Below, one piece after another: positions 1-64,000 of a DNA stretch of 64,000 nucleotides. Each line of letters opens with the position of its first letter. The stretch's first letter is position 1. The translations under genes and the position numbers were made by a program. The notes under the pieces were generated by a model, which was given only the letters and a program-made list of their open reading frames with translations, did no database searches and had not been told where the DNA came from. Origin of the DNA: a virus; IMG/VR virus record IMGVR_UViG_3300030331_002523, positions 1 through 64,000 of that record; one strand, given 5' to 3'.

Positions 1-348
1 GGCTTTTTATTAACAAACTTTACATCAGGTAAAGTATTTTTATCATATAGTGCTACTATGGAAAATCAAGGAGGAGAGTTAATTGTACTAGATCATCCAT
101 ATTGTAATGAATATTATGAGTATGCTATTAAAGAAAGAATATTAGAAAATATGATTTTTGCTGGTGAGCAAGTAGTAAATCAATTGCAATTTATACAACA
201 GAAACTTAGAGCAGCTAGAAATAATGCATTAGGTTTTGTTAATACACCAAACTTTGAAGAACAAAGAAAAATTTGGGAAGTTAATAGAAAAGCACAGTAT
301 AGCAAATACTATGATATGTTTTCAAGTTTTGCTACTAATAGAAGATAA
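1..348 (+). CDS. C-terminal part of a phage structural protein (5' truncated by window edge)
   Basis: The reading frame is open from base 1 to the stop at 346-348, giving 115 visible residues; an internal ATG lies at base 58, but the open frame upstream reads as normal protein, so the true start is probably outside the window. The fragment is mostly helical, rich in Tyr, Asn and Gln, and ends in Asn-Arg-Arg. It sits 2 bp upstream of the giant tail gene, in the same direction, so it is probably a virion or tail-assembly component. I do not recognise a named family. Confidence 0.6.
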   Translation, partial: GFLLTNFTSGKVFLSYSATMENQGGELIVLDHPYCNEYYEYAIKERILENMIFAGEQVVNQLQFIQQKLRAARNNALGFVNTPNFEEQRKIWEVNRKAQYSKYYDMFSSFATNRR

Positions 349-350
349 AG

Positions 351-3300
351 ATGGCTAAAAAACGTCAACAAAATAGTAAGAGAACACCAAGCACTTCTAG
401 TGTAAATACATCTACTCCTATTAAGGGTATGATAAAAGATGTAGACAGTGCATACTTTAGTAAAGAAAACTGGTGGCATGCACGTAATCTTGCTAATAAT
501 TCTATAGATGGTGATACAGGAGTTGTAGGTAATGAACCTGCTAACTTGGCTTGTGGTGAGGTTCCATATACAATAATAGGAACAATTCATTTGTATGGTG
601 ATAAGTGGGTTTTATATGCAACAGATGATAATAATAGTGAGATAGGATTATTTGATGACAGCAAGTGTGAATACACAACTCTTGTTAATGCTCCTTGTTT
701 AAATTTTAATAGAAGAAATTTAATAATAGGTGCAGCAAAAGAAAACTTTGATTGTACATGGCAAGTATATTGGGATGATAATTTGAATCCATCTAGAACT
801 TTAAATATTGATAATGTTCCTTATATACAACAGATAGTTTCCGGTCCTGGTGATCCTTGTATTATATATGAAGATACAGAGCAACTTGATTGTGAAAAGT
901 TAAGATTACATCCTTTAATGGATATGGCATGTTTAAGATTAGAAAAGGCTGATGAAGGTGGTGCTTTATTAAATGGATCTTATCAAGCATTTATTGCATA
1001 TTGTGATAATGCACAACAAATAGGAGATTATTTTACAAACTCTAATATTACAAGTGTATGGTCACATGAAAATACTAATTCATCTATAGTACTACATTTA
1101 GATGGACTAGATACTGACTTTGAATTTTTTAAGTTAGTAATAAGAGAAAAAGTTGCAAACGCAACTAGAAATATTGAGTTTGGTGTTTATAGTACTGAAA
1201 CAAAACGTATTCCTATTGATTTTATAGATCCTGAATTACCTACAATAGATAATGTAAAGTTGTTACTAGATAATCCTGTATTTGAAAAATCAGCAGGTAT
1301 GTTTGTTGTAAATGACTATTTAATTAGATCTCAACCTACAGAATATTTTGATTTTAATTATCAACCATTAGCTAATCAAATAAAAACATTTTGGACATCT
1401 GTTGAATATCCAGAAGATTATTATAAAAATGGTGGTAATAATCCAACCTTTTTAAGGGATGAGCAATATGCTTTCTTTATAAGATTTATTTATAATACAG
1501 GTGAATTTTCTAAATCATATCATATACCAGGAAGAGCACCAAGACAGTTATCTAATGGTGGAACAGAAGATGGCCCAGCAGCAGCAAATACTATTGATGG
1601 TAGTGAAAAAAATTATAATGTATATAATACTTTTACATCTTTAGGATTAGGTGATCCATTTCTTGCAAACTTAATTGGTACAACAACGCCTGATGGTGGA
1701 TTAGTTACAAATGGTGGTGAGATGGGTTTTTGGCAATCAACAGAACTTTATCCACAAACACAACCGGAAAGGTATAATGCTTCAGCACATCCTTGGTCTA
1801 ATCCAGGTACAACAGAGTTTGATCTTTGTGGTTTACCAATAAGACATCATAAAATTCCTGATGAATCTGAAGCTGCTATTAGTCCATTAACTGGTAACAA
1901 CTCTACAGCATTATTTAATCCATCAAATTCTACTATAAATGTATTGGGTGTTGCTTTTGATAATATTGCACCTCCAGTAGATAATGATGGTAATATTATA
2001 GAAAATATAGTAGGTTATCAAATTATGGTTGGCTCAAGAGATGGTAAGAAATCTATTATAGCCAAGGGTATTATAAAGAATATGATGAGAGCCCGTAAGG
2101 ATAGAAATGATGAAGATTATAGACTCCTTGTACCTAACTATCCTTATAATGATTTAAGAATGGACCCTTATCTATTAGATAGAGGTCATGGTAATAGATC
2201 AGGAGAACCATGGTATGCACAATTAGCTGGATGGGATACTTCTGTAGAAGATAACTGGCAAGCAGGTAATACTAATATATCAGATGGTCCTCAAAGTATG
2301 GCTGTCTCATCTATAAATGTGGGTGTTAATAATCCAGGAATCTTTTTTTTACAAAACCCAGATTATGGTCCAGGTAAGTTTGATGAGAATACATATACTT
2401 TTCATTCACCAGATTTAAATTTTACTAAAACATATTTAAATCCTACAGAAGTAAAAGTATATAAAAATATTTATGGTAATGTTACGGGAAGATTTAAAAC
2501 AGTAGAAGGACATACACAACACAAGCTTTTAAAAAATAAAGTTGTATTACTTGCAGCAATATATGGTGTAGGTTATGCAATTATGAAAATGAGAGGAGAA
2601 CGTAACTATGCATTAAAAGGAACACGTTCACATTCAGTAGGGGAGTTTGGTACTTATGCTGTAGGATCAGGTACTCACGGTTCACCATTTCCTGGTGTTG
2701 GTACAGGTTATGGTGCTCTAAATGCTGGTGCACAAAATTTGACACAAGCCGGTGCCCTTACAACAGAATACTTTGCAGCAGGTGTAGTTGATGGAGTTTC
2801 TATTTTAGGTGGTGCTTCAGAGGCTAGTAAAGTACATCTTGGAACACAACAACAAGCACAATTAGGAGCAGCTTTACTATCAGGTGGACATCAAGGACCA
2901 GAGTTTAATATGGAGTTTAGAGATTCAGAATTTAATGCAGTTCCTGGTGTTGGTACTTTTATTACAGGTATACTAACATTTATAAACTTTGTTGCTATAG
3001 GTGGTGATAAATTAGTTCAACTAATATTAGATTTAGTATCTTTTCAAGATTATGCTTTAAAATATATTTCACATGGTTTTTATCAATTTGAAAATCCAGT
3101 TGATAAAAATGGTACTTTTAGAGCAGGTATAGATAGGGCTAGATATATAAAACAAGCATTGCAATCATTTGATGGTGATAATGTAGTACATAATTTATTA
3201 AGACCATCAACAGTTGTTTTAAGACATACTCCAGGAATTAGATTAAATCCTGTACCGGATAATTTTTTAGATAATACTAAATTTACATTAGGAGCAGGTC

Positions 3301-6300
3301 CTTGTGCAGGTTTAGGTAATAATGCTGCAAATTGGTGGCAACATGGTGAAGAGATTAGATCTAGATGTTCAACTAATTATGTATCAATAAAAAATCAAAT
3401 AGATAATCAATATGGACAGTTAGATAGTATTATTCAATTGCCTATATTTGGTTGTACTACTTTATATCCAAAGGATGAGGAATCTGGACAGTTGCTTCCT
3501 TTTGATCAAGATAGTAGATTTAGTACACAAGTTCTATTTGGTGGTGACTCATATATAGCAAGATATACAGAAAAAACAAATATGCCATTCTTTTATCAGT
3601 TTTTAAAAGATGATGAAGAACGTGGTTACCAATGGAATTATTCAAGATATGCAAATGTACCATTTCCAAGATATTGGTACAATTCTGAAAAATACCGTAT
3701 GGGTGAATTTGTTAGACCTATTACAGATTTAGATTTTAACTGGACTGGTGCATTACCTGATGGTATGTATAATTTAGATACAGCTGAAAATGGTGGTTAT
3801 TGTCCTGATGGAGGTCCTGAATCTGTAAGTTTTAATGCTAATTTTGATGAGTTAGGAGAAGGTAACCCGCTTGGTGATCCTGTAGGAAGTGGAGGTACAA
3901 GTGCAACTACAATATTTACTCCTGTACCGCTACCTGCAAGTGGTGCTATAGCTCCATCAGCAAATAATACTCCGGAATATGTTGTAGGTGCAGAAGCACA
4001 AAGATACTTGGTATATGATATACCTTCTGGAAATCTTGAAACTGGTCAATTTACATTAATTAAAAATGCAAACTTAGTTTCTATACAGTCTACCGGTTCA
4101 ACTATAACTTTAAGATATCCTAATGCAACTGCAGTTGATCAGGCTGTGAGAGATGAACTTATTGATTTGGGTATAACAAATGCAGAGGTAACTATAGATC
4201 TAACTTTAAATTTAAATATTCCAATACCATACACTACACCATTTGGATCTGGGTCTGGTAATTGTAATATAGATACTCATGTTAATACAATTTTTGGAGG
4301 TGGTGGTTGTACAGATACGTATGATGAGTTAACAACAAATACAGGGGGAACAGCACAGATGGAGGGTACTATAAGTGGTGTTAGAATTATTTTTGACTGG
4401 CAGAGTATGACTGTAGTTGGTATAACTAATGCTGCAGGATATACTATGGCTGGTGGAGGAGCAGGGACAGCTTATGCATCTAATCAATATAGTTCAGCAT
4501 CAGGAAATAATAATCCACAAACACTTTCTCCATATACAGGAACGCCTGTTCCTACTGATGACAATTATAGTCTTATAAATTTTTCAAGTAATTCTTATGA
4601 TGATGCATCTTCTGGTTGTGTATATCAATTAGCAGCTAATACTATAAGAGTTGTCAATGGATTTGCAAGATGTAGAAATAGTGGTTCTGATGCTGATGAA
4701 ATAACAATGACATTTAGTGGTGTTGATAATAATACTTCATTAGGTAGTGGTGCAACAACGGGACAAACAAATTATGATAATAGTATATATAATCCAACTA
4801 ATTATCAGGGTGCAGGAGGTAGAGCTACAGGTGGTATGTTTGTATGGAAATATGGATATATCTATACTCATAACTCTGGTATTAATGATTGGTATGTTGA
4901 AACAGATTTAAATCTAGCTTATAGGGATTATGAAGATGTAAAGAGAAAAAGGCATTATGATAATGATGATTATACAGATCTTGTAGAATTGTTTCACTCA
5001 CAAATAATTGGATTTGATAATTATTATAATTATGATAAGTCAGTGAGTGTAAGAAGATTTTGGAGTGTTTCTTTTTCTAAAATACAAGAAAGATGGTATG
5101 ATCCTACTGTAGCAGAACAATGTTTTACTCAATATCCTAAACGACTAATATATTCTGTACCTGCTACAGGATTTATGGATGCAGCTAGAATGACAAAGAA
5201 AAATGATAAAGCTATTGATTTCTGGAGAGTTTTCTTAGCAGAAAATTTTAGAGACTTTAAATCTCCTATTAATGCAATAGTTCCTTTTAATCAAACTGGT
5301 GCATTAATGTTATTTCCAACATTATCACCTAGAGTTTTTCAAGGTGTAGATAAATTACAATTAACAAGAAAAAAAGTTGTTATTGGAGATGGAGGTTTAT
5401 TTAGTCAAGTATTACAAAACGCAGCTAACTCTAATGTATCACATGAGTATGGATCATGTGAAAGTTTTAGGAGTGTATTAAATACACCACAAGGTGTTTA
5501 CTTTGTATCACAAGCTCAAGGTAAAATATTTTTATATCAAGCAGGTAGAGGTCTACAAGCAATATCAGATATAGGTATGAAATGGTGGTTTAATAAATTT
5601 TTACCATCAAGATTATTAGCAGATTTTCCAGGTGTAGAAGATTGTCCAGAATTTATAGATAATCCTGTAATTGCTGCAGGTATTAATACAGTTTATGATC
5701 CTAATGATGACATAGTGTATTTCTGTAAGAGAGATTATAAAGCACATGATCATGTTTTACCTTGTATAGATTTTATACCATGTGAAGGGTTTGTATATAA
5801 TGCTACAACATGTGATGGTGCAGAACCACAAGTACAGTGTCCAGATGGATATTCATTTGTACCAGGATCAGTAACATGTCCTCCTGGAGCTCAATTAGTA
5901 TACCAAGACCCAGATACTCCTGTATGTATAATTCCAGGGGCTGGAGGAAATCCAGTACCAGCAACTGTTGTAGAAGATCAATGTTGTCAAACAACAGTTG
6001 AGCCAGCTTTATTTACAACAGAACCTGTAGAGATTGACATTGTTTTTGCTATTGACTCATCAAATAGTATAGATCAAAATGGTAATACTGCTGGTATGAT
6101 TAATATTATAAGTGATCTTGTAGCTGCATTAGGAGCTGCACAAAATACTAATGGAGAGATAAGAATTGGATTTGTTCATTTTGGATCAGGTAGAGCAGAT
6201 ATAAATGGTAATTTAGCTGGTATTACTGCACCTGTGGGTAATGATACTATGTTTAATGAATTTGACCAACAAGCACTTTCTGATGACTTTTCAGCAAGTG

Positions 6301-9300
6301 GCCCTTTATTTACATACATAAATAATATATATAATCATGCAGTGACTACACCAGATAATCCTAGTGGTACAGATGTAATTGGAGGTATATGGGCTGGCTT
6401 AAATATTTTATTTGGATCAAGTGCAAGACCTAATGCAGAAAAAAGATTAATTACTTTAGCAGATGGTCCACAGTTTACAAAAAATAATGGAGCTGTTTAT
6501 ACAAGTCCAGTTGATGTTCATGATGCAGCAGGTGTAGTATTTCCAGCTACCCCTAATGTAAATATTGGACCTAATAATGAAGGTGTAAATAATATATATG
6601 ATACGCCATTATCAACAGCGGGTGCATGGTTTAATACAAATGTAAAAAATAATCCTAACTATACACATTTAAAATCTTACTTTATAGGATTAGATACAAA
6701 CCAACCTAATCCATCTCCTCCTCCTACAAGTATTATAACTACTCCTAATGCAAATCAACAAACATATTTTTCACAATTTGCAAATGATAATGGTACACCT
6801 ACAGCAAATGATACTTATACATTTTTTGGCACTGTGCAAGATCCTGACTCAGTTCAAGAAATAGTAGATGCAGTTGTGGACAGTGTTATACCTGATCCTA
6901 ATTACTATTGTCCTGATCAATCATGTGATCTAGTTGCTATGCCAATAGGAGCACCAGTTTGTAGATGTGTAAATTGTGTTGATCCAACATTAATTGATGT
7001 TACATTTCCTATAGATTTACAAGATGAACAATATTTTAAAGATGTATCATGGACTGTAAGTTATGATCCTAAATCTAAAGCATGGATATCTTTTCATGAT
7101 TGGCACCCAGAACTTACAATGAATAGTATAAATCATTTTTTAACTACTAAGTCTAAAGAAGGTGAGGTTCCTATTTGTCCTCCTGGTGCTACATGGAATG
7201 GTGTTGAGTGTTGTATATCAGCATTTCAACAAGCTCCAGCAGTGCCTATTATTAATGAAATATTAGCAGAAGTAAATACAGTACCTACTGGTCAAGTTGA
7301 ATCACAAAATTTAGATATTATATTTGCAGTAGATGTATCTGCTTCTACTGCTAGTGGTGGTGTACAAAGTCTACAAAGAAATTTTGTACAGAATATAATT
7401 AACAGTTATGATTTTTCTAGTGGTACTGTAAGAGCTGGAGTTGCTACTTGGAGTGCCACAGGTGGTAATAATGTACTGTTATCAGGTTTAACTACTGATC
7501 AAGCAGCTTTAATAACAGCTACTAACTCATATGCTGTTGGTGGTGGTACTAATTATAAAAATGCAATAGAGGCAGCAAATAGTGTTGTTAATAGTGTTGA
7601 TGCAGATACATTAGCGGATACAGTAGTTTGTATTATGATTACAGACTCTGACGTAGACAGAAATTCTACATTAAATACTTCACCTCTTATTAATTATAGC
7701 AATTTATTTACAGACATAAAAGTTGTAATGGTTCATCAAGGTGATGGTGCAGGTTTTGTAGGTTTTGGGTGTGATGATACTTCATGGCAAAGTAGAATTG
7801 CTGGTCTAGTAGATAGATTTGTTTTACCCGATGTACCAATTCCTATGACTCTAGTGGGTAATTCTTATAACGGTTTTAATGATGGTAGTACCCAGGTTAT
7901 ATGTAATGCTCCTGATGATAATGCTAATCTGTATGAGGTAACTTCTTGTACTGATTGCGATGTATGTAATACATGTTTTCAAAATGTAGCAGCACAATTA
8001 GTAAATGCACAATTAACTTGTGGATGTCCTCCTAATACAATACCTGATCAAAATCCAGCTAATCCACCATGTGAAAATATAAACAACCCTCCATTGTGTG
8101 TAGTAGATTGTACTTGTCCTCCTGGATATGTATTAGTTGGAACATGTAATAATTCTGCTGCCCCTCCTATTTGTAGATCTGTAGATTGTGAATGTCCTCC
8201 AAGTGAATCTCTTGGGTTACCTAGTGGGGTAACGCCAACTGCTACGGGTGATTGTTCACAAGAGTTAGTAGAAACTATAAATACAACAACTATAGAAAGT
8301 ACTGTAGCAGATGGAACAAATGTTGGACAACAATTATTTTTTACAAATCCTGGATTTAATGGACCAACTGGTTTAGAAATAACACCTAGTCCATGGAATA
8401 GAGGATATCAATGTAGAGATAGTGCTTGTGTTGGTGGTCTAATTGATCCAGATCAAGGTAACATAAAAACTATGACTGCAGATACTTTACCAGTTATAAC
8501 AAATTTACTTGGAGAGCTTGTTGATGGTACTCCTATTGTAGTTAGTTCAAGTGTTGGTGGGAATTTGCCTCCATATGAGGGAACTTCATATTTAGGATTA
8601 GTAGAGTTTAAAAAGGCAATTTGTTGGAGAGGTCTTGGAAATCTTAGTACTGTTTGTTGTGGACAACCATTTGGAGCAGAGCTATTTACTAATGGACCAC
8701 CTACATATTATCAAGAGGGAAGTTGGCAAGAACTTTTAGATGCAAATGGTCTACCAACTGAAATGGAAATGAATTTAGAATATGTAGGAACAGTGCAATT
8801 AAGTCAAATAAGTGATCATACGCTACAAGGTTTTCAGCTTGTAGAAAATAGTGAGGAGTATACCCCAGGCTATGATGAATTTTCAGATCCACCTAATATA
8901 TGTTTAGATCTTCCAGTTGAAAGCACTGCTTCACAAAATCTGGATTTTGCTCCAAGTCTTGAAATTTGGGGTGGTACACATTCCCCTTTATCACAGGGTG
9001 AGAACTACAAAGGACATCAATTTGGTTATCCATTAGGTACAGATACTGTAGGTTATAGTAAACTGTTATGGAGATCAGGTCCTGTTACTTCAGTAGATGA
9101 ATGGACGGAATATCAATATAGTTTGAATGTAAATGATTCTGATGGCTCTATAGAAGCAGCGCATGGAAAGTTTAAATATATATTTATTAAAATACAAATT
9201 GTACGTGTAAGTGATGGTCAACCAGCTGGAATTCCTGCTACAAGACAATATGCTGCAAAGTATTTAGCTGTAGATGGTTTAAGTAATCCTAGACCACCTA

Positions 9301-10013
9301 GTATAGAACCTGAAACAATTACTACAGTTTCTACAGAAAGTGTTATAACAAATGCTACAATATGCACATATCAAACAGAAATTTGTACTCCACCAAATTA
9401 TACAACAGGTGGTATATGGAGACATAACGTAAGAACTGATCTTTTTGCTAACTTCTATGATATTCAGTATCCTTGGGAGGTAGATATAATAGAAACAACA
9501 GGTCAGACTGTAAATACATTAAGAAGTGTAGAGTATCATTTAGAATCATATTTTTATAGTGAAGATCAATTAAACAGATTTCATGATCTAGATTATAATT
9601 TTGATGAAGCTATTATTTACAACTCAGAACAAATATCAGGATTATTAAATCTTGTTCTTACACCTAAGAATAACACACCTTTAACAATGTTATATCCTAT
9701 TTTTAATGCAAATAGTATTGATATTTTATTTAGTAAAGAAGAGCAGAAATATAGATTTAACCAGTTTTTTGATGTAACAAATGACAGAGGTGAGTTTTCA
9801 GGTGCTATAACACAAATGTTTGAGACAGAACAGAATGGTTATATTATAAATTTAAATCAAGCTAATTTAAATTATAATAAACCACAGCATGAGAGAAAGA
9901 AGTTTAGACATTACTTTAATCATCTTATACTTAGAAAATCTGCTGATGCAGCAATGACAAGAAAAATGTTATTGAGATTAGAAAACTTTAAATTAAACGT
10001 ATCCTTTAGATAA
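351..10013 (+). CDS. Giant tail/virion protein with two von Willebrand A domains (3220 aa)
   Basis: The N-terminal part (about residues 25-160 and onward) has short repeated beta-strand segments like the propeller-type tail tubular proteins of podoviruses. Two hydrophobic stretches lie near residues 728-745 and 865-895. The middle is Gly/Asn/Thr-rich. Two vWA domains follow. The first (about 1890-2145) has a full metal-binding MIDAS set: D1902-S1904-S1906, T2007 and D2038. The second (about 2317-2490) has D2328-S2330-S2332, T2400 and D2432. Each is bordered by Cys/Pro-rich segments with CPPG-type motifs, EGF-like in spacing. The C-terminal 250 residues look like a conserved structural domain ending in basic and aromatic residues. 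The gene shares its last base with the next start (TAATG). A role at the host-contacting tail, with vWA domains binding protein or glycan ligands through a divalent metal, is inferred. Confidence 0.75.
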   Translation: MAKKRQQNSKRTPSTSSVNTSTPIKGMIKDVDSAYFSKENWWHARNLANNSIDGDTGVVGNEPANLACGEVPYTIIGTIHLYGDKWVLYATDDNNSEIGLFDDSKCEYTTLVNAPCLNFNRRNLIIGAAKENFDCTWQVYWDDNLNPSRTLNIDNVPYIQQIVSGPGDPCIIYEDTEQLDCEKLRLHPLMDMACLRLEKADEGGALLNGSYQAFIAYCDNAQQIGDYFTNSNITSVWSHENTNSSIVLHLDGLDTDFEFFKLVIREKVANATRNIEFGVYSTETKRIPIDFIDPELPTIDNVKLLLDNPVFEKSAGMFVVNDYLIRSQPTEYFDFNYQPLANQIKTFWTSVEYPEDYYKNGGNNPTFLRDEQYAFFIRFIYNTGEFSKSYHIPGRAPRQLSNGGTEDGPAAANTIDGSEKNYNVYNTFTSLGLGDPFLANLIGTTTPDGGLVTNGGEMGFWQSTELYPQTQPERYNASAHPWSNPGTTEFDLCGLPIRHHKIPDESEAAISPLTGNNSTALFNPSNSTINVLGVAFDNIAPPVDNDGNIIENIVGYQIMVGSRDGKKSIIAKGIIKNMMRARKDRNDEDYRLLVPNYPYNDLRMDPYLLDRGHGNRSGEPWYAQLAGWDTSVEDNWQAGNTNISDGPQSMAVSSINVGVNNPGIFFLQNPDYGPGKFDENTYTFHSPDLNFTKTYLNPTEVKVYKNIYGNVTGRFKTVEGHTQHKLLKNKVVLLAAIYGVGYAIMKMRGERNYALKGTRSHSVGEFGTYAVGSGTHGSPFPGVGTGYGALNAGAQNLTQAGALTTEYFAAGVVDGVSILGGASEASKVHLGTQQQAQLGAALLSGGHQGPEFNMEFRDSEFNAVPGVGTFITGILTFINFVAIGGDKLVQLILDLVSFQDYALKYISHGFYQFENPVDKNGTFRAGIDRARYIKQALQSFDGDNVVHNLLRPSTVVLRHTPGIRLNPVPDNFLDNTKFTLGAGPCAGLGNNAANWWQHGEEIRSRCSTNYVSIKNQIDNQYGQLDSIIQLPIFGCTTLYPKDEESGQLLPFDQDSRFSTQVLFGGDSYIARYTEKTNMPFFYQFLKDDEERGYQWNYSRYANVPFPRYWYNSEKYRMGEFVRPITDLDFNWTGALPDGMYNLDTAENGGYCPDGGPESVSFNANFDELGEGNPLGDPVGSGGTSATTIFTPVPLPASGAIAPSANNTPEYVVGAEAQRYLVYDIPSGNLETGQFTLIKNANLVSIQSTGSTITLRYPNATAVDQAVRDELIDLGITNAEVTIDLTLNLNIPIPYTTPFGSGSGNCNIDTHVNTIFGGGGCTDTYDELTTNTGGTAQMEGTISGVRIIFDWQSMTVVGITNAAGYTMAGGGAGTAYASNQYSSASGNNNPQTLSPYTGTPVPTDDNYSLINFSSNSYDDASSGCVYQLAANTIRVVNGFARCRNSGSDADEITMTFSGVDNNTSLGSGATTGQTNYDNSIYNPTNYQGAGGRATGGMFVWKYGYIYTHNSGINDWYVETDLNLAYRDYEDVKRKRHYDNDDYTDLVELFHSQIIGFDNYYNYDKSVSVRRFWSVSFSKIQERWYDPTVAEQCFTQYPKRLIYSVPATGFMDAARMTKKNDKAIDFWRVFLAENFRDFKSPINAIVPFNQTGALMLFPTLSPRVFQGVDKLQLTRKKVVIGDGGLFSQVLQNAANSNVSHEYGSCESFRSVLNTPQGVYFVSQAQGKIFLYQAGRGLQAISDIGMKWWFNKFLPSRLLADFPGVEDCPEFIDNPVIAAGINTVYDPNDDIVYFCKRDYKAHDHVLPCIDFIPCEGFVYNATTCDGAEPQVQCPDGYSFVPGSVTCPPGAQLVYQDPDTPVCIIPGAGGNPVPATVVEDQCCQTTVEPALFTTEPVEIDIVFAIDSSNSIDQNGNTAGMINIISDLVAALGAAQNTNGEIRIGFVHFGSGRADINGNLAGITAPVGNDTMFNEFDQQALSDDFSASGPLFTYINNIYNHAVTTPDNPSGTDVIGGIWAGLNILFGSSARPNAEKRLITLADGPQFTKNNGAVYTSPVDVHDAAGVVFPATPNVNIGPNNEGVNNIYDTPLSTAGAWFNTNVKNNPNYTHLKSYFIGLDTNQPNPSPPPTSIITTPNANQQTYFSQFANDNGTPTANDTYTFFGTVQDPDSVQEIVDAVVDSVIPDPNYYCPDQSCDLVAMPIGAPVCRCVNCVDPTLIDVTFPIDLQDEQYFKDVSWTVSYDPKSKAWISFHDWHPELTMNSINHFLTTKSKEGEVPICPPGATWNGVECCISAFQQAPAVPIINEILAEVNTVPTGQVESQNLDIIFAVDVSASTASGGVQSLQRNFVQNIINSYDFSSGTVRAGVATWSATGGNNVLLSGLTTDQAALITATNSYAVGGGTNYKNAIEAANSVVNSVDADTLADTVVCIMITDSDVDRNSTLNTSPLINYSNLFTDIKVVMVHQGDGAGFVGFGCDDTSWQSRIAGLVDRFVLPDVPIPMTLVGNSYNGFNDGSTQVICNAPDDNANLYEVTSCTDCDVCNTCFQNVAAQLVNAQLTCGCPPNTIPDQNPANPPCENINNPPLCVVDCTCPPGYVLVGTCNNSAAPPICRSVDCECPPSESLGLPSGVTPTATGDCSQELVETINTTTIESTVADGTNVGQQLFFTNPGFNGPTGLEITPSPWNRGYQCRDSACVGGLIDPDQGNIKTMTADTLPVITNLLGELVDGTPIVVSSSVGGNLPPYEGTSYLGLVEFKKAICWRGLGNLSTVCCGQPFGAELFTNGPPTYYQEGSWQELLDANGLPTEMEMNLEYVGTVQLSQISDHTLQGFQLVENSEEYTPGYDEFSDPPNICLDLPVESTASQNLDFAPSLEIWGGTHSPLSQGENYKGHQFGYPLGTDTVGYSKLLWRSGPVTSVDEWTEYQYSLNVNDSDGSIEAAHGKFKYIFIKIQIVRVSDGQPAGIPATRQYAAKYLAVDGLSNPRPPSIEPETITTVSTESVITNATICTYQTEICTPPNYTTGGIWRHNVRTDLFANFYDIQYPWEVDIIETTGQTVNTLRSVEYHLESYFYSEDQLNRFHDLDYNFDEAIIYNSEQISGLLNLVLTPKNNTPLTMLYPIFNANSIDILFSKEEQKYRFNQFFDVTNDRGEFSGAITQMFETEQNGYIINLNQANLNYNKPQHERKKFRHYFNHLILRKSADAAMTRKMLLRLENFKLNVSFR

Positions 10014-13000
10014 TGAATAAACCATATAAAATAGGAAAATCTAATATAGAAGGTCAAGGTCTTATTGCAGCAATGGATCTTAAACCTGGTGATCTTATTG
10101 GTCTAAGTCATTCTAATGGTGAGATTGCATCAGAGATAGGTCAATATTATAATCACTCTGACACACCAAATGCTGTAAGTGCATTAGTTGGTGGTGATAG
10201 ATATGTAATTGTATCTGAGAATATATCTATGGGAGGTGAGATTACAGTTGATTATAGAAAACAACCTGAACTTGGGCAACCAGAGGATTTTATAAAAAAA
10301 ATGCAACCTGGTGGTCCAGTTATAATTAATTTTAGTAAAAAACTTTTAAAGAAGGTTGCAAAAGATAATAGATATTTACCACTAAAAAAATTAGATAATG
10401 TATTAACTAAAAACTTTAATACAGGTGAACAGCTTGTATTAGCAAATGTTTTAAAAAACAATCCTAATCTTATTCAAAATGATTTGGTTGATTTAAAACG
10501 GTTAGGAGATCTTGCAAACACGGATTTGGAAAAATCTTTACCTAGATTTACTAAAGTAGATGTAAATACTGATGATGTAGGTAAGGTTACTTCTAATTGG
10601 AAAAGTTTAGAAGCAGATGGTGCAGATTTTGGAGCACATAGATTACCTGAGCTTATGCCAAGTCAATTTAACTACGGATTTGGAAATGTCTTTTCCTATA
10701 GAATGCCAGGTACAAATAGATTTACTCCATTAAATTATTCTTTTGCTATGCCTCAACTTTTTACTAACCCTAGATTACCAGCTCATCATGATGGTCTACA
10801 TTTAATAGATGATAAAGCAATAGGATGGTTTAGAGGTTTAAGTGATGCACAAAATCCAAATAGATACTTAGCACAAGAGTTTCAAATGGATCTTGGAAAA
10901 GATAGGCAAAATACATATTTAGCAGAGAGATTAGATATGGGTTATAAAAGACCTAATACTCTATCACTAGGTTTACCAGGTAGACTAGAGAATCAAAGAA
11001 TAAATTATGCTCATATGATTAAAAGAGTTGATCAACAGCATCAAAGAAAACTTGATGAGTTTTATGATAAAAAAAGACAAAAAGAAATTTTAAAAACTGA
11101 GTATAATAATAAATTTGGTTTAGATGAATATAAAGGAGAATTAAATGACATTGAAAATAGGCTAGTAAATTTAAACTATGAGATATCTGAATTAGGTATG
11201 AAACTTGGTGATTCTAGATTTACAGAGTACATTACTCCAAGAATTAAATCTATTAAAAATCCTTTACAGGCAAGCAGAATAATGCAAAGTCCATATATGA
11301 CTTTACATAATGAAAGTCTTAATTTTTTAAGAAATAAAGGATTTAATGAGATAGTTATACCTGATGCAAAAACAATTACAAATATACAAAATTGGCCATC
11401 ACCTAGACAAGGAACATTAGATCTATATACTAGACTTAGAAATAATCCTATGTTAAAACAAGGAGATCCTTTTAAGTTTGATGAGTATGAAGGAACAATT
11501 TTTAATATTTTAGATAAACCATACAAAAGATTTAAACAGGATGGTGGTGAAGAAAATAATGAAGAATTATTTTCTATAAATAAATATAATGAAGTTATTA
11601 CACCTGAAGAATATACAAATGAACAGTTATTTGATTTCTTAAAAAATAACTATAATACAATTGATACATCTCAACAACAACAAGATCTTTTAGCAAAGTT
11701 TAGAACTCCTACTTTTTTAAATAGATATAAAAAGAATTACTTTAATATTACAGGTGAACAACTTGATGATGATCAAGCAATAAAGAATATATCAGAACAG
11801 TATGATTTTACTTCTAAAGGAGCACCTTTTCATGTATCATTTCCATTTGTTAGATATAATCCAGAGGGATACAAACAGTCATATTCACCATATATACAAC
11901 CATATCATGATAACAAAAGAGTTATTTTTAGTCCACAATTAAAAGGTTTATATGCAGATCCTCCTAACTTTACTTATAGAACTGTAGAAACACCAAACAT
12001 TCCAGAATTAGCAAATCAATATTCATTTGTACCAATGTTATTTAATAAAAGAAGTATAGATTCAATGGTAAGTGATGGTAGAGATGTAAGACCTTTTAGT
12101 GATGCAGATGAAACAATAGTTCATGAATATGCTCATTCATATAATACTGAAGATTCACCATTGTTTAAATCTATAGCTAATTTACTTAATAATCAAGATG
12201 ACTATGCTTATAAAGGGCCAGGTAAACGTTATAAAGGTTGGTTAACTAATTTATTTGGTGAAGAGTATTTTGATAAAGAGAAAAATCCATATGGTGAGTG
12301 GGCTATGCAACCAATGGAGATAAGTTCTATGAGAGCTGAGACTGAAACTAAATTAAAAGATGCAAATATTTGGGATCATACAAAGGGGGAATTTGGTATG
12401 GATAATTTAAATGCCATGTTAAAAAATAAATTTAATATGGAAGAAGGACCTGGTTATCATTTAAATCTTTTAGGTTATGGTGATTTACAACAAATAAGTA
12501 CAAATAAGCAGAAAATAAACAGAGAATATAAAAATGCATTACGTGATCTAGAGTCAAGTGGTGCTGATTCTGACAGAAAAATAGATTTTATAAAGTATAA
12601 TATATTAGAAGATTATGATGGAAATCCTAGAACTGATACTAGAGTAAATCCAGATCTTAAAAGATATTCATATGATAGTATAGATATAGATACATTTAAC
12701 AAGATATTATCAAATAGTCAAAGTGACATAAAAGAAAGAAATAGATATGCAACTTATGAGGACTTATTAAACGATTATAATTCTGGAAGAAAAAAGAAAA
12801 GAGAAAGAGCAGAATCTGTTCTTAATACTTTATATGATGGTATTAAAACTGAGATAGGTAATATATACAATCCAAAAATTGAAGAACAAGAAAATATATT
12901 AGAAAAAAAGAAAGAAGAAGTTTTACCCAAAATGGATAAATATTTTAATGAGATTGCAATGGAGGATCAGGAGAGTGATACTAGGCTAGCTAGATATGGT

Positions 13001-13927
13001 ACAGAATTACCTTTAGCACAAGACGGTACAGAAAAAAAACCTATGTTTGATTTTATGGGTTACTTTAAAGGAGAGCAAGGTTTAATACCAGATCTATATG
13101 GAAAGACTACTAAAGATACCTATATGGAAAATAAAGATGCTATTCAGAAAGGTGCAGATGTAGTTGCAGCAAGTGGTCTTCCTTTTGTATCTCAAGCTGC
13201 TAATGTAGTTAGCACCGGTATTGATTATGGTGATGCAGCTATGGCATATGCACAAGGTGATTATGATACAGCAAAAAAAGAATTTGCTCAAGGAACTACA
13301 GGTTTTGCATTAGGTATTTTACCAGGTGGTAAGGCAATTAAAGCCGCAACAAAAGGAGTAGGAGAATCAATAGTAAAAGGTGGTATTAACACAGGAGTAA
13401 AGTATGGTGCAAAATCAGGTGTTAAATCTGGAGTACAAGAAGCTGTTGATACAATAGTTGATACTAATACTCAGAAGAAGAATATAGGTGATGTAGTAGA
13501 AAATACTGCTTCAAATAGTATGGCAATGATGGGAGGTGAAGTATATAGATATGAAAGATCTCCTTTTAAAGATGGTAAGTTTGTTATATCAAATCCGGAT
13601 GATCTTATTATACAAATAACAAAGACAGAAATGTTTACACCTGAATTTAAAATGGGCGGTGTTGTTACAGCTGATGGTTTTACATTAGAAAAGAAATTTG
13701 ATAATAAAAGAAAATTACCTTTTATACAATATTCAAAAGAAACAGATGTAGAAGGTAGAGTGTATTATGATAATACAACAAATGAAATAGTAGATGTTAC
13801 AACTTTAGAATTAAAAAAGAAAAGAAAACATAATAGAATTAAAACTATTATTGATAAATATGAATCTGGAAAAGAGTTATCTAGACTAGAAACTGATGCT
13901 TTAAACTCTTTAGGGTTATTAGATTAA
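10013..13927 (+). CDS. Virion protein with N-terminal SET-like domain and zinc metallopeptidase motif (1304 aa)
   Basis: Residues 1-85 resemble a compact SET domain (protein lysine methyltransferase fold): a G14-x-G16 turn, the N47-H48-S49 motif followed by P52-N53, and a closing Gly-Glu-Ile-Thr-Val-Asp-Tyr at about 75-81. The middle is long and Asn/Tyr/Lys-rich. A zincin motif H704-E705-Y706-A707-H708 follows, with an acidic Met-Arg-Ala-Glu segment near residue 778 that could supply a third ligand. Charged coiled-coil stretches lie near 950-990, and a Gly/Ala-rich, weakly hydrophobic region spans about 1045-1165. The start overlaps the stop of the tail gene. Position in the giant-gene row suggests a particle-borne protein injected into the host. 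Enzyme activity of either domain is not proven by motif alone. Confidence 0.7.
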   Translation: MNKPYKIGKSNIEGQGLIAAMDLKPGDLIGLSHSNGEIASEIGQYYNHSDTPNAVSALVGGDRYVIVSENISMGGEITVDYRKQPELGQPEDFIKKMQPGGPVIINFSKKLLKKVAKDNRYLPLKKLDNVLTKNFNTGEQLVLANVLKNNPNLIQNDLVDLKRLGDLANTDLEKSLPRFTKVDVNTDDVGKVTSNWKSLEADGADFGAHRLPELMPSQFNYGFGNVFSYRMPGTNRFTPLNYSFAMPQLFTNPRLPAHHDGLHLIDDKAIGWFRGLSDAQNPNRYLAQEFQMDLGKDRQNTYLAERLDMGYKRPNTLSLGLPGRLENQRINYAHMIKRVDQQHQRKLDEFYDKKRQKEILKTEYNNKFGLDEYKGELNDIENRLVNLNYEISELGMKLGDSRFTEYITPRIKSIKNPLQASRIMQSPYMTLHNESLNFLRNKGFNEIVIPDAKTITNIQNWPSPRQGTLDLYTRLRNNPMLKQGDPFKFDEYEGTIFNILDKPYKRFKQDGGEENNEELFSINKYNEVITPEEYTNEQLFDFLKNNYNTIDTSQQQQDLLAKFRTPTFLNRYKKNYFNITGEQLDDDQAIKNISEQYDFTSKGAPFHVSFPFVRYNPEGYKQSYSPYIQPYHDNKRVIFSPQLKGLYADPPNFTYRTVETPNIPELANQYSFVPMLFNKRSIDSMVSDGRDVRPFSDADETIVHEYAHSYNTEDSPLFKSIANLLNNQDDYAYKGPGKRYKGWLTNLFGEEYFDKEKNPYGEWAMQPMEISSMRAETETKLKDANIWDHTKGEFGMDNLNAMLKNKFNMEEGPGYHLNLLGYGDLQQISTNKQKINREYKNALRDLESSGADSDRKIDFIKYNILEDYDGNPRTDTRVNPDLKRYSYDSIDIDTFNKILSNSQSDIKERNRYATYEDLLNDYNSGRKKKRERAESVLNTLYDGIKTEIGNIYNPKIEEQENILEKKKEEVLPKMDKYFNEIAMEDQESDTRLARYGTELPLAQDGTEKKPMFDFMGYFKGEQGLIPDLYGKTTKDTYMENKDAIQKGADVVAASGLPFVSQAANVVSTGIDYGDAAMAYAQGDYDTAKKEFAQGTTGFALGILPGGKAIKAATKGVGESIVKGGINTGVKYGAKSGVKSGVQEAVDTIVDTNTQKKNIGDVVENTASNSMAMMGGEVYRYERSPFKDGKFVISNPDDLIIQITKTEMFTPEFKMGGVVTADGFTLEKKFDNKRKLPFIQYSKETDVEGRVYYDNTTNEIVDVTTLELKKKRKHNRIKTIIDKYESGKELSRLETDALNSLGLLD

Positions 13928-13944
13928 AATTAGTTTATATTGCG

Positions 13945-13968
13945 TTTTTTTAGTATATTATTATTGTA
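13945..13968 (+). promoter_or_regulatory. Candidate promoter with GTATATTAT motif
   Basis: The 63-bp gap between the 1304-aa and 845-aa genes is one of the few real gaps in the + strand giant-gene block. It holds a T-run followed by GTATATTATTATTG at 13953-13966, about 25 bases before the next ATG. Near-identical motifs occur at 46622, 54076 and 55818. A promoter role is inferred from the recurrence and the position. Confidence 0.4.
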
Positions 13969-13990
13969 GTACAAATTACAGTCAAAAAAT

Positions 13991-16528
13991 ATGGCAAGAA
14001 AGAAAAAAAATAAAAAACAACAAACTTTTAATGTTTATCCATTTTTGGCTGAATATGGTATAACTACTGCAAATTTACCAAAAGCACAGAAGGGTGTAGA
14101 ATTTACTGCACAAGCTCCTATTTATAATGCAATAGGTGAATGTGTTATGAATTGTACAAAAGTAACTATGCAGCCACAAAGTGATTTTGAAGTTGGACTA
14201 GGATTCTCAGGTGGTAAAACTTTGGATGATAACTATACAGGAAGTGGTAAATTAACATCTGGTTTATCTTTTAATCCTAGAGGTGGTTTAGGTGGTGTAG
14301 ATGGCTACTTTGGAGGTAACTTGGGTGCTAGAGCAACTACAAATGAAAGTACTGCTAGTATAGATCCTTTTGCTAATCTTGTAGGACGTTTTGGATATTC
14401 AGATAGATTACCTCCTCTTAACAGACGTAATAGAGTTGGTTTACCTATAGCTCTTGGTGCTTTTGGTCAAAAAAGTCTTATGGGTAATGAAGGTGATTTA
14501 GCTGGTTTATATGGTCAACTAGGTAACTTTAATGTAACAGGTGGTTATAACTTTAACACAAAAAGTCCTCAGTTTACTGTTGGTTTTGGTATTCCTATTA
14601 GAGAAGAAGGTGGAGATAGTGGAAAAGATGAAAAGAGTTTTATAGAATTGCAAAATGAGATGATGGATGCACAACGTGCTTCAGTTCAAAATGCACTTGG
14701 TTCTCCTGTTCCTGCATTTGCAAATACTAATGCTTTTAATTTAATTAATTTGATTTCAGGAGTTGGTAAGTTTGCAGATGATGCAAAAGCAGGGTTTCCT
14801 AATATGATTAATCCAGCAACTGGTAAACCATATGAAAAAAGTAATTTTGAAAAAATAACTGTTACTAACCCAACAGGTGAAAATAGATTATTAAATACAA
14901 AAGTTCTTAATGAATATATAAAAGGAAATAAAGAAGACAGAAGTAAAATCAGTCAAGATGAATTGTGGAGAAAACCAAATGAGGTTAGAGCGGAATATTA
15001 TAATGCTGCTATGGCTGATAGACAAGAATTATATCCTGATATGTTTTCTAATTCTTCTATGGATTTAGATGGTAATATTTCTTATGATGATATAACTGTA
15101 CCAAATCCAAATTATGATGAAGAACTATTTAAAACAACAGGAGATCCTCAATATGGTCCTACAATAGTTGAACCATTTGATTTAGAAAAACATGGAACTG
15201 AGTTTGATAAGGCAGAACAAAATTTAGCTGATTATAATGTTGATTATTTTATTTCTGATGATGAAGGTGTATTTGATCCAAATAATATCACATTCCAAAC
15301 ATATAAAGAAGGTCAACCAGTTACTGAAGCATATGATCCAACAAAAAATTATAGAGATCATACTATAACTACTAACGTTCAAGAAGATATAAATAAAGAT
15401 TATGTAGATGAACAAAGATTAGGAGGTACAATAAGATTTGGAAATGGTGGTGACAATAAAAACCGTAAGGTAGTAAAAAATTATGCAAAAGATTGGGGTC
15501 TTGATAATAGTGCTGTTAGAGATATATTATCTAATTTTCCTAGTTTTAATGCAGAAACTGATACTATTATTTCAAGTGTAAATCCTAATATAGGAGAACT
15601 AGGTTATCAAAATATGGATGATTATATTGCTCAACTTTTACAAAATGCAAATAATGCAGGATTTAATTTTGATATAACAGGTGGACGTGGACAGTTACAA
15701 AATGTTCCAACTCTCTATGGTGGTGCAGGTTTTGCACAATTTTCTAAACCTATGTTACAAGGAGGAGGAGGAACACCAGTAGATCAAAATTTTCCATTGA
15801 TAGATTCTGATGGAGATGGTATTCCAGATAGTATTGATGCAGACTCAGGTGTAAACGCACCTATGGGTCCATTTCCTGAATTTGATCAAGACGGTGATAA
15901 TATACCTGATCTTGTTGAAGCACCAGGTCCAGATAATCCACAAACACAAGAACCATTTATAGGACCTATGAATCAAGAATCACAAGAACCACAACCAGAA
16001 GGAGATCCTGATGATTTAGGAATAGAAATTGATAAAGGTAATTTAAATACAAGATTTGATAAGTTTCTTAAAACAAGTAAGTTTGCTAATGTTTCAGATA
16101 GTTTTGTAAGAAATATAGGAGAACCTTTTATTGATTTTGTAGGAGGTTTAAAAAGTGGTTTTGATACCAAAATGAACAGGTTTAGGGCTGAGGAAGATAA
16201 TGATGAAGCTATGGACTTTATGGCTGTAGTAGAATCAACAAGAGATGCTAAAGGTGATAGAGAATTTAGAACAGGTAGTACAAAACCTTTTACACAAACA
16301 CAAGAAGAAATATATGGACAGTTAGCACAATTGGGAGGACAACCTACAAATCCACAAGCAGGTCCTGACTTTTCTATGTTAATGCAATATATACCTACTC
16401 CTACTACAATGAGATTTGATGAGATATATTTACAAAAACAAATGGAAGATGGGGGACAAATAGTAGATGTTGATATAGATACTTTAAAAGAATTAATGGC
16501 TGCGGGAGCAGATATTGAAATATTATAA
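13991..16528 (+). CDS. Virion-associated protein with glycine-rich barrel-like N-terminus and TSP3-type calcium repeats (845 aa)
   Basis: The start is very basic (MARKKKNKK). Residues 55-200 are Gly-rich with alternating polar and aromatic residues, like a porin-type beta-barrel. A long Asn/Asp-rich middle follows. At D605 begins the Asp-Ser-Asp-Gly-Asp-Gly-Ile-Pro-Asp pattern of thrombospondin type 3 calcium-binding repeats, with a second, looser copy about 30 residues later. The C-terminus (about 815-845) has a Gly-Gly-Gln...Ala-Ala-Gly-Ala-Asp-Ile-Glu pattern. The next gene begins 2 bases after its stop, and both belong to the row of giant virion genes. No enzyme motif was seen. The family is not recognised with certainty, and a particle or cargo role is inferred from neighbours. 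Confidence 0.6.
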   Translation: MARKKKNKKQQTFNVYPFLAEYGITTANLPKAQKGVEFTAQAPIYNAIGECVMNCTKVTMQPQSDFEVGLGFSGGKTLDDNYTGSGKLTSGLSFNPRGGLGGVDGYFGGNLGARATTNESTASIDPFANLVGRFGYSDRLPPLNRRNRVGLPIALGAFGQKSLMGNEGDLAGLYGQLGNFNVTGGYNFNTKSPQFTVGFGIPIREEGGDSGKDEKSFIELQNEMMDAQRASVQNALGSPVPAFANTNAFNLINLISGVGKFADDAKAGFPNMINPATGKPYEKSNFEKITVTNPTGENRLLNTKVLNEYIKGNKEDRSKISQDELWRKPNEVRAEYYNAAMADRQELYPDMFSNSSMDLDGNISYDDITVPNPNYDEELFKTTGDPQYGPTIVEPFDLEKHGTEFDKAEQNLADYNVDYFISDDEGVFDPNNITFQTYKEGQPVTEAYDPTKNYRDHTITTNVQEDINKDYVDEQRLGGTIRFGNGGDNKNRKVVKNYAKDWGLDNSAVRDILSNFPSFNAETDTIISSVNPNIGELGYQNMDDYIAQLLQNANNAGFNFDITGGRGQLQNVPTLYGGAGFAQFSKPMLQGGGGTPVDQNFPLIDSDGDGIPDSIDADSGVNAPMGPFPEFDQDGDNIPDLVEAPGPDNPQTQEPFIGPMNQESQEPQPEGDPDDLGIEIDKGNLNTRFDKFLKTSKFANVSDSFVRNIGEPFIDFVGGLKSGFDTKMNRFRAEEDNDEAMDFMAVVESTRDAKGDREFRTGSTKPFTQTQEEIYGQLAQLGGQPTNPQAGPDFSMLMQYIPTPTTMRFDEIYLQKQMEDGGQIVDVDIDTLKELMAAGADIEIL

Positions 16529-16530
16529 TT

Positions 16531-19500
16531 ATGGCAAAAATTAAAATAAATAAGTTACCAAAGGGATACATATTAAAAGGTGGACAAATCATCAAAGAGG
16601 CTAGTTATGGAGGTCAATCTATGGGTTCTAACTATGATAATAAACAATCATATGCAACAACATTACAACCTGTGCCAAGAGATGAAGCTAATATTGAAGC
16701 AGAAAAGGGTGAGACAGTATTAACTGATATTGGTGGTGATGGTACTTATCAAATGTATAATATAGGAGGAAAACGTCATTCTGAAGGTGGTACTCCATTA
16801 AATTTACCTGAACAATCTTTTATTTACTCTGATACAAGAAAAATGCTATTAACAAAAGATGAGATGGCAGAGCTTGGTATAAAGGGTAAGAAAAGGATTA
16901 CGCCAGCTAAAGCATCTAAAAAGTTTGCAATAAAAGAATACATGGATATTCTTAATGATGAAGGATCAGATGAGCTTGCCATATCTACTGCTGAATCTAT
17001 GGTAAAAAAGAATAAGATAAAATTATCACAGCTAGCATTTATACAAGAAAGAAAAAAGAACTTTGAAGAAGGTTTACCTATAGCAGCTTACCCTTACCTA
17101 TTGGAGAATGGTATTGATCCAAGAATGGTAGAGCAACAAATAGAAAAATCAAAAGCACAAGCATCACAACAACAAGCACCACAAGCTCCTTCAGCAGACC
17201 AAGGACAACCATCTCCAGAACAGATGCAACAAATGGCTATGGCAATGCAACAAGGTCAAGGTATGCCTCAACAACCTATGGCAAATTTAGGTGGTAATGC
17301 ACCTGATAATACTGGAAGTATTGATCAAACAATGGGAGAAGCAAGTTTAGTACGTACACCCTATTCAGGTGTAGATTCAAACTTTAGTGGACCAATGGGT
17401 GAAATGGGATTAGAATTAAAAGTTCCTAAAATGCCACCTAGAATGCAAGACGGTGGTGACGGTGGTGCAGAAACTTATAAGCAAAGAATACTAAGATCAG
17501 TAGAAGAATCAGCAGTTGATTGTAAAACAACAATCTGTAGTTTTGAACAATGGGCAAAACAATACAGAATGAAAGATAATCAAGAAACAAGATTTATGTA
17601 TGAGAGCTATAAAACAAGAGCTATAGATCAAATGAGAGCTCCTGAGATTAGTTCTGAAATAATGCCAGGTCATGAAAACATGATGCCAACTCCTCCTATA
17701 AATACACAACAAGCAGGTTTTGGTAATATGTTAAAACAGTTTATACCTGGGGAAGAATATGATTATATAATAGATGATCCTATGCAAGGTATGAAGGATG
17801 CTTTTGGTTATGTAAAAGGTTTAATGGGCATGCAAATGGGTGGTCAACCAATGACTCAATCAGAAGATCAGTCACAAATGCAAACGTTAATGATGGGTAT
17901 ACGAGAATTAGCTATGAGAAGAGAATCATTAATGACTGCTTTTAAAACTAATCCTGATGCATTTCAAGGTGAAGAAGCACAGACTAATTTAGCTTTACAG
18001 TTAAAATTAATTGATACTGAGATAGGAGCTTTACAATTAAAATTAAAAGAGATTGAAGATAAAGAACTATTAAGACAAACTACTTTATCATTATCTGATT
18101 TTATACCAGGTATGGAGCAACAACAACAGCCACAAGGTTTTCCTACTGAAATGCCTATGGCTGAAGATGGTACAGAAATTACATATACATTGAATCCTCA
18201 ACAAATAAATGTGAATAGTCCTTATTCAGAAGGGAATTTTCCAATTATGTCATATGACTATAGAGTGGATGCAGATGAACCAAATGCTGCTCAAAAAAAT
18301 ACAGGTATGGATAAGAGCATGGATTGGCAATCTACACTTGCTCGGGACCAATTTGATCCAGTAAGAGAGCAGTGGATTAAATCTTATAGAGATGGTGTTG
18401 AGGCTTTTAGAGGTAAAAAGAATAGTGATGGTAATGACATATCTTATCCTGAGAAATATAGTGATGATGAGTTACTTTCTATTTTCAATGAACTTAATCA
18501 ACAACTTTTAATTTTTGATCAAGCAGGTGAAGAACTTGGTAATAGTGGTGAAAATTATATAGGACTTGCTAAGAAATATGGTCTGCGTGAAATGACTAAG
18601 GAAGAAATAAAAGCTTGGCAAGGTATGTATGCTTCTCTTAATGAGACTAAAAAGTTACCAGAATATAAAGATTTATTTAGTAACATTAGTACAGAACTTA
18701 GAGGATTAGATAGAGAAGATACACATCAGTCTAGTACAGGAGAACCACAATCAGATGCTGATGGTTTCTTAGGATCTACATCTCAAGGACAGTTTGTTAG
18801 TATAAAAGATCCTGTTGACACAACTAAAATAGAGAATCCATGTCCTCAAGAAGTTATAGAAAAGAAAATTATAGAATGTCAAGAAGCTGGTAAAATATTT
18901 AGTAGAGCTACATGTAATTGTATAGAAAGGCCACCAGATCCAGTACCTGGAAAAATACCTCCATACTTAACATTTCCTGGTGATGATGCAGAGGTATTAT
19001 TTGCTGCACAAACTGTAAACAATAGAGACTTATATCTACCAGATAGAGAGCAGTACATGCCATATATGCGAGATCCAGGTTATGTAGGTCCTAGACAAGA
19101 AATAGCTGCTATTACAGCTGCAGTAAATGCACAAGCTGAAATGGGAGATGATAGTTTATTTACACAAGGTAAAGCTCAAGATGCTATTGATAAAGCTATA
19201 AATAAAGCTGCACAAACAAATACTAAAATATTTGATAATACTCAAGCTTATAATGTAGCAGAATTAAATAAAGCTAATATGAAAAATGCTGAGTTTAGTA
19301 ATATATATACAGATGAAGTTAATACTGCACTACAGGAATATGATAATACTAGACTCCAAGATCTTGAGAATTTAAAAGATGCTGAGATAACAAGAAGAGA
19401 AAATGCAGATAAACTATTAGAGCTTAATATGCAGAATCCTAATTATTTCTACAATCCACAAGCTAGCACATATCAATTTTATAATGAGGATGGTCTACAA

Positions 19501-19809
19501 GCATTGCAAAATCCTGGTGGGCAAATGAAGTCTTTTGAACAAATTTATAATGAGGTGTCAACTGCTAATCCTTCTATGTCTGCAGAAGAAAAAAGATTAT
19601 TAGCTCAACAAATATATGAGACGCAAGCTGGAGGTGGTATAACTACAAATTCAGGATCTCCTTTAGATATTAGAAATAATAATCAACCAGCTGATACTGA
19701 AACATCTAGATTTGGAGGTCAAAGATATAGGCGTGGTGGTAGTACTAGACAACGTAGATTAAATGAAAGTAAAATAAAAATGAGAAATTTCCTTTTAGGT
19801 ATTTCATAA
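16531..19809 (+). CDS. Virion cargo-type protein (1092 aa)
   Basis: The first 130 residues carry a pattern I recall from large structural proteins of crAss-like and related phages: a stretch around residues 50-105 reading Ala-Glu-Lys-Gly-Glu-Thr-Val-Leu-Thr-Asp, then His-Ser-Glu-Gly-Gly-Thr-Pro-Leu and Ser-Phe-Ile-Tyr-Ser-Asp. A Gln/Met/Pro-rich low-complexity linker lies at about 208-260, with further Gln/Met-rich stretches near 440-450 and 525-545. A Cys-rich patch lies at about 769-796 (four Cys). The C-terminal third is helical with coiled-coil character, and the tail is Arg/Gly-rich. It is flanked closely on both sides by other giant genes. Function is inferred only: a structural or ejected protein. 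Confidence 0.6.
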   Translation: MAKIKINKLPKGYILKGGQIIKEASYGGQSMGSNYDNKQSYATTLQPVPRDEANIEAEKGETVLTDIGGDGTYQMYNIGGKRHSEGGTPLNLPEQSFIYSDTRKMLLTKDEMAELGIKGKKRITPAKASKKFAIKEYMDILNDEGSDELAISTAESMVKKNKIKLSQLAFIQERKKNFEEGLPIAAYPYLLENGIDPRMVEQQIEKSKAQASQQQAPQAPSADQGQPSPEQMQQMAMAMQQGQGMPQQPMANLGGNAPDNTGSIDQTMGEASLVRTPYSGVDSNFSGPMGEMGLELKVPKMPPRMQDGGDGGAETYKQRILRSVEESAVDCKTTICSFEQWAKQYRMKDNQETRFMYESYKTRAIDQMRAPEISSEIMPGHENMMPTPPINTQQAGFGNMLKQFIPGEEYDYIIDDPMQGMKDAFGYVKGLMGMQMGGQPMTQSEDQSQMQTLMMGIRELAMRRESLMTAFKTNPDAFQGEEAQTNLALQLKLIDTEIGALQLKLKEIEDKELLRQTTLSLSDFIPGMEQQQQPQGFPTEMPMAEDGTEITYTLNPQQINVNSPYSEGNFPIMSYDYRVDADEPNAAQKNTGMDKSMDWQSTLARDQFDPVREQWIKSYRDGVEAFRGKKNSDGNDISYPEKYSDDELLSIFNELNQQLLIFDQAGEELGNSGENYIGLAKKYGLREMTKEEIKAWQGMYASLNETKKLPEYKDLFSNISTELRGLDREDTHQSSTGEPQSDADGFLGSTSQGQFVSIKDPVDTTKIENPCPQEVIEKKIIECQEAGKIFSRATCNCIERPPDPVPGKIPPYLTFPGDDAEVLFAAQTVNNRDLYLPDREQYMPYMRDPGYVGPRQEIAAITAAVNAQAEMGDDSLFTQGKAQDAIDKAINKAAQTNTKIFDNTQAYNVAELNKANMKNAEFSNIYTDEVNTALQEYDNTRLQDLENLKDAEITRRENADKLLELNMQNPNYFYNPQASTYQFYNEDGLQALQNPGGQMKSFEQIYNEVSTANPSMSAEEKRLLAQQIYETQAGGGITTNSGSPLDIRNNNQPADTETSRFGGQRYRRGGSTRQRRLNESKIKMRNFLLGIS

Positions 19810-19826
19810 ATTATTAATTTTGTAAA

Positions 19827-22800
19827 ATGGCAACATATATACCAAACGTAAAAGATTATATACCAAAGAGTGAGCCGTATACTCCTGACTTTAAATTTAT
19901 TTCTGATGCTTTAGCAAACAGACAGGATAGATATGATAAAAATTTAGCTCAACTAAATAATCTTTATGGTCAAGTTGTTTATGCTGATTTGTCTAGAGAA
20001 GATAATAAGAGTGTAAGAGACCAATATACTAAAGAATTAGCACCTAAGATACAACAAGTAACAGGTTTAGACTTTTCTTTAGCTCAAAATGTTGATGCTG
20101 CACAAGCTTTATTTAAACCATTTTATGATGATGCGCATATTGTAAGAGATCTTGTTTATACAAAACAGTATAAAAATGAAATGAAGAAAGCTGAGGCTTA
20201 TAAAAATAGTCCTGATAAAGATGCTAATTCTAAGTACTGGGCAGATGGAGTTAAGTATATGAATTATCAGATGCAAGATTTTAAAGATGCAACTAGAGAA
20301 AAATCTATGACTAAGGCATTGCCACAATATTTTCAAAATCCTGATCTTTATAATAGAGCACTAGAAGTTTTGACAACTGGTGGACCAGATGGTAAGGGTT
20401 TTAAAGTTAAAAATATGTATCTTGATTCAACTGGTAATTTTATTGTTGAACAAGAAAATGGTATAGAATTATTATCTAGACCAACTGGTGCAATGATAGA
20501 TAATCCTAATTTTGATCCCAATAAAAAAGAAGGGACAAATAATCCAAAACTAATCCCAGAAATGTATAATCCAGCTGGATCACATATTAGGTTTGCATTA
20601 GGTAGAGATCCTATTATACAACAAGGTATGCAAGTACAGGGTTATGTAGCTGCACGTGATTGGATGGAAGCTAATAAAGATAAATATGGTGGTAATATGG
20701 ATGCTGCTAAAAATGCTTGGTCTGATATGATAATTGCACAATATACTACAGATGAGTCAGCAAACATTAAAAAAGGAAAACAGGAATTAGATAAATTAAA
20801 TAAAACAGCTAATAGTTGGGATTCATATATAAAGGACGCACCTCTTGTTGAGATGTCTGATGAATATAAAAATTGGCTGCAAACTATAGCTTCAAGAGGC
20901 GCTTTACAAAAAGGGCTTGATGAAGCTGAATCAAATATAGAGTTTGTAAATTCTCAACCTGAAAATGCAGAAAATAAATTTAATAGAGCTATGACAGCTT
21001 ATGTATATAATTCTATACAAGGAGAAATATTTAAAGCTGCACAAAATTATGCTGATCTAACATCTGTAAGAGAGATAGATGAAAATCAATTTGCATTAGA
21101 AAAATATAAAGCAGATAGAAGAGAGGAATTAGCAAGATTAAAAGCAAGATTAAAAAGTCAAGCTGAGAAGAATAAAAATCAAACCTCATTTAGTTCTAAT
21201 CCTTTTGCTCCTAGAGGTGGTAATAACATTCCAGGGGATGCAAATGAGAATATGATATTTATGCCTTTAGATGAAAATGGAAATTCAGATTTTATTGGAG
21301 CAAATAGAAACAGTCAAAAAACTGCACTAGAGGCATTAGATGAATATGATTTATATTTTATAAAAGAGTTTTATACTAAGTTTGCAGACGAGTTAAACTC
21401 TGATATAAATACAGCAAATATGAATAGTTTAACCTTAACATCTGCAAATGATGAATTAGGTGAGGTATCTACTGCTGGTATATTTGTACCTAATTACACT
21501 AGTGGAAAGTTAGATTTTTATTCATGGGATGAGACACCTAAGTTGTTAGAAACTAATCCTAACTTTATTAGAAGACATTATGAGTATGTATCATCTGGTC
21601 TAAATAATTATGCTAAAGTTTTTCCGTCTATACAAAAAGATGAGATGAGTACTTTTATGGGTGATATGTCTGAGTTAACTATGGTACGTGAAAACTTACA
21701 AACCAGATATGATATTACTCAAAAAGAAATGGCCAATGTATATGCTAATGTTATAGATAAATTAGGTTTAAATAGTAAAAAAAGTTTACAAGGATTTAAT
21801 TTTGAAGGTGATCCTGTAGATTTTATGGATAGTAGAGGAAATATTAGAACAATAGATGAGATTGTAGAGGAAAGAAAGAACTTAGTACTGGGTCAAATAT
21901 TACCATTACTACCACGTACAATACCAAGTCTTGAGGAAAGTATAGAGCTTAGTCTAAGTGGTCAACTTAATAATAGTAAGCAGATAAGAAATAGACAAAC
22001 TGGTCAAGTATATAATGTACCTATGAGTTTTGTAGATGTGTTAAATGATACATACGGTGCAGATAGAATAACTGATCAAGTTATTGATGCACAGTGGAGA
22101 AGCACACCTGCATTTGGTATGCAATCTTATTATGTTGCAAATGAACTAAAACCATTAGCAGAGTATTTAGCTAGTGTTGGTGTTGATCCTAGAACAAATG
22201 GTCCTATGGTATTAGCTCAAACATACTATCTACCATCAGATAGCCGTGATAATTTTTCTGAATATATTAGAAGAGATCAATCTGATGATGAATTAAATAA
22301 TCAATTAGTTGGACCATTTAATCAATTACAAAAAGTTGTTGGTCAAATGCATGGTATGATTAACAAAGAGATGTCTAGTATAAATGCTATACCTGGAGTA
22401 ACTGCATTTAACTTTGATTCAAGATTTTATGGTAGAGATGATGCAGGTGATGGGGCAATATCTAATGGGCGTGAGTACAAAATGGATTCTAGCTTTGATC
22501 CAGCAGGTGTAAATGAAACATTAAAGATATTTGATATAATAGAAAGATTACCATATGGTACAGGACAAATAGCTCTTGTTGGTGATTTTGGTAATGCATA
22601 TAGTGAAGATTTACCAACGCTACTTCAGGAGAAAGATAATGCTTGGTGGACTAAAAATTATGGTGTAGAGGTGCCAGATGGACGGGTAGCATTAAAAGGT
22701 TCAGAAGTTTTAAAACAAATTAAATTAGATCTTGCTCAACTTTATGAAAGAGGTCCTAAGTCATTTGGTATAGGTAAAGCTCCTTCATTTAGAATAGAGA

Positions 22801-23348
22801 GTTTTCCATATGGTGGTGGTAAAGGTGCTGAAGGTAATCAATTAATAAAAAAGATAATCTTAGATGAAAGTTATGCAAGGACATTAGAAGAGATATTTAC
22901 TGCTAAAAATGAGAAATTTCAAGATGAGAAATTTAAGATTCCTAACAATACTCTTACTATATTTGCTAATAGAGAATTATATGATGATCCGCAAGATCCT
23001 GCTTATCAGTATGTTTCTGGTGTAGGATTTAGAATTGGTGCTACTGGTTCTAATGGTCAAGATATTTTAAATATAGATAGAGGGGGTAAAGTTGTATTTG
23101 AAAAAAGAGGTGGTATATATTATGCTAAGGAAGCAAAATATACTTATGATGGAACAAATTATAATTTAGGAACATTTACAGCACCAACACCTTTAATTAA
23201 ACAAAATGGTGAACCTTTTAGTGAAAAGGAGGTAGATGCATATTACAGATTTAAACATCAACAAATGGTACAAAATGCACAAACTAATTTACAATTTTCT
23301 AATAATAGCAAAAGAAGTAAAACCAATGATAACTCTCTTAATGAATAA
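19827..23348 (+). CDS. Virion cargo-type protein (1173 aa)
   Basis: The N-terminus (Pro-Asn-Val-Lys-Asp-Tyr-Ile-Pro, then Asp-Phe-Lys-Phe...Leu-Ala-Asn-Arg-Gln) resembles a crAss-like phage protein encoded just upstream of the RNA polymerase genes. Most of the chain is soluble and mixed alpha/beta. Helical, highly charged segments lie near residues 410-455. No metal, nucleotide or membrane motif stands out. The gene ends 5 bases before the ATG of the RNA polymerase polyprotein, so the two are very likely co-expressed. A role as a particle-borne partner of that protein is an inference from order. Confidence 0.6.
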   Translation: MATYIPNVKDYIPKSEPYTPDFKFISDALANRQDRYDKNLAQLNNLYGQVVYADLSREDNKSVRDQYTKELAPKIQQVTGLDFSLAQNVDAAQALFKPFYDDAHIVRDLVYTKQYKNEMKKAEAYKNSPDKDANSKYWADGVKYMNYQMQDFKDATREKSMTKALPQYFQNPDLYNRALEVLTTGGPDGKGFKVKNMYLDSTGNFIVEQENGIELLSRPTGAMIDNPNFDPNKKEGTNNPKLIPEMYNPAGSHIRFALGRDPIIQQGMQVQGYVAARDWMEANKDKYGGNMDAAKNAWSDMIIAQYTTDESANIKKGKQELDKLNKTANSWDSYIKDAPLVEMSDEYKNWLQTIASRGALQKGLDEAESNIEFVNSQPENAENKFNRAMTAYVYNSIQGEIFKAAQNYADLTSVREIDENQFALEKYKADRREELARLKARLKSQAEKNKNQTSFSSNPFAPRGGNNIPGDANENMIFMPLDENGNSDFIGANRNSQKTALEALDEYDLYFIKEFYTKFADELNSDINTANMNSLTLTSANDELGEVSTAGIFVPNYTSGKLDFYSWDETPKLLETNPNFIRRHYEYVSSGLNNYAKVFPSIQKDEMSTFMGDMSELTMVRENLQTRYDITQKEMANVYANVIDKLGLNSKKSLQGFNFEGDPVDFMDSRGNIRTIDEIVEERKNLVLGQILPLLPRTIPSLEESIELSLSGQLNNSKQIRNRQTGQVYNVPMSFVDVLNDTYGADRITDQVIDAQWRSTPAFGMQSYYVANELKPLAEYLASVGVDPRTNGPMVLAQTYYLPSDSRDNFSEYIRRDQSDDELNNQLVGPFNQLQKVVGQMHGMINKEMSSINAIPGVTAFNFDSRFYGRDDAGDGAISNGREYKMDSSFDPAGVNETLKIFDIIERLPYGTGQIALVGDFGNAYSEDLPTLLQEKDNAWWTKNYGVEVPDGRVALKGSEVLKQIKLDLAQLYERGPKSFGIGKAPSFRIESFPYGGGKGAEGNQLIKKIILDESYARTLEEIFTAKNEKFQDEKFKIPNNTLTIFANRELYDDPQDPAYQYVSGVGFRIGATGSNGQDILNIDRGGKVVFEKRGGIYYAKEAKYTYDGTNYNLGTFTAPTPLIKQNGEPFSEKEVDAYYRFKHQQMVQNAQTNLQFSNNSKRSKTNDNSLNE

Positions 23349-23353
23349 AATCA

Positions 23354-26300
23354 ATGGCTCTAGAAGAATTAAATACGTATAGTGGTGCTGTAGATAATAC
23401 ACCAAACAATCAGAATAATCCTGAAGATAATAATAGGATAGCTCCAGATAATCTTCAAGTGCAAACTGTTTTAGATCCTGTAACTATTAATCAGGGTCCT
23501 ACACAGGTGGGTAAAACTCATCAAAATAATTTAGGAAGGATTGTACCTGGACCAGCTCCTGGAATGATTGATCTAGAGGTAAGAGATGTTTTAATACCAT
23601 CTCCATTACCTATTGGTCCTCTTGATCCTACAGTTGTTGAGAATGCTGATGTGTTACAAAATGTGTTAAAATATAATCCGGTAGAAATGAATTTTCCTGG
23701 TGTACTTGATCCTAACTCACCTATCTATAAACAACAACCAACACCCAAATTGCAATTAACAGATCTGCAAAAAGAAATACAAATGTTTGGACAGGATACA
23801 AACATGCCTGATCCTGTTACAGCAGAACAACCATTAAGATTTGGTATAAAAGCTACAAATTATGATAGATATGATGCACCAGGTTTTGAACAATTATTTA
23901 ATGATATAGGATTTCATCCTTATGTAGATAATGAATCTTATTATAATGCTAATTCTACATGGTGGGATGAGAATGCAAGAATGCGTAGCCAATGGGGAAA
24001 GATTTTTAGTACTGGTTTTATGAGTACTTATAGAGCAATTAGTGATGCATTTAGAGGTGATTATTTAGCACCAGACACAAGTGGATCAGATGTTTTTGAA
24101 GATGCTATGCGTATTGGTAATTCATCTAAGGGTGGTACAGGTGCTTTCTTTAATAACTTGGCATTAAATTCAGGATACACTTTTGGTATTCTTGCAAATA
24201 TAGCTGTAGAAGAACTTGCACTAGCTGGTTTAGAAGCCGTAACATTTGGAGGTGCTACTCCTGTTGTAGCTAGTAGAACAGCATATAATCTAGTAAGAGG
24301 TGGTAAAGCATTAAGAGGTGCTCCAAAAGTAAAACAAACAGCTGCAGCTAGTAAGTCTTTGTTACAAAGAATGAAAAACTTTGATTTTACTAGAGATGTT
24401 TGGAATGCTGGTGGTAGATTTTTAGGTAATGCAGTTACACCTAACACATACAAAGCTATTAAAAATATTTATACTACAAATAATACAGCACGTCAGCTAT
24501 CTGGATTAGCAAAAATCTCAAGTACTGTTGGTGGTTTATATAGAGATGTAAGAGCTGTAAATTTAGCTATGTCTGAATCAAAATTAGAGGCTGGTTTTGT
24601 AGAGAACTCAACATTTAATAATTTATATTCTCAACATTTAGCAGACTTTGGAGCTCCACCAACTGGTAAACCTCTTGAAGATATGAGAATGGCAGGAGCA
24701 GAAGCTGCATTTACAGCAACATTATGGAACTTCCCACTAATCTATTTTTCAAATGCTATTGTTTTTGACACAGCATTAAGAGGATTTAAAGGTCTTGCAA
24801 AACCTATGGCTGATCTAACTACAGAAGCTGGTAAAAGGGTGGTTAGAAAAACAAAAGGTCAGTTAGCAAAAGAAACTGCTAAAAAGGGAACTAAAGGTAG
24901 TGTAGAAGCATATGTAGATTTAGGCAAAACAGTATCAGGTTTTGGTATAAGAAGAACATTTAAAAGAGGTATAAGAGGTAATCTTAATTTACTTAAATGG
25001 GGTGGTCTAAGATACTTTGGAGCAAATTATGTTGAAGGTATGCAAGAAGTTGGACAAGAGGCTATTGCTGTTGGTGCAGAAGATTATTATACAAATCTTT
25101 ACAATGATCCATCTATGGGTGGGATAGATGCTCAGATGGCCTCTATCTATCATGGTATAGGATCTCAGATGACTTCTCATGGTTTTGAAGTATTTATGTC
25201 TGGGTTCTTAATGGGTGGTTTAGTACAAGGTCCACAAAAGTTAGTTTTTAATACTTTACCTGAACTATTTCAATCTAAGTTTAATAAAGAAAAGTTTGCT
25301 GCATATGATAAATCAAGAGAAGACTATATTAAAAATGTAGTTAAAGTTTCTAATGAAGTTTATAATGATCCTGATTTTTATTTTAATGAAACTAAATTAA
25401 ATGCAATACAGCAAAAATTATCTAATGAAGATTTCTTTGCTGCATCATATGCAGGTAGTGCATTAAATGGATATGACGCTAAAGATTCAGGAATATTTCA
25501 TCATTTATATACTTTAGCAGAATCTGGTAAATTACATGACTTTAGACAAGATATAAAAGCTTTTCAAAAGCTTGATGACAAAGCATTATTAGAAGCATTC
25601 CCACAAGCTACTGAAGAAGATGTTAAGTCTGGTAAACTGAGAGAAAGGTTAACACAAATGGAGACCCGTTTAGATAAGATTGATAAGGCTTATAAAAAAC
25701 TTAATGATGAAATTATAAATCCATTTGATCCAAGTTTATATAAAGAAGGAACACAAGAGCACCTAAATGAAAAAATAAATCAGGCTGCATTTCATCATGC
25801 TAAGATGATTTCAATTTTTGCTAATGATACATTTGAGAGGGCAGTAGAAAGAGCTAATTCAATGTATAATGATATATCTGAAATTAGTGGTGAGTTTGCT
25901 ACTAATGATGTTGATAATCTATTAGATATTAAAAAGCTTATATCTGAGATTGATCTTTTAAAGATAGAGATTGAGTTATCTAATAAACCTGAAATAGTTC
26001 TTAATGAAGAAGGAGAAGCTGTAGAACAAAAGAAAGAATTATCAGATGATGAAAAGATTTTAATTGAAAAGAAAAAAGAAAGATTAGTTTTATTACAAAA
26101 TATATTTAAAGTACTATCTAATCCTGCTTTTGTTAATAGAGGTCCTTTTGTAAGTGTTGTGCCTAAACAAGATGAGGAGGAAGAGCAAACAGAACAACAA
26201 AAAGCAACAGAACAACAGATCTATGAAAAGTCTTTAGAAACAATGAGAGCAAGAATTTTGTCTGATGAAGCATTAAAGACAGATCCTGATCTTATTAGAA

Positions 26301-29300
26301 AACTAGCTGCATCTGTATCAGATCCTTTTGGTGAGTTTAAAACAGAGAATATTGAAGAGTTAACTGCAGTTATTAGACCATATTTAGAGTTTTTACTTAT
26401 AAATACAGAAAATGCTGATGTATCATCATTGCCTACAGATATAACAGAAATAGTACAAAAAATAATTGACTATAAAACAGTAAAGGGTAGATCAGAAGAT
26501 GTAGACTTTGCTATGAGAAATATATTAAGTCCTGAGAATTTAGCATCATTAGCTGAGAAAATTGCTCCAAGATTTAAGAAAGTATATTTTGAAAATAAAG
26601 GTAAGGTTGAAGAAAGAATAAGAAACTATGTAGGTATAGTAGAAAGAAATGAGTTTTTATCTACACTAGCAAAAGCAGGTATTTTTCCAAGGGATGAGCA
26701 GGTTGCTAAGTTTCTTAAGGATGGTACAATGCCAACAATTTATGGTAACTATAATGGTGTTATAGATGAGACAAGTGGACAACCATGGACAATCTTACAA
26801 GATGCTATAAAAAAGTATGAAGGTATAAGAAGTAAAAAAGATAAACCTAAATCACAGGAAACAACAGAGAAGGATGAGACTAATGTAGATGATAACTTTA
26901 ACTATGAAGAAAACTTTGAAGATATAGATCCTGAGCCAGAGGTTGATCCAGATAATATAGAGGCAGAACAAGAAAAGATAGAAGATAAAAAGATTGCTAA
27001 GGACTATCTAAAAGAACAGTGGAGAAAGTATGTAAAACTTAGATCTAGTAAAGATCAAAACTATTTAGATTATACAGCTTGGTTAAAGAGTGATAATTCA
27101 CGTACTGTAAGAAAGAGAGCTAAAGCTATAAATGATATAGTACAAAATGTATATACACCTGCAATTGTATCTGGTGAAACAACAAAACCTTTTTACGAGT
27201 TTTTATCTGAGAAAAGAAATGATAGACGTGTTAGAGATATTTTAAGATTGTATAATTTAACTATAGGACAAATATCTTCTGCAGCTTTACCAAAGAGTGT
27301 TGATACAAGTAATGAAAATACAAAGAAAAGAAAAACAACTCCTCATAGTTCTGGATTAAATATACAGAAGAGAAGTATGAGAACTAAGGAAGGAGAAGAA
27401 GTTACTGAATATATTATTGTAGATAACAACAAAGATCCTATAAATGATAATATCTATAGTACAGCAAGAGAAGCTACTACAGCTAGGAATGCTATTGCTA
27501 AAGCAGAGACACCAGAGGAAACTTATACTATAGGTCAAGAACAAATATCTAAAGGTGAAATAGTTCAAGATAAAAATGGTAACTGGTGGACAGTACAGTC
27601 TGATAAGAAACAAGTTGAGGGCGGTAAAATAACATTACATAAATACAATGTAAAAAATCCAAGAAAGAAAGATAAGAAAAATATAAAAATTTCTACATTT
27701 CAGAAAGGTTATACAGTTGTTACTAATGATGAAATAAACTTTATTAATACGGTAAGTAAGTTACCAGTAAGAGAACCTTTAACAGTATTTCCTGCAAGAG
27801 ATAATAAAATAGAAAACTATGAAGAAAGAGTAGCTAAGTCTGTAGAACAACAACAAGAGTTTTTTAGAAAATTAACTCCATCACAAATAGAACTTATAGA
27901 TGTTGAGATTATTAAAAATCAACAGCAAGGAGATATTGATATTAGAAATAGACGTAGTTTTAGATTTGGTGATAAAGAAACTAATGATAAAATTAAACTT
28001 GGATCTCAAAGGTATAGTATTAAGTTATCACTATATAATTCAAAAACTAAAACAAATGATGTACTTGGATATTTTCAAGGACCTGAGACAGCATTGTTTC
28101 TGACACAAAGTGGAAAAAATGGTAAACAATTATCTCCTTTTCAAATTGATGAAAGTAATGTTAGAGAATACTTTATTATATACCCAAATCAAAATATACA
28201 AGATGTTGTAAAACAGATACATGAAAATTATACTGCAGGATTTTATATTTATGATCAGATAGATAAGATGTTTGAGAATAGAATAGAGAGTAAGCTAGAA
28301 GTGAAACTATCTGATTTACCTTTTTTAAGTGCAGCATTAAGTCCTGGACAGCAATCATTAAATCCAAATAATGATAGAATACCTTTTAACACTTTAGAAA
28401 CTCAGTTTGTTTTAGGTGATACTACTGATACTACTGATGGTAACAAACCATATTATATTTTAGATTTCCAAAGAGATTATGAAAGACGTGGAGATGATAA
28501 GATTACAGCACTACCTATAACAAATATAAAATCAAACACTGAGTTACGTGCACGTATTAGAGAAAAAGTAAAAGACTTTCAGAAATCTGATATTAAAAAT
28601 AAACTGGGTAGATATTTTGCATATGTAGAATTAGAAAATGGCGCTGGATCTTTTGTTGATCTTAGTCCTGCTGAGATGTCAGATGCTGATTTTAATAAGA
28701 TGTTAGCTGATATGAAAAAAGTATCACAGAATACTTATGATAATAACACAGAAGAGAATAAAGCAGGTGCAAGAGTAGCAAAGAAACTTAACTATAAGAA
28801 CAATGATGAATTGTCTAAGAAGTTAAATGAAGAATTATTTATTGCAACAGACAAAAAGGGTGAATATATTACTTTATCATACTCTCCTGCAAGTGGACTT
28901 ACTATAGATTATGTAAACCTTAATGCTAAAAAGAATTCTAAAAAAAGAAAAGGTAAAGGTTTTATGAGTAATGACAATTTGCAAAAGGTAAGAGATCAAG
29001 TTGATTTTGCAAAGGAGTTAAATAGTATTATAAAAGATGCATCTGGTATAGATATAAAACCTGAATCATTTAAGTATTCTGTAAATAAAGAAGGAGAAGG
29101 TATTGATATTATTGGTTTAATGTTAACAAGACATAAGCCAGAAATCAAATCTAATTTTAGTTTACAGTTAAAAGTAGATCCTGTTGAGATATCTTTAGAA
29201 AAATATCAGGCTAATTTACTAACATCACTTAACTTAGAAGAAGTAACTGAAGACAATGAGACAGAAGAGGCACCTTTAAAATTAACATCTGAAGAGAAAA

Positions 29301-32300
29301 TAGAAATTGTAAAATCAGATTACAAAGCTGTATCAAGAGAAAAGTTAAAAAGTATTGCTAGAAAACTAGTTAATGGAGAAGTTTTAGATGAGTTTGATAA
29401 CAATATACTAGAAGAAAATAATGATGTTATTGATGGTCTTAAATTAGAAATTATATCCGAAAATAATGAAGGTGTTATAACTGAGTCTGGTGCTGCTAAT
29501 CAAACTGTATTAGATGCTTTAGACATTGCAGAAAAAGCTCTTGATGATTTTATTAAAGATTATAGAAAAGCAAGACTTGAAGAGCTTGGTGATACAATGA
29601 ATCAAGCTAGCAAGAATAGATTGATAAATAAAGAAATCAAAGATTTTAAATCAAATCCTGCAAACCCGTTATACTTAAGCTATAGAAAGTTAATAAATAC
29701 TATTAATCAATTAGAAGATGATTCTAATGCTTATAAGATAACAGATGAGTTTGATGGAAATGATATAGAAGATGTGGATACATTTGGTAGATGGTTACAA
29801 GAAAATGTAAATACTGACTATGTTCAATTAGATCCAGGTTTAGTTGTAGACAAAATGATAAATGATAAGACAATAGTTGGTAAAGTTATAATGAGTTTCC
29901 AAAGAATTGCTGATGGTACACCTGGTTTAACTACTACAATAAAAGTTGGAACTGACACACCATTTAAATATCATGAAGCATTCCATGCAGTATTTAGAAC
30001 ATTTTTAACTGACGCTGAGATTAGTAAATATTTATCTTTAGCTGCTGTTAAAGTAAATGCTAAGTTAAAAGCAGAGGGTAAAACTTTAGATCAGGCATTA
30101 GAAGAAATGCGTATGGAACATCCTATGTACACACAAATGGATAAAGCAACTCTTACTGACAGATTATATGAAGAGTTTATGGCTGATGAGTTTGATAAAT
30201 TTAAGATGGATCAAAGATCTGCTAATGTTGACACAGAAACTAAGAGTTTATTCCAAAGAATTATAGATTTAATTTTATCTATCTTAGGTAGATTCCAAAC
30301 TAACACACTAACTAGATTATATAAAAATATTGATTCTGGTAAGTATAAAAATGCAGGTGTTGCACAAAATAGATTTACAAGCCCATTTCTTAATGAGTTT
30401 GACACAACACCAAGTGTAGCTCTTAAGGTATCTATAAAGTTGGGTACTAAGACTATAAAAAAGTTTAATTCTGATAAGACTAGTTACATTAAAAAAAGAA
30501 TTAATAACTATATGCCTGCTGATGATCAGCATACTATTATTTCTGGTATAACTAACTTATTTATTATGCGAGAAATGAAGTCTGATTATCCTAATCCTGA
30601 AGTTATATTAGATGAGGCTATTTTTGATTTTATAGAGTTATATAATCCTGACAGAGAGTTTTATACTGCACAAGAAGACTGGTATACAGAGAATGCACAA
30701 AAGATTGATTTATATTATACATCATTGCTAAATCAAGCAGATAAACTAAAAGAAGCTGTTTTAGATAGACTAGCAGATTTTAATTATCAAGTAGATCAAA
30801 AGTCTATTGAAAGAGAAGAAGCAGAAGCAGACTTTGGAGATATTACAAGTGAGCAATGGGATAGACAAGTTAATGAAATAGGTGGTTATGGATCAGCTCC
30901 TAGGTTAGTAAGAAGGCTTTTAGCAGGAACTACAATAGCTGAACAAGATATGTTTGGTAATAAGTTTGTAGATGAGAATAATAAAGAGCCTGTTTTAGTT
31001 AGTATTGACTATAACATGGTATATGAATCATTGTTAAAAATAGCAGCCGGAGAAACTAACACAAGAAGGATGTTAGAAAAGATTTGGGTATATGCTGATG
31101 GTAATCCTCAAACAAAAGCTGCTGTTGATGAGATGTATAAGCAAATGGGTATTATAGAATTTGCTAGATCTGGTGAGTTGTTTGATCCTACACAACCTAT
31201 GCCAACGATTAATTCTGAAAGTGGAGTACAGGAATCTTTATATCAGATGTTTACTAATACTTTTAAGAACTTTAGACAAGATTATATGATTGTCCATAGA
31301 GATAAGGGTACAGGTATTGTTCATCTATATTCTGCAACTAAGTCTGATGATGCACATCACTCTCTAATACAGATGGCAGATAGTTTTAATACTAAGTATT
31401 CAAAACTTAAGATTGAAGGCTCTGAAGAAAAACAATTAGCAATAGATGCATTAGAAGATTTAGCTCAGTTTATTTCATATAGACAAGTACCAGAAGATAT
31501 AAACCTTCTTGACGAGGCAAAAAGAATTTCTACAGATCTTTATAACACAACAGGAATTAAGGTATCTGCTAACTACTTATTATTTAGTTTATATCAAAGA
31601 CTTATAGATCAAAATATAGAACTAGACTATAAACAAGAATTATTATTTGAGGCTTTTGATTATGCAGAACCTATAGTTTTTGAAGATGTTCAAGAGATTA
31701 CAAAGTCTATTCAAAGAAATGAAAATATATTTTTAGATAATCAGTTTGATGAAAGAGATCAGTCTAATAATGAAGAGAAACAAACAGAACAAGAGCAAGA
31801 TACAGAGACAGAACCTGAGCAGTATGAAGCAGGTGCACAAGGTAGATTAAGATCAATTGCCTTAAACAATGCATACTTTGATGAGTCTATTGGTTCTTCT
31901 ACATTCTTTGATGCAGAAAACAATAGAATATACTCACATCAACAAGGTACTTTCCATTTAGAAAAGATAGCTGAAATGGATAATGCTGATTTTATTGATT
32001 TAAAAAAGGGTGAGTCAGCATATATGTCTGATAACTTTTTAATTAATGATCCAGCTTTCCAATCTATGGTTATGAATGGTCAAGTAAGATCAATGAGAAT
32101 AGGTGGCTATAAAGAAGGTAGATTAGCTGTTTCACCTGCTGGTAAGATTAAGGCTGCAAAAAGTTATAACAGAAACGAAAAGGGAACTAAGTTTGGATCA
32201 TTAACACCACAACAGTTTATACTATCTGTTATAGATGCATACTTATATAACTATAATAGGATATCACCTGACAAAACAAAACTAGGTTCTTATGAAGGTA

Positions 32301-35300
32301 AGGATGGGCCAGTTAAGTTTGCTATGTCACCAAACTTTATTAGAGTTATTGAAGCTTCTGATACAGGAGATTTTGTAACATTACCAGTTAGAAAAATGAT
32401 AGAGGATAGTGGAGATGGTATACAATTAACTAAAGAAGGTATAGAAGGATTTAAAGAAGCAATCAAGCAAGAATTTAACAGGATTAGACAAGCAAGTCAA
32501 GAAGGCAATGTTGATAATGAAGAGAACTTTGAAAAGAAGTTAACATTTACAAATACAAAAGAACTTCTTAAAATTATAAAGAAGAGAAATAGATTAAGAG
32601 TATCATATAGAGATCCTAACTTAGGTGCGGATGTAAAAGAAGCTATTATATCAGGCAATCAAAAGGTTATGTTATCTAATACTACCTCAGCTAGTTTCTC
32701 AAATCTAAGTGCTAATCAGCAAGGTAGAATAATGTTTGAGGAGATTGATCCTAATGTTGATATTACAATGTCTAATCAAGGTAAGGTAAATGCTAAAGAT
32801 CTTTCTGATGAACAAGTTACACAGTTGATAAAAGACTTTGGATCATATATAGGTAAGACAAAAGAAGGTAAAAGAATATATACTTTTAGTATAGGTGAAA
32901 CTACCTATTATACTTATAGTCCTACTATTGCACAGTTCTTCCAGTCTAGAAATTATGAAAACGGAAGAGAATTAACTTTATTTAGATTTACAACAAGTGA
33001 AGATCAAACAGCATTAGTCTTAAATGAAGATGGATCTGTAGAAGCAGCTGATGTTGATATGTCTGTTGTAGAAGTTTTAGAAACATTTGCTAAAGATCCA
33101 GATGTTACATTTGAAACAGCATGGAATTCATCAGGAGCTGAAGAAGTGATGACTACTAGATTAATAAATGAAGCAACAGAGTTTATTGAATTACTAAAAG
33201 ATTTTAAAGCTTATAATAAAATTTCAAGTGAAATATCTGTTGGTTTAGGTAAAATGGTTTCTAATGATAAAGGAACTGTTAGTTATGATAGAACCGATGA
33301 TACTGAAAAGATATCTGAATTATATAACCTAAAGGATGATTCATTAGATTATAACCTTGTACAGATCTTTTTAAATAATTATCTAAACACAAAAACATTT
33401 AATGATCTAATCTTAGGAGATCAGTCAATAACTTTGGGTGATGCTATTACAGCAATTAAAAGAGCTAAGATGCAAAATGCTGCAGGAAAAGCTGCTGCCC
33501 ATGATATTACTGCCCCTGCTTTAGGTATTAATCATTCTTTAGAAAGTATAGCTCAAGTAACATACAATGACTCTAGATATAAGAAATTATTTACACAAGT
33601 TTTGCAAGAGCAAAAACCTGATCTAAAACCTGGTGAAAGAGGTGATGGTCAAATGCTTATTACACTTAAGGCCATGAGACACTTTATGTTTGGTTTTGGA
33701 ACTTTAACTAAAGCACAAGCAAGAATACTAGATCTTATTGATGAAGGTGATTTAGAAACTGTAGAAAGAGAATTTTTTGGAACAAGAGACTTTGCTAGTT
33801 ATAAAAAACTAGATGCAATTATAAATTCACAAAAGCTTGTATATGGTGATGGTCAGACATACCTAAAAATGTCTGCTTTTATACTTACTAAAAACTTTAC
33901 ATCTGTTAAAGATGCATCAGGAAACTGGGTAGCTATAGATGGTAGAGAAGGTTTACACAATCTTAGAGAAAAATTAGAAAAGTATGAATCAGATAATAAC
34001 ACTGTAGGTATAGCAGTTCCTGAGTCAGCTTCCAAGATGTACAAAAGAAATGTAATTACTGAAAGAGATGCATTTAGCACAGCACCTTTAGATGAAACTA
34101 ATACATCTACAATAGATGCAGCATTTATGCGTCAACAAGTAATTAATCCATCTAATAAGACTGAGCAAGTTGATGCACGTCAGATTCTAAATCTAATTAC
34201 TGGTGAACAGAATAGAACAGATAAGGTTATGCTAGATGGTGTTGAGTTACCAGTAGGAGATGTTATTGATCTTTATCATCAAGCTAGAGAAGATAAGCAA
34301 GCAAATGCATACTTTAGTAAAAGAAACTTAGTATTTGATTTTAAAGGCATACTAACTGACTTCTTAGACTTTAAGCAAACTCAAGAAGTTACACCTAGAC
34401 TTACAGCATTTTTACAGTTTGCACAAGCTGGTTTACGTGCTTCTCAAGCTAAGAGTCAAATGCTATCTTACTTTTCTATGGAAGAGAGTGGTACTGGAGA
34501 TCCTGATTTTAACTTAAACAATCAGCTAACAGCAAGAAAGTTCCAAGAGTTATTCTTGTCCTTTATAAGTAAAGGTACTATATCAGCCAGACAACCTGGT
34601 ATATCTGCCGCACTTGTGTCTGATGATCAGTTCCAAGTTGTAAAACAAGTTATAGCTACAGACGCAAAAGGTACACCTACTGAGTGGAGAGTTATAAGAC
34701 AAAAGGATTGGGAGTCAATAAAAGCTGATAACACTTTAATTAAAAAGTATGCTGATCCTGAAAATGAAATACATGAAGGATTATCAAAAGATCAATTTTA
34801 CTTAGACCGTCTTAGAATGGCAAAGGACAAAGATGGTAATGAGTATATGGAGATGGTTATACCACCACACTTTAAATCTATACTTGATAATCTAGATCAG
34901 TTAGATATGTATGAAGATCTACCAGATTCTATTGCAAAGTATTTTGGTGTAAGAATACCATCACAAGACAAACACTCTGCTGCAAACTTAAAAGTAGTAG
35001 ATTGGTTACCTGTATATTATGGATCATCTGCAATATTTGCAAGAGAACTTGTAGAATTATCTGGAGCTGACTTTGATATTGATAAGTTATATATGCAGAT
35101 TAAAGACTTTTATTATGCAAATGGACAGTTTAAAGAGTTTGGATCAGCACAATCAGAGATAGATAAGTATGAAGAGTATGTAGAGTTTATTAAAAGAGAA
35201 GTAAAGAATCCTACATCTATATATAGACAAGCTGTAGATGCTTGGGTTGAGCAAGGTTCAGTAATTGAAGAAGGTATTGTTGATGTTATAAAAAATGAAG

Positions 35301-38300
35301 ATTATGATGCATTATCAAGAGAAGAGAGAGCTAGGATTACACAAGGTAATTTTAAAATTGCAGCTGAGATATTAAGTTTAGATCCTACATTAGATATAGA
35401 GTCTGATTTATTTTTCAAGACTGTATATGGAGTACCTGAAGCTTTGACTTCTTTAGGACTTCCTGTTTCTTTTGAGCAGTATACAGAGTTTAAAGAAAAG
35501 AATAGACGTGAGCCATATAATGCTCCTATAGATAATAAGATATTAGATTATAAGTTTGCATTACTTGGTCACCCTGGTATGAGTGAAGGTAAGAATGGTA
35601 GACCTCTTGGTATAGCTAAAGAACCTGCAAACTTAGTACCACTTAAAGATGACTTAAATAAGATGGGTGCTCTTGAGTTTATACTTGAAGAGATGCCAGA
35701 ACTTGCAGAGTTTATTAATGATGTTGACATAGATGTAGATAACTTTAATGGACAATTATTAGCATACGAATCCAATAAAGAGGGTGCAAGATCTATTGGT
35801 ACAGTTGTTTTACCTAATATTGTAGTAAATATTCTAAAAGAGTTTGGTATTGAAGTAAGAACTAGACTAGTAGATGATGTTGAACAAATAAAAAGATTTA
35901 CATATAATGATGTTGAATATACTAAGTTTGTTGATTATGTTATTAATGAAGAAGGTGTAGCAGATCCAAAATTATTTAGAACACAGTTTATTATATCTGC
36001 CCTTGTAACAGCAATGACAGATAATGCTAAAGAAAGATTGGCTGCTAAGTTAGGATTAAAGAAACAGACGCTTGGTATGGTAACTCAAATGACTGCAATG
36101 GGTCTTAATATAAAAGACTCTGTTCTAATGTTACAACATCCTACAATTAAAAAAGCATTATTTGAAGCTACAAATAAAGAGGATATATTTGATCCTGGTT
36201 TTGCTACATTATTAGGTCTAAGGATGTTAGCTCTTGAAAATTATTTTGCTGATAATGAAGTTGATACAGATAAACTTAAATTTAAATTTAATAGGGAAAA
36301 CTTAATAGATAGTGTGAGAAGAACTCCATTAAATCCTGAGTTAGCATCAGATGAGATTGACCCAAAAACACCAATTAATGACCTAGTGTTTGAGTATACA
36401 TTTTTAGAACAGTTTACTATAGCGCTAGGACAAGCTGACTTTATGTATAATATGTCAGTTTTATTACAATTACAAACAGGTTTCACAAGAGATTTATATG
36501 ACTTTAATGAAATAACTAAAGCTGCTGAGAAACTTGGCTTGTATATGAGCAACAAAGAGTTTGCAGAGAGCAATTTACCGTTTGATGTTAGACCAATATT
36601 TAAAGGAGAAAATTCATTCCATGCATTTTATTTTAACGCATTTGAAGAGTTAAGAACAGATTTATTACCTAAGCTTTTTGTAGAGTTAACAGATCCATTC
36701 AAAAAGATTGAGAATACTATATTGGGCAGTACAACGATAAGAGATAAAGCAGACTCAGTTGCTCTAACTAATAATGTTATTGCTATATTAAACACAATGG
36801 CATATATGGAATCACTCAGAAATGATTCACAATACAATGGTACACAACTTGCAAGTTTAAATAATGCGTTTATTTATCCAAATGCTAAGTATGGCATACC
36901 ACTGACAGCAGAACAAAAAGCTGCAGGTATAACAGAGAATTTGGATATAGCAAGTGTTGTTACAAGATTAAGAGAAAACAGTAACTATAATTACTTTATA
37001 GATGAGTTTATATCTTTACGTGAGGTTGATAGCGAGCATAACTATGAGGGTCTTACACAAGTTATAACAAATAACTTTACAAGATTATCAGATGCTAATC
37101 TAACTAATATTCAAAATGATATATTATCTTTATATAGTAACCGTAGAACATATAAAGACACTCTTCATTTAGTAAATTATCTTCTTGTTAAAGATGGATT
37201 TATGCGTGCAAAGAATTCATTTATATCTGTTTTACCAATTGATTTAACAAGAGATATATTAAACTCAATAGATAAGGTACAAAAGTTATTCCTTACAGAA
37301 AATGCAGGAGATGAGGCATACAAAAGAGTATTTGGTAAAACATACTCTGATCTTAAAGAGTATATAGTATTTGAATATCTACAAAGAACAAGCAATAAAT
37401 TTTTCTTAAAAAGAAAAAATAATGATGCTATAGCTACTTCATATTTAGGTGAGTATGAAGAGATAGATTATGAAGATGGAAGAATAATTATAGACGCTGA
37501 TGTTACTGAGTCAGAAACTTCATCTAATATGCTTTCTAGATATGGTAAGAGATCTTTTACATACGCTGGTAAAACTTTCTATAGTGTGGAACATGCATAT
37601 CAGGTTATGTTAAGCGGAAGTTTTGATGCTAGTTTAGATAAGAAGTGGAGATCTGGTAAAGGAGATCCAATAGATTCTATACCTGGTAAGAGAGGAACAG
37701 GTAAACTTAAGAGTAGAAGAAAGGGTAAAGATAACGCAGCTTTACTAACACAATTGACTAGAATTTCTATTTTACAGAATGCTAATATGGAAACTGAGAA
37801 TGGTGTTCCATTAGCTCAACAAGTTGTTTATAACTCACAGTTTGATTTTGTTGGTGAAACAAAAGCTGATGCTGATGCTATTAGACAGGGTATTTCACAA
37901 GCTAGATCTCAGTTAAGATTTGAGACTGTTAAAGATCAAAATGGTGTTGAAGATCTAAAATATATATCTACAGAAAAAATAGCTGAAAGAGAAAAGGCTT
38001 CTAAAGATGCGCTTAAGAGTCCTGTATATGATGATACTGTTAAAGGTGAGTTTATTATTGATTTATATAAAGGTTTACCTACATTCTTTGATAAAACTGT
38101 AAAGAAAATAAGAAGACTAAAGGTTAAAAAAGGAGATGCTACAGGTGTCCAAAAATTAAAAGATAATGCTAATGAAATAAGAAAAGCTGGTTTTGTTACT
38201 AAATTTAGAGAAATAAAAGTACAGGGTCAAACGTTTGTTAGGCTAGAGATTGATGCACCTTTAGAGTTTTTAAGAACTAATAGAGATGGTGTAGATGAAG

Positions 38301-38878
38301 TTTATAAGCTTGTTGAAGTACAGAGAGATGGAGATTATAAAGCAGAAGATAAATTAGATCTATTGTTACCTACAAATGAAACAGAAGTATTTGGAAACTA
38401 TTTACGCTATAAGAACATAGGTCCACCAAAAGGTTCAAGATCACAGAATGTAGTTGGTTTCTTATTTGGAGAAAGTCCTAATGAACAGCAGATAGATCAA
38501 CTTAATTTAGCTAAATTTGCAATGGATGTAGAAGATGTTTCAGATGATTTTGAAGCGCAAGAGGAAGACTTTACTACAGAAGAAGATGCTAGAGAAGGAG
38601 AAGATCAGACAGCTGAACTATTCTCTGCATTGGGAGTAGCAGAAGAAGCAACAACAGAAGAAGAAGCAGAAGCTGAAGATGTTGATCCTGGTACAGAATC
38701 ATTAGAAGAACAATTAGAACTTACAAAAGATGCATTAGTTGAAGCATTTTATGATAACTTAACAGAAGAGCAAAAAGAGATAGTAGGAACTAAAGATGAA
38801 ATAATGGAAGCTTATTTATCATATCAGCAAGATGCAGAAGAATTTATAGAGAATATTAAAAAATGTTATTTAAAATAA
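23354..38878 (+). CDS. Giant virion RNA polymerase polyprotein (5174 aa) with zincin and NADAR-like domains
   Basis: Domains in order: residues 1-110 are Pro/Asn-rich and disordered. Residues about 165-240 carry the Phe-x-Pro-Tyr-x-Asp-Asn-Glu...Ser-Thr-Trp-Trp-Asp pattern I recall from crAss-like large proteins. Hydrophobic segments at about 268-320 could insert in a membrane. Charged coiled coils lie near 890-1000. A zinc metallopeptidase motif H2207-E-A-F-H2211 is followed by a possible ligand in Glu-Glu-Phe-Met-Ala-Asp-Glu at 2273-2279. The motif D3906-F-D-I-D3910 fits the metal-binding DxDxD loop of two-barrel RNA polymerases, as in the virion RNA polymerase of Cellulophaga phage phi14:2. 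A NADAR-like region with Ser-Val-Glu-His-Ala-Tyr-Gln lies at 4744-4750. The last 150 residues are strongly acidic. The length is more than twice that of the phi14:2 enzyme as I recall it, suggesting fusion of proteins that are separate in relatives. It probably enters the cell with the DNA and transcribes early genes. Confidence 0.8.
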   Translation: MALEELNTYSGAVDNTPNNQNNPEDNNRIAPDNLQVQTVLDPVTINQGPTQVGKTHQNNLGRIVPGPAPGMIDLEVRDVLIPSPLPIGPLDPTVVENADVLQNVLKYNPVEMNFPGVLDPNSPIYKQQPTPKLQLTDLQKEIQMFGQDTNMPDPVTAEQPLRFGIKATNYDRYDAPGFEQLFNDIGFHPYVDNESYYNANSTWWDENARMRSQWGKIFSTGFMSTYRAISDAFRGDYLAPDTSGSDVFEDAMRIGNSSKGGTGAFFNNLALNSGYTFGILANIAVEELALAGLEAVTFGGATPVVASRTAYNLVRGGKALRGAPKVKQTAAASKSLLQRMKNFDFTRDVWNAGGRFLGNAVTPNTYKAIKNIYTTNNTARQLSGLAKISSTVGGLYRDVRAVNLAMSESKLEAGFVENSTFNNLYSQHLADFGAPPTGKPLEDMRMAGAEAAFTATLWNFPLIYFSNAIVFDTALRGFKGLAKPMADLTTEAGKRVVRKTKGQLAKETAKKGTKGSVEAYVDLGKTVSGFGIRRTFKRGIRGNLNLLKWGGLRYFGANYVEGMQEVGQEAIAVGAEDYYTNLYNDPSMGGIDAQMASIYHGIGSQMTSHGFEVFMSGFLMGGLVQGPQKLVFNTLPELFQSKFNKEKFAAYDKSREDYIKNVVKVSNEVYNDPDFYFNETKLNAIQQKLSNEDFFAASYAGSALNGYDAKDSGIFHHLYTLAESGKLHDFRQDIKAFQKLDDKALLEAFPQATEEDVKSGKLRERLTQMETRLDKIDKAYKKLNDEIINPFDPSLYKEGTQEHLNEKINQAAFHHAKMISIFANDTFERAVERANSMYNDISEISGEFATNDVDNLLDIKKLISEIDLLKIEIELSNKPEIVLNEEGEAVEQKKELSDDEKILIEKKKERLVLLQNIFKVLSNPAFVNRGPFVSVVPKQDEEEEQTEQQKATEQQIYEKSLETMRARILSDEALKTDPDLIRKLAASVSDPFGEFKTENIEELTAVIRPYLEFLLINTENADVSSLPTDITEIVQKIIDYKTVKGRSEDVDFAMRNILSPENLASLAEKIAPRFKKVYFENKGKVEERIRNYVGIVERNEFLSTLAKAGIFPRDEQVAKFLKDGTMPTIYGNYNGVIDETSGQPWTILQDAIKKYEGIRSKKDKPKSQETTEKDETNVDDNFNYEENFEDIDPEPEVDPDNIEAEQEKIEDKKIAKDYLKEQWRKYVKLRSSKDQNYLDYTAWLKSDNSRTVRKRAKAINDIVQNVYTPAIVSGETTKPFYEFLSEKRNDRRVRDILRLYNLTIGQISSAALPKSVDTSNENTKKRKTTPHSSGLNIQKRSMRTKEGEEVTEYIIVDNNKDPINDNIYSTAREATTARNAIAKAETPEETYTIGQEQISKGEIVQDKNGNWWTVQSDKKQVEGGKITLHKYNVKNPRKKDKKNIKISTFQKGYTVVTNDEINFINTVSKLPVREPLTVFPARDNKIENYEERVAKSVEQQQEFFRKLTPSQIELIDVEIIKNQQQGDIDIRNRRSFRFGDKETNDKIKLGSQRYSIKLSLYNSKTKTNDVLGYFQGPETALFLTQSGKNGKQLSPFQIDESNVREYFIIYPNQNIQDVVKQIHENYTAGFYIYDQIDKMFENRIESKLEVKLSDLPFLSAALSPGQQSLNPNNDRIPFNTLETQFVLGDTTDTTDGNKPYYILDFQRDYERRGDDKITALPITNIKSNTELRARIREKVKDFQKSDIKNKLGRYFAYVELENGAGSFVDLSPAEMSDADFNKMLADMKKVSQNTYDNNTEENKAGARVAKKLNYKNNDELSKKLNEELFIATDKKGEYITLSYSPASGLTIDYVNLNAKKNSKKRKGKGFMSNDNLQKVRDQVDFAKELNSIIKDASGIDIKPESFKYSVNKEGEGIDIIGLMLTRHKPEIKSNFSLQLKVDPVEISLEKYQANLLTSLNLEEVTEDNETEEAPLKLTSEEKIEIVKSDYKAVSREKLKSIARKLVNGEVLDEFDNNILEENNDVIDGLKLEIISENNEGVITESGAANQTVLDALDIAEKALDDFIKDYRKARLEELGDTMNQASKNRLINKEIKDFKSNPANPLYLSYRKLINTINQLEDDSNAYKITDEFDGNDIEDVDTFGRWLQENVNTDYVQLDPGLVVDKMINDKTIVGKVIMSFQRIADGTPGLTTTIKVGTDTPFKYHEAFHAVFRTFLTDAEISKYLSLAAVKVNAKLKAEGKTLDQALEEMRMEHPMYTQMDKATLTDRLYEEFMADEFDKFKMDQRSANVDTETKSLFQRIIDLILSILGRFQTNTLTRLYKNIDSGKYKNAGVAQNRFTSPFLNEFDTTPSVALKVSIKLGTKTIKKFNSDKTSYIKKRINNYMPADDQHTIISGITNLFIMREMKSDYPNPEVILDEAIFDFIELYNPDREFYTAQEDWYTENAQKIDLYYTSLLNQADKLKEAVLDRLADFNYQVDQKSIEREEAEADFGDITSEQWDRQVNEIGGYGSAPRLVRRLLAGTTIAEQDMFGNKFVDENNKEPVLVSIDYNMVYESLLKIAAGETNTRRMLEKIWVYADGNPQTKAAVDEMYKQMGIIEFARSGELFDPTQPMPTINSESGVQESLYQMFTNTFKNFRQDYMIVHRDKGTGIVHLYSATKSDDAHHSLIQMADSFNTKYSKLKIEGSEEKQLAIDALEDLAQFISYRQVPEDINLLDEAKRISTDLYNTTGIKVSANYLLFSLYQRLIDQNIELDYKQELLFEAFDYAEPIVFEDVQEITKSIQRNENIFLDNQFDERDQSNNEEKQTEQEQDTETEPEQYEAGAQGRLRSIALNNAYFDESIGSSTFFDAENNRIYSHQQGTFHLEKIAEMDNADFIDLKKGESAYMSDNFLINDPAFQSMVMNGQVRSMRIGGYKEGRLAVSPAGKIKAAKSYNRNEKGTKFGSLTPQQFILSVIDAYLYNYNRISPDKTKLGSYEGKDGPVKFAMSPNFIRVIEASDTGDFVTLPVRKMIEDSGDGIQLTKEGIEGFKEAIKQEFNRIRQASQEGNVDNEENFEKKLTFTNTKELLKIIKKRNRLRVSYRDPNLGADVKEAIISGNQKVMLSNTTSASFSNLSANQQGRIMFEEIDPNVDITMSNQGKVNAKDLSDEQVTQLIKDFGSYIGKTKEGKRIYTFSIGETTYYTYSPTIAQFFQSRNYENGRELTLFRFTTSEDQTALVLNEDGSVEAADVDMSVVEVLETFAKDPDVTFETAWNSSGAEEVMTTRLINEATEFIELLKDFKAYNKISSEISVGLGKMVSNDKGTVSYDRTDDTEKISELYNLKDDSLDYNLVQIFLNNYLNTKTFNDLILGDQSITLGDAITAIKRAKMQNAAGKAAAHDITAPALGINHSLESIAQVTYNDSRYKKLFTQVLQEQKPDLKPGERGDGQMLITLKAMRHFMFGFGTLTKAQARILDLIDEGDLETVEREFFGTRDFASYKKLDAIINSQKLVYGDGQTYLKMSAFILTKNFTSVKDASGNWVAIDGREGLHNLREKLEKYESDNNTVGIAVPESASKMYKRNVITERDAFSTAPLDETNTSTIDAAFMRQQVINPSNKTEQVDARQILNLITGEQNRTDKVMLDGVELPVGDVIDLYHQAREDKQANAYFSKRNLVFDFKGILTDFLDFKQTQEVTPRLTAFLQFAQAGLRASQAKSQMLSYFSMEESGTGDPDFNLNNQLTARKFQELFLSFISKGTISARQPGISAALVSDDQFQVVKQVIATDAKGTPTEWRVIRQKDWESIKADNTLIKKYADPENEIHEGLSKDQFYLDRLRMAKDKDGNEYMEMVIPPHFKSILDNLDQLDMYEDLPDSIAKYFGVRIPSQDKHSAANLKVVDWLPVYYGSSAIFARELVELSGADFDIDKLYMQIKDFYYANGQFKEFGSAQSEIDKYEEYVEFIKREVKNPTSIYRQAVDAWVEQGSVIEEGIVDVIKNEDYDALSREERARITQGNFKIAAEILSLDPTLDIESDLFFKTVYGVPEALTSLGLPVSFEQYTEFKEKNRREPYNAPIDNKILDYKFALLGHPGMSEGKNGRPLGIAKEPANLVPLKDDLNKMGALEFILEEMPELAEFINDVDIDVDNFNGQLLAYESNKEGARSIGTVVLPNIVVNILKEFGIEVRTRLVDDVEQIKRFTYNDVEYTKFVDYVINEEGVADPKLFRTQFIISALVTAMTDNAKERLAAKLGLKKQTLGMVTQMTAMGLNIKDSVLMLQHPTIKKALFEATNKEDIFDPGFATLLGLRMLALENYFADNEVDTDKLKFKFNRENLIDSVRRTPLNPELASDEIDPKTPINDLVFEYTFLEQFTIALGQADFMYNMSVLLQLQTGFTRDLYDFNEITKAAEKLGLYMSNKEFAESNLPFDVRPIFKGENSFHAFYFNAFEELRTDLLPKLFVELTDPFKKIENTILGSTTIRDKADSVALTNNVIAILNTMAYMESLRNDSQYNGTQLASLNNAFIYPNAKYGIPLTAEQKAAGITENLDIASVVTRLRENSNYNYFIDEFISLREVDSEHNYEGLTQVITNNFTRLSDANLTNIQNDILSLYSNRRTYKDTLHLVNYLLVKDGFMRAKNSFISVLPIDLTRDILNSIDKVQKLFLTENAGDEAYKRVFGKTYSDLKEYIVFEYLQRTSNKFFLKRKNNDAIATSYLGEYEEIDYEDGRIIIDADVTESETSSNMLSRYGKRSFTYAGKTFYSVEHAYQVMLSGSFDASLDKKWRSGKGDPIDSIPGKRGTGKLKSRRKGKDNAALLTQLTRISILQNANMETENGVPLAQQVVYNSQFDFVGETKADADAIRQGISQARSQLRFETVKDQNGVEDLKYISTEKIAEREKASKDALKSPVYDDTVKGEFIIDLYKGLPTFFDKTVKKIRRLKVKKGDATGVQKLKDNANEIRKAGFVTKFREIKVQGQTFVRLEIDAPLEFLRTNRDGVDEVYKLVEVQRDGDYKAEDKLDLLLPTNETEVFGNYLRYKNIGPPKGSRSQNVVGFLFGESPNEQQIDQLNLAKFAMDVEDVSDDFEAQEEDFTTEEDAREGEDQTAELFSALGVAEEATTEEEAEAEDVDPGTESLEEQLELTKDALVEAFYDNLTEEQKEIVGTKDEIMEAYLSYQQDAEEFIENIKKCYLK

Positions 38879-38884
38879 AAAACC

Positions 38885-41800
38885 ATGGCAGTTTGTTACA
38901 ATAGAAATACAGAAGAATACAAAGCTCTAAAGACAGAGTTTAAAAGTCCTTTTATTGTAGATTCAATAATAAGAGATTATCAAATTATAAATAAGAATGA
39001 TAATATTCCTACTGTTGAAGAGGCTCTTGAGGTTGTTAATGATCAAAAATCTATTAACAAGATAACTACAAGAAAAGCTGTATCAACTATTTACGCAAAC
39101 TTAGTGTCTAAAGGTTATGTCTATCAAAGAGGTAATAAGTATTATGTAACTAATAATAGTATACAAGTTGCTAAAATTGCTGCTAAATATCTTGAGACAG
39201 CAGGATTTCCTAAATCTACTTTACAAGTAAGAAAGGGAGCTAATATAATGGAAGCTGTTGTTAATGACTCAATAAACTATGGTGATATTATAACTAATAT
39301 AAATATAGATCAAGACAGAACACACACTGTAAAAGTATTAGATGAATTAACTAAGAAAGTCCAAGGTCTTAAATATGCTGTAATGGATTCAGCTACTGCA
39401 GGTGCTCTATATAAGATGTTACCAAATGAAGTAAAACAAGATGTTCCATTTTCAGAAGTAAAGTCTTTTTTCTATGATGGTGCTGCTATACTTATAAAAG
39501 GAAGAGTAAATAATGCTGTAGCACTTGAGGAAGTATTACACCCTGTGGTTGAATCTTTTTACTTAGATGATATAGAGCTGTTTAATAGATTTGTAGAAGA
39601 GGTATCACCAGAAATAAAAGAAGAAGTAGAAGAAAGATATTCTGCTCAGAGAGGCTTTACTGAGAAAGAAAGACAGCTAGAGATGGTTACTAAAGCATTG
39701 AGCCAACATTTTAGTGGTGAAAGACCTGCTACATCAAGATCTTTCATTCAGATTATGAATGATTTTCTTAAATGGTTTGCTGATGTAATTAGATCATTAT
39801 ATAAAAAACTATCAGGTAAAACTCTTAATTTATCAGACTCAGTTATAAATTCTTCAATGAACTTATCTGATCTTGCAAGAAAACTTAATACAGAAGATTT
39901 ACAGTTTGTATTAAATCCAAAAGCATTACAACCAGAAAAGGTGAGATATGCATTATCACCACAGAAAAAGACTGTGCTTAATAATATAATTAAACAACAT
40001 AGTTTTCCTGTTCAAAAGATGTTAATTGAAAATTTATTTCATGGGGTTGCTTCTGCTAAAGATAGATTTAATGATTTAGCTGCAGCACAGGTTGTATTTG
40101 TAGATGGTAAGTATGAGAATGTAGAAACTGGAGAAGAATATAGATCAGCACGTGAAGCTCTAATGGGTGATCAGTTTGATAGTAGCTTTGATGTAGAAGA
40201 AGTTTTTGGTGAAGATCTTAGTAAAGTATTATATGGTGCTGTATTAGGAACATCATATGAAACAATTGAGAAAGGTTTTACTAAAATAAGCAGGGGTAAT
40301 CAAGAAGTTGAAGCAATGTATAACGATCTTGTTACAAGGATTGATACCATGAAAGATTTAGATAAGTCTGTATTTATACCAGAAGTAATTATAGCAGACC
40401 ATACAAATAAGATAGCTGATACTGTACATATCCTTAAAGTGGACAGATATGGACAATTTACACCAATAAATTTAAGAATTGGTAAAGTAAGTAAAAAGTC
40501 AAAAATATATAGAGATAGAACAGAAGCTGTATCAAATACTAGTTTATTCTTTGAAGAAGGTGCTGAATTTGTTCTAACACCAAAGATGCAAGACAACCTT
40601 AGATTAGGAGTGCAAAGAAGAATGTTTGAAAACTTAGGTTATGTCTTATCTGATGCTGGTACTACATTCCACGTACAAAAGAAAGGTAACAACTATATAA
40701 TAGAAGACACAACATTACATATGTTATCTGAGAATGAATATCTAATTAATCAGGTAATGCCAGAAAATGTTGATGAAGAGAATGCTGCTGTTATTGATCA
40801 GATATTAAGTATAGATAGAAACCCTGAGATTGATGTTACTTTTGATGATTTTGAGGTAGAAGATGTACCAGAGATTGGTGCTGATATGTTTGATGCTCTT
40901 GTACGTGCTCTTACAGACTTTAGAAAAGGTTTAATATCTAGAGAACAGGCTTTGACAAATGCAAGGAATGTGTTACAAATGGATAAGTCTAGGGCTCAAA
41001 TGCTTAAGGAAGTGGGCATGACTAGAACATTAATAGAGCAAAATATTAATGATCCAGATGAAATTACCAGAGTATACTTTGAAATAGTAAATGATAGTAT
41101 AAAACAAATTCAAGAGTTTAAAGAATATATAGGTGATCCTGATAACTTTAACAAACCAGAGTATATAACAAGAGTATTATCATGGCAAAAATTTGTTGAG
41201 AGCTATAGAGGGTTGGCTAATATTGCTGAGTCAGAAGGATTAAGCTCAAATCAAAAGTCTAAGATTATTGAGCTTATTAAAGAACTAAACAGCTTAGTTG
41301 GTGTAAGAAGAGCTGATGGCACTATTGTTGAGTCAGGACAATTTGACTTAGCAATAAGAAATTATATAAAACAATTTGTACGTGATAATTCAAATCAAGA
41401 TTTTGATAATGAAGATCTTGAAGAACTATTAAATACTGCAAAAGATATAGGTTGGGGAGAACAAAATTTATATGATTTAGATGGATCAAAAGATACTTTA
41501 CTTGCGCTTATGGCTAAGAAGTATAAGTATGATCAGCAAACAATAAAAGATAGAATTGAAGCACGGATACCAAGAATTCAAGCAGCAACACTAAAGTTAA
41601 AACAAGCTAATGGTGGTAGATTAGACAAGAATGCGTTTGATTTTATGATTCAAATGATTGATGGTAAAATGACTGGTAGGTATGTGAAAAAAATAGGAAG
41701 TATATTTTACCAACAACTTAATGAATTAAATCAAAAACTATATGATGATGAAGGAGGATGGAAACAGTATATAGAAATAGATGATCTTGCTGATGCTACT

Positions 41801-44503
41801 GAAGAACAAATAAACTATAATAAACAGCTGTATGCAGATAAAACAGCTGTTAGAAACTTTAAAAGACCTGAGATCATAGATGAGAATGGTTATAGAGATG
41901 GAGATAACTTTAAGTATACAGATGAGTTTAAAAGAGCAAGAAGGCAAAATGAAGTTTTTGTAAAAACTACAACAGGTGGTTATTGGACAAAAAGAGAATC
42001 AGTATCTGATACGCAGTATAATGAATACCTACACACATACTTTGATCATGTTACAGAAGAAGATCAGGTTCATATAGCAATAAAAGACGCAGATGGTAAC
42101 TTTACAGGACAAACATATATTCTAGATAACGGTACATTTGTTAAAAAAGAGTATCAAGAAATAAGAGAAGAGTCTAGAGATGGTGTTGACTTTGTAGATC
42201 CTAAGTATAAAAAACTTATGAATCCTACTAATGCATTAGAAGAAGCACAGGCTGAATATTATGCAATGTTTACTGATATATATGAAAATGAATTATTAAA
42301 TCTTTTACCAGAAAATGTAATGATGGTAGGTAAGATGCCTAGGATCATGGGGCGTGTTACAGAAGACCTTGATAAAAAATCTAATGTAGTTGGTAAACTA
42401 TATACAAGAATGAAGACAGGAATCAAAGAAGCGTTCTCAACAACTACTACTGTAAAGAAAGCTATGACAGATGAGTTTGGTAATATTATTACAGATTCTT
42501 TACCAATTTATTATACAGGCACATTAGCTAGACAAGAGACTATAGAAAAGACTGAAGCACTTATTGATACATTAACACAAGAATATCAAGCTGCAGATTC
42601 TTTTATTAAGAAGAGAAAGATTGGTAAAGAGTTAACTAAACAAAAAAGTTTACTAAACAACTTAAAAAACAAACCTTCAGTAGAAAACTTAAATACAAAT
42701 CTTTCTGAGTCATTAATTTCATTTGCAGCAATGGCTGAGAGCTATGAAGTTAAAGCACAGGCTGAAGATACCTATAAAGCTTTTCTACAGATTATAAAAG
42801 ATAGAGATTACACTGATTCAAAAGGGAATGTAAAAATTAATGATGAGGGTCAAGAAGTTGGAACTGGTAGAGGTAGAGGTCAAAACTCAAGAATATATCA
42901 AAGAGCACTTAAGTGGATGAAGATGGTATATTATAATAATGATAATGATACTAAGACCTGGTTTGATAAATTTTCAAAAGGTTTAATTACAACTACATCA
43001 CTTGCATATGTAGGATTTAACGTTTTTGGTAACATTAACAACTATGTTATGGCACGTGTAAACAATGCTATAGAAACAGCTGGAGAAAGATTTTTTAAGA
43101 GAAGAGCAATGTATAGAGCTACTGCAAGATTTAATAGTAGACTTCCTAGAGATATTATGAGTGGTTTAGCTAATAATATGGATGGAGATAGAAAGTGGAA
43201 AGATGGAAATAATAGAGGAAAATATTTAGCTATGGTTCAGTTGTTAAGAATGATGGATGATAAAAAAGACATCCGTGAATCTAATATAGAAGCTGACTCT
43301 GCTTCAGTACGTGGTACAGCTAAAGATATGTTTTCAGATATGAATGCTGATAATGTAATTAGATTTACTAAGGCTGCTTTTGATAGATTTCATGAGATTG
43401 GATATATTCTTCAGGATGCTGGTGAGTTTAATGTACAAACTAAAGTTGGACATGCAATTGTTGAGTCTACTACTATGAAAAATAGTAAGACAGGAGAAAC
43501 CCTTTCTTTATATGATGCTTTCTCATGGGATAGTACAAAACTAGAACTCAAGCTAAAGGATGGTTTTGACACTGTAATATTTTACAATCCTGGAACACCA
43601 AAATTACATAACAAAGAATTTAAGATAGGTGAGAAGGGACACAGGTTTAAAACATTTGATGATGTAAGAAAAGAAATAAGAAATTATATACGTGAGGTAA
43701 ACAAGCAGATCCATGGTAACTATGCTCATGAAGATAGAATGGTTATTCAATCACACGCATTAGGTCAACTAGCAGCACAGTTCCATAAGTGGGTTATACC
43801 TGCATACAAAGCTAGATTCCGTCCTGAATATTTTGATGAGAACTTAGGATGGTTAGAAGGTAGATACCTTACATTTTTTAATTTTATGAAGTATGCTTTC
43901 AAGAATATAGGTCATATAGGATCTATTGCATCTAACTATAAGGAGTTTAATGGTGAGAAGGGTATGATGAAACTACAGAATGTTAATAGAGTTATAGGAG
44001 AGATGGCAATCATCATGACTGTATTTATCATTAAAACTTTACTCTCAAATGCTCTAGGTAATGATGATGATGATGAGAGAAATGTATATGCAGTAACTCT
44101 ACGTTCTAGAACACGAAAGGGTGTGGTAAGATCTAGATTAGAAAATGCACTATTATATCAAGCAAGTAGACTACATAAAGAACTTATATTATTCTCTCCT
44201 TTAGTAGGTGTACCTGTCTATGGTGGGGGTCTACAACAGATGTATCAAATGTGGAAGTCACCTCTTGCTTCAACTAGAACATTAGGTGAACTTGGACAAG
44301 CATTAGAGATGACTGTTGGTACAGGCTTAGCTTACTTATATATGGACTCAGATAGCTTTAGAGAATCAGAATTCTTCTATGAAAGAGGAAAGAGGAAAGG
44401 ACAACTTAAACTTAAAAAAGAATGGGGTGATGCCCTTCCTATTCTCTATACTATAAACAGATGGAAGTCTTATGATAATGCAAAAGATTTCTTTATTAAA
44501 TAA
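38885..44503 (+). CDS. Giant RNA-polymerase-linked virion protein (1872 aa) with degenerate protease and nuclease signatures
   Basis: The gene starts 6 bases after the RNA polymerase gene. At E215-E-V-L-H219 it has what looks like a zincin helix whose first His is replaced by Glu. Around residues 500-540 it has the layout of a PD-(D/E)XK nuclease core (Pro-Glu-Val ... Ile-Ala-Asp-Thr-Val-His ... Asn-Leu-Arg), but the expected Asp and Asp-x-Lys residues are lost. Long charged helices fill residues 750-1050. A basic patch with an Arg-Gly-Arg-Gly run is near 1325. A hydrophobic segment (about 1700-1722) precedes a run of five Asp residues. This matches the partner gene that follows the polymerase in crAss-like phages by position. 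A structural role after loss of ancestral enzymatic activity is inferred. Confidence 0.65.
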   Translation: MAVCYNRNTEEYKALKTEFKSPFIVDSIIRDYQIINKNDNIPTVEEALEVVNDQKSINKITTRKAVSTIYANLVSKGYVYQRGNKYYVTNNSIQVAKIAAKYLETAGFPKSTLQVRKGANIMEAVVNDSINYGDIITNINIDQDRTHTVKVLDELTKKVQGLKYAVMDSATAGALYKMLPNEVKQDVPFSEVKSFFYDGAAILIKGRVNNAVALEEVLHPVVESFYLDDIELFNRFVEEVSPEIKEEVEERYSAQRGFTEKERQLEMVTKALSQHFSGERPATSRSFIQIMNDFLKWFADVIRSLYKKLSGKTLNLSDSVINSSMNLSDLARKLNTEDLQFVLNPKALQPEKVRYALSPQKKTVLNNIIKQHSFPVQKMLIENLFHGVASAKDRFNDLAAAQVVFVDGKYENVETGEEYRSAREALMGDQFDSSFDVEEVFGEDLSKVLYGAVLGTSYETIEKGFTKISRGNQEVEAMYNDLVTRIDTMKDLDKSVFIPEVIIADHTNKIADTVHILKVDRYGQFTPINLRIGKVSKKSKIYRDRTEAVSNTSLFFEEGAEFVLTPKMQDNLRLGVQRRMFENLGYVLSDAGTTFHVQKKGNNYIIEDTTLHMLSENEYLINQVMPENVDEENAAVIDQILSIDRNPEIDVTFDDFEVEDVPEIGADMFDALVRALTDFRKGLISREQALTNARNVLQMDKSRAQMLKEVGMTRTLIEQNINDPDEITRVYFEIVNDSIKQIQEFKEYIGDPDNFNKPEYITRVLSWQKFVESYRGLANIAESEGLSSNQKSKIIELIKELNSLVGVRRADGTIVESGQFDLAIRNYIKQFVRDNSNQDFDNEDLEELLNTAKDIGWGEQNLYDLDGSKDTLLALMAKKYKYDQQTIKDRIEARIPRIQAATLKLKQANGGRLDKNAFDFMIQMIDGKMTGRYVKKIGSIFYQQLNELNQKLYDDEGGWKQYIEIDDLADATEEQINYNKQLYADKTAVRNFKRPEIIDENGYRDGDNFKYTDEFKRARRQNEVFVKTTTGGYWTKRESVSDTQYNEYLHTYFDHVTEEDQVHIAIKDADGNFTGQTYILDNGTFVKKEYQEIREESRDGVDFVDPKYKKLMNPTNALEEAQAEYYAMFTDIYENELLNLLPENVMMVGKMPRIMGRVTEDLDKKSNVVGKLYTRMKTGIKEAFSTTTTVKKAMTDEFGNIITDSLPIYYTGTLARQETIEKTEALIDTLTQEYQAADSFIKKRKIGKELTKQKSLLNNLKNKPSVENLNTNLSESLISFAAMAESYEVKAQAEDTYKAFLQIIKDRDYTDSKGNVKINDEGQEVGTGRGRGQNSRIYQRALKWMKMVYYNNDNDTKTWFDKFSKGLITTTSLAYVGFNVFGNINNYVMARVNNAIETAGERFFKRRAMYRATARFNSRLPRDIMSGLANNMDGDRKWKDGNNRGKYLAMVQLLRMMDDKKDIRESNIEADSASVRGTAKDMFSDMNADNVIRFTKAAFDRFHEIGYILQDAGEFNVQTKVGHAIVESTTMKNSKTGETLSLYDAFSWDSTKLELKLKDGFDTVIFYNPGTPKLHNKEFKIGEKGHRFKTFDDVRKEIRNYIREVNKQIHGNYAHEDRMVIQSHALGQLAAQFHKWVIPAYKARFRPEYFDENLGWLEGRYLTFFNFMKYAFKNIGHIGSIASNYKEFNGEKGMMKLQNVNRVIGEMAIIMTVFIIKTLLSNALGNDDDDERNVYAVTLRSRTRKGVVRSRLENALLYQASRLHKELILFSPLVGVPVYGGGLQQMYQMWKSPLASTRTLGELGQALEMTVGTGLAYLYMDSDSFRESEFFYERGKRKGQLKLKKEWGDALPILYTINRWKSYDNAKDFFIK

Positions 44504-44552
44504 AATTTAATATTCTTTTAATACTCTCTTAATATGTAGTTAATATCTACTT

Positions 44553-44568
44553 CTTATATTATAATATG
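44553..44568 (+). promoter_or_regulatory. TATATTATA motif in the gap after the giant-gene block
   Basis: The sequence TTATATTATAATATG matches the recurrent motif seen at 13953, 46623, 54077 and 55819. It runs straight into the ATG of the 25-codon frame at 44566, so if it is a promoter the transcript would be leaderless or start inside that frame. Position between two convergent units also permits an RNA-end signal. Function is unproven. Confidence 0.3.
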
Positions 44569-44643
44569 AAGAAGATAGATATAACTCCAGCAATTTATAT
44601 AGCAGTAATGGTTGTTATGTTTGTGATAGGTACTTTTATATAA
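44566..44643 (+). CDS. Possible 25-aa single-pass membrane peptide
   Basis: A short frame begins MKKIDITP and continues as one hydrophobic segment of about 17 residues ending in Gly-Thr-Phe-Ile. It fills most of the gap between the 1872-aa gene and the end of the oppositely oriented reductase, overlapping the reductase stop by 8 bases. The charge pattern (basic N-terminus, then a clean membrane segment) looks like a genuine mini-gene, similar in style to the small membrane peptides on the minus strand of this window. It is too short for certainty. Confidence 0.35.
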   Translation: MKKIDITPAIYIAVMVVMFVIGTFI

Positions 44644-46495
44644 CCTCACAAGCACCACCAGCACAAGCTAGTTCACCTTTAAGATCTGTATTATCTGCAA
44701 GTTCTACAACTTTGGATAGATCAACAGATTTTAAAGTTTCTAGCAATTCCTCATACTTCTCTTTTGTAATGTCTTCAAAAGGAGCTTGAGTATATGTACC
44801 ACCATCATATGGTAATACAGATAGACCATTATAGTGTTTTCTATTATCCCACATCCAGTTACCGGCTTTTTCCCACTCTTCTTCCTTAAGTGATATTGTA
44901 GCGGATACATTGTGAGAGTTAGAACCTCTTCTGTGTCCAGGAGCAATCCACTCTTGTGATATCTTTTTTACTCTTTCAAGTAAATCAAATGGAGATTCTG
45001 TTCTAAGTATAGATCCTTCAGGTGCCATTTGGGGTATGCTAATTATAGCAGTATCAGCAGGTCTAAAGAAGCAGTCTTCAATAAGTTCTGGATGATTTGT
45101 AAGCAAGTATGTATAGATAGCTTCATTCTTTCCTACACGTAGCCTTCTTACATAGTAATCATTATGCCAAGCGTGTATACCAGATGAAGTTCCTAGGGTT
45201 AAGGATGTAGTACCTGCAGGCTTTACGGTAGTGCACCTTGCAGAAGATTTTATATTTAGTAGTTTTGCAACTCTTGCATTCTCCTTTTTTACTATAAGTG
45301 CTGACTCAGAAGCATTAAGATTTAAGACTTTACCACTTCCAATACCAGTCATAGATATACCAATAAGTGCATCTTTTTCTGTAGTTTCTTTCCATATCTG
45401 TCTGAGGTAGTGGAAGTTAGTATAACTAGCCTGGAGTGTTCCAATAAATGTTGCAGCTTTTACCCTTTCATTCAAATCTTCTTGAGACACTACATTTGAT
45501 ACGTTTACCTCACATAAGTTACAGAATTGATAAGGACGTAGTGCTATCTCACAACAAGGATTAGTTCCCCAGTCTTTGTCATTATTTAAGTATATACCAG
45601 GCTCACCTGCACCAGACAACTCAACACGTTTCCATAGATCCATAAAGAACTTCTTAGTTATTTTATGTCTCATTAATACAGCAGAGTTATTAGCTCTACC
45701 ACGTTGTGGATTATGCTCCCACCATGCTCCTGATTTAGCACCAATCATTTGATCATCATCTGCACTAAATAAACTAATAAGAGCAGCACGTCTAATACCA
45801 CCAGCAAGTACAGCATCAGCAATATGACATACCATATCATGCACCTCAAGTGTAGTTAACTGATCACCATTTTCTTTTGCACTTAATAATCCTTCAAGTT
45901 TAAGTAAACATTCTTTAAGTGGTTGTGGGCCTGGAGCTTTACCACCTGACGTAACTAACCTTGCACCTTTAGGTCTTATATCAGAATAGTCAAAGATAAC
46001 TTTAGACGATCTACCATTCATGTAAGACTTTACAAGTACTTTAACTGCATCAGCCCAACCCTCAATAGAGTCACCAATTAAATATCTTTTAGTTCTTTTT
46101 GCATATGGTTTATTAATCTGTGGTAACTTTTCTATATGATGTTTTTGAACAGAATAACCAACACCTGTACCACCAAGTAATAAAAACATTATCTCACTAA
46201 ATGATTCAACAGAGTCAACAGGAAGATATGCACAGTTGTAGATTCTATTAGGAGAAATTTCAATTGGCTTACCACCAAACTGCATAGATCTCATAGAAGG
46301 CAAAACCTTTTTATCATAGACAAATTTATACACCTCTTCTATTTCTTCCTTAAGATCAGGAAATTTCTTCAAATGCATGCTTTTATTTCTTGTTACTAAT
46401 TCTTCCCATGTTTCTCTTCTATTAAGTTCTGGGATATATTTTGCATATTTCATATGTACTGTTATGTCACTAAGGATTTTGTTACTTCTGTTCAT
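44636..46495 (-). CDS. nrdJ: Adenosylcobalamin-dependent (class II) ribonucleoside-triphosphate reductase
   Basis: This enzyme makes deoxyribonucleotides for phage DNA synthesis in the cytoplasm, using a B12-derived radical. It fits the monomeric Lactobacillus-type reductase. C88 in Tyr-Asn-Cys-Ala and C325 would be the redox pair. C314 in N312-P-C-C-E316 would be the thiyl-radical cysteine, with E316 as its partner; the spacing C314 to C325 equals that of C408 to C419 in the model enzyme. C611 and C616 in Cys-Ala-Gly-Gly-Ala-Cys form the C-terminal reducing pair. At 619 residues it is about 120 shorter than the Lactobacillus protein. It is the only large minus-strand gene between 1 and 56 kb, with its own upstream region at 46496-46676. 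Its activity would depend on host cobalamin. Confidence 0.93.
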   Translation of the reverse strand: MNRSNKILSDITVHMKYAKYIPELNRRETWEELVTRNKSMHLKKFPDLKEEIEEVYKFVYDKKVLPSMRSMQFGGKPIEISPNRIYNCAYLPVDSVESFSEIMFLLLGGTGVGYSVQKHHIEKLPQINKPYAKRTKRYLIGDSIEGWADAVKVLVKSYMNGRSSKVIFDYSDIRPKGARLVTSGGKAPGPQPLKECLLKLEGLLSAKENGDQLTTLEVHDMVCHIADAVLAGGIRRAALISLFSADDDQMIGAKSGAWWEHNPQRGRANNSAVLMRHKITKKFFMDLWKRVELSGAGEPGIYLNNDKDWGTNPCCEIALRPYQFCNLCEVNVSNVVSQEDLNERVKAATFIGTLQASYTNFHYLRQIWKETTEKDALIGISMTGIGSGKVLNLNASESALIVKKENARVAKLLNIKSSARCTTVKPAGTTSLTLGTSSGIHAWHNDYYVRRLRVGKNEAIYTYLLTNHPELIEDCFFRPADTAIISIPQMAPEGSILRTESPFDLLERVKKISQEWIAPGHRRGSNSHNVSATISLKEEEWEKAGNWMWDNRKHYNGLSVLPYDGGTYTQAPFEDITKEKYEELLETLKSVDLSKVVELADNTDLKGELACAGGACEVI

Positions 46496-46676
46496 TTTAT
46501 TTTTTTTTTATTAGATTAATATTAAGTAGGGACTTATAAGATACTTAAAATAAATTTTATTTCTATATAATATAACAGATAAATTTATAGAATAAGAACT
46601 TTCTTTTCTTAAATCATTTTTGTATATTATATATGTATATAAAATAGTTTACAAATATAAGAATTGTTTCTAAGTA
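46496..46676. promoter_or_regulatory. Divergent promoter region between nrdJ and the accessory block
   Basis: This 181-bp, extremely AT-rich spacer separates genes that point away from each other, so it must hold start signals for both. On the + strand, TTTTTGTATATTATATATG lies at 46617-46635, about 40 bases before the 46677 start. On the minus strand, GTTATATTATATAG (46563-46576 read in reverse) sits about 70 bases upstream of nrdJ. Both contain the TATATTATA core seen elsewhere in the window. No clear hairpin or riboswitch was recognised, including no obvious cobalamin box. Confidence 0.55.
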
Positions 46677-46988
46677 ATGGCTGATAATACTACAAATATG
46701 GAACTTATGTCACTAAGAATGGATAATATGGAAAAAAAGCTAGAGGAAATAGATGAAAAACTAGATGCTTTAACAAAAAAATTATTAGATCCAGATGATG
46801 GTTTTGTTACAAGAGTAAATAAAAACACTGCTTTCAGAAGACTAAGAGAAGAAGAAATGCCTTATTTAGATGAAATGATTGAAGACTTTAATGATGTAAA
46901 GAAGTGGAAAGATAATGTTTCAAAAGCATTATGGATACTGTTTACTGCTATTGTTGGTGTTATAATTAAATTAATATTTTTTGCATAA
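46677..46988 (+). CDS. Coiled-coil protein with C-terminal membrane anchor (103 aa), XhlA-like
   Basis: Residues 8-45 form a heptad-rich acidic coiled coil (Met-Glu-Lys-Lys-Leu-Glu-Glu-Ile pattern). Residues about 83-102 are one hydrophobic membrane segment ending at the C-terminus, so the body faces the cytoplasm and the tail is in the membrane. The design matches XhlA-type lysis or holin-associated proteins, but sequence identity to that family cannot be checked here. The stop overlaps the next ATG (TAATG). It is the first gene of the + strand accessory block, and the candidate promoter lies just upstream. Confidence 0.55.
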   Translation: MADNTTNMELMSLRMDNMEKKLEEIDEKLDALTKKLLDPDDGFVTRVNKNTAFRRLREEEMPYLDEMIEDFNDVKKWKDNVSKALWILFTAIVGVIIKLIFFA

Positions 46989-47443
46989 TGGCAGCCCCAA
47001 CTCCGCAACATACAGCATCAGGATCTGTTACGACAGACTTCTTTCAACAGACATCATGTTCTTCTGCTGATACCTGGACAACTTTAATACCACAAAAGGC
47101 TATTCCTTCTGGTGTTAAAATAGGAAGAGCTGAATCAAGAAGGAAATTAGGGATGATATCATTTCATCATACAACAACAGGAGAACCAATTAAATTTGGT
47201 ATAAGAGTGCTAAATAAGCTAACTGGTGCTGTAGGAACAGAGTTTATGTTAGTATATGAGGATTATGTTACATCACAAGAAGAAAGAATGAGTGATGTAG
47301 ATATAATACAGGGGATGGATAAAAAAAGTTGTAAAACTTTTGATTTTTCAAAATTTGAATATATCTGGATTAATTATGAATTACAGTATTATTCATCTAA
47401 AACATCAGGTTTTATAATAAATTGTAATTTACAAATAAGCTAA
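46988..47443 (+). CDS. Small beta-rich protein of unknown function (151 aa)
   Basis: No family was recognised. The chain alternates short hydrophobic and polar stretches typical of an all-beta fold, has Ser/Thr-rich ends and three Cys (two near the N-terminus, one near residue 117), and has neither signal peptide nor membrane segment. Two membrane proteins flank it. Small beta-rich proteins of this size in such blocks are often particle decoration or fibre components, and the other beta-rich proteins at 50697, 53628 and 56129 may belong to the same functional group. That role is an inference. Confidence 0.5.
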   Translation: MAAPTPQHTASGSVTTDFFQQTSCSSADTWTTLIPQKAIPSGVKIGRAESRRKLGMISFHHTTTGEPIKFGIRVLNKLTGAVGTEFMLVYEDYVTSQEERMSDVDIIQGMDKKSCKTFDFSKFEYIWINYELQYYSSKTSGFIINCNLQIS

Positions 47444-47447
47444 TATC

Positions 47448-47732
47448 ATGGCAAAAGAACTAAATGAAGACACAAGTTTTAAGGTAAGTATAAAAACACT
47501 TATAGGTATTGGTTTTGGTATAGCCACTATTGTAGGAATGTGGTTTGCTTTGCAAGCAGATATTGAAGAGGCTAAAGAATTACCAGCACCTCCTGATCCT
47601 GAAGTAACACGCATGGAGTTTGATATGAAAGATCAAATGATCCGTGGAACCATTATGAATACACAAGATGATGTTAAGGAGATAAAAGAAGATATTAAAA
47701 GAATAGAAGAAAAAATAGATAAACTAAAATAA
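47448..47732 (+). CDS. Membrane protein with one TM segment and a C-terminal coiled coil (94 aa)
   Basis: The order is inverted compared with the 46677 gene: a short polar N-terminus, a hydrophobic segment at about residues 16-36, a Pro-rich hinge (Leu-Pro-Ala-Pro-Pro-Asp-Pro), then a heptad coiled coil rich in Lys, Glu and Ile to the end. The likely topology puts the coiled coil on one side of the inner membrane. Together with 46677 it may form a lysis or membrane-perturbing pair. No family name is assigned. Its stop shares bases with the next start. Confidence 0.5.
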   Translation: MAKELNEDTSFKVSIKTLIGIGFGIATIVGMWFALQADIEEAKELPAPPDPEVTRMEFDMKDQMIRGTIMNTQDDVKEIKEDIKRIEEKIDKLK

Positions 47733-47863
47733 TGGCAAAGAGACAAAAAAAATTATTAACCTATATTTCTAAGAAGAGAAAGAAAAGACCTGGTGTACAT
47801 AGTAAAAATGCATCTAGAAGTCAAAGTAAGAGAAAAAAGAAATATAGAGGCCAAGGCCGTTAA
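47732..47863 (+). CDS. Very basic 43-aa peptide
   Basis: The frame starts at the ATG inside TAATG and is 43 residues long; almost half are Lys or Arg, with Ser, Gly and Gln and no acidic residue. It resembles the tiny Lys/Arg-rich proteins at 52126-53631 and probably binds nucleic acid or packs with it. It lies between two membrane-associated genes with 11 bases to the next ATG. The overlap-coupled start and the composition support it as a real gene. Confidence 0.5.
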   Translation: MAKRQKKLLTYISKKRKKRPGVHSKNASRSQSKRKKKYRGQGR

Positions 47864-47874
47864 ACTAAAAGATT

Positions 47875-48225
47875 ATGAGAGACCAAGTATGGAAAATATT
47901 TTTGAGTTATTTATTTGTATTGTTTTTATTGTTTGCCTCATCAGATGCTTATTCACAGATTACAGCAATACATTTTAATGCTGGTTGGAATGACGCAAAT
48001 GGTGTAACTTGGTTTAGTAAGTTAAAGGAATGTGAAAAGAAAAAGCTTTCTATAGATAAAGCTGGTATACAGAAAAAATATAATATAGCAGTAATACCTA
48101 CTATTATAATATTTAAAGATGGTGAGGAAGTTAAACGTTTTCAGGCAGACCTTAGTTTTAAAATGGTAGCTACTAAAGAAGAGATACAAGAGTTTATAGA
48201 TGATTTAATAATGAGTGAATTTTAA
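47875..48225 (+). CDS. Exported thioredoxin-fold protein lacking the CxxC motif (116 aa)
   Basis: Residues 1-27 look like a signal peptide: basic start, a long hydrophobic core, and cleavage near Asp-Ala-Tyr-Ser-Gln. The rest follows the thioredoxin pattern: a beta strand into His-Phe-Asn-Ala-Gly-Trp-Asn, a helix, then the conserved cis-proline region Val-Ile-Pro-Thr and a strand with Phe-Lys-Asp-Gly-Glu-Glu-Val. Where thioredoxins have Cys-Gly-Pro-Cys this protein has Gly-Trp-Asn-Asp-Ala-Asn, so it cannot act as a classical disulfide exchanger. The single mature Cys is near residue 53. It is the first of three exported proteins. A periplasmic binding or chaperone-like role is an inference. 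Confidence 0.65.
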   Translation: MRDQVWKIFLSYLFVLFLLFASSDAYSQITAIHFNAGWNDANGVTWFSKLKECEKKKLSIDKAGIQKKYNIAVIPTIIIFKDGEEVKRFQADLSFKMVATKEEIQEFIDDLIMSEF

Positions 48226-48226
48226 T

Positions 48227-50692
48227 ATGAAAAGAATTTTATTTATAGTATTTATTATGATGTCACAATTTGTGATGTCTCAGCCTTCATACGTAGTTGT
48301 TGAAGCACAATATGATTCTTGGGGACCTCAAGAGTCTAGTTTTTATATGACTAATAATCAAGGAGATACAATATATGAACACACACCAACACAACCTTAT
48401 GAATACTTACTAGATACTGTATGGACTAATGCGGGTCAATATACAGCATTCTTACTAGATCAATATGGTGATGGTTGGCAAGATACAGACACAACAGGAT
48501 ATTTTAGAACATGGAATAGTTGTCAAGATACTATAGTAGAGTTTATATGCAGCCCTACTAATTACTTTTCAATGGAGGTTATAAACTTTAACTTAGGACC
48601 ATGTCTACCTAATGGACCACCTCCAACACCATGTTTTCCTGCAGCACTAATAATAAATTTAGATCAGTATCAGTCAGAAACATCCTGGCAGATAACCGAT
48701 TCTTTAGGTACTATAGTAGCTTCAGGTAGTGGTTATGGATCTCAACCAGACTATGGACAAGTGGTAGAACCACTATGTTTACCAGAAGGAGACTTAAATC
48801 TTACAATGTTTGATTCATATGGAGATGGATTACAAGGCTCTCTTTGGCAAGGTCAAGATGGATCATACTTTTTAAAACAGTGTGGAGACACACTTGTAGC
48901 AGGTACTGACCCTGCTTTTGGTACAGACACAACACATGTCTTTACTATAGGTGAATGCCCTCCTATATATGGGTGTACAGATGATGATTATGTAGAATGG
49001 AATCCGTTTGCAGATACTGATGATGGTAGCTGTCAAACATTAAAAGTATTTGGGTGCATTGATCCAGATGCATTTAACTATGATTCTACAGCTAACACAA
49101 TGGACCTAGTTCCACAATGTGAGTTTACACTAATACTGCATGATCTGATGGGTAATGGTTGGGTTGGTTCAAATTTACAATTAGAGTTGCCTGATACGTC
49201 TTTTAATTTTACTCACACAGGTGGTTTCAATGATGAATACCAATTTACAATAGATGCTCCGGATCCTGCAGTATTCAGATTTAATATATCTCCTCAAGCA
49301 TCTCTAACAACTATTGAGTGTGGGTTTACTTTACTTAATCCAGAAGGTGATACGCTAATAAGTGTGCAACCTCCATTTATACAACCATTATTTCCTTATG
49401 GGTTTATCACTAATTGTGGTAATACGTGTATAGAAAAGATATTTGGGTGTACAGATAGCCTAGCTTTAAACTATTATGATGAGGCTAATACAGATGATAG
49501 CTCTTGTTACTATGTGGCAGGATGTATGAACCCACTGTATTTAGAATATGATACAGCTGCTGATTATGATGATGGATCATGTGCAACTTTAATTGTTGCA
49601 GGATGCATGGACTCAACAGCTCTTAACTATGATCCGCTAGCAAACGTAGAGATACCAGGATCATGTGTAGCAATAGTAGAAGGATGTATGAATCCTTTAG
49701 CATTTAACTATAATCCTAATGCTAATGTTGATGACTCAACGTGTGTACCTGTTGTTGATGGTTGTACAAATCCTATTGCACTTAATTATGACTCAACTGC
49801 TAATACAGATGATGGTTCTTGTGTATTACCAGTACCAGGGTGTACAGACCCTAATGCATTTAATTACAATCCCCTAGCAAATGTGGATGACTCAAGTTGT
49901 GTTGATATAGTATATGGTTGTACAGATGCTTCTGCCTTTAACTATGATCCTTTAGCCAATGTAGATAATGGTTCTTGTGAACCTTTTATCTTTGGTTGTA
50001 TGGATTCTACTATGTTTAACTTTAATCCACTAGCCAATACAGATGATAACAATTGCATTCCTTTTATTTATGGGTGTACTGACCCTAGTATGCTTAACTA
50101 TAACTCACAAGCTAACACAGAAGATTTTAGCTGTATTCCTTACATTTATGGTTGTACTGATAGTACTGCCCTTAATTATGATCCGTTGGCTAATACTGAG
50201 AATGGCTCTTGCATTGAAGTGGTTACAGGGTGTATGGACCAAGATGCGTGGAACTATGACTCTGTAGCAAATGTAAATGATCCTGAGTCATGCTTATATG
50301 ATGCTGGTTGTATTACGGGCCCTGGTAATCCTTATTGGTTAAATGATGATTGCTATGCATGGGTTATTAGTGTAGATAACTATTGCTGTGATGTAGAGTG
50401 GGATGAAACATGTCAACTAACATATGACTACTGTGGTACAACGTGGACTGGACCAGAGCCACCAGCAAGAATAGGAATAGAAGCAATTATATTATATCCA
50501 AATCCAACACCGGGTATAGTTAATATAAAAGGAGAAAATGTAAATATAAAAGTATATAACCATCTAGGTAAGTTAATTATAACTGAAACAAATGCAACAA
50601 GGTTAGATCTTTCTAACTATGCTGATGGTATATATCATTTACACATAACATTAAATGATAAAACAATTATTAAAAAAATTATTAAAAATTAA
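48227..50692 (+). CDS. Secreted repeat protein with type IX secretion sorting domain (821 aa)
   Basis: The ATG at 48227 is chosen because it gives a classic signal peptide (Met-Lys-Arg-Ile then a hydrophobic core, cleaved near Val-Met-Ser-Gln). Residues 20-245 hold two related beta-sandwich-like segments with Asp-x-Tyr-Gly-Asp-Gly motifs. Thirteen units with the pattern Gly-Cys-x-(Asp/Asn)-x-x-x-x-x-Tyr-(Asn/Asp)...Ala-Asn...Asp...Ser-Cys occupy about 249-300 and 407-695. A Cys-rich stretch (about 697-735) precedes a T9SS type A sorting domain at about 748-821 (Leu-Tyr-Pro-Asn-Pro-Thr-Pro-Gly ... Gly-Ile-Tyr-His-Leu ... Ile-Ile-Lys). In Bacteroidota such domains send proteins across the outer membrane for release or surface attachment. 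A phage gene using host T9SS is unusual. It may be an adhesin or a surface modifier acquired from the host. Confidence 0.85.
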   Translation: MKRILFIVFIMMSQFVMSQPSYVVVEAQYDSWGPQESSFYMTNNQGDTIYEHTPTQPYEYLLDTVWTNAGQYTAFLLDQYGDGWQDTDTTGYFRTWNSCQDTIVEFICSPTNYFSMEVINFNLGPCLPNGPPPTPCFPAALIINLDQYQSETSWQITDSLGTIVASGSGYGSQPDYGQVVEPLCLPEGDLNLTMFDSYGDGLQGSLWQGQDGSYFLKQCGDTLVAGTDPAFGTDTTHVFTIGECPPIYGCTDDDYVEWNPFADTDDGSCQTLKVFGCIDPDAFNYDSTANTMDLVPQCEFTLILHDLMGNGWVGSNLQLELPDTSFNFTHTGGFNDEYQFTIDAPDPAVFRFNISPQASLTTIECGFTLLNPEGDTLISVQPPFIQPLFPYGFITNCGNTCIEKIFGCTDSLALNYYDEANTDDSSCYYVAGCMNPLYLEYDTAADYDDGSCATLIVAGCMDSTALNYDPLANVEIPGSCVAIVEGCMNPLAFNYNPNANVDDSTCVPVVDGCTNPIALNYDSTANTDDGSCVLPVPGCTDPNAFNYNPLANVDDSSCVDIVYGCTDASAFNYDPLANVDNGSCEPFIFGCMDSTMFNFNPLANTDDNNCIPFIYGCTDPSMLNYNSQANTEDFSCIPYIYGCTDSTALNYDPLANTENGSCIEVVTGCMDQDAWNYDSVANVNDPESCLYDAGCITGPGNPYWLNDDCYAWVISVDNYCCDVEWDETCQLTYDYCGTTWTGPEPPARIGIEAIILYPNPTPGIVNIKGENVNIKVYNHLGKLIITETNATRLDLSNYADGIYHLHITLNDKTIIKKIIKN
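49445..50304 (+). repeat. Tandem array of eleven ~26-codon GC(T/M)D repeats
   Basis: Eleven in-frame units of about 78 bp encode the Gly-Cys-(Thr/Met)-(Asp/Asn) module with a closing Asp-x-Ser-Cys. Two further units lie upstream at about 48971-49128. Each unit has two Cys, which probably pair, and clustered Asp/Asn that could bind calcium. The units have diverged in sequence, so they are an old expansion and not a recent slippage product. Confidence 0.8.
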
Positions 50693-50696
50693 AACT

Positions 50697-51056
50697 ATGC
50701 AAACAACAAATAGACAATCAATGGAGCGTTATGCTGCAAAAACAGCAGAAAATACTAGAGAAGTATATATGCCCAGAAATACAGTTATAGTAGAAGGTGG
50801 ACAAGGTATAAAATGCGTAACAGGACATATATATAAAATATATGCTATAAAAACATCCACTATAGAAGCAGCAGCATCTGACTGGGATGTTTTAGGTGCA
50901 GCAGGTACTTCAGGTGCTGGACTAACTGACTATTCCGCTGATATAAAACTTGCTATTAGTCAAGAAATATTAGGTAGATTTAAGACAATAAAATTGGCTG
51001 CTGGTAGTAGTGCAATATGTTATGCAGCAGCAGGAACTTCTATGGAAGTTTTATAA
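50697..51056 (+). CDS. Small beta-rich protein (119 aa), possible particle component
   Basis: The start at 50697 is preferred to an in-frame ATG 42 bases upstream because the latter overlaps the end of the previous gene and adds only a Lys/Leu run. The chain has a charged N-terminus, then a beta-rich core from about residue 24 with Gly/Ala/Thr-rich loops and two Cys (residues about 40 and 108). There is no signal peptide or membrane segment. I recall similar small proteins in marine phages but no function. It separates two exported-protein genes and ends 10 bases before the next ATG. Confidence 0.5.
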   Translation: MQTTNRQSMERYAAKTAENTREVYMPRNTVIVEGGQGIKCVTGHIYKIYAIKTSTIEAAASDWDVLGAAGTSGAGLTDYSADIKLAISQEILGRFKTIKLAAGSSAICYAAAGTSMEVL

Positions 51057-51066
51057 AAATAAAATT

Positions 51067-52122
51067 ATGAGAATTATATTAATAGTCATATTATTTTTAG
51101 TTTCATGTGTAGCACCAAAAAAGTGTTGTGCTCAGAATCCATTTGATGGTTTCTTTAAGTATTCAACTTTTTATACAGCTGTTAATGGAGGTAACTCTAT
51201 TTCAGATCAGAGTATATTTTCCGTTACAACCGGACTGCTAACAGAAGATATTGTAAAAACACCATTTGACTATTCAGCAACGTTTGGAGTACGAAAGATA
51301 CAGAGATTCCAGTATGAACCTGCAACACCATTTAAAGATGGAACAGAGACTTCATATAACGATGCAGCTACATTAGGTAGACTTAAAGGTAAGTTTGAGT
51401 ACCTATTTGAAATAGATTTAAGACGACAACAAGGCATTAGGTATATAGACCAACAACACTTTGTTAGGTATGTAGCTGACAAGTGGATGACGAAGGTGCA
51501 GTATATACAAGATGGCTTTGCAGACATAGAGTATTTCCAAGCATCACAAAGACTTAGGTTACTTTCAGATAAAAAGCTCTCTTTTAACATAGGGGCATGT
51601 CAGAGAATCTCACAACCATATGGGTTTGATCCTTTGTCTATTTGGTTGCTAGACAATGGTGGTATTCACTATACGTACCTAGCAATACAGGAAGGATACT
51701 CTGTAGATGTATACAATAGTGAGTATTACGATCCAAGTGGTAACTTAGTAGCAACGTCCCCAGAGGTTTGGGAAGAAGTGGTGATCCCCGGTGTTATCTC
51801 AGACTATGTTAGAGATGAGAAAGATAAACTTGCTAGGCAATGGGTACACTCTCTGATCATTGGATTTGACTATTATACTTATAAGAAAGACTTCTGGTTA
51901 CATTCCTGGGGTAACTTGCTTCCTTATCACTATAATGATGGTGGTCAGTATTCTTATCATAACTTCAATGACGGTGAACAATGGTTGGACTACTCTACTG
52001 GAATGATCTTTGGATACAAGATAACAAAGAACCTAGGGACCTTTGTTGAGGGAGTATATAATAAGTACTGGGACAGAAAGTGGTACGATTTTAAAGTGGG
52101 TATTAACTATTTAATAAGATAA
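51067..52122 (+). CDS. Probable outer-membrane beta-barrel or lipoprotein (351 aa)
   Basis: The ATG at 51067 gives an N-terminus Met-Arg-Ile-Ile followed by a hydrophobic stretch ending in Leu-Val-Ser-Cys, a lipobox-like site; a second possible cleavage point is at Cys-Cys-Ala-Gln. The mature chain alternates aromatic and polar residues with many Tyr and Trp and ends in repeated amphipathic strands (Phe-Val-Glu-Gly-Val-Tyr ... Phe-Lys-Val-Gly-Ile-Asn-Tyr), as in Bacteroidota outer-membrane barrels. It follows two other exported proteins. A plausible role is changing the surface of the infected cell, for example blocking a second infection. That is inference; the fold needs structure prediction. 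Confidence 0.6.
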   Translation: MRIILIVILFLVSCVAPKKCCAQNPFDGFFKYSTFYTAVNGGNSISDQSIFSVTTGLLTEDIVKTPFDYSATFGVRKIQRFQYEPATPFKDGTETSYNDAATLGRLKGKFEYLFEIDLRRQQGIRYIDQQHFVRYVADKWMTKVQYIQDGFADIEYFQASQRLRLLSDKKLSFNIGACQRISQPYGFDPLSIWLLDNGGIHYTYLAIQEGYSVDVYNSEYYDPSGNLVATSPEVWEEVVIPGVISDYVRDEKDKLARQWVHSLIIGFDYYTYKKDFWLHSWGNLLPYHYNDGGQYSYHNFNDGEQWLDYSTGMIFGYKITKNLGTFVEGVYNKYWDRKWYDFKVGINYLIR

Positions 52123-52125
52123 ATT

Positions 52126-52287
52126 ATGGCAAAGAAAAAAAAGAAAAAAGCTAAAAGAGATGCTTGTTACAATAAAGTAAGAGCAAGATATAGTGTATGG
52201 CCTTCAGCTTATGCATCCGGTGCATTGGTAAGATGTAGAAAAGTTGGTGCTGCTAACTGGGGTAATAAATCTAAAAAGAAAAAATAA
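52126..52287 (+). CDS. Small basic two-Cys phage protein (53 aa)
   Basis: The frame starts MAKKKKKK, then Asp-Ala-Cys-Tyr-Asn-Lys-Val-Arg-Ala-Arg-Tyr and Trp-Pro-Ser-Ala-Tyr-Ala-Ser-Gly, a second Cys in Arg-Cys-Arg-Lys, and a Lys tail. I recall this Cys-Tyr-Lys-Val-Arg...Trp-Pro-Ser-Ala-Tyr-Ala-Ser-Gly signature from many marine phages and large viruses, with no known function. It starts the chain of tiny basic genes, each joined to the next by a TAATG overlap or a few bases. Nucleic-acid or particle packing is a guess. Confidence 0.7.
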   Translation: MAKKKKKKAKRDACYNKVRARYSVWPSAYASGALVRCRKVGAANWGNKSKKKK

Positions 52288-52442
52288 TGGCAGTAAAAAA
52301 AACAAAAGCTAAAAAATTTAAAGTGCATATGATGTATAGCAAATCAGGTAAAGCTGTTAAAGCTGGTACATATAAAAAGCATTTAGAGTTAAAGAAGAAA
52401 GGTTACAATCATGATAAGCGTAGACTTAAAAAGAAAAAATAA
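52287..52442 (+). CDS. Very basic 51-aa peptide
   Basis: It begins at the ATG within TAATG of the previous gene and ends in the same kind of overlap with the next. The N-terminal Met-Ala-Val-Lys-Lys run is followed by a short segment with His-Met-Met-Tyr-Ser-Lys-Ser-Gly-Lys-Ala and a C-terminal Lys/Arg tail. About 45 per cent of residues are basic. The family is unknown. Confidence 0.55.
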   Translation: MAVKKTKAKKFKVHMMYSKSGKAVKAGTYKKHLELKKKGYNHDKRRLKKKK

Positions 52443-52663
52443 TGGCTAAAGAAAGCTTACATAAATGGTTTAGTAGAAACAAAGGAAAAGGTTGGATAGA
52501 TTGTAAGACCGGTAAACCTTGTGGAAGAAGATCAGCAAAGGGTGGATCTAAGAGACCATACCCTGCTTGTAGACCAACAAAAGCACAATGTAATTCTGCA
52601 GCTAGAAAAAAAACTGGCCCAAAGAGGATCAGCTGGAAAAAACGTAAAACTAAAAAAAAGTAG
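52442..52663 (+). CDS. Small Cys/Lys-rich phage protein (73 aa), DUF5872-like pattern
   Basis: It has Trp-Phe-Ser-Arg-Asn-Lys near residue 8, then Trp-Ile-Asp-Cys-Lys-Thr-Gly-Lys-Pro-Cys-Gly-Arg-Arg (about 18-30), Tyr-Pro-Ala-Cys-Arg-Pro-Thr and a further Cys at about 50, ending in a Lys tail. Four Cys in CxxxxxC and CxxxxxxC spacing could form a zinc site or disulfides. I recall this signature from marine phages and large DNA viruses; the DUF number is from memory and not checked. It is coupled to its upstream neighbour by TAATG. Confidence 0.65.
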   Translation: MAKESLHKWFSRNKGKGWIDCKTGKPCGRRSAKGGSKRPYPACRPTKAQCNSAARKKTGPKRISWKKRKTKKK

Positions 52664-52668
52664 AAATA

Positions 52669-52893
52669 ATGAATAAAAGATATTATAAAAAAGGTGGTCA
52701 AAAAAAGACTGCATGTATAGGCAAAGTAAAAGGTGTTGACGTATGCGCTTTAACAATGAGACAACAAAAAACACTTGAAAAACATTCTGTGCATCATTCA
52801 AAAAAGCACATAGCAATGATGGTTAATGCTATGAAAAATGGAGCATCATTTGGAGCTTCTCATAAAATGGCACAGAAAAAAGTTGGAAAATAA
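52669..52893 (+). CDS. Small basic His-rich phage protein (74 aa)
   Basis: It has two Cys early in the chain (Thr-Ala-Cys-Ile-Gly and Asp-Val-Cys-Ala-Leu). The C-terminal half reads Lys-His-Ser-Val-His-His-Ser-Lys-Lys-His, then Met-Val-Asn-Ala-Met-Lys-Asn-Gly-Ala-Ser-Phe and Ser-His-Lys-Met-Ala. This helical 'HH...KH...M..GxSF..AH..A' pattern is one I recall as widespread in phages and giant viruses, without a known role. The stop shares a base with the next start. Confidence 0.65.
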   Translation: MNKRYYKKGGQKKTACIGKVKGVDVCALTMRQQKTLEKHSVHHSKKHIAMMVNAMKNGASFGASHKMAQKKVGK

Positions 52894-53195
52894 TGCCTAA
52901 GAAAAAAGATCCTAAAAAAGGCACTGGAAAGAAACCTAAAGGGTCTGGTAGAAGACTTTATACTGATGAGAATCCAAAGGATACTGTTAAGATAAAGTTT
53001 GCTACTCCTGCTGATGCACGTGCAACTGTAGCTAAGGTTAAAAAAATTAAAAAACCTTTTGCTAGAAAGATACAGATTTTAACTGTTGGAGAGCAACGAG
53101 CAAAGGTTATGAAGAAGATGCAGGTTGCTGCAATATTTAAAAGAGGTAAAGAAGCAATAAGAAAAAAAAATAAGAAAAATGTCAAAAAGAAGTAA
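52893..53195 (+). CDS. Basic protein of unknown function (100 aa)
   Basis: A Lys/Gly/Pro-rich N-terminal 25 residues precedes a likely alpha/beta segment (about 30-85) with Val-Lys-Ile-Lys-Phe-Ala-Thr, Ala-Asp-Ala-Arg-Ala-Thr-Val-Ala-Lys-Val and Gln-Ile-Leu-Thr-Val-Gly-Glu-Gln. A Lys tail closes it. It overlaps the next gene by 17 bases in another frame. Its order within the basic-protein cluster is the only functional clue. Confidence 0.55.
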   Translation: MPKKKDPKKGTGKKPKGSGRRLYTDENPKDTVKIKFATPADARATVAKVKKIKKPFARKIQILTVGEQRAKVMKKMQVAAIFKRGKEAIRKKNKKNVKKK

Positions 53196-53445
53196 AAAAG
53201 GTGGAATGTCAGGCTGTACAATCAAGAATGGTTGTAAAAGCAAGTCAGGTGGTCTTACTGCTAAGGGCCGTAAGATGATTAATAGAAAAACTGGGTCTAA
53301 ACTTAAAGCACCACAGCCTGGAGGTGGACCACGTAAAAGATCTTTTTGTGCAAGAAACCTAGGTCAGATTAAAAAGTTTAGAATAGATTGCAGAAAGACT
53401 CCTAAGAAAAGAGCTTGTCTAGCAAGAAAAAGATGGAAGTGCTAG
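53179..53445 (+). CDS. Small basic Cys-rich phage protein (88 aa), DUF6321-like pattern
   Basis: The middle holds Gly-Gly-Leu-Thr-Ala-Lys-Gly-Arg-Lys and Lys-Thr-Gly-Ser-Lys-Leu-Lys-Ala-Pro, followed by Ser-Phe-Cys-Ala-Arg and a C-terminal Arg-Lys-Arg-Trp-Lys-Cys. I recall this 'GGLtakGR...GSkLkAP...SFCAR...RWkC' layout as a family common in phages and large viruses; the DUF number is from memory. There are six Cys in all. The gene overlaps its neighbour by 17 bases. A compact metal- or disulfide-stabilised, DNA- or particle-bound protein is plausible. Confidence 0.7.
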   Translation: MSKRSKKGGMSGCTIKNGCKSKSGGLTAKGRKMINRKTGSKLKAPQPGGGPRKRSFCARNLGQIKKFRIDCRKTPKKRACLARKRWKC

Positions 53446-53631
53446 ATGGCAAAGAAAAGATTAGATATTAAGAAAGCTATAAAAAAGCCTGGCTCACTAA
53501 CTGCTGCTGCCAAGCGTAAAGGTATGACTATAGCACAATACTGCAAGAACCCACCTAGTAAAAAGGCCGGTTATAGATGTAGATTTGCTAAGACACTTAA
53601 AAAAATTGCTAAAAAACGTAAAAAGAAATGA
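53446..53631 (+). CDS. Small basic protein (61 aa) with KKPGSLTAAAKRKGM motif
   Basis: It starts on the base after the previous stop. The pattern Ile-Lys-Lys-Pro-Gly-Ser-Leu-Thr-Ala-Ala-Ala-Lys followed by Gly-Met-Thr...Cys...Arg-Cys-Arg-Phe-Ala-Lys-Thr-Leu-Lys is one I recall from many phage mini-proteins, where the end usually reads Ala-x-x-Leu. It is Lys-rich to the last residue. It overlaps the next gene by the ATGA type. Confidence 0.65.
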   Translation: MAKKRLDIKKAIKKPGSLTAAAKRKGMTIAQYCKNPPSKKAGYRCRFAKTLKKIAKKRKKK

Positions 53632-54071
53632 GATCTGGAGAAATAAAAACAGTATTCCATAGGATAGAATCAGCAGGTACTTTACAAGTTATTGGTAATG
53701 CGGGTCCTTCAGGTGATCATGAAGATGGAACTAAGGTAAATAAAATCACCATATGTAATATTAATCCTTGTGCAGCAGGTTTACTACTTACCGTAGCTTT
53801 TATAAAAGGATCATTAGATGATTCATCAGCTCTTGTCCCTGTCAATAATGGATTTTATATATATTATCAAAAACCTTTAGCTTTAGGTGAGACACTGACG
53901 ATAGATAAGTATTATTTTGATAGAGCTTTCTCTTATGTAAAAGGATCTCCTAGTGATACAAAAGCTGAAGAGGACTTGCAAATTGCATTTAGAATAGATA
54001 TACCACCAAAGGGCGGAGAATGTGTAGTAAGTGGAGTAAAACCTGCTATAGATGTGCATATTACAAAATAA
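53628..54071 (+). CDS. Beta-rich protein of unknown function (147 aa)
   Basis: It starts in an ATGA overlap with the last of the basic mini-genes. The predicted fold is all-beta with Gly/Pro turns, three Cys and no signal peptide. It contains Thr-Ile-Cys-Asn-Ile-Asn near 41-46 and Tyr-Gln-Lys-Pro-Leu-Ala-Leu-Gly-Glu-Thr-Leu near 78-88, a layout often seen in particle decoration proteins that limit one strand by a 'G-E-x-L' turn. The ending overlaps the next candidate promoter. The role is inferred as a particle or fibre component. Confidence 0.5.
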   Translation: MRSGEIKTVFHRIESAGTLQVIGNAGPSGDHEDGTKVNKITICNINPCAAGLLLTVAFIKGSLDDSSALVPVNNGFYIYYQKPLALGETLTIDKYYFDRAFSYVKGSPSDTKAEEDLQIAFRIDIPPKGGECVVSGVKPAIDVHITK

Positions 54072-54092
54072 TTTTGTATATTATAATATAAC
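54071..54092 (+). promoter_or_regulatory. Candidate promoter with TTTTGTATATTATAAT motif
   Basis: The motif at 54073-54087 starts directly at the stop of the 147-aa gene and lies about 29 bases before the 54116 start, within a 44-bp gap. It shares TTTTGTATATTATA with the site at 46618 and nearly matches 55814. The region is AT-rich enough that chance cannot be excluded. Confidence 0.4.
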
Positions 54093-54115
54093 AATAATGA
54101 TGATAGTGATTAACT

Positions 54116-54331
54116 ATGTGGAGTATATTTAAAGATAAAAATGACATTAATGAGAAAGCTGTAGTAGGTTTTGCCTCTTTTATATTAATGGTATTATTTG
54201 CTATTGCTGATCTTATTACCGGCCTATCTGGGATGGAGCTTGTAATAAACGATGTTATATATAATAGTTTTGTAATAGTAACCCTAGGTAGTTTTGGAAT
54301 TAGCTCTCTAGAAAAAATTAAAAACAAATGA
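54116..54331 (+). CDS. Two-TM holin-like protein (71 aa)
   Basis: There are two hydrophobic segments, about residues 16-36 and 43-60, joined by a short polar loop, with charged ends (Lys-Asp-Lys-Asn-Asp at the start, Glu-Lys-Ile-Lys-Asn-Lys at the end). Length and topology fit small class II holins or other phage inner-membrane proteins. It sits near the recognised 3-TM holin at 54892, so it could be a second holin or a regulator. It overlaps the next mini-gene by an ATGA junction. Confidence 0.5.
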   Translation: MWSIFKDKNDINEKAVVGFASFILMVLFAIADLITGLSGMELVINDVIYNSFVIVTLGSFGISSLEKIKNK

Positions 54332-54444
54332 AAGAATTCATATGTAGAATAGTGTGTTTGATAACGTTTAACACTGTATCACTAAAGTGGTGCGCAGACA
54401 AATGTTGTGGAAAAAATGATGATTGTTTAACTAAAAAAGATTAA
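54328..54444 (+). CDS. Cys-rich 38-aa peptide
   Basis: This frame begins in the ATGA overlap with the two-TM protein. It has six Cys in 38 residues, including Trp-Cys-Ala-Asp-Lys-Cys-Cys-Gly-Lys and Asp-Asp-Cys near the C-terminus; the first 16 residues are hydrophobic. It might be exported or bind a metal. No family is recognised. The coupled start supports its reality. Confidence 0.4.
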   Translation: MKEFICRIVCLITFNTVSLKWCADKCCGKNDDCLTKKD

Positions 54445-54448
54445 AATT

Positions 54449-54724
54449 ATGCCAGCAAATATGAATAAACCTTACAGAAATGGTGGAGGTTCTAAGAAAA
54501 AAATGAAAAGAACAAAAAGAAAGTATGGTACGGGTGGAACAGCAAAACCTATGGAATATGGTAATGGTGGAGCTTATGGACGTAGAATGGCACGTATGGG
54601 CACAGGTATGTCTATGCCTAATGATGTTATGAATATGGTTAGAGCTGCAAAAGGTAAGCAGATGAAAGGTGCCATGAAGTTATTTAATGCTCTAGCAAAA
54701 AAGCTAGGTAAAAAAGTAAGGTAA
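54449..54724 (+). CDS. Gly/Lys/Met-rich basic protein (91 aa)
   Basis: The N-terminal half is low complexity: Asn-Gly-Gly-Gly, then Lys-Lys-Lys-Met-Lys-Arg, then repeated Tyr-Gly-x-Gly-Gly units. The C-terminal 30 residues form a basic amphipathic helix (Met-Val-Arg-Ala-Ala-Lys-Gly-Lys ... Leu-Ala-Lys-Lys-Leu-Gly-Lys-Lys). It overlaps the next start by TAATG. It may be a DNA- or membrane-binding particle protein; the family is unknown. Confidence 0.5.
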   Translation: MPANMNKPYRNGGGSKKKMKRTKRKYGTGGTAKPMEYGNGGAYGRRMARMGTGMSMPNDVMNMVRAAKGKQMKGAMKLFNALAKKLGKKVR

Positions 54725-54888
54725 TGGGATTTAAAGGATCAAGAAGAAGCACAAGATCAGCTGCAAAAGGAAAACTCCTTCCAAAGGCGGGCCATGGTGG
54801 ACAAAAAAGTCTACTAACAAAGCTGTCTATGCCATCTAGACCTGCAAAAAAAGCAGGTGGATGTGGTTGCGGAGGACAAACACGTTAA
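54724..54888 (+). CDS. Small basic Gly/Cys-tailed peptide (54 aa)
   Basis: The frame starts in TAATG and ends 3 bases before the holin ATG. It is rich in Ser, Lys and Arg, with a C-terminal Ala-Gly-Gly-Cys-Gly-Cys-Gly-Gly, a possible metal-binding tail. No family is recognised. The tight spacing on both sides supports a real gene. Confidence 0.5.
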   Translation: MGFKGSRRSTRSAAKGKLLPKAGHGGQKSLLTKLSMPSRPAKKAGGCGCGGQTR

Positions 54889-54891
54889 TAT

Positions 54892-55287
54892 ATGAGTATT
54901 TTAAAAAAGATCTTTAGTTCCGCTGGAGGTGATCTAGTTGAATCTGTTGGTGGTGTATTAGATAATCTAATCACTAGTAAAGAGGAAAAGCTAGAAGCTA
55001 AAAGAAAACTAAAGGAACTCATCTTGAGCCATGAGGCTGAGATGGAGAAACAAATAACTAACCGCTGGACTGCAGACATGAACTCAGACAGCTGGTTATC
55101 TAAGAATGTAAGACCAATGGTGCTTATATTCCTTATTGTTTGCACAATGTTGTTAATATTTATTGACGCAGGTGCAATAAGCTTTGAAGTAGAGGAGAAA
55201 TGGACTGACCTGTTACAACTTGTTTTAATAACAGTTATTGGTGCATACTTTGGAGGAAGATCAATAGAAAAGGTAAAGAAGAAGTAA
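54892..55287 (+). CDS. Holin, 3-TM family (131 aa)
   Basis: Holins form the inner-membrane lesion that starts host lysis. An amphipathic, charged N-terminal 60 residues (Leu-Glu-Ala-Lys-Arg-Lys-Leu-Lys-Glu-Leu) leads into Arg-Trp-Thr-Ala-Asp...Trp-Leu-Ser-Lys-Asn-Val-Arg-Pro, a signature of the 'holin of 3TMs, for gene-transfer release' group. Hydrophobic segments follow at about 77-94 and 107-123, then Gly-Gly-Arg-Ser-Ile-Glu-Lys. The Arg-Pro before the membrane segment is typical. Its stop overlaps the next gene. No endolysin was recognised beside it, so the lytic enzyme may lie outside the window. Confidence 0.8.
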   Translation: MSILKKIFSSAGGDLVESVGGVLDNLITSKEEKLEAKRKLKELILSHEAEMEKQITNRWTADMNSDSWLSKNVRPMVLIFLIVCTMLLIFIDAGAISFEVEEKWTDLLQLVLITVIGAYFGGRSIEKVKKK

Positions 55288-55658
55288 TGTATACCTATAA
55301 TATTGAATTAATACGCTGCATAGATGGTGATACTGTTGATGCTTATATAGATCTAGGCTTTAGTGTTAAAGTTAAGAAACGTATAAGACTGCATGGTATT
55401 AATACTCCTGAGTCAAGAACAAGAGACCTTGAAGAAAAAGCAAGAGGGTTAGCTGCCAAAAACAGACTTAAAGCTATACTAGAAGGGGCCAAATCAATAC
55501 AACTAAATTCCTTTGGTGTAGGTAAGTATGGTAGATGTCTAGGTGAATTACACGTAGATGTGTTAGATGGTAAAGAATGCATAACTCTAACAAATGTAAA
55601 TCAATTATTAATCACTGAGGGACATGCTGTAGCATACCACGGTGGCAAAAGAAAATAG
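55287..55658 (+). CDS. Staphylococcal nuclease-like (thermonuclease) protein (123 aa)
   Basis: The fold is an OB-type calcium-dependent nuclease. Residues 11-16 (Cys-Ile-Asp-Gly-Asp-Thr) match the metal loop. R34 and E42 in Arg-Leu-His-Gly-Ile-Asn-Thr-Pro-Glu match the catalytic Arg35 and Glu43 of the model enzyme. R83 in Tyr-Gly-Arg-Cys-Leu-Gly matches Arg87. The residue equal to Asp40 is N39, which may weaken calcium binding. No signal peptide is present, so it acts in the cytoplasm or in the particle, perhaps in host DNA breakdown. It begins in a TAATG overlap with the holin gene. Confidence 0.85.
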   Translation: MYTYNIELIRCIDGDTVDAYIDLGFSVKVKKRIRLHGINTPESRTRDLEEKARGLAAKNRLKAILEGAKSIQLNSFGVGKYGRCLGELHVDVLDGKECITLTNVNQLLITEGHAVAYHGGKRK

Positions 55659-55659
55659 A

Positions 55660-55812
55660 ATGAAAATAGATTGGATAAACGGCTTTGCAGCTGGTAACAA
55701 GAAAGAAAAGTACTATCTAGAGTTTAGATTAGGTACTTTTACTATATTAGAATTAAAGTGGGAATCAAAGAAGTTCAGATTTATGATCTGTAATCTAGGA
55801 TTTGAGCTATAA
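55660..55812 (+). CDS. Small protein of unknown function (50 aa)
   Basis: The frame begins one base after the nuclease stop. It is mixed in charge and probably beta-rich (Tyr-Tyr-Leu-Glu-Phe-Arg-Leu-Gly, then Phe-Thr-Ile-Leu-Glu-Leu-Lys-Trp), with one Cys. It has no basic tail and so differs from the mini-protein cluster. Function unknown. Tight spacing and normal composition support it. Confidence 0.45.
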   Translation: MKIDWINGFAAGNKKEKYYLEFRLGTFTILELKWESKKFRFMICNLGFEL

Positions 55813-55834
55813 TTTTAGTATATTATAATGTATG
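55812..55834 (+). promoter_or_regulatory. TTTTAGTATATTATAATG motif abutting a start codon
   Basis: The motif at 55813-55830 is nearly identical to 54073-54087 and 13950-13962. Here it ends 1 base before the ATG at 55832, so a conventional promoter with an untranslated leader is not possible for that gene. It could drive a leaderless message or be a processing or termination element. Confidence 0.35.
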
Positions 55835-56107
55835 CCAGCAAAGAGAAACTATAAAAGGGAATATAAGAAGTTCCAGTCCTCTACTAAAGCAAAAAAAGAT
55901 AGAGCGGCTAGAAATAAAGCCCGTAGGCAGGGTCTCAAGGTTGGTAAAGTACGTAGGGGAGATGGAAAAGATCTTCATCACCCAAATGGACCACGCTCAA
56001 AAAAGACGGTAGTAATGTCATCTTCTAAGAACCGTGGTAAGAAAGAGAAAAGTAGAGTAAAGGGTAGTAAAAGAAACTACCCTAAAACTAGAAAAAAAAG
56101 GGTTTAA
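55832..56107 (+). CDS. Basic HNH-like small phage protein (91 aa)
   Basis: The protein begins Met-Pro-Ala-Lys-Arg-Asn-Tyr-Lys-Arg-Glu-Tyr and has Ala-Ala-Arg-Asn-Lys-Ala-Arg-Arg, then Gly-Asp-Gly-Lys-Asp-Leu-His-His-Pro-Asn-Gly near residues 44-54 and Ser-Lys-Asn-Arg-Gly near 66-70. The His-His...Asn-Gly...Asn-Arg order resembles the core of HNH nucleases, and I recall this exact mini-protein type as common in tailed phages. It lacks the paired Cys of full HNH enzymes, and about 40 per cent of residues are basic. Activity as a nuclease is uncertain; DNA binding is likely. Confidence 0.65.
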   Translation: MPAKRNYKREYKKFQSSTKAKKDRAARNKARRQGLKVGKVRRGDGKDLHHPNGPRSKKTVVMSSSKNRGKKEKSRVKGSKRNYPKTRKKRV

Positions 56108-56128
56108 CAAATAAAAAATTAAAAAAAA

Positions 56129-56494
56129 ATGGCATCATCAGTAACAACACAACTAACTATCAGTTCCAATAATGCAACAAGTGATACCTTGAGCATAGTA
56201 GTAAACAAAACATTATCAACTAAAGAACCTATTATAGGTATTGCAAGAGTATCTGTAGGAACAACAGCTGTAGAAGTATTTGCAAAAACTGTGACAGATA
56301 TAACTTATGCATATCTAAAGAATACACATGGTACACACACAATTACTGTATCAGACTCAGTTGCTCCAACAGCATTCTTAACTTTAAGTCCAGATGAATT
56401 TGCATTCATACCTATAAAGGCCTCTGCTGGATTAAAATTAACTTCATCAGGAGCTGGAGCTGTAGTAGAGTACGCTCTATTCACTAAGAGTTAA
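56129..56494 (+). CDS. Ser/Thr-rich beta protein (121 aa), possible particle decoration
   Basis: Nearly the whole chain is strands of alternating Thr, Ser, Val and Ile with few charged residues and no Cys, a composition typical of phage surface or fibre proteins. A Ser-Pro-Asp-Glu-Phe-Ala-Phe-Ile-Pro-Ile segment near 90-99 may be an edge strand. An A-run (56123-56128) precedes the start. It is the last + strand gene; it overlaps the end of the opposing gene by 18 bases. Confidence 0.55.
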   Translation: MASSVTTQLTISSNNATSDTLSIVVNKTLSTKEPIIGIARVSVGTTAVEVFAKTVTDITYAYLKNTHGTHTITVSDSVAPTAFLTLSPDEFAFIPIKASAGLKLTSSGAGAVVEYALFTKS

Positions 56495-56707
56495 GACATT
56501 CTCAATTAAATATTGTTGAGCCCATTCATATGCGGAAGCTGGATGGTTGAATAGTTTTCTTTTTCTTTTCAACCATCTGGCTCCTTGCTTTTCATAGATA
56601 GCCATTTCCCACTTTTGTTTGTTATATACGTTGATTTTCTTTTTTACAGGGTGACAAGACACCCAGATCTTATTTTCTAATAAATATAGTATGTCATCTT
56701 TTTCCAT
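56477..56707 (-). CDS. Small protein of unknown function (76 aa)
   Basis: It is the last gene of the minus strand block. The chain is mixed and Trp/Lys-rich with Tyr-Leu-Leu-Glu-Asn-Lys-Ile-Trp-Val and a C-terminal helix (Ala-Tyr-Glu-Trp-Ala-Gln-Gln-Tyr-Leu-Ile). No signal or membrane segment was seen. Its start abuts the stop of the radical SAM gene (56708), so the two are likely coupled. It could be a small binding partner; no family is recognised. Confidence 0.55.
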   Translation of the reverse strand: MEKDDILYLLENKIWVSCHPVKKKINVYNKQKWEMAIYEKQGARWLKRKRKLFNHPASAYEWAQQYLIENVLTLSE

Positions 56708-57544
56708 TTAAAATATATATCTTATAGTGTTTATATTAAAATACGTGGAGTATATCTTTTTGAAATCTCCAAGTAATCTCTTCTTATGTGCCAGAGGATA
56801 GCGCATTACTCCTGATGCATTCTTTGCTTCTCTAGAATACTTCATGATCTCACGTGCCTCATCACTAGCTTTTATCATTTGATTAACATGATTAGTAAGT
56901 GCAATAACTTCACACTTGTTCTCTCCTGCATAAGCGTTGACTTCAGAGAACAGATCATTATACTCTTCTCTCCAACCAGGATAAAACACCAGGGGACTGT
57001 AGTTTAAGTGTACTTCCCATCCTAGCATCTTAAGTCTATCCACATCTTTTATTCTAGAGTGGATCTTCTGCATCTTAGGTTCAAGAATATCTGAATACTT
57101 CTGAGGCATCAAGCTTACCCTCACTCTTGGTGGTTTTTTGAAATGATTCACATCAAGTTTAAGTAATCCTGGATACTTAGTAGCCATAGTACTATTTAAC
57201 CGGGGATGGTCATCAAAGCGCTTAAGGTAATCATGTAAAGGTTCAGGCATAAACTTTTGCATCAGAACTAAATCTGAGTTACAAGCTATGTCTACCATTG
57301 TATATACTGGATCTTGCTGGTTAGGTACTTTAGTATACCCGGCTTCCCAGTCAAGCACAGACTTAAATATGTCATTAACGTTTTGGTTTACAAAAACTCT
57401 TTTACCATTATATCTTGCCATATAACAATAGGTGTTCACACAGCCCCCCATACATCCGTAGATTATATTGGGAGCTATGCAATCAGAACTATTATTGTTG
57501 GTCTTTGTAACGAGAGTCTTTGTCTTTTGGTATTTGACTGCCAT
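56708..57544 (-). CDS. Spore-photoproduct-lyase-like radical SAM protein (278 aa)
   Basis: Three Cys cluster in Gly-C31-Met-Gly-Gly-C35-Val-Asn-Thr-Tyr-C40-Tyr-Met-Ala-Arg, the place where radical SAM enzymes bind the 4Fe-4S cluster, but the spacing is CX3CX4C and not the usual CX3CX2C. Later parts match the SPL family in style: Arg-Val-Arg-Val-Ser-Leu-Met-Pro-Gln and a helix then Leu-Gly-Trp-Glu-Val-His-Leu-Asn-Tyr-Ser-Pro-Leu-Val-Phe-Tyr-Pro-Gly-Trp. Known SPL reverses a UV thymine lesion; phage relatives have no proven substrate. It is in the nucleotide/repair block beside uracil-DNA glycosylase, which fits DNA repair or base modification. Confidence 0.7.
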   Translation of the reverse strand: MAVKYQKTKTLVTKTNNNSSDCIAPNIIYGCMGGCVNTYCYMARYNGKRVFVNQNVNDIFKSVLDWEAGYTKVPNQQDPVYTMVDIACNSDLVLMQKFMPEPLHDYLKRFDDHPRLNSTMATKYPGLLKLDVNHFKKPPRVRVSLMPQKYSDILEPKMQKIHSRIKDVDRLKMLGWEVHLNYSPLVFYPGWREEYNDLFSEVNAYAGENKCEVIALTNHVNQMIKASDEAREIMKYSREAKNASGVMRYPLAHKKRLLGDFKKIYSTYFNINTIRYIF

Positions 57545-57617
57545 TATCTATCTCTTTACTTATTATATTAAAAGCAACAATAAGAATTATAAAAAAAATT
57601 ATATGGCCAATAGTCAT
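57492..57617 (-). CDS. Small single-pass membrane peptide (41 aa)
   Basis: The frame begins with the ATGA junction at the stop of the preceding gene and encodes one hydrophobic segment (residues 3-19), then a charged tail with Ser-Lys-Glu-Ile-Asp-Asn-Gly-Ser-Gln and Lys-Asp-Lys-Asp-Ser-Arg. It overlaps the start of the radical SAM gene by 53 bases in another frame. The coupled start and clear membrane topology support it, but the long overlap lowers certainty. Confidence 0.45.
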   Translation of the reverse strand: MTIGHIIFFIILIVAFNIISKEIDNGSQIPKDKDSRYKDQQ

Positions 57618-57922
57618 TCTTTTACCTTAAAAACTATTGTAGGAACCCACTCTGGTGGTTCTCCTGGATCATAATTACTTTCATAATGATTACTTTCTTC
57701 TAGGATTTCATAATCCTCTTTTAAATAATCTGTTACTTTTTTCCAAACTTTTCCAGGTACAATACCACGGCCATATCTAAACTTCATAATAAGTTTATCT
57801 TCCTGCTGATTGTACCTTATACTAGGAGAGTATTGATTATATTCATTTACTTTTAGAACATGTTCTATGATATAATATTCTAAATCATCAACGTTTGCAA
57901 CTTCATCTTTATTCCAATCCAT
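57614..57922 (-). CDS. Protein of unknown function (102 aa)
   Basis: An acidic, Tyr-rich soluble protein with a likely alpha/beta fold: a helix in Asp-Asp-Leu-Glu-Tyr-Tyr-Ile-Ile-Glu-His-Val, a strand with Lys-Leu-Ile-Met-Lys-Phe-Arg-Tyr, and Pro-Glu-Trp-Val-Pro near the end. Two starts are possible. I take the ATG at 57922, which overlaps the uracil-DNA glycosylase stop as TAATG like most junctions here; an ATG at 57928 would add two residues. No family is recognised. Confidence 0.55.
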   Translation of the reverse strand: MDWNKDEVANVDDLEYYIIEHVLKVNEYNQYSPSIRYNQQEDKLIMKFRYGRGIVPGKVWKKVTDYLKEDYEILEESNHYESNYDPGEPPEWVPTIVFKVKE

Positions 57923-58632
57923 TACCATTCAATCTCTTTATGACCTAACTCTCTTAGATTCTTATTAATATTTATAAATAGATTACCTGAATCCCATTTA
58001 CCTCCTCTATATGCAGCCGCAGCTGGATGAACTACAAAATGTTTGTGATGATCATTAGAAATAGATTTAGCAAATGGTTTTGCTTTAGCACCCATAAATA
58101 CAAACTGAAGATTGTTAGGATGATCAGCTAAAATATGTGCAAATATACATTGACTCCAATGTTTCCATATATTAACATGAGCTCCTATGTTATCTACTTC
58201 ACATGTAAGTGCGGTGTTTAACATAAGCACGCCTTGCTTAGACCATCTACTTAGATCACAGTCTCTGGTTGCATCTGGATACTGTGTTTGTAGTTCATCA
58301 AATATATACCTCAACGATGGTTGTTCCTTATTAGTCTTTGAACAACTAAATGCTATTCCGTCAGCAACTCCTTCTTGAGGGTATGGATCTTGTCCAACAA
58401 TAACAACTTTAAGATCTCTATATGGGCACATCTCATATGCTTTAAGTAAATCAGGAAATTTTGGTGTAAACTTCTTACCATTATCAACTTCCTTAGCTAA
58501 CGCTAGTAGTGGATCAGAGAATGCTTTAGAATTTACTATATTCCAAAGCGCCTCTACCCAACCTTCATATGGACTCTCAGCAGCATCTGAGAGCTTATTC
58601 ATAAATTTTTCTTGAATTTCTTTAACGTCCAT
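57922..58632 (-). CDS. ung: Uracil-DNA glycosylase, family 1 (236 aa)
   Basis: It removes uracil from DNA by cutting the base-sugar bond, the first step of base excision repair. The water-activating loop G80-Q-D82-P-Y84 is present, with D82 as catalytic Asp; the usual His after Tyr is Pro. The minor-groove loop H202-P-A-A-A-A-Tyr-Arg-Gly keeps the catalytic His but replaces the common Ser-Pro-Leu-Ser. The Leu-Asn-Thr-Ala-Leu-Thr motif at about 138-143 matches the family. The start at 58632 (Met-Asp-Val-Lys) is chosen over an upstream in-frame ATG at 58659, because it sits 11 bases inside the end of the preceding mini-gene. It may guard phage DNA from dUTP misincorporation or remove deaminated C. 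Confidence 0.92.
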   Translation of the reverse strand: MDVKEIQEKFMNKLSDAAESPYEGWVEALWNIVNSKAFSDPLLALAKEVDNGKKFTPKFPDLLKAYEMCPYRDLKVVIVGQDPYPQEGVADGIAFSCSKTNKEQPSLRYIFDELQTQYPDATRDCDLSRWSKQGVLMLNTALTCEVDNIGAHVNIWKHWSQCIFAHILADHPNNLQFVFMGAKAKPFAKSISNDHHKHFVVHPAAAAYRGGKWDSGNLFININKNLRELGHKEIEW

Positions 58633-58750
58633 CTTTATCTCTATTAATATTTTTATCAATACCCTTCTCTATCTGAGAAGCTATATATATGCCAGCAAGT
58701 ATTCCAGCTGCTAATACAAATATGTGAGTTGTTATGTATATTGTTTCCAT
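58622..58750 (-). CDS. Small single-pass membrane peptide (42 aa)
   Basis: The frame begins Met-Glu-Thr-Ile-Tyr, has one hydrophobic segment (about residues 8-25, Val-Leu-Ala-Ala-Gly-Ile-Leu-Ala-Gly-Ile), then a charged tail. It overlaps the end of the zinc-ribbon mini-gene by 19 bases and the start of ung by 11. The Gly-containing membrane segment could pack in a helix bundle. No family is recognised. Confidence 0.5.
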   Translation of the reverse strand: METIYITTHIFVLAAGILAGIYIASQIEKGIDKNINRDKDGR

Positions 58751-58869
58751 AATTTTTGTTTTTTAATTAAAGGTTTTCCACAGCAAAGACAATCATCATA
58801 CTCTTCTCCTTGCGGTTGTATATTATATACTTTACAATGTTTACATCTTATAACTTTATCTTTATTCAT
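58732..58869 (-). CDS. Zinc-ribbon-like mini-protein (45 aa)
   Basis: It carries C9-Lys-His-C12 and, 14 residues later, C27-Leu-C29-C30-Gly-Lys-Pro, a layout close to the two knuckles of a zinc ribbon (the second CxCC is a variant; canonical is CxxCG). Charged ends surround the core. Such mini-proteins often bind nucleic acid or other proteins in phage replication blocks. It is followed by a TM peptide and ung, and preceded by the tRNA gene with 14 bases between. Confidence 0.55.
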   Translation of the reverse strand: MNKDKVIRCKHCKVYNIQPQGEEYDDCLCCGKPLIKKQKLWKQYT

Positions 58870-58883
58870 ATGTTTAATTTTAG

Positions 58884-58957
58884 TACACCCAGTAGGACTT
58901 GAACCTACAACCTACAGCTTAGAAGGCTGTTGCTCTATCCAATTGAGCTATGGGTGC
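58884..58957 (-). tRNA. tRNA-Arg (anticodon UCU)
   Basis: The minus strand folds into a full cloverleaf of 74 nt. The acceptor arm pairs GCACCCA with TGGGTGT (a G-T pair at the tip) and leaves A as discriminator. The D arm contains AGCTC...GAGC. The anticodon stem ACAGC/GCTGT closes the loop CTTCTAA, with TCT at positions 34-36. The T arm has GTAGG TTCAAGT CCTAC. The 3' CCA is not encoded. It would read AGA, by far the commonest Arg codon in the genes here. Confidence 0.95.
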
Positions 58958-58961
58958 ATAA

Positions 58962-58998
58962 AGGGCCCAGCAAGAAAATTACAAAGACGCCAGGCCCT
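58962..58998 (-). other. Inverted repeat (AGGGCC / GGCCCT) next to the tRNA
   Basis: AGGGCC at 58962-58967 and GGCCCT at 58993-58998 can form a GC-rich 6-bp stem with a 25-base loop, striking in such AT-rich DNA. It lies between the stop of the DUF3310 gene and the tRNA 5' end. A terminator lacking a good T-run or an RNA processing signal are both possible. Confidence 0.35.
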
Positions 58999-59012
58999 CA
59001 AACAACAACACT

Positions 59013-59495
59013 TTACTTTTTAAGATTATTTAATCTATCTAGTTCAAAGTCAAGATGATTCTTGGCTTTTACTATATCTTCTATATGTTTATCAATATCC
59101 TCCATACCTTGTTCATATTTTTTACCACAACGTAAAAGGTATGCAACAGAGTTACCAACATTATAGGATAGGTCAAAGTCTTCAACAACTTTGCGTGCTT
59201 CATAACCGTAAGTTTTTCCTATATAATAGTTAGGAATCTTTTTTTCTGAGTAATCTACTTTTTCTTTTTCCATTTGTTCTTTATTTATTTTATTAAACTC
59301 CTCAAAGGTGTAGCTTTTATTGAATTCAAACCCAGGAGGACAACTCATTGTTACTTCAAAATCTATTGGTTTTTTATGATTAGTGACAGAATAACCGTAG
59401 TTATTACAGACTCTGCCCATATCCCAGTAATGTTTATTTTTACCTGTTAGTTTACAGATCAAATATATTAGCAGCTTGATCAAACGTGCTTTCAT
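59013..59495 (-). CDS. DUF3310-like protein (160 aa)
   Basis: The C-terminal 75 residues follow the DUF3310 pattern: Pro-Asn-Tyr-Tyr-Ile-Gly-Lys...Glu-Ala-Arg-Lys-Val-Val-Glu, then Asn-Val-Gly-Asn-Ser-Val-Ala-Tyr-Leu-Leu-Arg-Cys-Gly-Lys-Lys and Met-Glu-Asp-Ile-Asp-Lys. Proteins of this group are common in phage nucleotide blocks and are sometimes called nucleotide kinases, without strong proof. The N-terminal 80 residues, with a hydrophobic start (Leu-Ile-Lys-Leu-Leu-Ile-Tyr-Leu), differ from typical members. The start overlaps the upstream DUF932-like gene by 44 bases; a later ATG at 59420 would avoid this. Confidence 0.65.
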   Translation of the reverse strand: MKARLIKLLIYLICKLTGKNKHYWDMGRVCNNYGYSVTNHKKPIDFEVTMSCPPGFEFNKSYTFEEFNKINKEQMEKEKVDYSEKKIPNYYIGKTYGYEARKVVEDFDLSYNVGNSVAYLLRCGKKYEQGMEDIDKHIEDIVKAKNHLDFELDRLNNLKK

Positions 59496-60291
59496 CTAAT
59501 TCTATTTCTTGAGGAATATCTACATCATCCTCTGGTTCTTTAACTTGGTCCCTGTTTTGTAATTGAGAGTTACTTAGTAGCTCTGCAACCATAAACTCAT
59601 GAAACTTAGATTGCTTTTCCATCCACGTTCTAGGATGATTAACCTTAAATGCATGAGTAACATGATTGTAAAACATCCATGCGGTATCTGGATCTACTCC
59701 ATAGTTATATGAAGGATCAGACATCTCAGCCTTTACAATGCTTAGTTGTTGTGAGTCAATAAGTTTCTCATCAATAAACAAACGCCCAGCAAACTCAGCC
59801 TGCTCCTTAGTAGATAAAGAAACATTTTTCATTTCATCTTTATCTTGTATTAGTTGAGCATAACTATGTTTAGCTTGACCCAGTTGTCTAGCAATAGTAA
59901 GAGCAATGTCTGCATTAGCAGTTCCAGTATGTTTACGACCGTAGTTGGCCATATCTCCCTTAATCATTCCATTATTGCAAACAAACACATAAGCACCTAT
60001 CCCGCATTGGAACCTTGTGCTTTTGTCATATGAATTAGTCCAGGCAAACATCATACCTAACTCTGAGTCAGAGCTATTTGTATTAATATGATATATACCT
60101 TGCGCTACATTAGCATTCAGGTTAGACCTGAAGACACTTTTGGTTATCTTCAGGTTGTGCTGATCTAGTAGCTTCTTTGTATGATCCATTACTTCCTTGT
60201 GAGAGACAACGGTATATGTCTTTCCATGGCTTGGTAATGGGGCAGTTTCTAGATAAGTCTTAGAGACTTGAGTTGGTTTTGAATGTCCCAT
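59452..60291 (-). CDS. DUF932-like phage/plasmid protein (279 aa)
   Basis: The middle has Trp-Thr-Asn-Ser-Tyr-Asp-Lys-Ser-Thr followed by Gly-Ala-Tyr-Val-Phe-Val-Cys-Asn-Asn-Gly-Met near residues 92-117, the hallmark of DUF932 proteins found in phages and plasmids. These often lie beside replication genes and have no settled function. The ATG at 60291 (Met-Gly-His-Ser) is preferred to one at 60342, which would overlap the DNA polymerase end. A GAAAG purine run lies just upstream. The acidic C-terminus (about 245-275) is probably disordered. Confidence 0.65.
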   Translation of the reverse strand: MGHSKPTQVSKTYLETAPLPSHGKTYTVVSHKEVMDHTKKLLDQHNLKITKSVFRSNLNANVAQGIYHINTNSSDSELGMMFAWTNSYDKSTRFQCGIGAYVFVCNNGMIKGDMANYGRKHTGTANADIALTIARQLGQAKHSYAQLIQDKDEMKNVSLSTKEQAEFAGRLFIDEKLIDSQQLSIVKAEMSDPSYNYGVDPDTAWMFYNHVTHAFKVNHPRTWMEKQSKFHEFMVAELLSNSQLQNRDQVKEPEDDVDIPQEIELDESTFDQAANIFDL

Positions 60292-60316
60292 ATTTTTTCT
60301 TTCAAAGTTAATAAAA

Positions 60317-62305
60317 TTATTTAAATAAATCAAGCTGTCCACAGCTTATTCCTAAGATATTATCTATCTCTTTTTCAATAGCTTGCTGATAATATTTATA
60401 GTTAATATCATAGGTATCCCACTTAGGGTTCAGAGTCATCTTATTATAGACTGTAGCTAACCATGGACCTGACTCAAGTTGAATCATACGTCCATCATTT
60501 TTGTTTACCTTAATAAGCTTACTACCTCTATTAGAGATATAATATCTATTTATCTTTTGTAAATTGTCAACAGTAAGATTGTTATCTTTAAGATACTGTG
60601 ATGTTACCTGCCAACCACTGTTAGTTTTACTACCTATACAATAATCCAGAATGTTTTGATTCTGTTGTAAATATACTTGTGGTAAAACACCGTTTACAAA
60701 ATATTCATAGATACCTTTTGGAATAACTAGTTTAGACTTATTCTTATGCATAGCTAGATCTGTAAACTCAAACCTACCTTTACATTTAACAGGAGCATAG
60801 TAGAATTTATCCTTATCTGTTTTAAATAGATAATGAGGATTCTTCTGCTTAAGTTCTCTAAACTTTGTTAGATCTGTCTCAATATATTTAAAGATACCAA
60901 TATAGTTATTGACATCACCAAATACAATCTTTTGATACTGATCATGCTCAAGTTGCAACATAGTTATCTCTTCCCATTTCTTACATACCTTCATATAAGT
61001 TTCAATAGCAGTTTTAGGAATCATAGTCTCTATACCATCTGTATTCTGCATAATAGCAATGGCCTCTGGTATTGCTTCCATGATCATCTCATAAAGCATC
61101 ATCAAGGTTAACTGACCATTAATTGTAATACGCATAGTAAACTCCGGATCATATAGAAAAGAATTCTTATCATTAGAAAGACCATATGTACTATTAAGTA
61201 TAATCTTGTATACATAGTTCATAGGATTACTCTTAGGAATCTTTTTTCTTTCATTAAAGAACCATTCATACTGATCACAAAACTGTTGTGCTGGAAAGTG
61301 TCCTGGAGACCATTTATTCTTAATAGCCAAGTTAGGATAGAAGCTTGTAACATCTGAAGACATTATAACCATATCTTCTGTCTCTTCAAACACCCCCGCT
61401 CTTGTTGCACCATGTACACCACCTAAGCCAAAGTCTGTTTTAACACCCCGGTATTTTACACTATACTTAAAAGCACCTTTGATACTCAACGGATCAAGTT
61501 CAACAGTCCTAAATCTATCAAGAAGACTATTAAACTCTGCTGTCTCAAACTTAATATAAGGTAATATAATATCTTCAAGTTTAATAACACGTCTAAAAGT
61601 TCTTAATTGCTTAAGGTCCCGCTTGGGTATATTAAGCTCCTTACTAAGATAGTAACTAAATAACTCTTTAGATATTCTTGGCTCTGATGCATTTAGTAGA
61701 TTAATACCATAACGTTTAGATAAATCCAATCTTAGTGCAATCAAACTTTTTGATTTATTATATATCTCCTCTGTTGCTTCCACATCATTAATACAATACT
61801 CAATGATCATATCAATCTCTTCTTGAGTAGTTATCTCTGTGTCATGCTCAATAGGCATATCAAGAATATTATTCCAATCCATTGTATACTCAATCCATTT
61901 AAGACTAGACCGCTTGGCCATATTGTCCCAATGATTAAGTTTGTATACATCAATATGTGGTATCTTTAGATCCCATGGTGCATAGGGCGGAAAGTTTCTA
62001 TTATTAATTAAGTCAATAGTTTTTTGTGCAAAGTCATAAATCTTCCTTGCAAACACTTCACCTTTACCCCACTGTTCATGGTTCTCCATTATATGGTTGG
62101 TTACTTGTCCATCAAAAGCTAATCCATTAAAGGATATGTGAAAAGATCTTTCTTCTACATTTTCTCTCAAGAAATCTATAAAAGAATCAGAATCATCTCT
62201 TAGCTCATGAATGACAAAAACCCTTGTATCATTGCTTTTATAATGTTTGAACACTGCAACAAAGCAATTGCATAGTGTTTCATAATCCATGACCCAGTGA
62301 TTCAT
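60317..62305 (-). CDS. Family B DNA polymerase (662 aa)
   Basis: This is the phage replicase. The 3'-5' exonuclease sites are D7-Tyr-E9, N60...D65 in Phe-Asn-Gly-Leu-Ala-Phe-Asp, and Y170-Cys-Ile-Asn-D174. The polymerase sites are motif A D318-Val-Thr-Ser-Phe-Tyr-Pro (318-324), motif B K367...N371-Ser-Thr-Tyr-Gly (367-375) and motif C N421-Thr-D423-Gly, where Asp-Thr-Asp-Ser is canonical. The loss of the first Asp of motif C is notable; Asp423 can still bind metal. At 662 residues it is compact, in the range of small phage PolB enzymes. crAss-like phages are known to use either family A or B. It is preceded by two mini-genes, one ending 1 base before its ATG. Confidence 0.93.
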   Translation of the reverse strand: MNHWVMDYETLCNCFVAVFKHYKSNDTRVFVIHELRDDSDSFIDFLRENVEERSFHISFNGLAFDGQVTNHIMENHEQWGKGEVFARKIYDFAQKTIDLINNRNFPPYAPWDLKIPHIDVYKLNHWDNMAKRSSLKWIEYTMDWNNILDMPIEHDTEITTQEEIDMIIEYCINDVEATEEIYNKSKSLIALRLDLSKRYGINLLNASEPRISKELFSYYLSKELNIPKRDLKQLRTFRRVIKLEDIILPYIKFETAEFNSLLDRFRTVELDPLSIKGAFKYSVKYRGVKTDFGLGGVHGATRAGVFEETEDMVIMSSDVTSFYPNLAIKNKWSPGHFPAQQFCDQYEWFFNERKKIPKSNPMNYVYKIILNSTYGLSNDKNSFLYDPEFTMRITINGQLTLMMLYEMIMEAIPEAIAIMQNTDGIETMIPKTAIETYMKVCKKWEEITMLQLEHDQYQKIVFGDVNNYIGIFKYIETDLTKFRELKQKNPHYLFKTDKDKFYYAPVKCKGRFEFTDLAMHKNKSKLVIPKGIYEYFVNGVLPQVYLQQNQNILDYCIGSKTNSGWQVTSQYLKDNNLTVDNLQKINRYYISNRGSKLIKVNKNDGRMIQLESGPWLATVYNKMTLNPKWDTYDINYKYYQQAIEKEIDNILGISCGQLDLFK

Positions 62306-62306
62306 A

Positions 62307-62399
62307 CTAATAAAATATAAATGTTAATATCAATGTAACTAATATACCAATAATGCCTATGGTAAATCCTAACATAGCATCATCATAATTATTTTTCAT
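62307..62399 (-). CDS. Small single-pass membrane peptide (30 aa)
   Basis: The frame Met-Lys-Asn-Asn-Tyr-Asp-Asp leads into one hydrophobic segment (Gly-Phe-Thr-Ile-Gly-Ile-Ile-Gly-Ile-Leu) to the C-terminus. It overlaps the end of the upstream mini-gene and ends 1 base before the polymerase start, so translation may be coupled to the polymerase. Too short to classify. Confidence 0.4.
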   Translation of the reverse strand: MKNNYDDAMLGFTIGIIGILVTLILTFIFY

Positions 62400-62544
62400 C
62401 TTTATCTTTTCTATATTTTTCTTCCCACCTAGTCATATTTTCTATAAGTTGTTTTTGGTTTTCTATTTGATTAGCTTGTCTAACACATATCTTAATCAAT
62501 CTAAATATAAAATATAAAACCAGTATTGTAGTTAATGCTACCAT
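62389..62544 (-). CDS. Small membrane-anchored coiled-coil peptide (51 aa)
   Basis: A hydrophobic N-terminal segment (Ala-Leu-Thr-Thr-Ile-Leu-Val-Leu-Tyr-Phe-Ile) is followed by a charged helix with heptad spacing (Gln-Ile-Glu-Asn-Gln-Lys-Gln-Leu-Ile-Glu-Asn-Met). It overlaps the next mini-gene by 11 bases. It is the first gene downstream of the terminator at 62560-62586 in its own direction, so it needs its own promoter or read-through. Confidence 0.45.
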   Translation of the reverse strand: MVALTTILVLYFIFRLIKICVRQANQIENQKQLIENMTRWEEKYRKDKDEK

Positions 62545-62559
62545 AATTTAAAATTTTTA

Positions 62560-62586
62560 GCAAAAGAAAGGGGACCGAAGCCCCCT
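62560..62586 (-). terminator. Intrinsic terminator with UUCG tetraloop
   Basis: Read on the minus strand, AGGGGGC-TTCG-GTCCCCT forms a 7-bp stem (one G-U pair) closed by the very stable C(UUCG)G tetraloop, followed by TTTCTTTT. It lies about 28 bases past the stop of the 151-aa gene and ahead of the polymerase mini-gene chain. It is the clearest terminator in the window. Confidence 0.88.
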
Positions 62587-62613
62587 CTCATTGCATTCAC
62601 ACAAATAAAATAG

Positions 62614-63069
62614 TTAAGAAACTATGTTAAGATTAGTTGCCTTTGCAGAACTCATGTTCTTGTTATAAGGCTCAGGATCTTTTGTTAAAAATCCTTCAAT
62701 GTCATATTTATTTTTGCTTATATTGATACCAAAAGTTTCAACAAAGCCTTTGATTTCTTCAGCATCTGTTATATAATACTCTGCATGAGTATCCAGCATA
62801 ACTCTCTGCTCTTTAATTTCTTTACCGTTAGCTCTTTTACCTACTCTTAGTTTAACCTCATCTCCATTGTCATCTAACTTAGGGACCATGTGATAAGAAC
62901 CTTTGTAGGTCTTAGATATAACTGCAAGAATTTTACTTCCTGGATCAAATATTGCCTCTACATAAGGACAATCATTTGTTGCAGGCATTAGTTTAAAGGT
63001 CTTATATGGACCCCAGTTTGATGTGGTAATGATCATGTTACCACCAAAACTTATTGATTTTTTTGCCAT
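62614..63069 (-). CDS. Protein of unknown function (151 aa) in the replication block
   Basis: The chain starts Met-Ala-Lys-Lys-Ser-Ile-Ser-Phe-Gly-Gly and is beta-rich in the first half, with Asn-Trp-Gly-Pro-Tyr-Lys-Thr-Phe-Lys and a Lys-rich loop near 78-88. An acidic segment (Thr-Asp-Ala-Glu-Glu-Ile-Lys-Gly-Phe-Val-Glu) follows. A single-stranded DNA-binding or OB-type role would fit both fold style and position next to the polymerase, but no diagnostic motif proves it. A strong terminator follows, implying a separate, probably well-expressed transcript. Confidence 0.6.
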   Translation of the reverse strand: MAKKSISFGGNMIITTSNWGPYKTFKLMPATNDCPYVEAIFDPGSKILAVISKTYKGSYHMVPKLDDNGDEVKLRVGKRANGKEIKEQRVMLDTHAEYYITDAEEIKGFVETFGINISKNKYDIEGFLTKDPEPYNKNMSSAKATNLNIVS

Positions 63070-63088
63070 AATTTTATATAGTTTTTAA

Positions 63089-63664
63089 TTATTTTACTCT
63101 CAGCAAAGATAGTAATTTTTTATTAAAAATATCCAAATCATCACTCTTTTTCATTGTAAGTTCTTCTTTTTTCAAATTGGGTTTGTCACAAAGTTCAAAG
63201 ACTTTATATAACAACTCCGGATCTACTGCTAGTTCTTCAGCATACTCATCATGATAAAACTCAGGATGTAAATATGAATCAACATATATAGCAATAGTTC
63301 CTTTATCTCCAAAGAAATCTGTAATATTAGTTTTTATTGGCTCACTTATTTTTGAATATCTACCACGTACTATGTGGTTAAAGTCATGACCAATGCCAGA
63401 CATGTCAAAGACATATACATGTTTTGTAGGACTCACTTGAAAATAGTCTTCAAATTTAGAGTTCTGCAAAAGATATAATGTCTCAAACTTTGCCCAAGCA
63501 TCAGTCTTCCTTTGTTTATATAAACATATAAATTTTCTATCAACAACACTATAGTAATCTTTCCACGATAAATATGTTTCTACAGGAGTATAATCTACAC
63601 CCCTGCGTATCCCAAGCAATGGATACAAAAACACTTTACTTTTTTGGAAATATTTACTGTGCAT
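63089..63664 (-). CDS. Protein of unknown function (191 aa) in the replication block
   Basis: A soluble, Tyr/Phe/Lys-rich mixed-fold protein with Tyr-Leu-Ser-Trp-Lys-Asp-Tyr-Tyr near residue 31 and Val-Phe-Asp-Met-Ser-Gly-Ile-Gly-His-Asp near 85. The C-terminal 40 residues are charged and helical. It begins in a TAATG overlap with the nuclease gene upstream and is likely co-expressed with it. No family is recognised. Similar Tyr-rich proteins of this length sit near replication genes in related phages as far as I recall. Confidence 0.55.
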   Translation of the reverse strand: MHSKYFQKSKVFLYPLLGIRRGVDYTPVETYLSWKDYYSVVDRKFICLYKQRKTDAWAKFETLYLLQNSKFEDYFQVSPTKHVYVFDMSGIGHDFNHIVRGRYSKISEPIKTNITDFFGDKGTIAIYVDSYLHPEFYHDEYAEELAVDPELLYKVFELCDKPNLKKEELTMKKSDDLDIFNKKLLSLLRVK

Positions 63665-64000
63665 TATAATGTTACTTCATTCACTAAAAATTCATATGGT
63701 AAATCAAAATTCATATTATCAATATGATATTTTGCTACATCAAGTGCCTGCTCTAGTCCTACATACCATGAATCCATAGTAGTAGGTCTTACAGGAAAAC
63801 TATAAATTTGATTATACTTATCTATTACTATAAAGGTAAAGTTTATTTTGTAATCTTTACCCTTATCACCAGCATTTTTTAATGCTAGTACTGAATAAAT
63901 AGCCGCTTGTAACCAATAATTATAAAATTCTACTGTTTCAGCAAACTCTGTGACACTCTTGCCTGTGGTTTTAAAATCTATTATTCTTATTGTCTTATTC
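63664..64000 (-). CDS. C-terminal part of a PD-(D/E)XK (RecB/Cas4-like) nuclease, truncated by window edge
   Basis: The frame is open to base 64000, giving 111 residues and the stop at 63664-63666. Near the visible start, Ile-Ile-Asp-Phe-Lys-Thr-Thr-Gly-Lys gives the Asp-x-Lys pair of PD-(D/E)XK nucleases. About 20 residues on, Tyr-Trp-Leu-Gln-Ala-Ala-Ile-Tyr-Ser matches the QxxxY motif of the RecB/Cas4 branch. The remaining part is alpha/beta. Such exonucleases are common beside phage polymerases and process DNA ends in replication or recombination. The N-terminal part with the first acidic residue is outside the window. Confidence 0.8.
   Translation of the reverse strand, partial: NKTIRIIDFKTTGKSVTEFAETVEFYNYWLQAAIYSVLALKNAGDKGKDYKINFTFIVIDKYNQIYSFPVRPTTMDSWYVGLEQALDVAKYHIDNMNFDLPYEFLVNEVTL

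Follow-up and report, generated by a model that had tools for sequence, protein, structure and literature searches.

The window, the whole stretch of DNA analysed here, is 64,000 nucleotides long and covers bases 1–64000 of a virus record of 115,405 bases. Comparison with the PHROGs head-and-packaging families revealed TerL (phrog_6681, 1e-48), the portal (phrog_6547, 5e-94) and the major head protein (phrog_11589, 3e-26), three families which we take to be crass-type. Together with homologues of the muzzle protein and of gp49, these matches lead us to regard the virus as a crass-like phage. The locus and its landmarks are as follows.

351–10013, forward strand: muzzle-like virion protein with VWA domains, 3220 aa (phrog_37948, virion structural protein, 2.5e-42)
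10013–13927, forward strand: the 1304-aa protein
38885–44503, forward strand: homologue of phi-crAss001 gp49 (RNA-polymerase-associated cargo protein), 1872 aa (phmmer 2.2e-19)

The 3220-aa protein is homologous to the annotated Muzzle protein of csAssE-Sib, as well as to phi17:2 gp43 and a virion protein of the Cellulophaga phages phi17:2 and phi4:1. Its VWA match (PF00092, 4.6e-10) falls in two stretches, which is unexpected for such a protein type. Elsewhere in the window, an 821-aa protein (48227–50692, forward strand) carries a C-terminal Por secretion (T9SS) sorting domain (PF18962, 3e-14). This tail fits a Bacteroidota host, and the phage may make use of the type IX secretion system of its host. 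We also notice a short (619 aa) ribonucleotide reductase of the B12-dependent type at 44636–46495 on the reverse strand.

The 1304-aa open reading frame lies where an earlier note on this DNA had placed it. Its start overlaps the stop of the preceding gene by one base, an arrangement that is also present in a sister contig, L013 (IMGVR_UViG_3300005074_000003). Translation of 10013–10270 gives GQGL, NHSDTPN and GEITVDY, the three signatures from which the note had recognized a SET-like domain, each at its claimed place.

10013–10270, forward strand: mini-SET domain, residues 1–86 of the 1304-aa protein (Pfam SET, AlphaFold2 model, Foldseek)
10052–10060, forward strand: GxG motif (GQG, residues 14–16), aligned with the G.G of MLL4 and vSET
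10151–10171, forward strand: NHSDTPN (residues 47–53), the SAM-binding or knot motif of SET, with N47, H48, P52 and N53 invariant in 56 relatives
10235–10255, forward strand: GEITVDY (residues 75–81) with Tyr81 at the catalytic position, E76 and Y81 being invariant in 56 relatives

Animals and plants use the SET domain to methylate proteins, and SET enzymes have been studied mostly as eukaryotic chromatin modifiers or pathogen effectors. The profile search and the structure prediction that the note had proposed as checks both bear out a SET domain at the head of the protein. When the first 86 residues are scanned alone, PF00856 matches residues 40–81 (E 2.1e-7, 31.7 bits against a cutoff of 22.4), and the whole 1304-aa protein still exceeds this cutoff (24 bits, E 5.3e-5). 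A profile built from 7 relatives retrieves MLL-type SETs (2.6e-12) and vSET (1.1e-10), and that built from 56 relatives finds SET enzymes in the PDB with E-values down to 1.7e-13. The AlphaFold2 model from the 56-relative alignment reaches a pLDDT of 94 and a pTM of 0.85. Foldseek returned 118 PDB matches for it at E ≤ 0.001, and the best 50 of the 118 are all SET or PR/SET proteins. The top match is vSET (3kma; E 8e-6, prob 1.00, TMq 0.70), followed by MLL1, a Plasmodium SET, SETD8 and PRC2, and a search of a viral structure library likewise gives SET proteins.

The Pfam profile aligns over its C-terminal half alone (positions 59–104 of 105), as might be expected of a chance similarity of motifs, or of an assembly artefact, with no SET homology behind it. 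The Foldseek alignments extend over 105–124 columns for a 94-residue query and thus span both conserved halves. The domain is not an assembly artefact, since the independent contig L013 carries its counterpart at the same place with 91% identity. Profile, fold and independent contig agree and refute this explanation, to which we give hardly any credence. On the basis of the Pfam, profile, AlphaFold2 and Foldseek results, SET fold and homology are solid, and we regard the homology of residues 1–86 as practically certain. Among other candidates, a weak SAF match (0.15) was set aside as beta-clip cross-talk, and Imm40, D5_N and other Pfam matches were rejected as below cutoff. NCBIfam contains no model that fits the domain.

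Compared with solved SET enzymes, the domain is a miniature. In the alignments, GxG and NHS are 33 residues apart in the window, versus 54 in vSET and 66 in MLL4, and the spacings of its relatives are mainly 32–40. About 20–30 residues are absent between the two motifs. The SET-I insert, which is variable across the SET superfamily, is mostly missing, and the alignments indicate that most of the SET-I region has gone along with neighbouring strands. In known enzymes the SET-I region contributes to the substrate groove. Without it, an open groove is to be expected, one better suited to a flexible chain end or to a substrate that is partly unfolded. Post-SET cysteines, which occur in many but not all SET enzymes (vSET and the PRDMs do without them), were not found, and residues 1–101 are free of cysteine. 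The claim of a SET-like domain therefore holds for the fold and the motifs of an active methyltransferase, but in a compact form that lacks both most of SET-I and the post-SET cysteines.

Within the 56 relatives G16 is invariant and G14 is conserved in at least 90%, and the GQG turn presumably lines the SAM pocket. In both the window domain and L013, the positions checked for SAM binding and catalysis are intact. Meanwhile, the near-invariant RTP of the family, just before GG[FY]xNH, is replaced by ASE in the crass versions, which makes the window SET a divergent member. Between the window and L013, dN/dS is approximately 0.36 over the SET domain, and over the last 120 residues of the protein it is 0.25; both values come from small samples, and the former suggests that the domain is maintained by purifying selection. 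A catalytically dead SET or beta-clip fold, serving as a binding or virion-attachment module, would account for the absence of SET-I and the loss of RTP in the crass versions, and PR-type SET relatives with little activity exist. Such a decayed domain would not be expected to keep SAM and catalytic positions that are invariant or nearly so among relatives, nor to be apparently under purifying selection. We therefore consider a dead fold unlikely, and from the retained positions we think it likely that the mini-SET is active.

Beyond the SET, the 1304-aa protein is built of modules, and annotated phages offer no match to this part.

10292–10315, forward strand: module boundary 1 (IKKMQPGG, aa 94–101); L013 has KAQDGG here, followed by a module of ~200 aa that is absent from the window
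10316–11548, forward strand: module 2 (aa ~102–512), 71% identical to L013
11531–11554, forward strand: module boundary 2 (FKQDGGEE); in L013 the C-terminal module comes directly after FKQEGGEE
11570–13006, forward strand: zincin-like module (aa 520–998), with relatives in L002/L096, L093 and L094
12122–12136, forward strand: HExxH motif (HEYAH, aa 704–708; VHEYAH), the invariant H185, E186 and H189 of a 4-sequence alignment
13004–13027, forward strand: module boundary 3 (ELPLAQDG, aa 998–1005), with the same LPxAQxG signature as between L096 modules
13028–13924, forward strand: C-terminal module (aa ~1006–1304), common to relatives, 67% identical in L013 and 43–47% in L099

Module 2 has no match in Pfam or PHROGs, and the zincin-like module none in Pfam. 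In the four sequences of the latter, HEYxHSYN and a downstream E.SS are invariant, and the model built from them (pLDDT 57.7) is too poor for fold assignment. The L013 protein (1018 aa) and the window protein have SET, module 2 and the C-terminal module in common. Relative to L013, the window protein lacks the ~200-aa module after the first linker and gains the zincin module of ~480 aa. The breaks fall at KMQPGG/KAQDGG, FKQ(D/E)GG and ELPLAQDG, which we refer to as ‘xAQxGG’ linkers. Of the fusion of SET to a zincin motif that the earlier note described, the HEYAH is present, but it belongs to a separate, exchangeable module that is missing from L013, where the SET is kept. Orthologues in L093 and L099, also encoded right after the muzzle homologue, have another head module with no SET there. 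The SET thus appears from these comparisons to be an accessory, exchangeable head module.

Module exchange also occurs outside the SET. The L093 orthologue (9419–15745, forward strand, 2108 aa) contains three LysM repeats and several more modules. In a 2658-aa protein of L096 the zincin module recurs alongside weak kinase/APH-like and DUF3990-like stretches, and GGEL(P/E)KAQ(F/K)G separates modules at four places. The LPxAQxG signature (GGELPKAQFG) occurs 3 times in the large proteins of the phage itself, against a mean of 0.017 and a maximum of 1 after shuffling, and in relatives it recurs between modules or near the N-termini of large proteins. The signature might mark a site of processing or serve as a tag for packaging. 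Its sites are listed below.

Window, 13004–13027, forward strand: LPxAQxG site at aa 998–1005 of the 1304-aa protein
Window, 13991–16528: LPxAQxG site at aa 29
L008: LPxAQxG site at 18582
L096, 2658-aa protein: LPxAQxG sites at aa ~690, 971, 1371 and 1785

The position of the gene bears on where the protein resides. For phi4:1, the GenBank notes mark gp35 and gp37–gp43 as virion proteins on MS/MS evidence, so that nearly the whole block consists of virion proteins detected by MS. The muzzle homologue of that phage is gp42 and the gene right after it encodes gp41, both of which were detected by MS/MS. For phi-crAss001, PMC10172136 describes the products of the genes after the muzzle as cargo that is kept in the capsid and tail and is believed to leave ahead of the DNA, and reports that gp49 was found in virions by MS. 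We consider the 1304-aa protein a candidate cargo protein because its gene follows the muzzle homologue. The note had called it a virion protein; a large protein in a virion-protein gene block is indeed what we find, but its virion status comes from position and from the MS data on its phi4:1 equivalents. Judged on these two grounds, it is quite likely located in the virion, and we lean slightly towards its being ejected into the cell.

Mini-SETs are widespread. A profile scan confirmed at least 431 IMG/VR relatives among the 600 pattern matches listed, and a scan of one-per-species genomes confirmed the domain in 210 bacterial contigs. Profile-based scans were needed to find them, as whole-protein and single-sequence scans of IMG/VR gave one relative each. 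With several hundred phage and bacterial contigs carrying this type, the domain is no rarity imported from eukaryotes. Of the 80 IMG/VR loci kept, 57 encode stand-alone proteins of < 140 aa and 21 encode proteins of 200–320 aa, most of which have a cupin-like part at the N-terminus, for which Pfam support is weak. Among the 80, fusion to a modular protein of > 1000 aa, as in the window, is found only in L013. In PHROGs, the window domain matches phrog_34170 (4e-7) and phrog_28741 (5e-4), as do 54 and 51 of the 56 relatives, respectively; both families are labelled ‘unknown function’.

The tree separates a long-spacing from a short-spacing clade (support 100/99), its inner forks being poorly resolved in so short an alignment. 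The long-spacing clade comprises marine phages and bacteria such as SAR11, SAR86 and Marinimicrobia. In 11 of its loci, mostly of Marinimicrobia (L106, L108–L115, L118, L124), the SET gene lies directly before metK and ahcY, and in the Marinimicrobia-type loci inspected the stand-alone mini-SET overlaps the metK start by one or a few bases. This is an apparent SAM-cycle operon with SAM synthetase (metK) and SAH hydrolase (ahcY), a context that fits a SAM-using enzyme, though in a clade other than that of the window. We also notice that many SAR11/Pelagibacteraceae genomes (L116–L181) encode a 142–146-aa SET protein of the mini-SET type, whose gene neighbours either those for alanine dehydrogenase and a GcvT/FAD-oxidase or that for a Rieske oxygenase, and that the Formosa SET gene neighbours argG/argC/class-III aminotransferase genes. 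These amino-acid and methylamine gene clusters might indicate that the mini-SET methylates a small amine or a free amino acid rather than a protein, and the loss of SET-I would take away the peptide groove. However, the clusters again come from the other clade, such an enzyme would hardly be expected on a phage cargo protein, and we know of no small-molecule SET enzyme. We regard this substrate class as very unlikely.

The window and L013 fall in the short-spacing clade among phage mini-SETs, mostly cupin-like fusions, and form a crass pair whose branch is long (1.4 changes per column). Given this branch and the replacement of RTP by ASE, the function of their SET may have shifted. In 23 of the 32 short-clade loci examined, the SET gene is immediately followed, on its downstream side, by a homologue of phrog_598 (‘DNA ejection’). 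In podovirus-type phages (L006, L014, L027, L041, L044, L086 and others), a cupin-like plus SET protein (phrog_34170) is encoded between the tail/closure genes and the phrog_598 gene. Both this adjacency and the fusion of the window SET to a protein of the cargo block would suit an active mini-SET that works at assembly and methylates lysines on ejection or cargo proteins of the phage itself, perhaps to aid packing or threading through the tail, instead of a host effector. Adjacency of genes does not make the ejection protein the substrate, however, and for polyvalent proteins the presumed time of action is after entry (PMC5512222). A role at assembly is rather unlikely, although it deserves more weight than a dead fold.

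We propose that the compact SET is a SAM-binding lysine methyltransferase module, exchangeable between phages, on an ejected, polyvalent-type cargo protein of a crass-like phage, with a probability of roughly 0.6. The observations behind this proposal are the predicted and profile-matched fold, the conservation of SAM and catalytic positions, the module exchange and the gene position; from them we infer activity, virion location, ejection and substrate. Residues 1–86 would bind S-adenosylmethionine and methylate lysine side chains, and the 1304-aa protein would be packed in the particle and delivered with the DNA like crassvirus cargo proteins. The substrate would be a host protein encountered on entry, or else an ejection or cargo protein packaged along with the enzyme. 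The ejection-gene neighbourhood of the short clade lends real weight to a fellow ejection protein. The earlier idea that host or particle proteins are methylated stands as a prediction.

Because mini-SETs are common in phages and those closest to the window's lie beside DNA-ejection genes, phages may methyl-tag proteins during genome delivery. A broader idea is that phages own a widespread class of mini-SETs acting on or with proteins ejected before the genome, as a cupin-like-SET gene in podovirus-type phages or as a polyvalent fusion in crass-like ones. We put this forward tentatively and would not bet on it. If it were true, lysine methylation would be a step of genome delivery or early host takeover.

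SET domains are already known from giant viruses, bacteria and, as automatic annotations, uncultured phages, and our literature search found no paper on phage SET domains. As far as we searched, three points are new: a family of mini-SETs that is widespread and lacks most of SET-I, the tie of one of its clades to DNA-ejection genes, and the use of the mini-SET as an exchangeable head module in a cargo-block protein of a crass-like phage. A stripped-down SET that keeps its cofactor and catalytic positions has been filed under ‘unknown function’ in hundreds of phage contigs. Should the domain be active, lysine methylation would become a part of phage entry that is open to experiment, and such a tiny natural scaffold could be used to ask what SET-I is needed for.

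Among known relatives, members of phrog_34170 and phrog_28741 are stand-alone proteins of ~100 aa or cupin-like plus SET proteins, unlike the > 1000-aa fusion of the window. A0A218ML49 from an uncultured virus, found in the viral structure library, is large like the window protein (971 aa; 38% identical, TMq 0.81) and is annotated merely as SET domain-containing. Polyvalent proteins (Iyer et al. 2017, PMC5512222) resemble the window protein in being large, multidomain proteins of a mobile element with HExxH and exchangeable modules. In our sequences, several distinct domains lie in one long polypeptide and are exchanged among L013, L093 and L099. No SET domain is listed in the passages of that paper that a text search brought up, and of the domains named there the window protein shows only HExxH. 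The cargo proteins gp45–gp50 of phi-crAss001 (PMC10172136) come from the same block of the genome, immediately behind the muzzle gene. Sequence comparison detects no homology between the 1304-aa protein and gp45 or gp46, which are thought to form the ejection channel. The closest solved counterpart is vSET (PBCV-1 A612L, PDB 1n3j/3kma), a viral SET methyltransferase of 119 aa. Its GxG and NHS lie 21 residues further apart, and it is a free-standing enzyme that modifies histone H3 of its eukaryotic host, whereas the window SET forms part of a phage cargo-type protein, with no histone to act on. Both are nevertheless viral, single compact domains with the same layout of GxG, NHSxxPN and ExxxxY.
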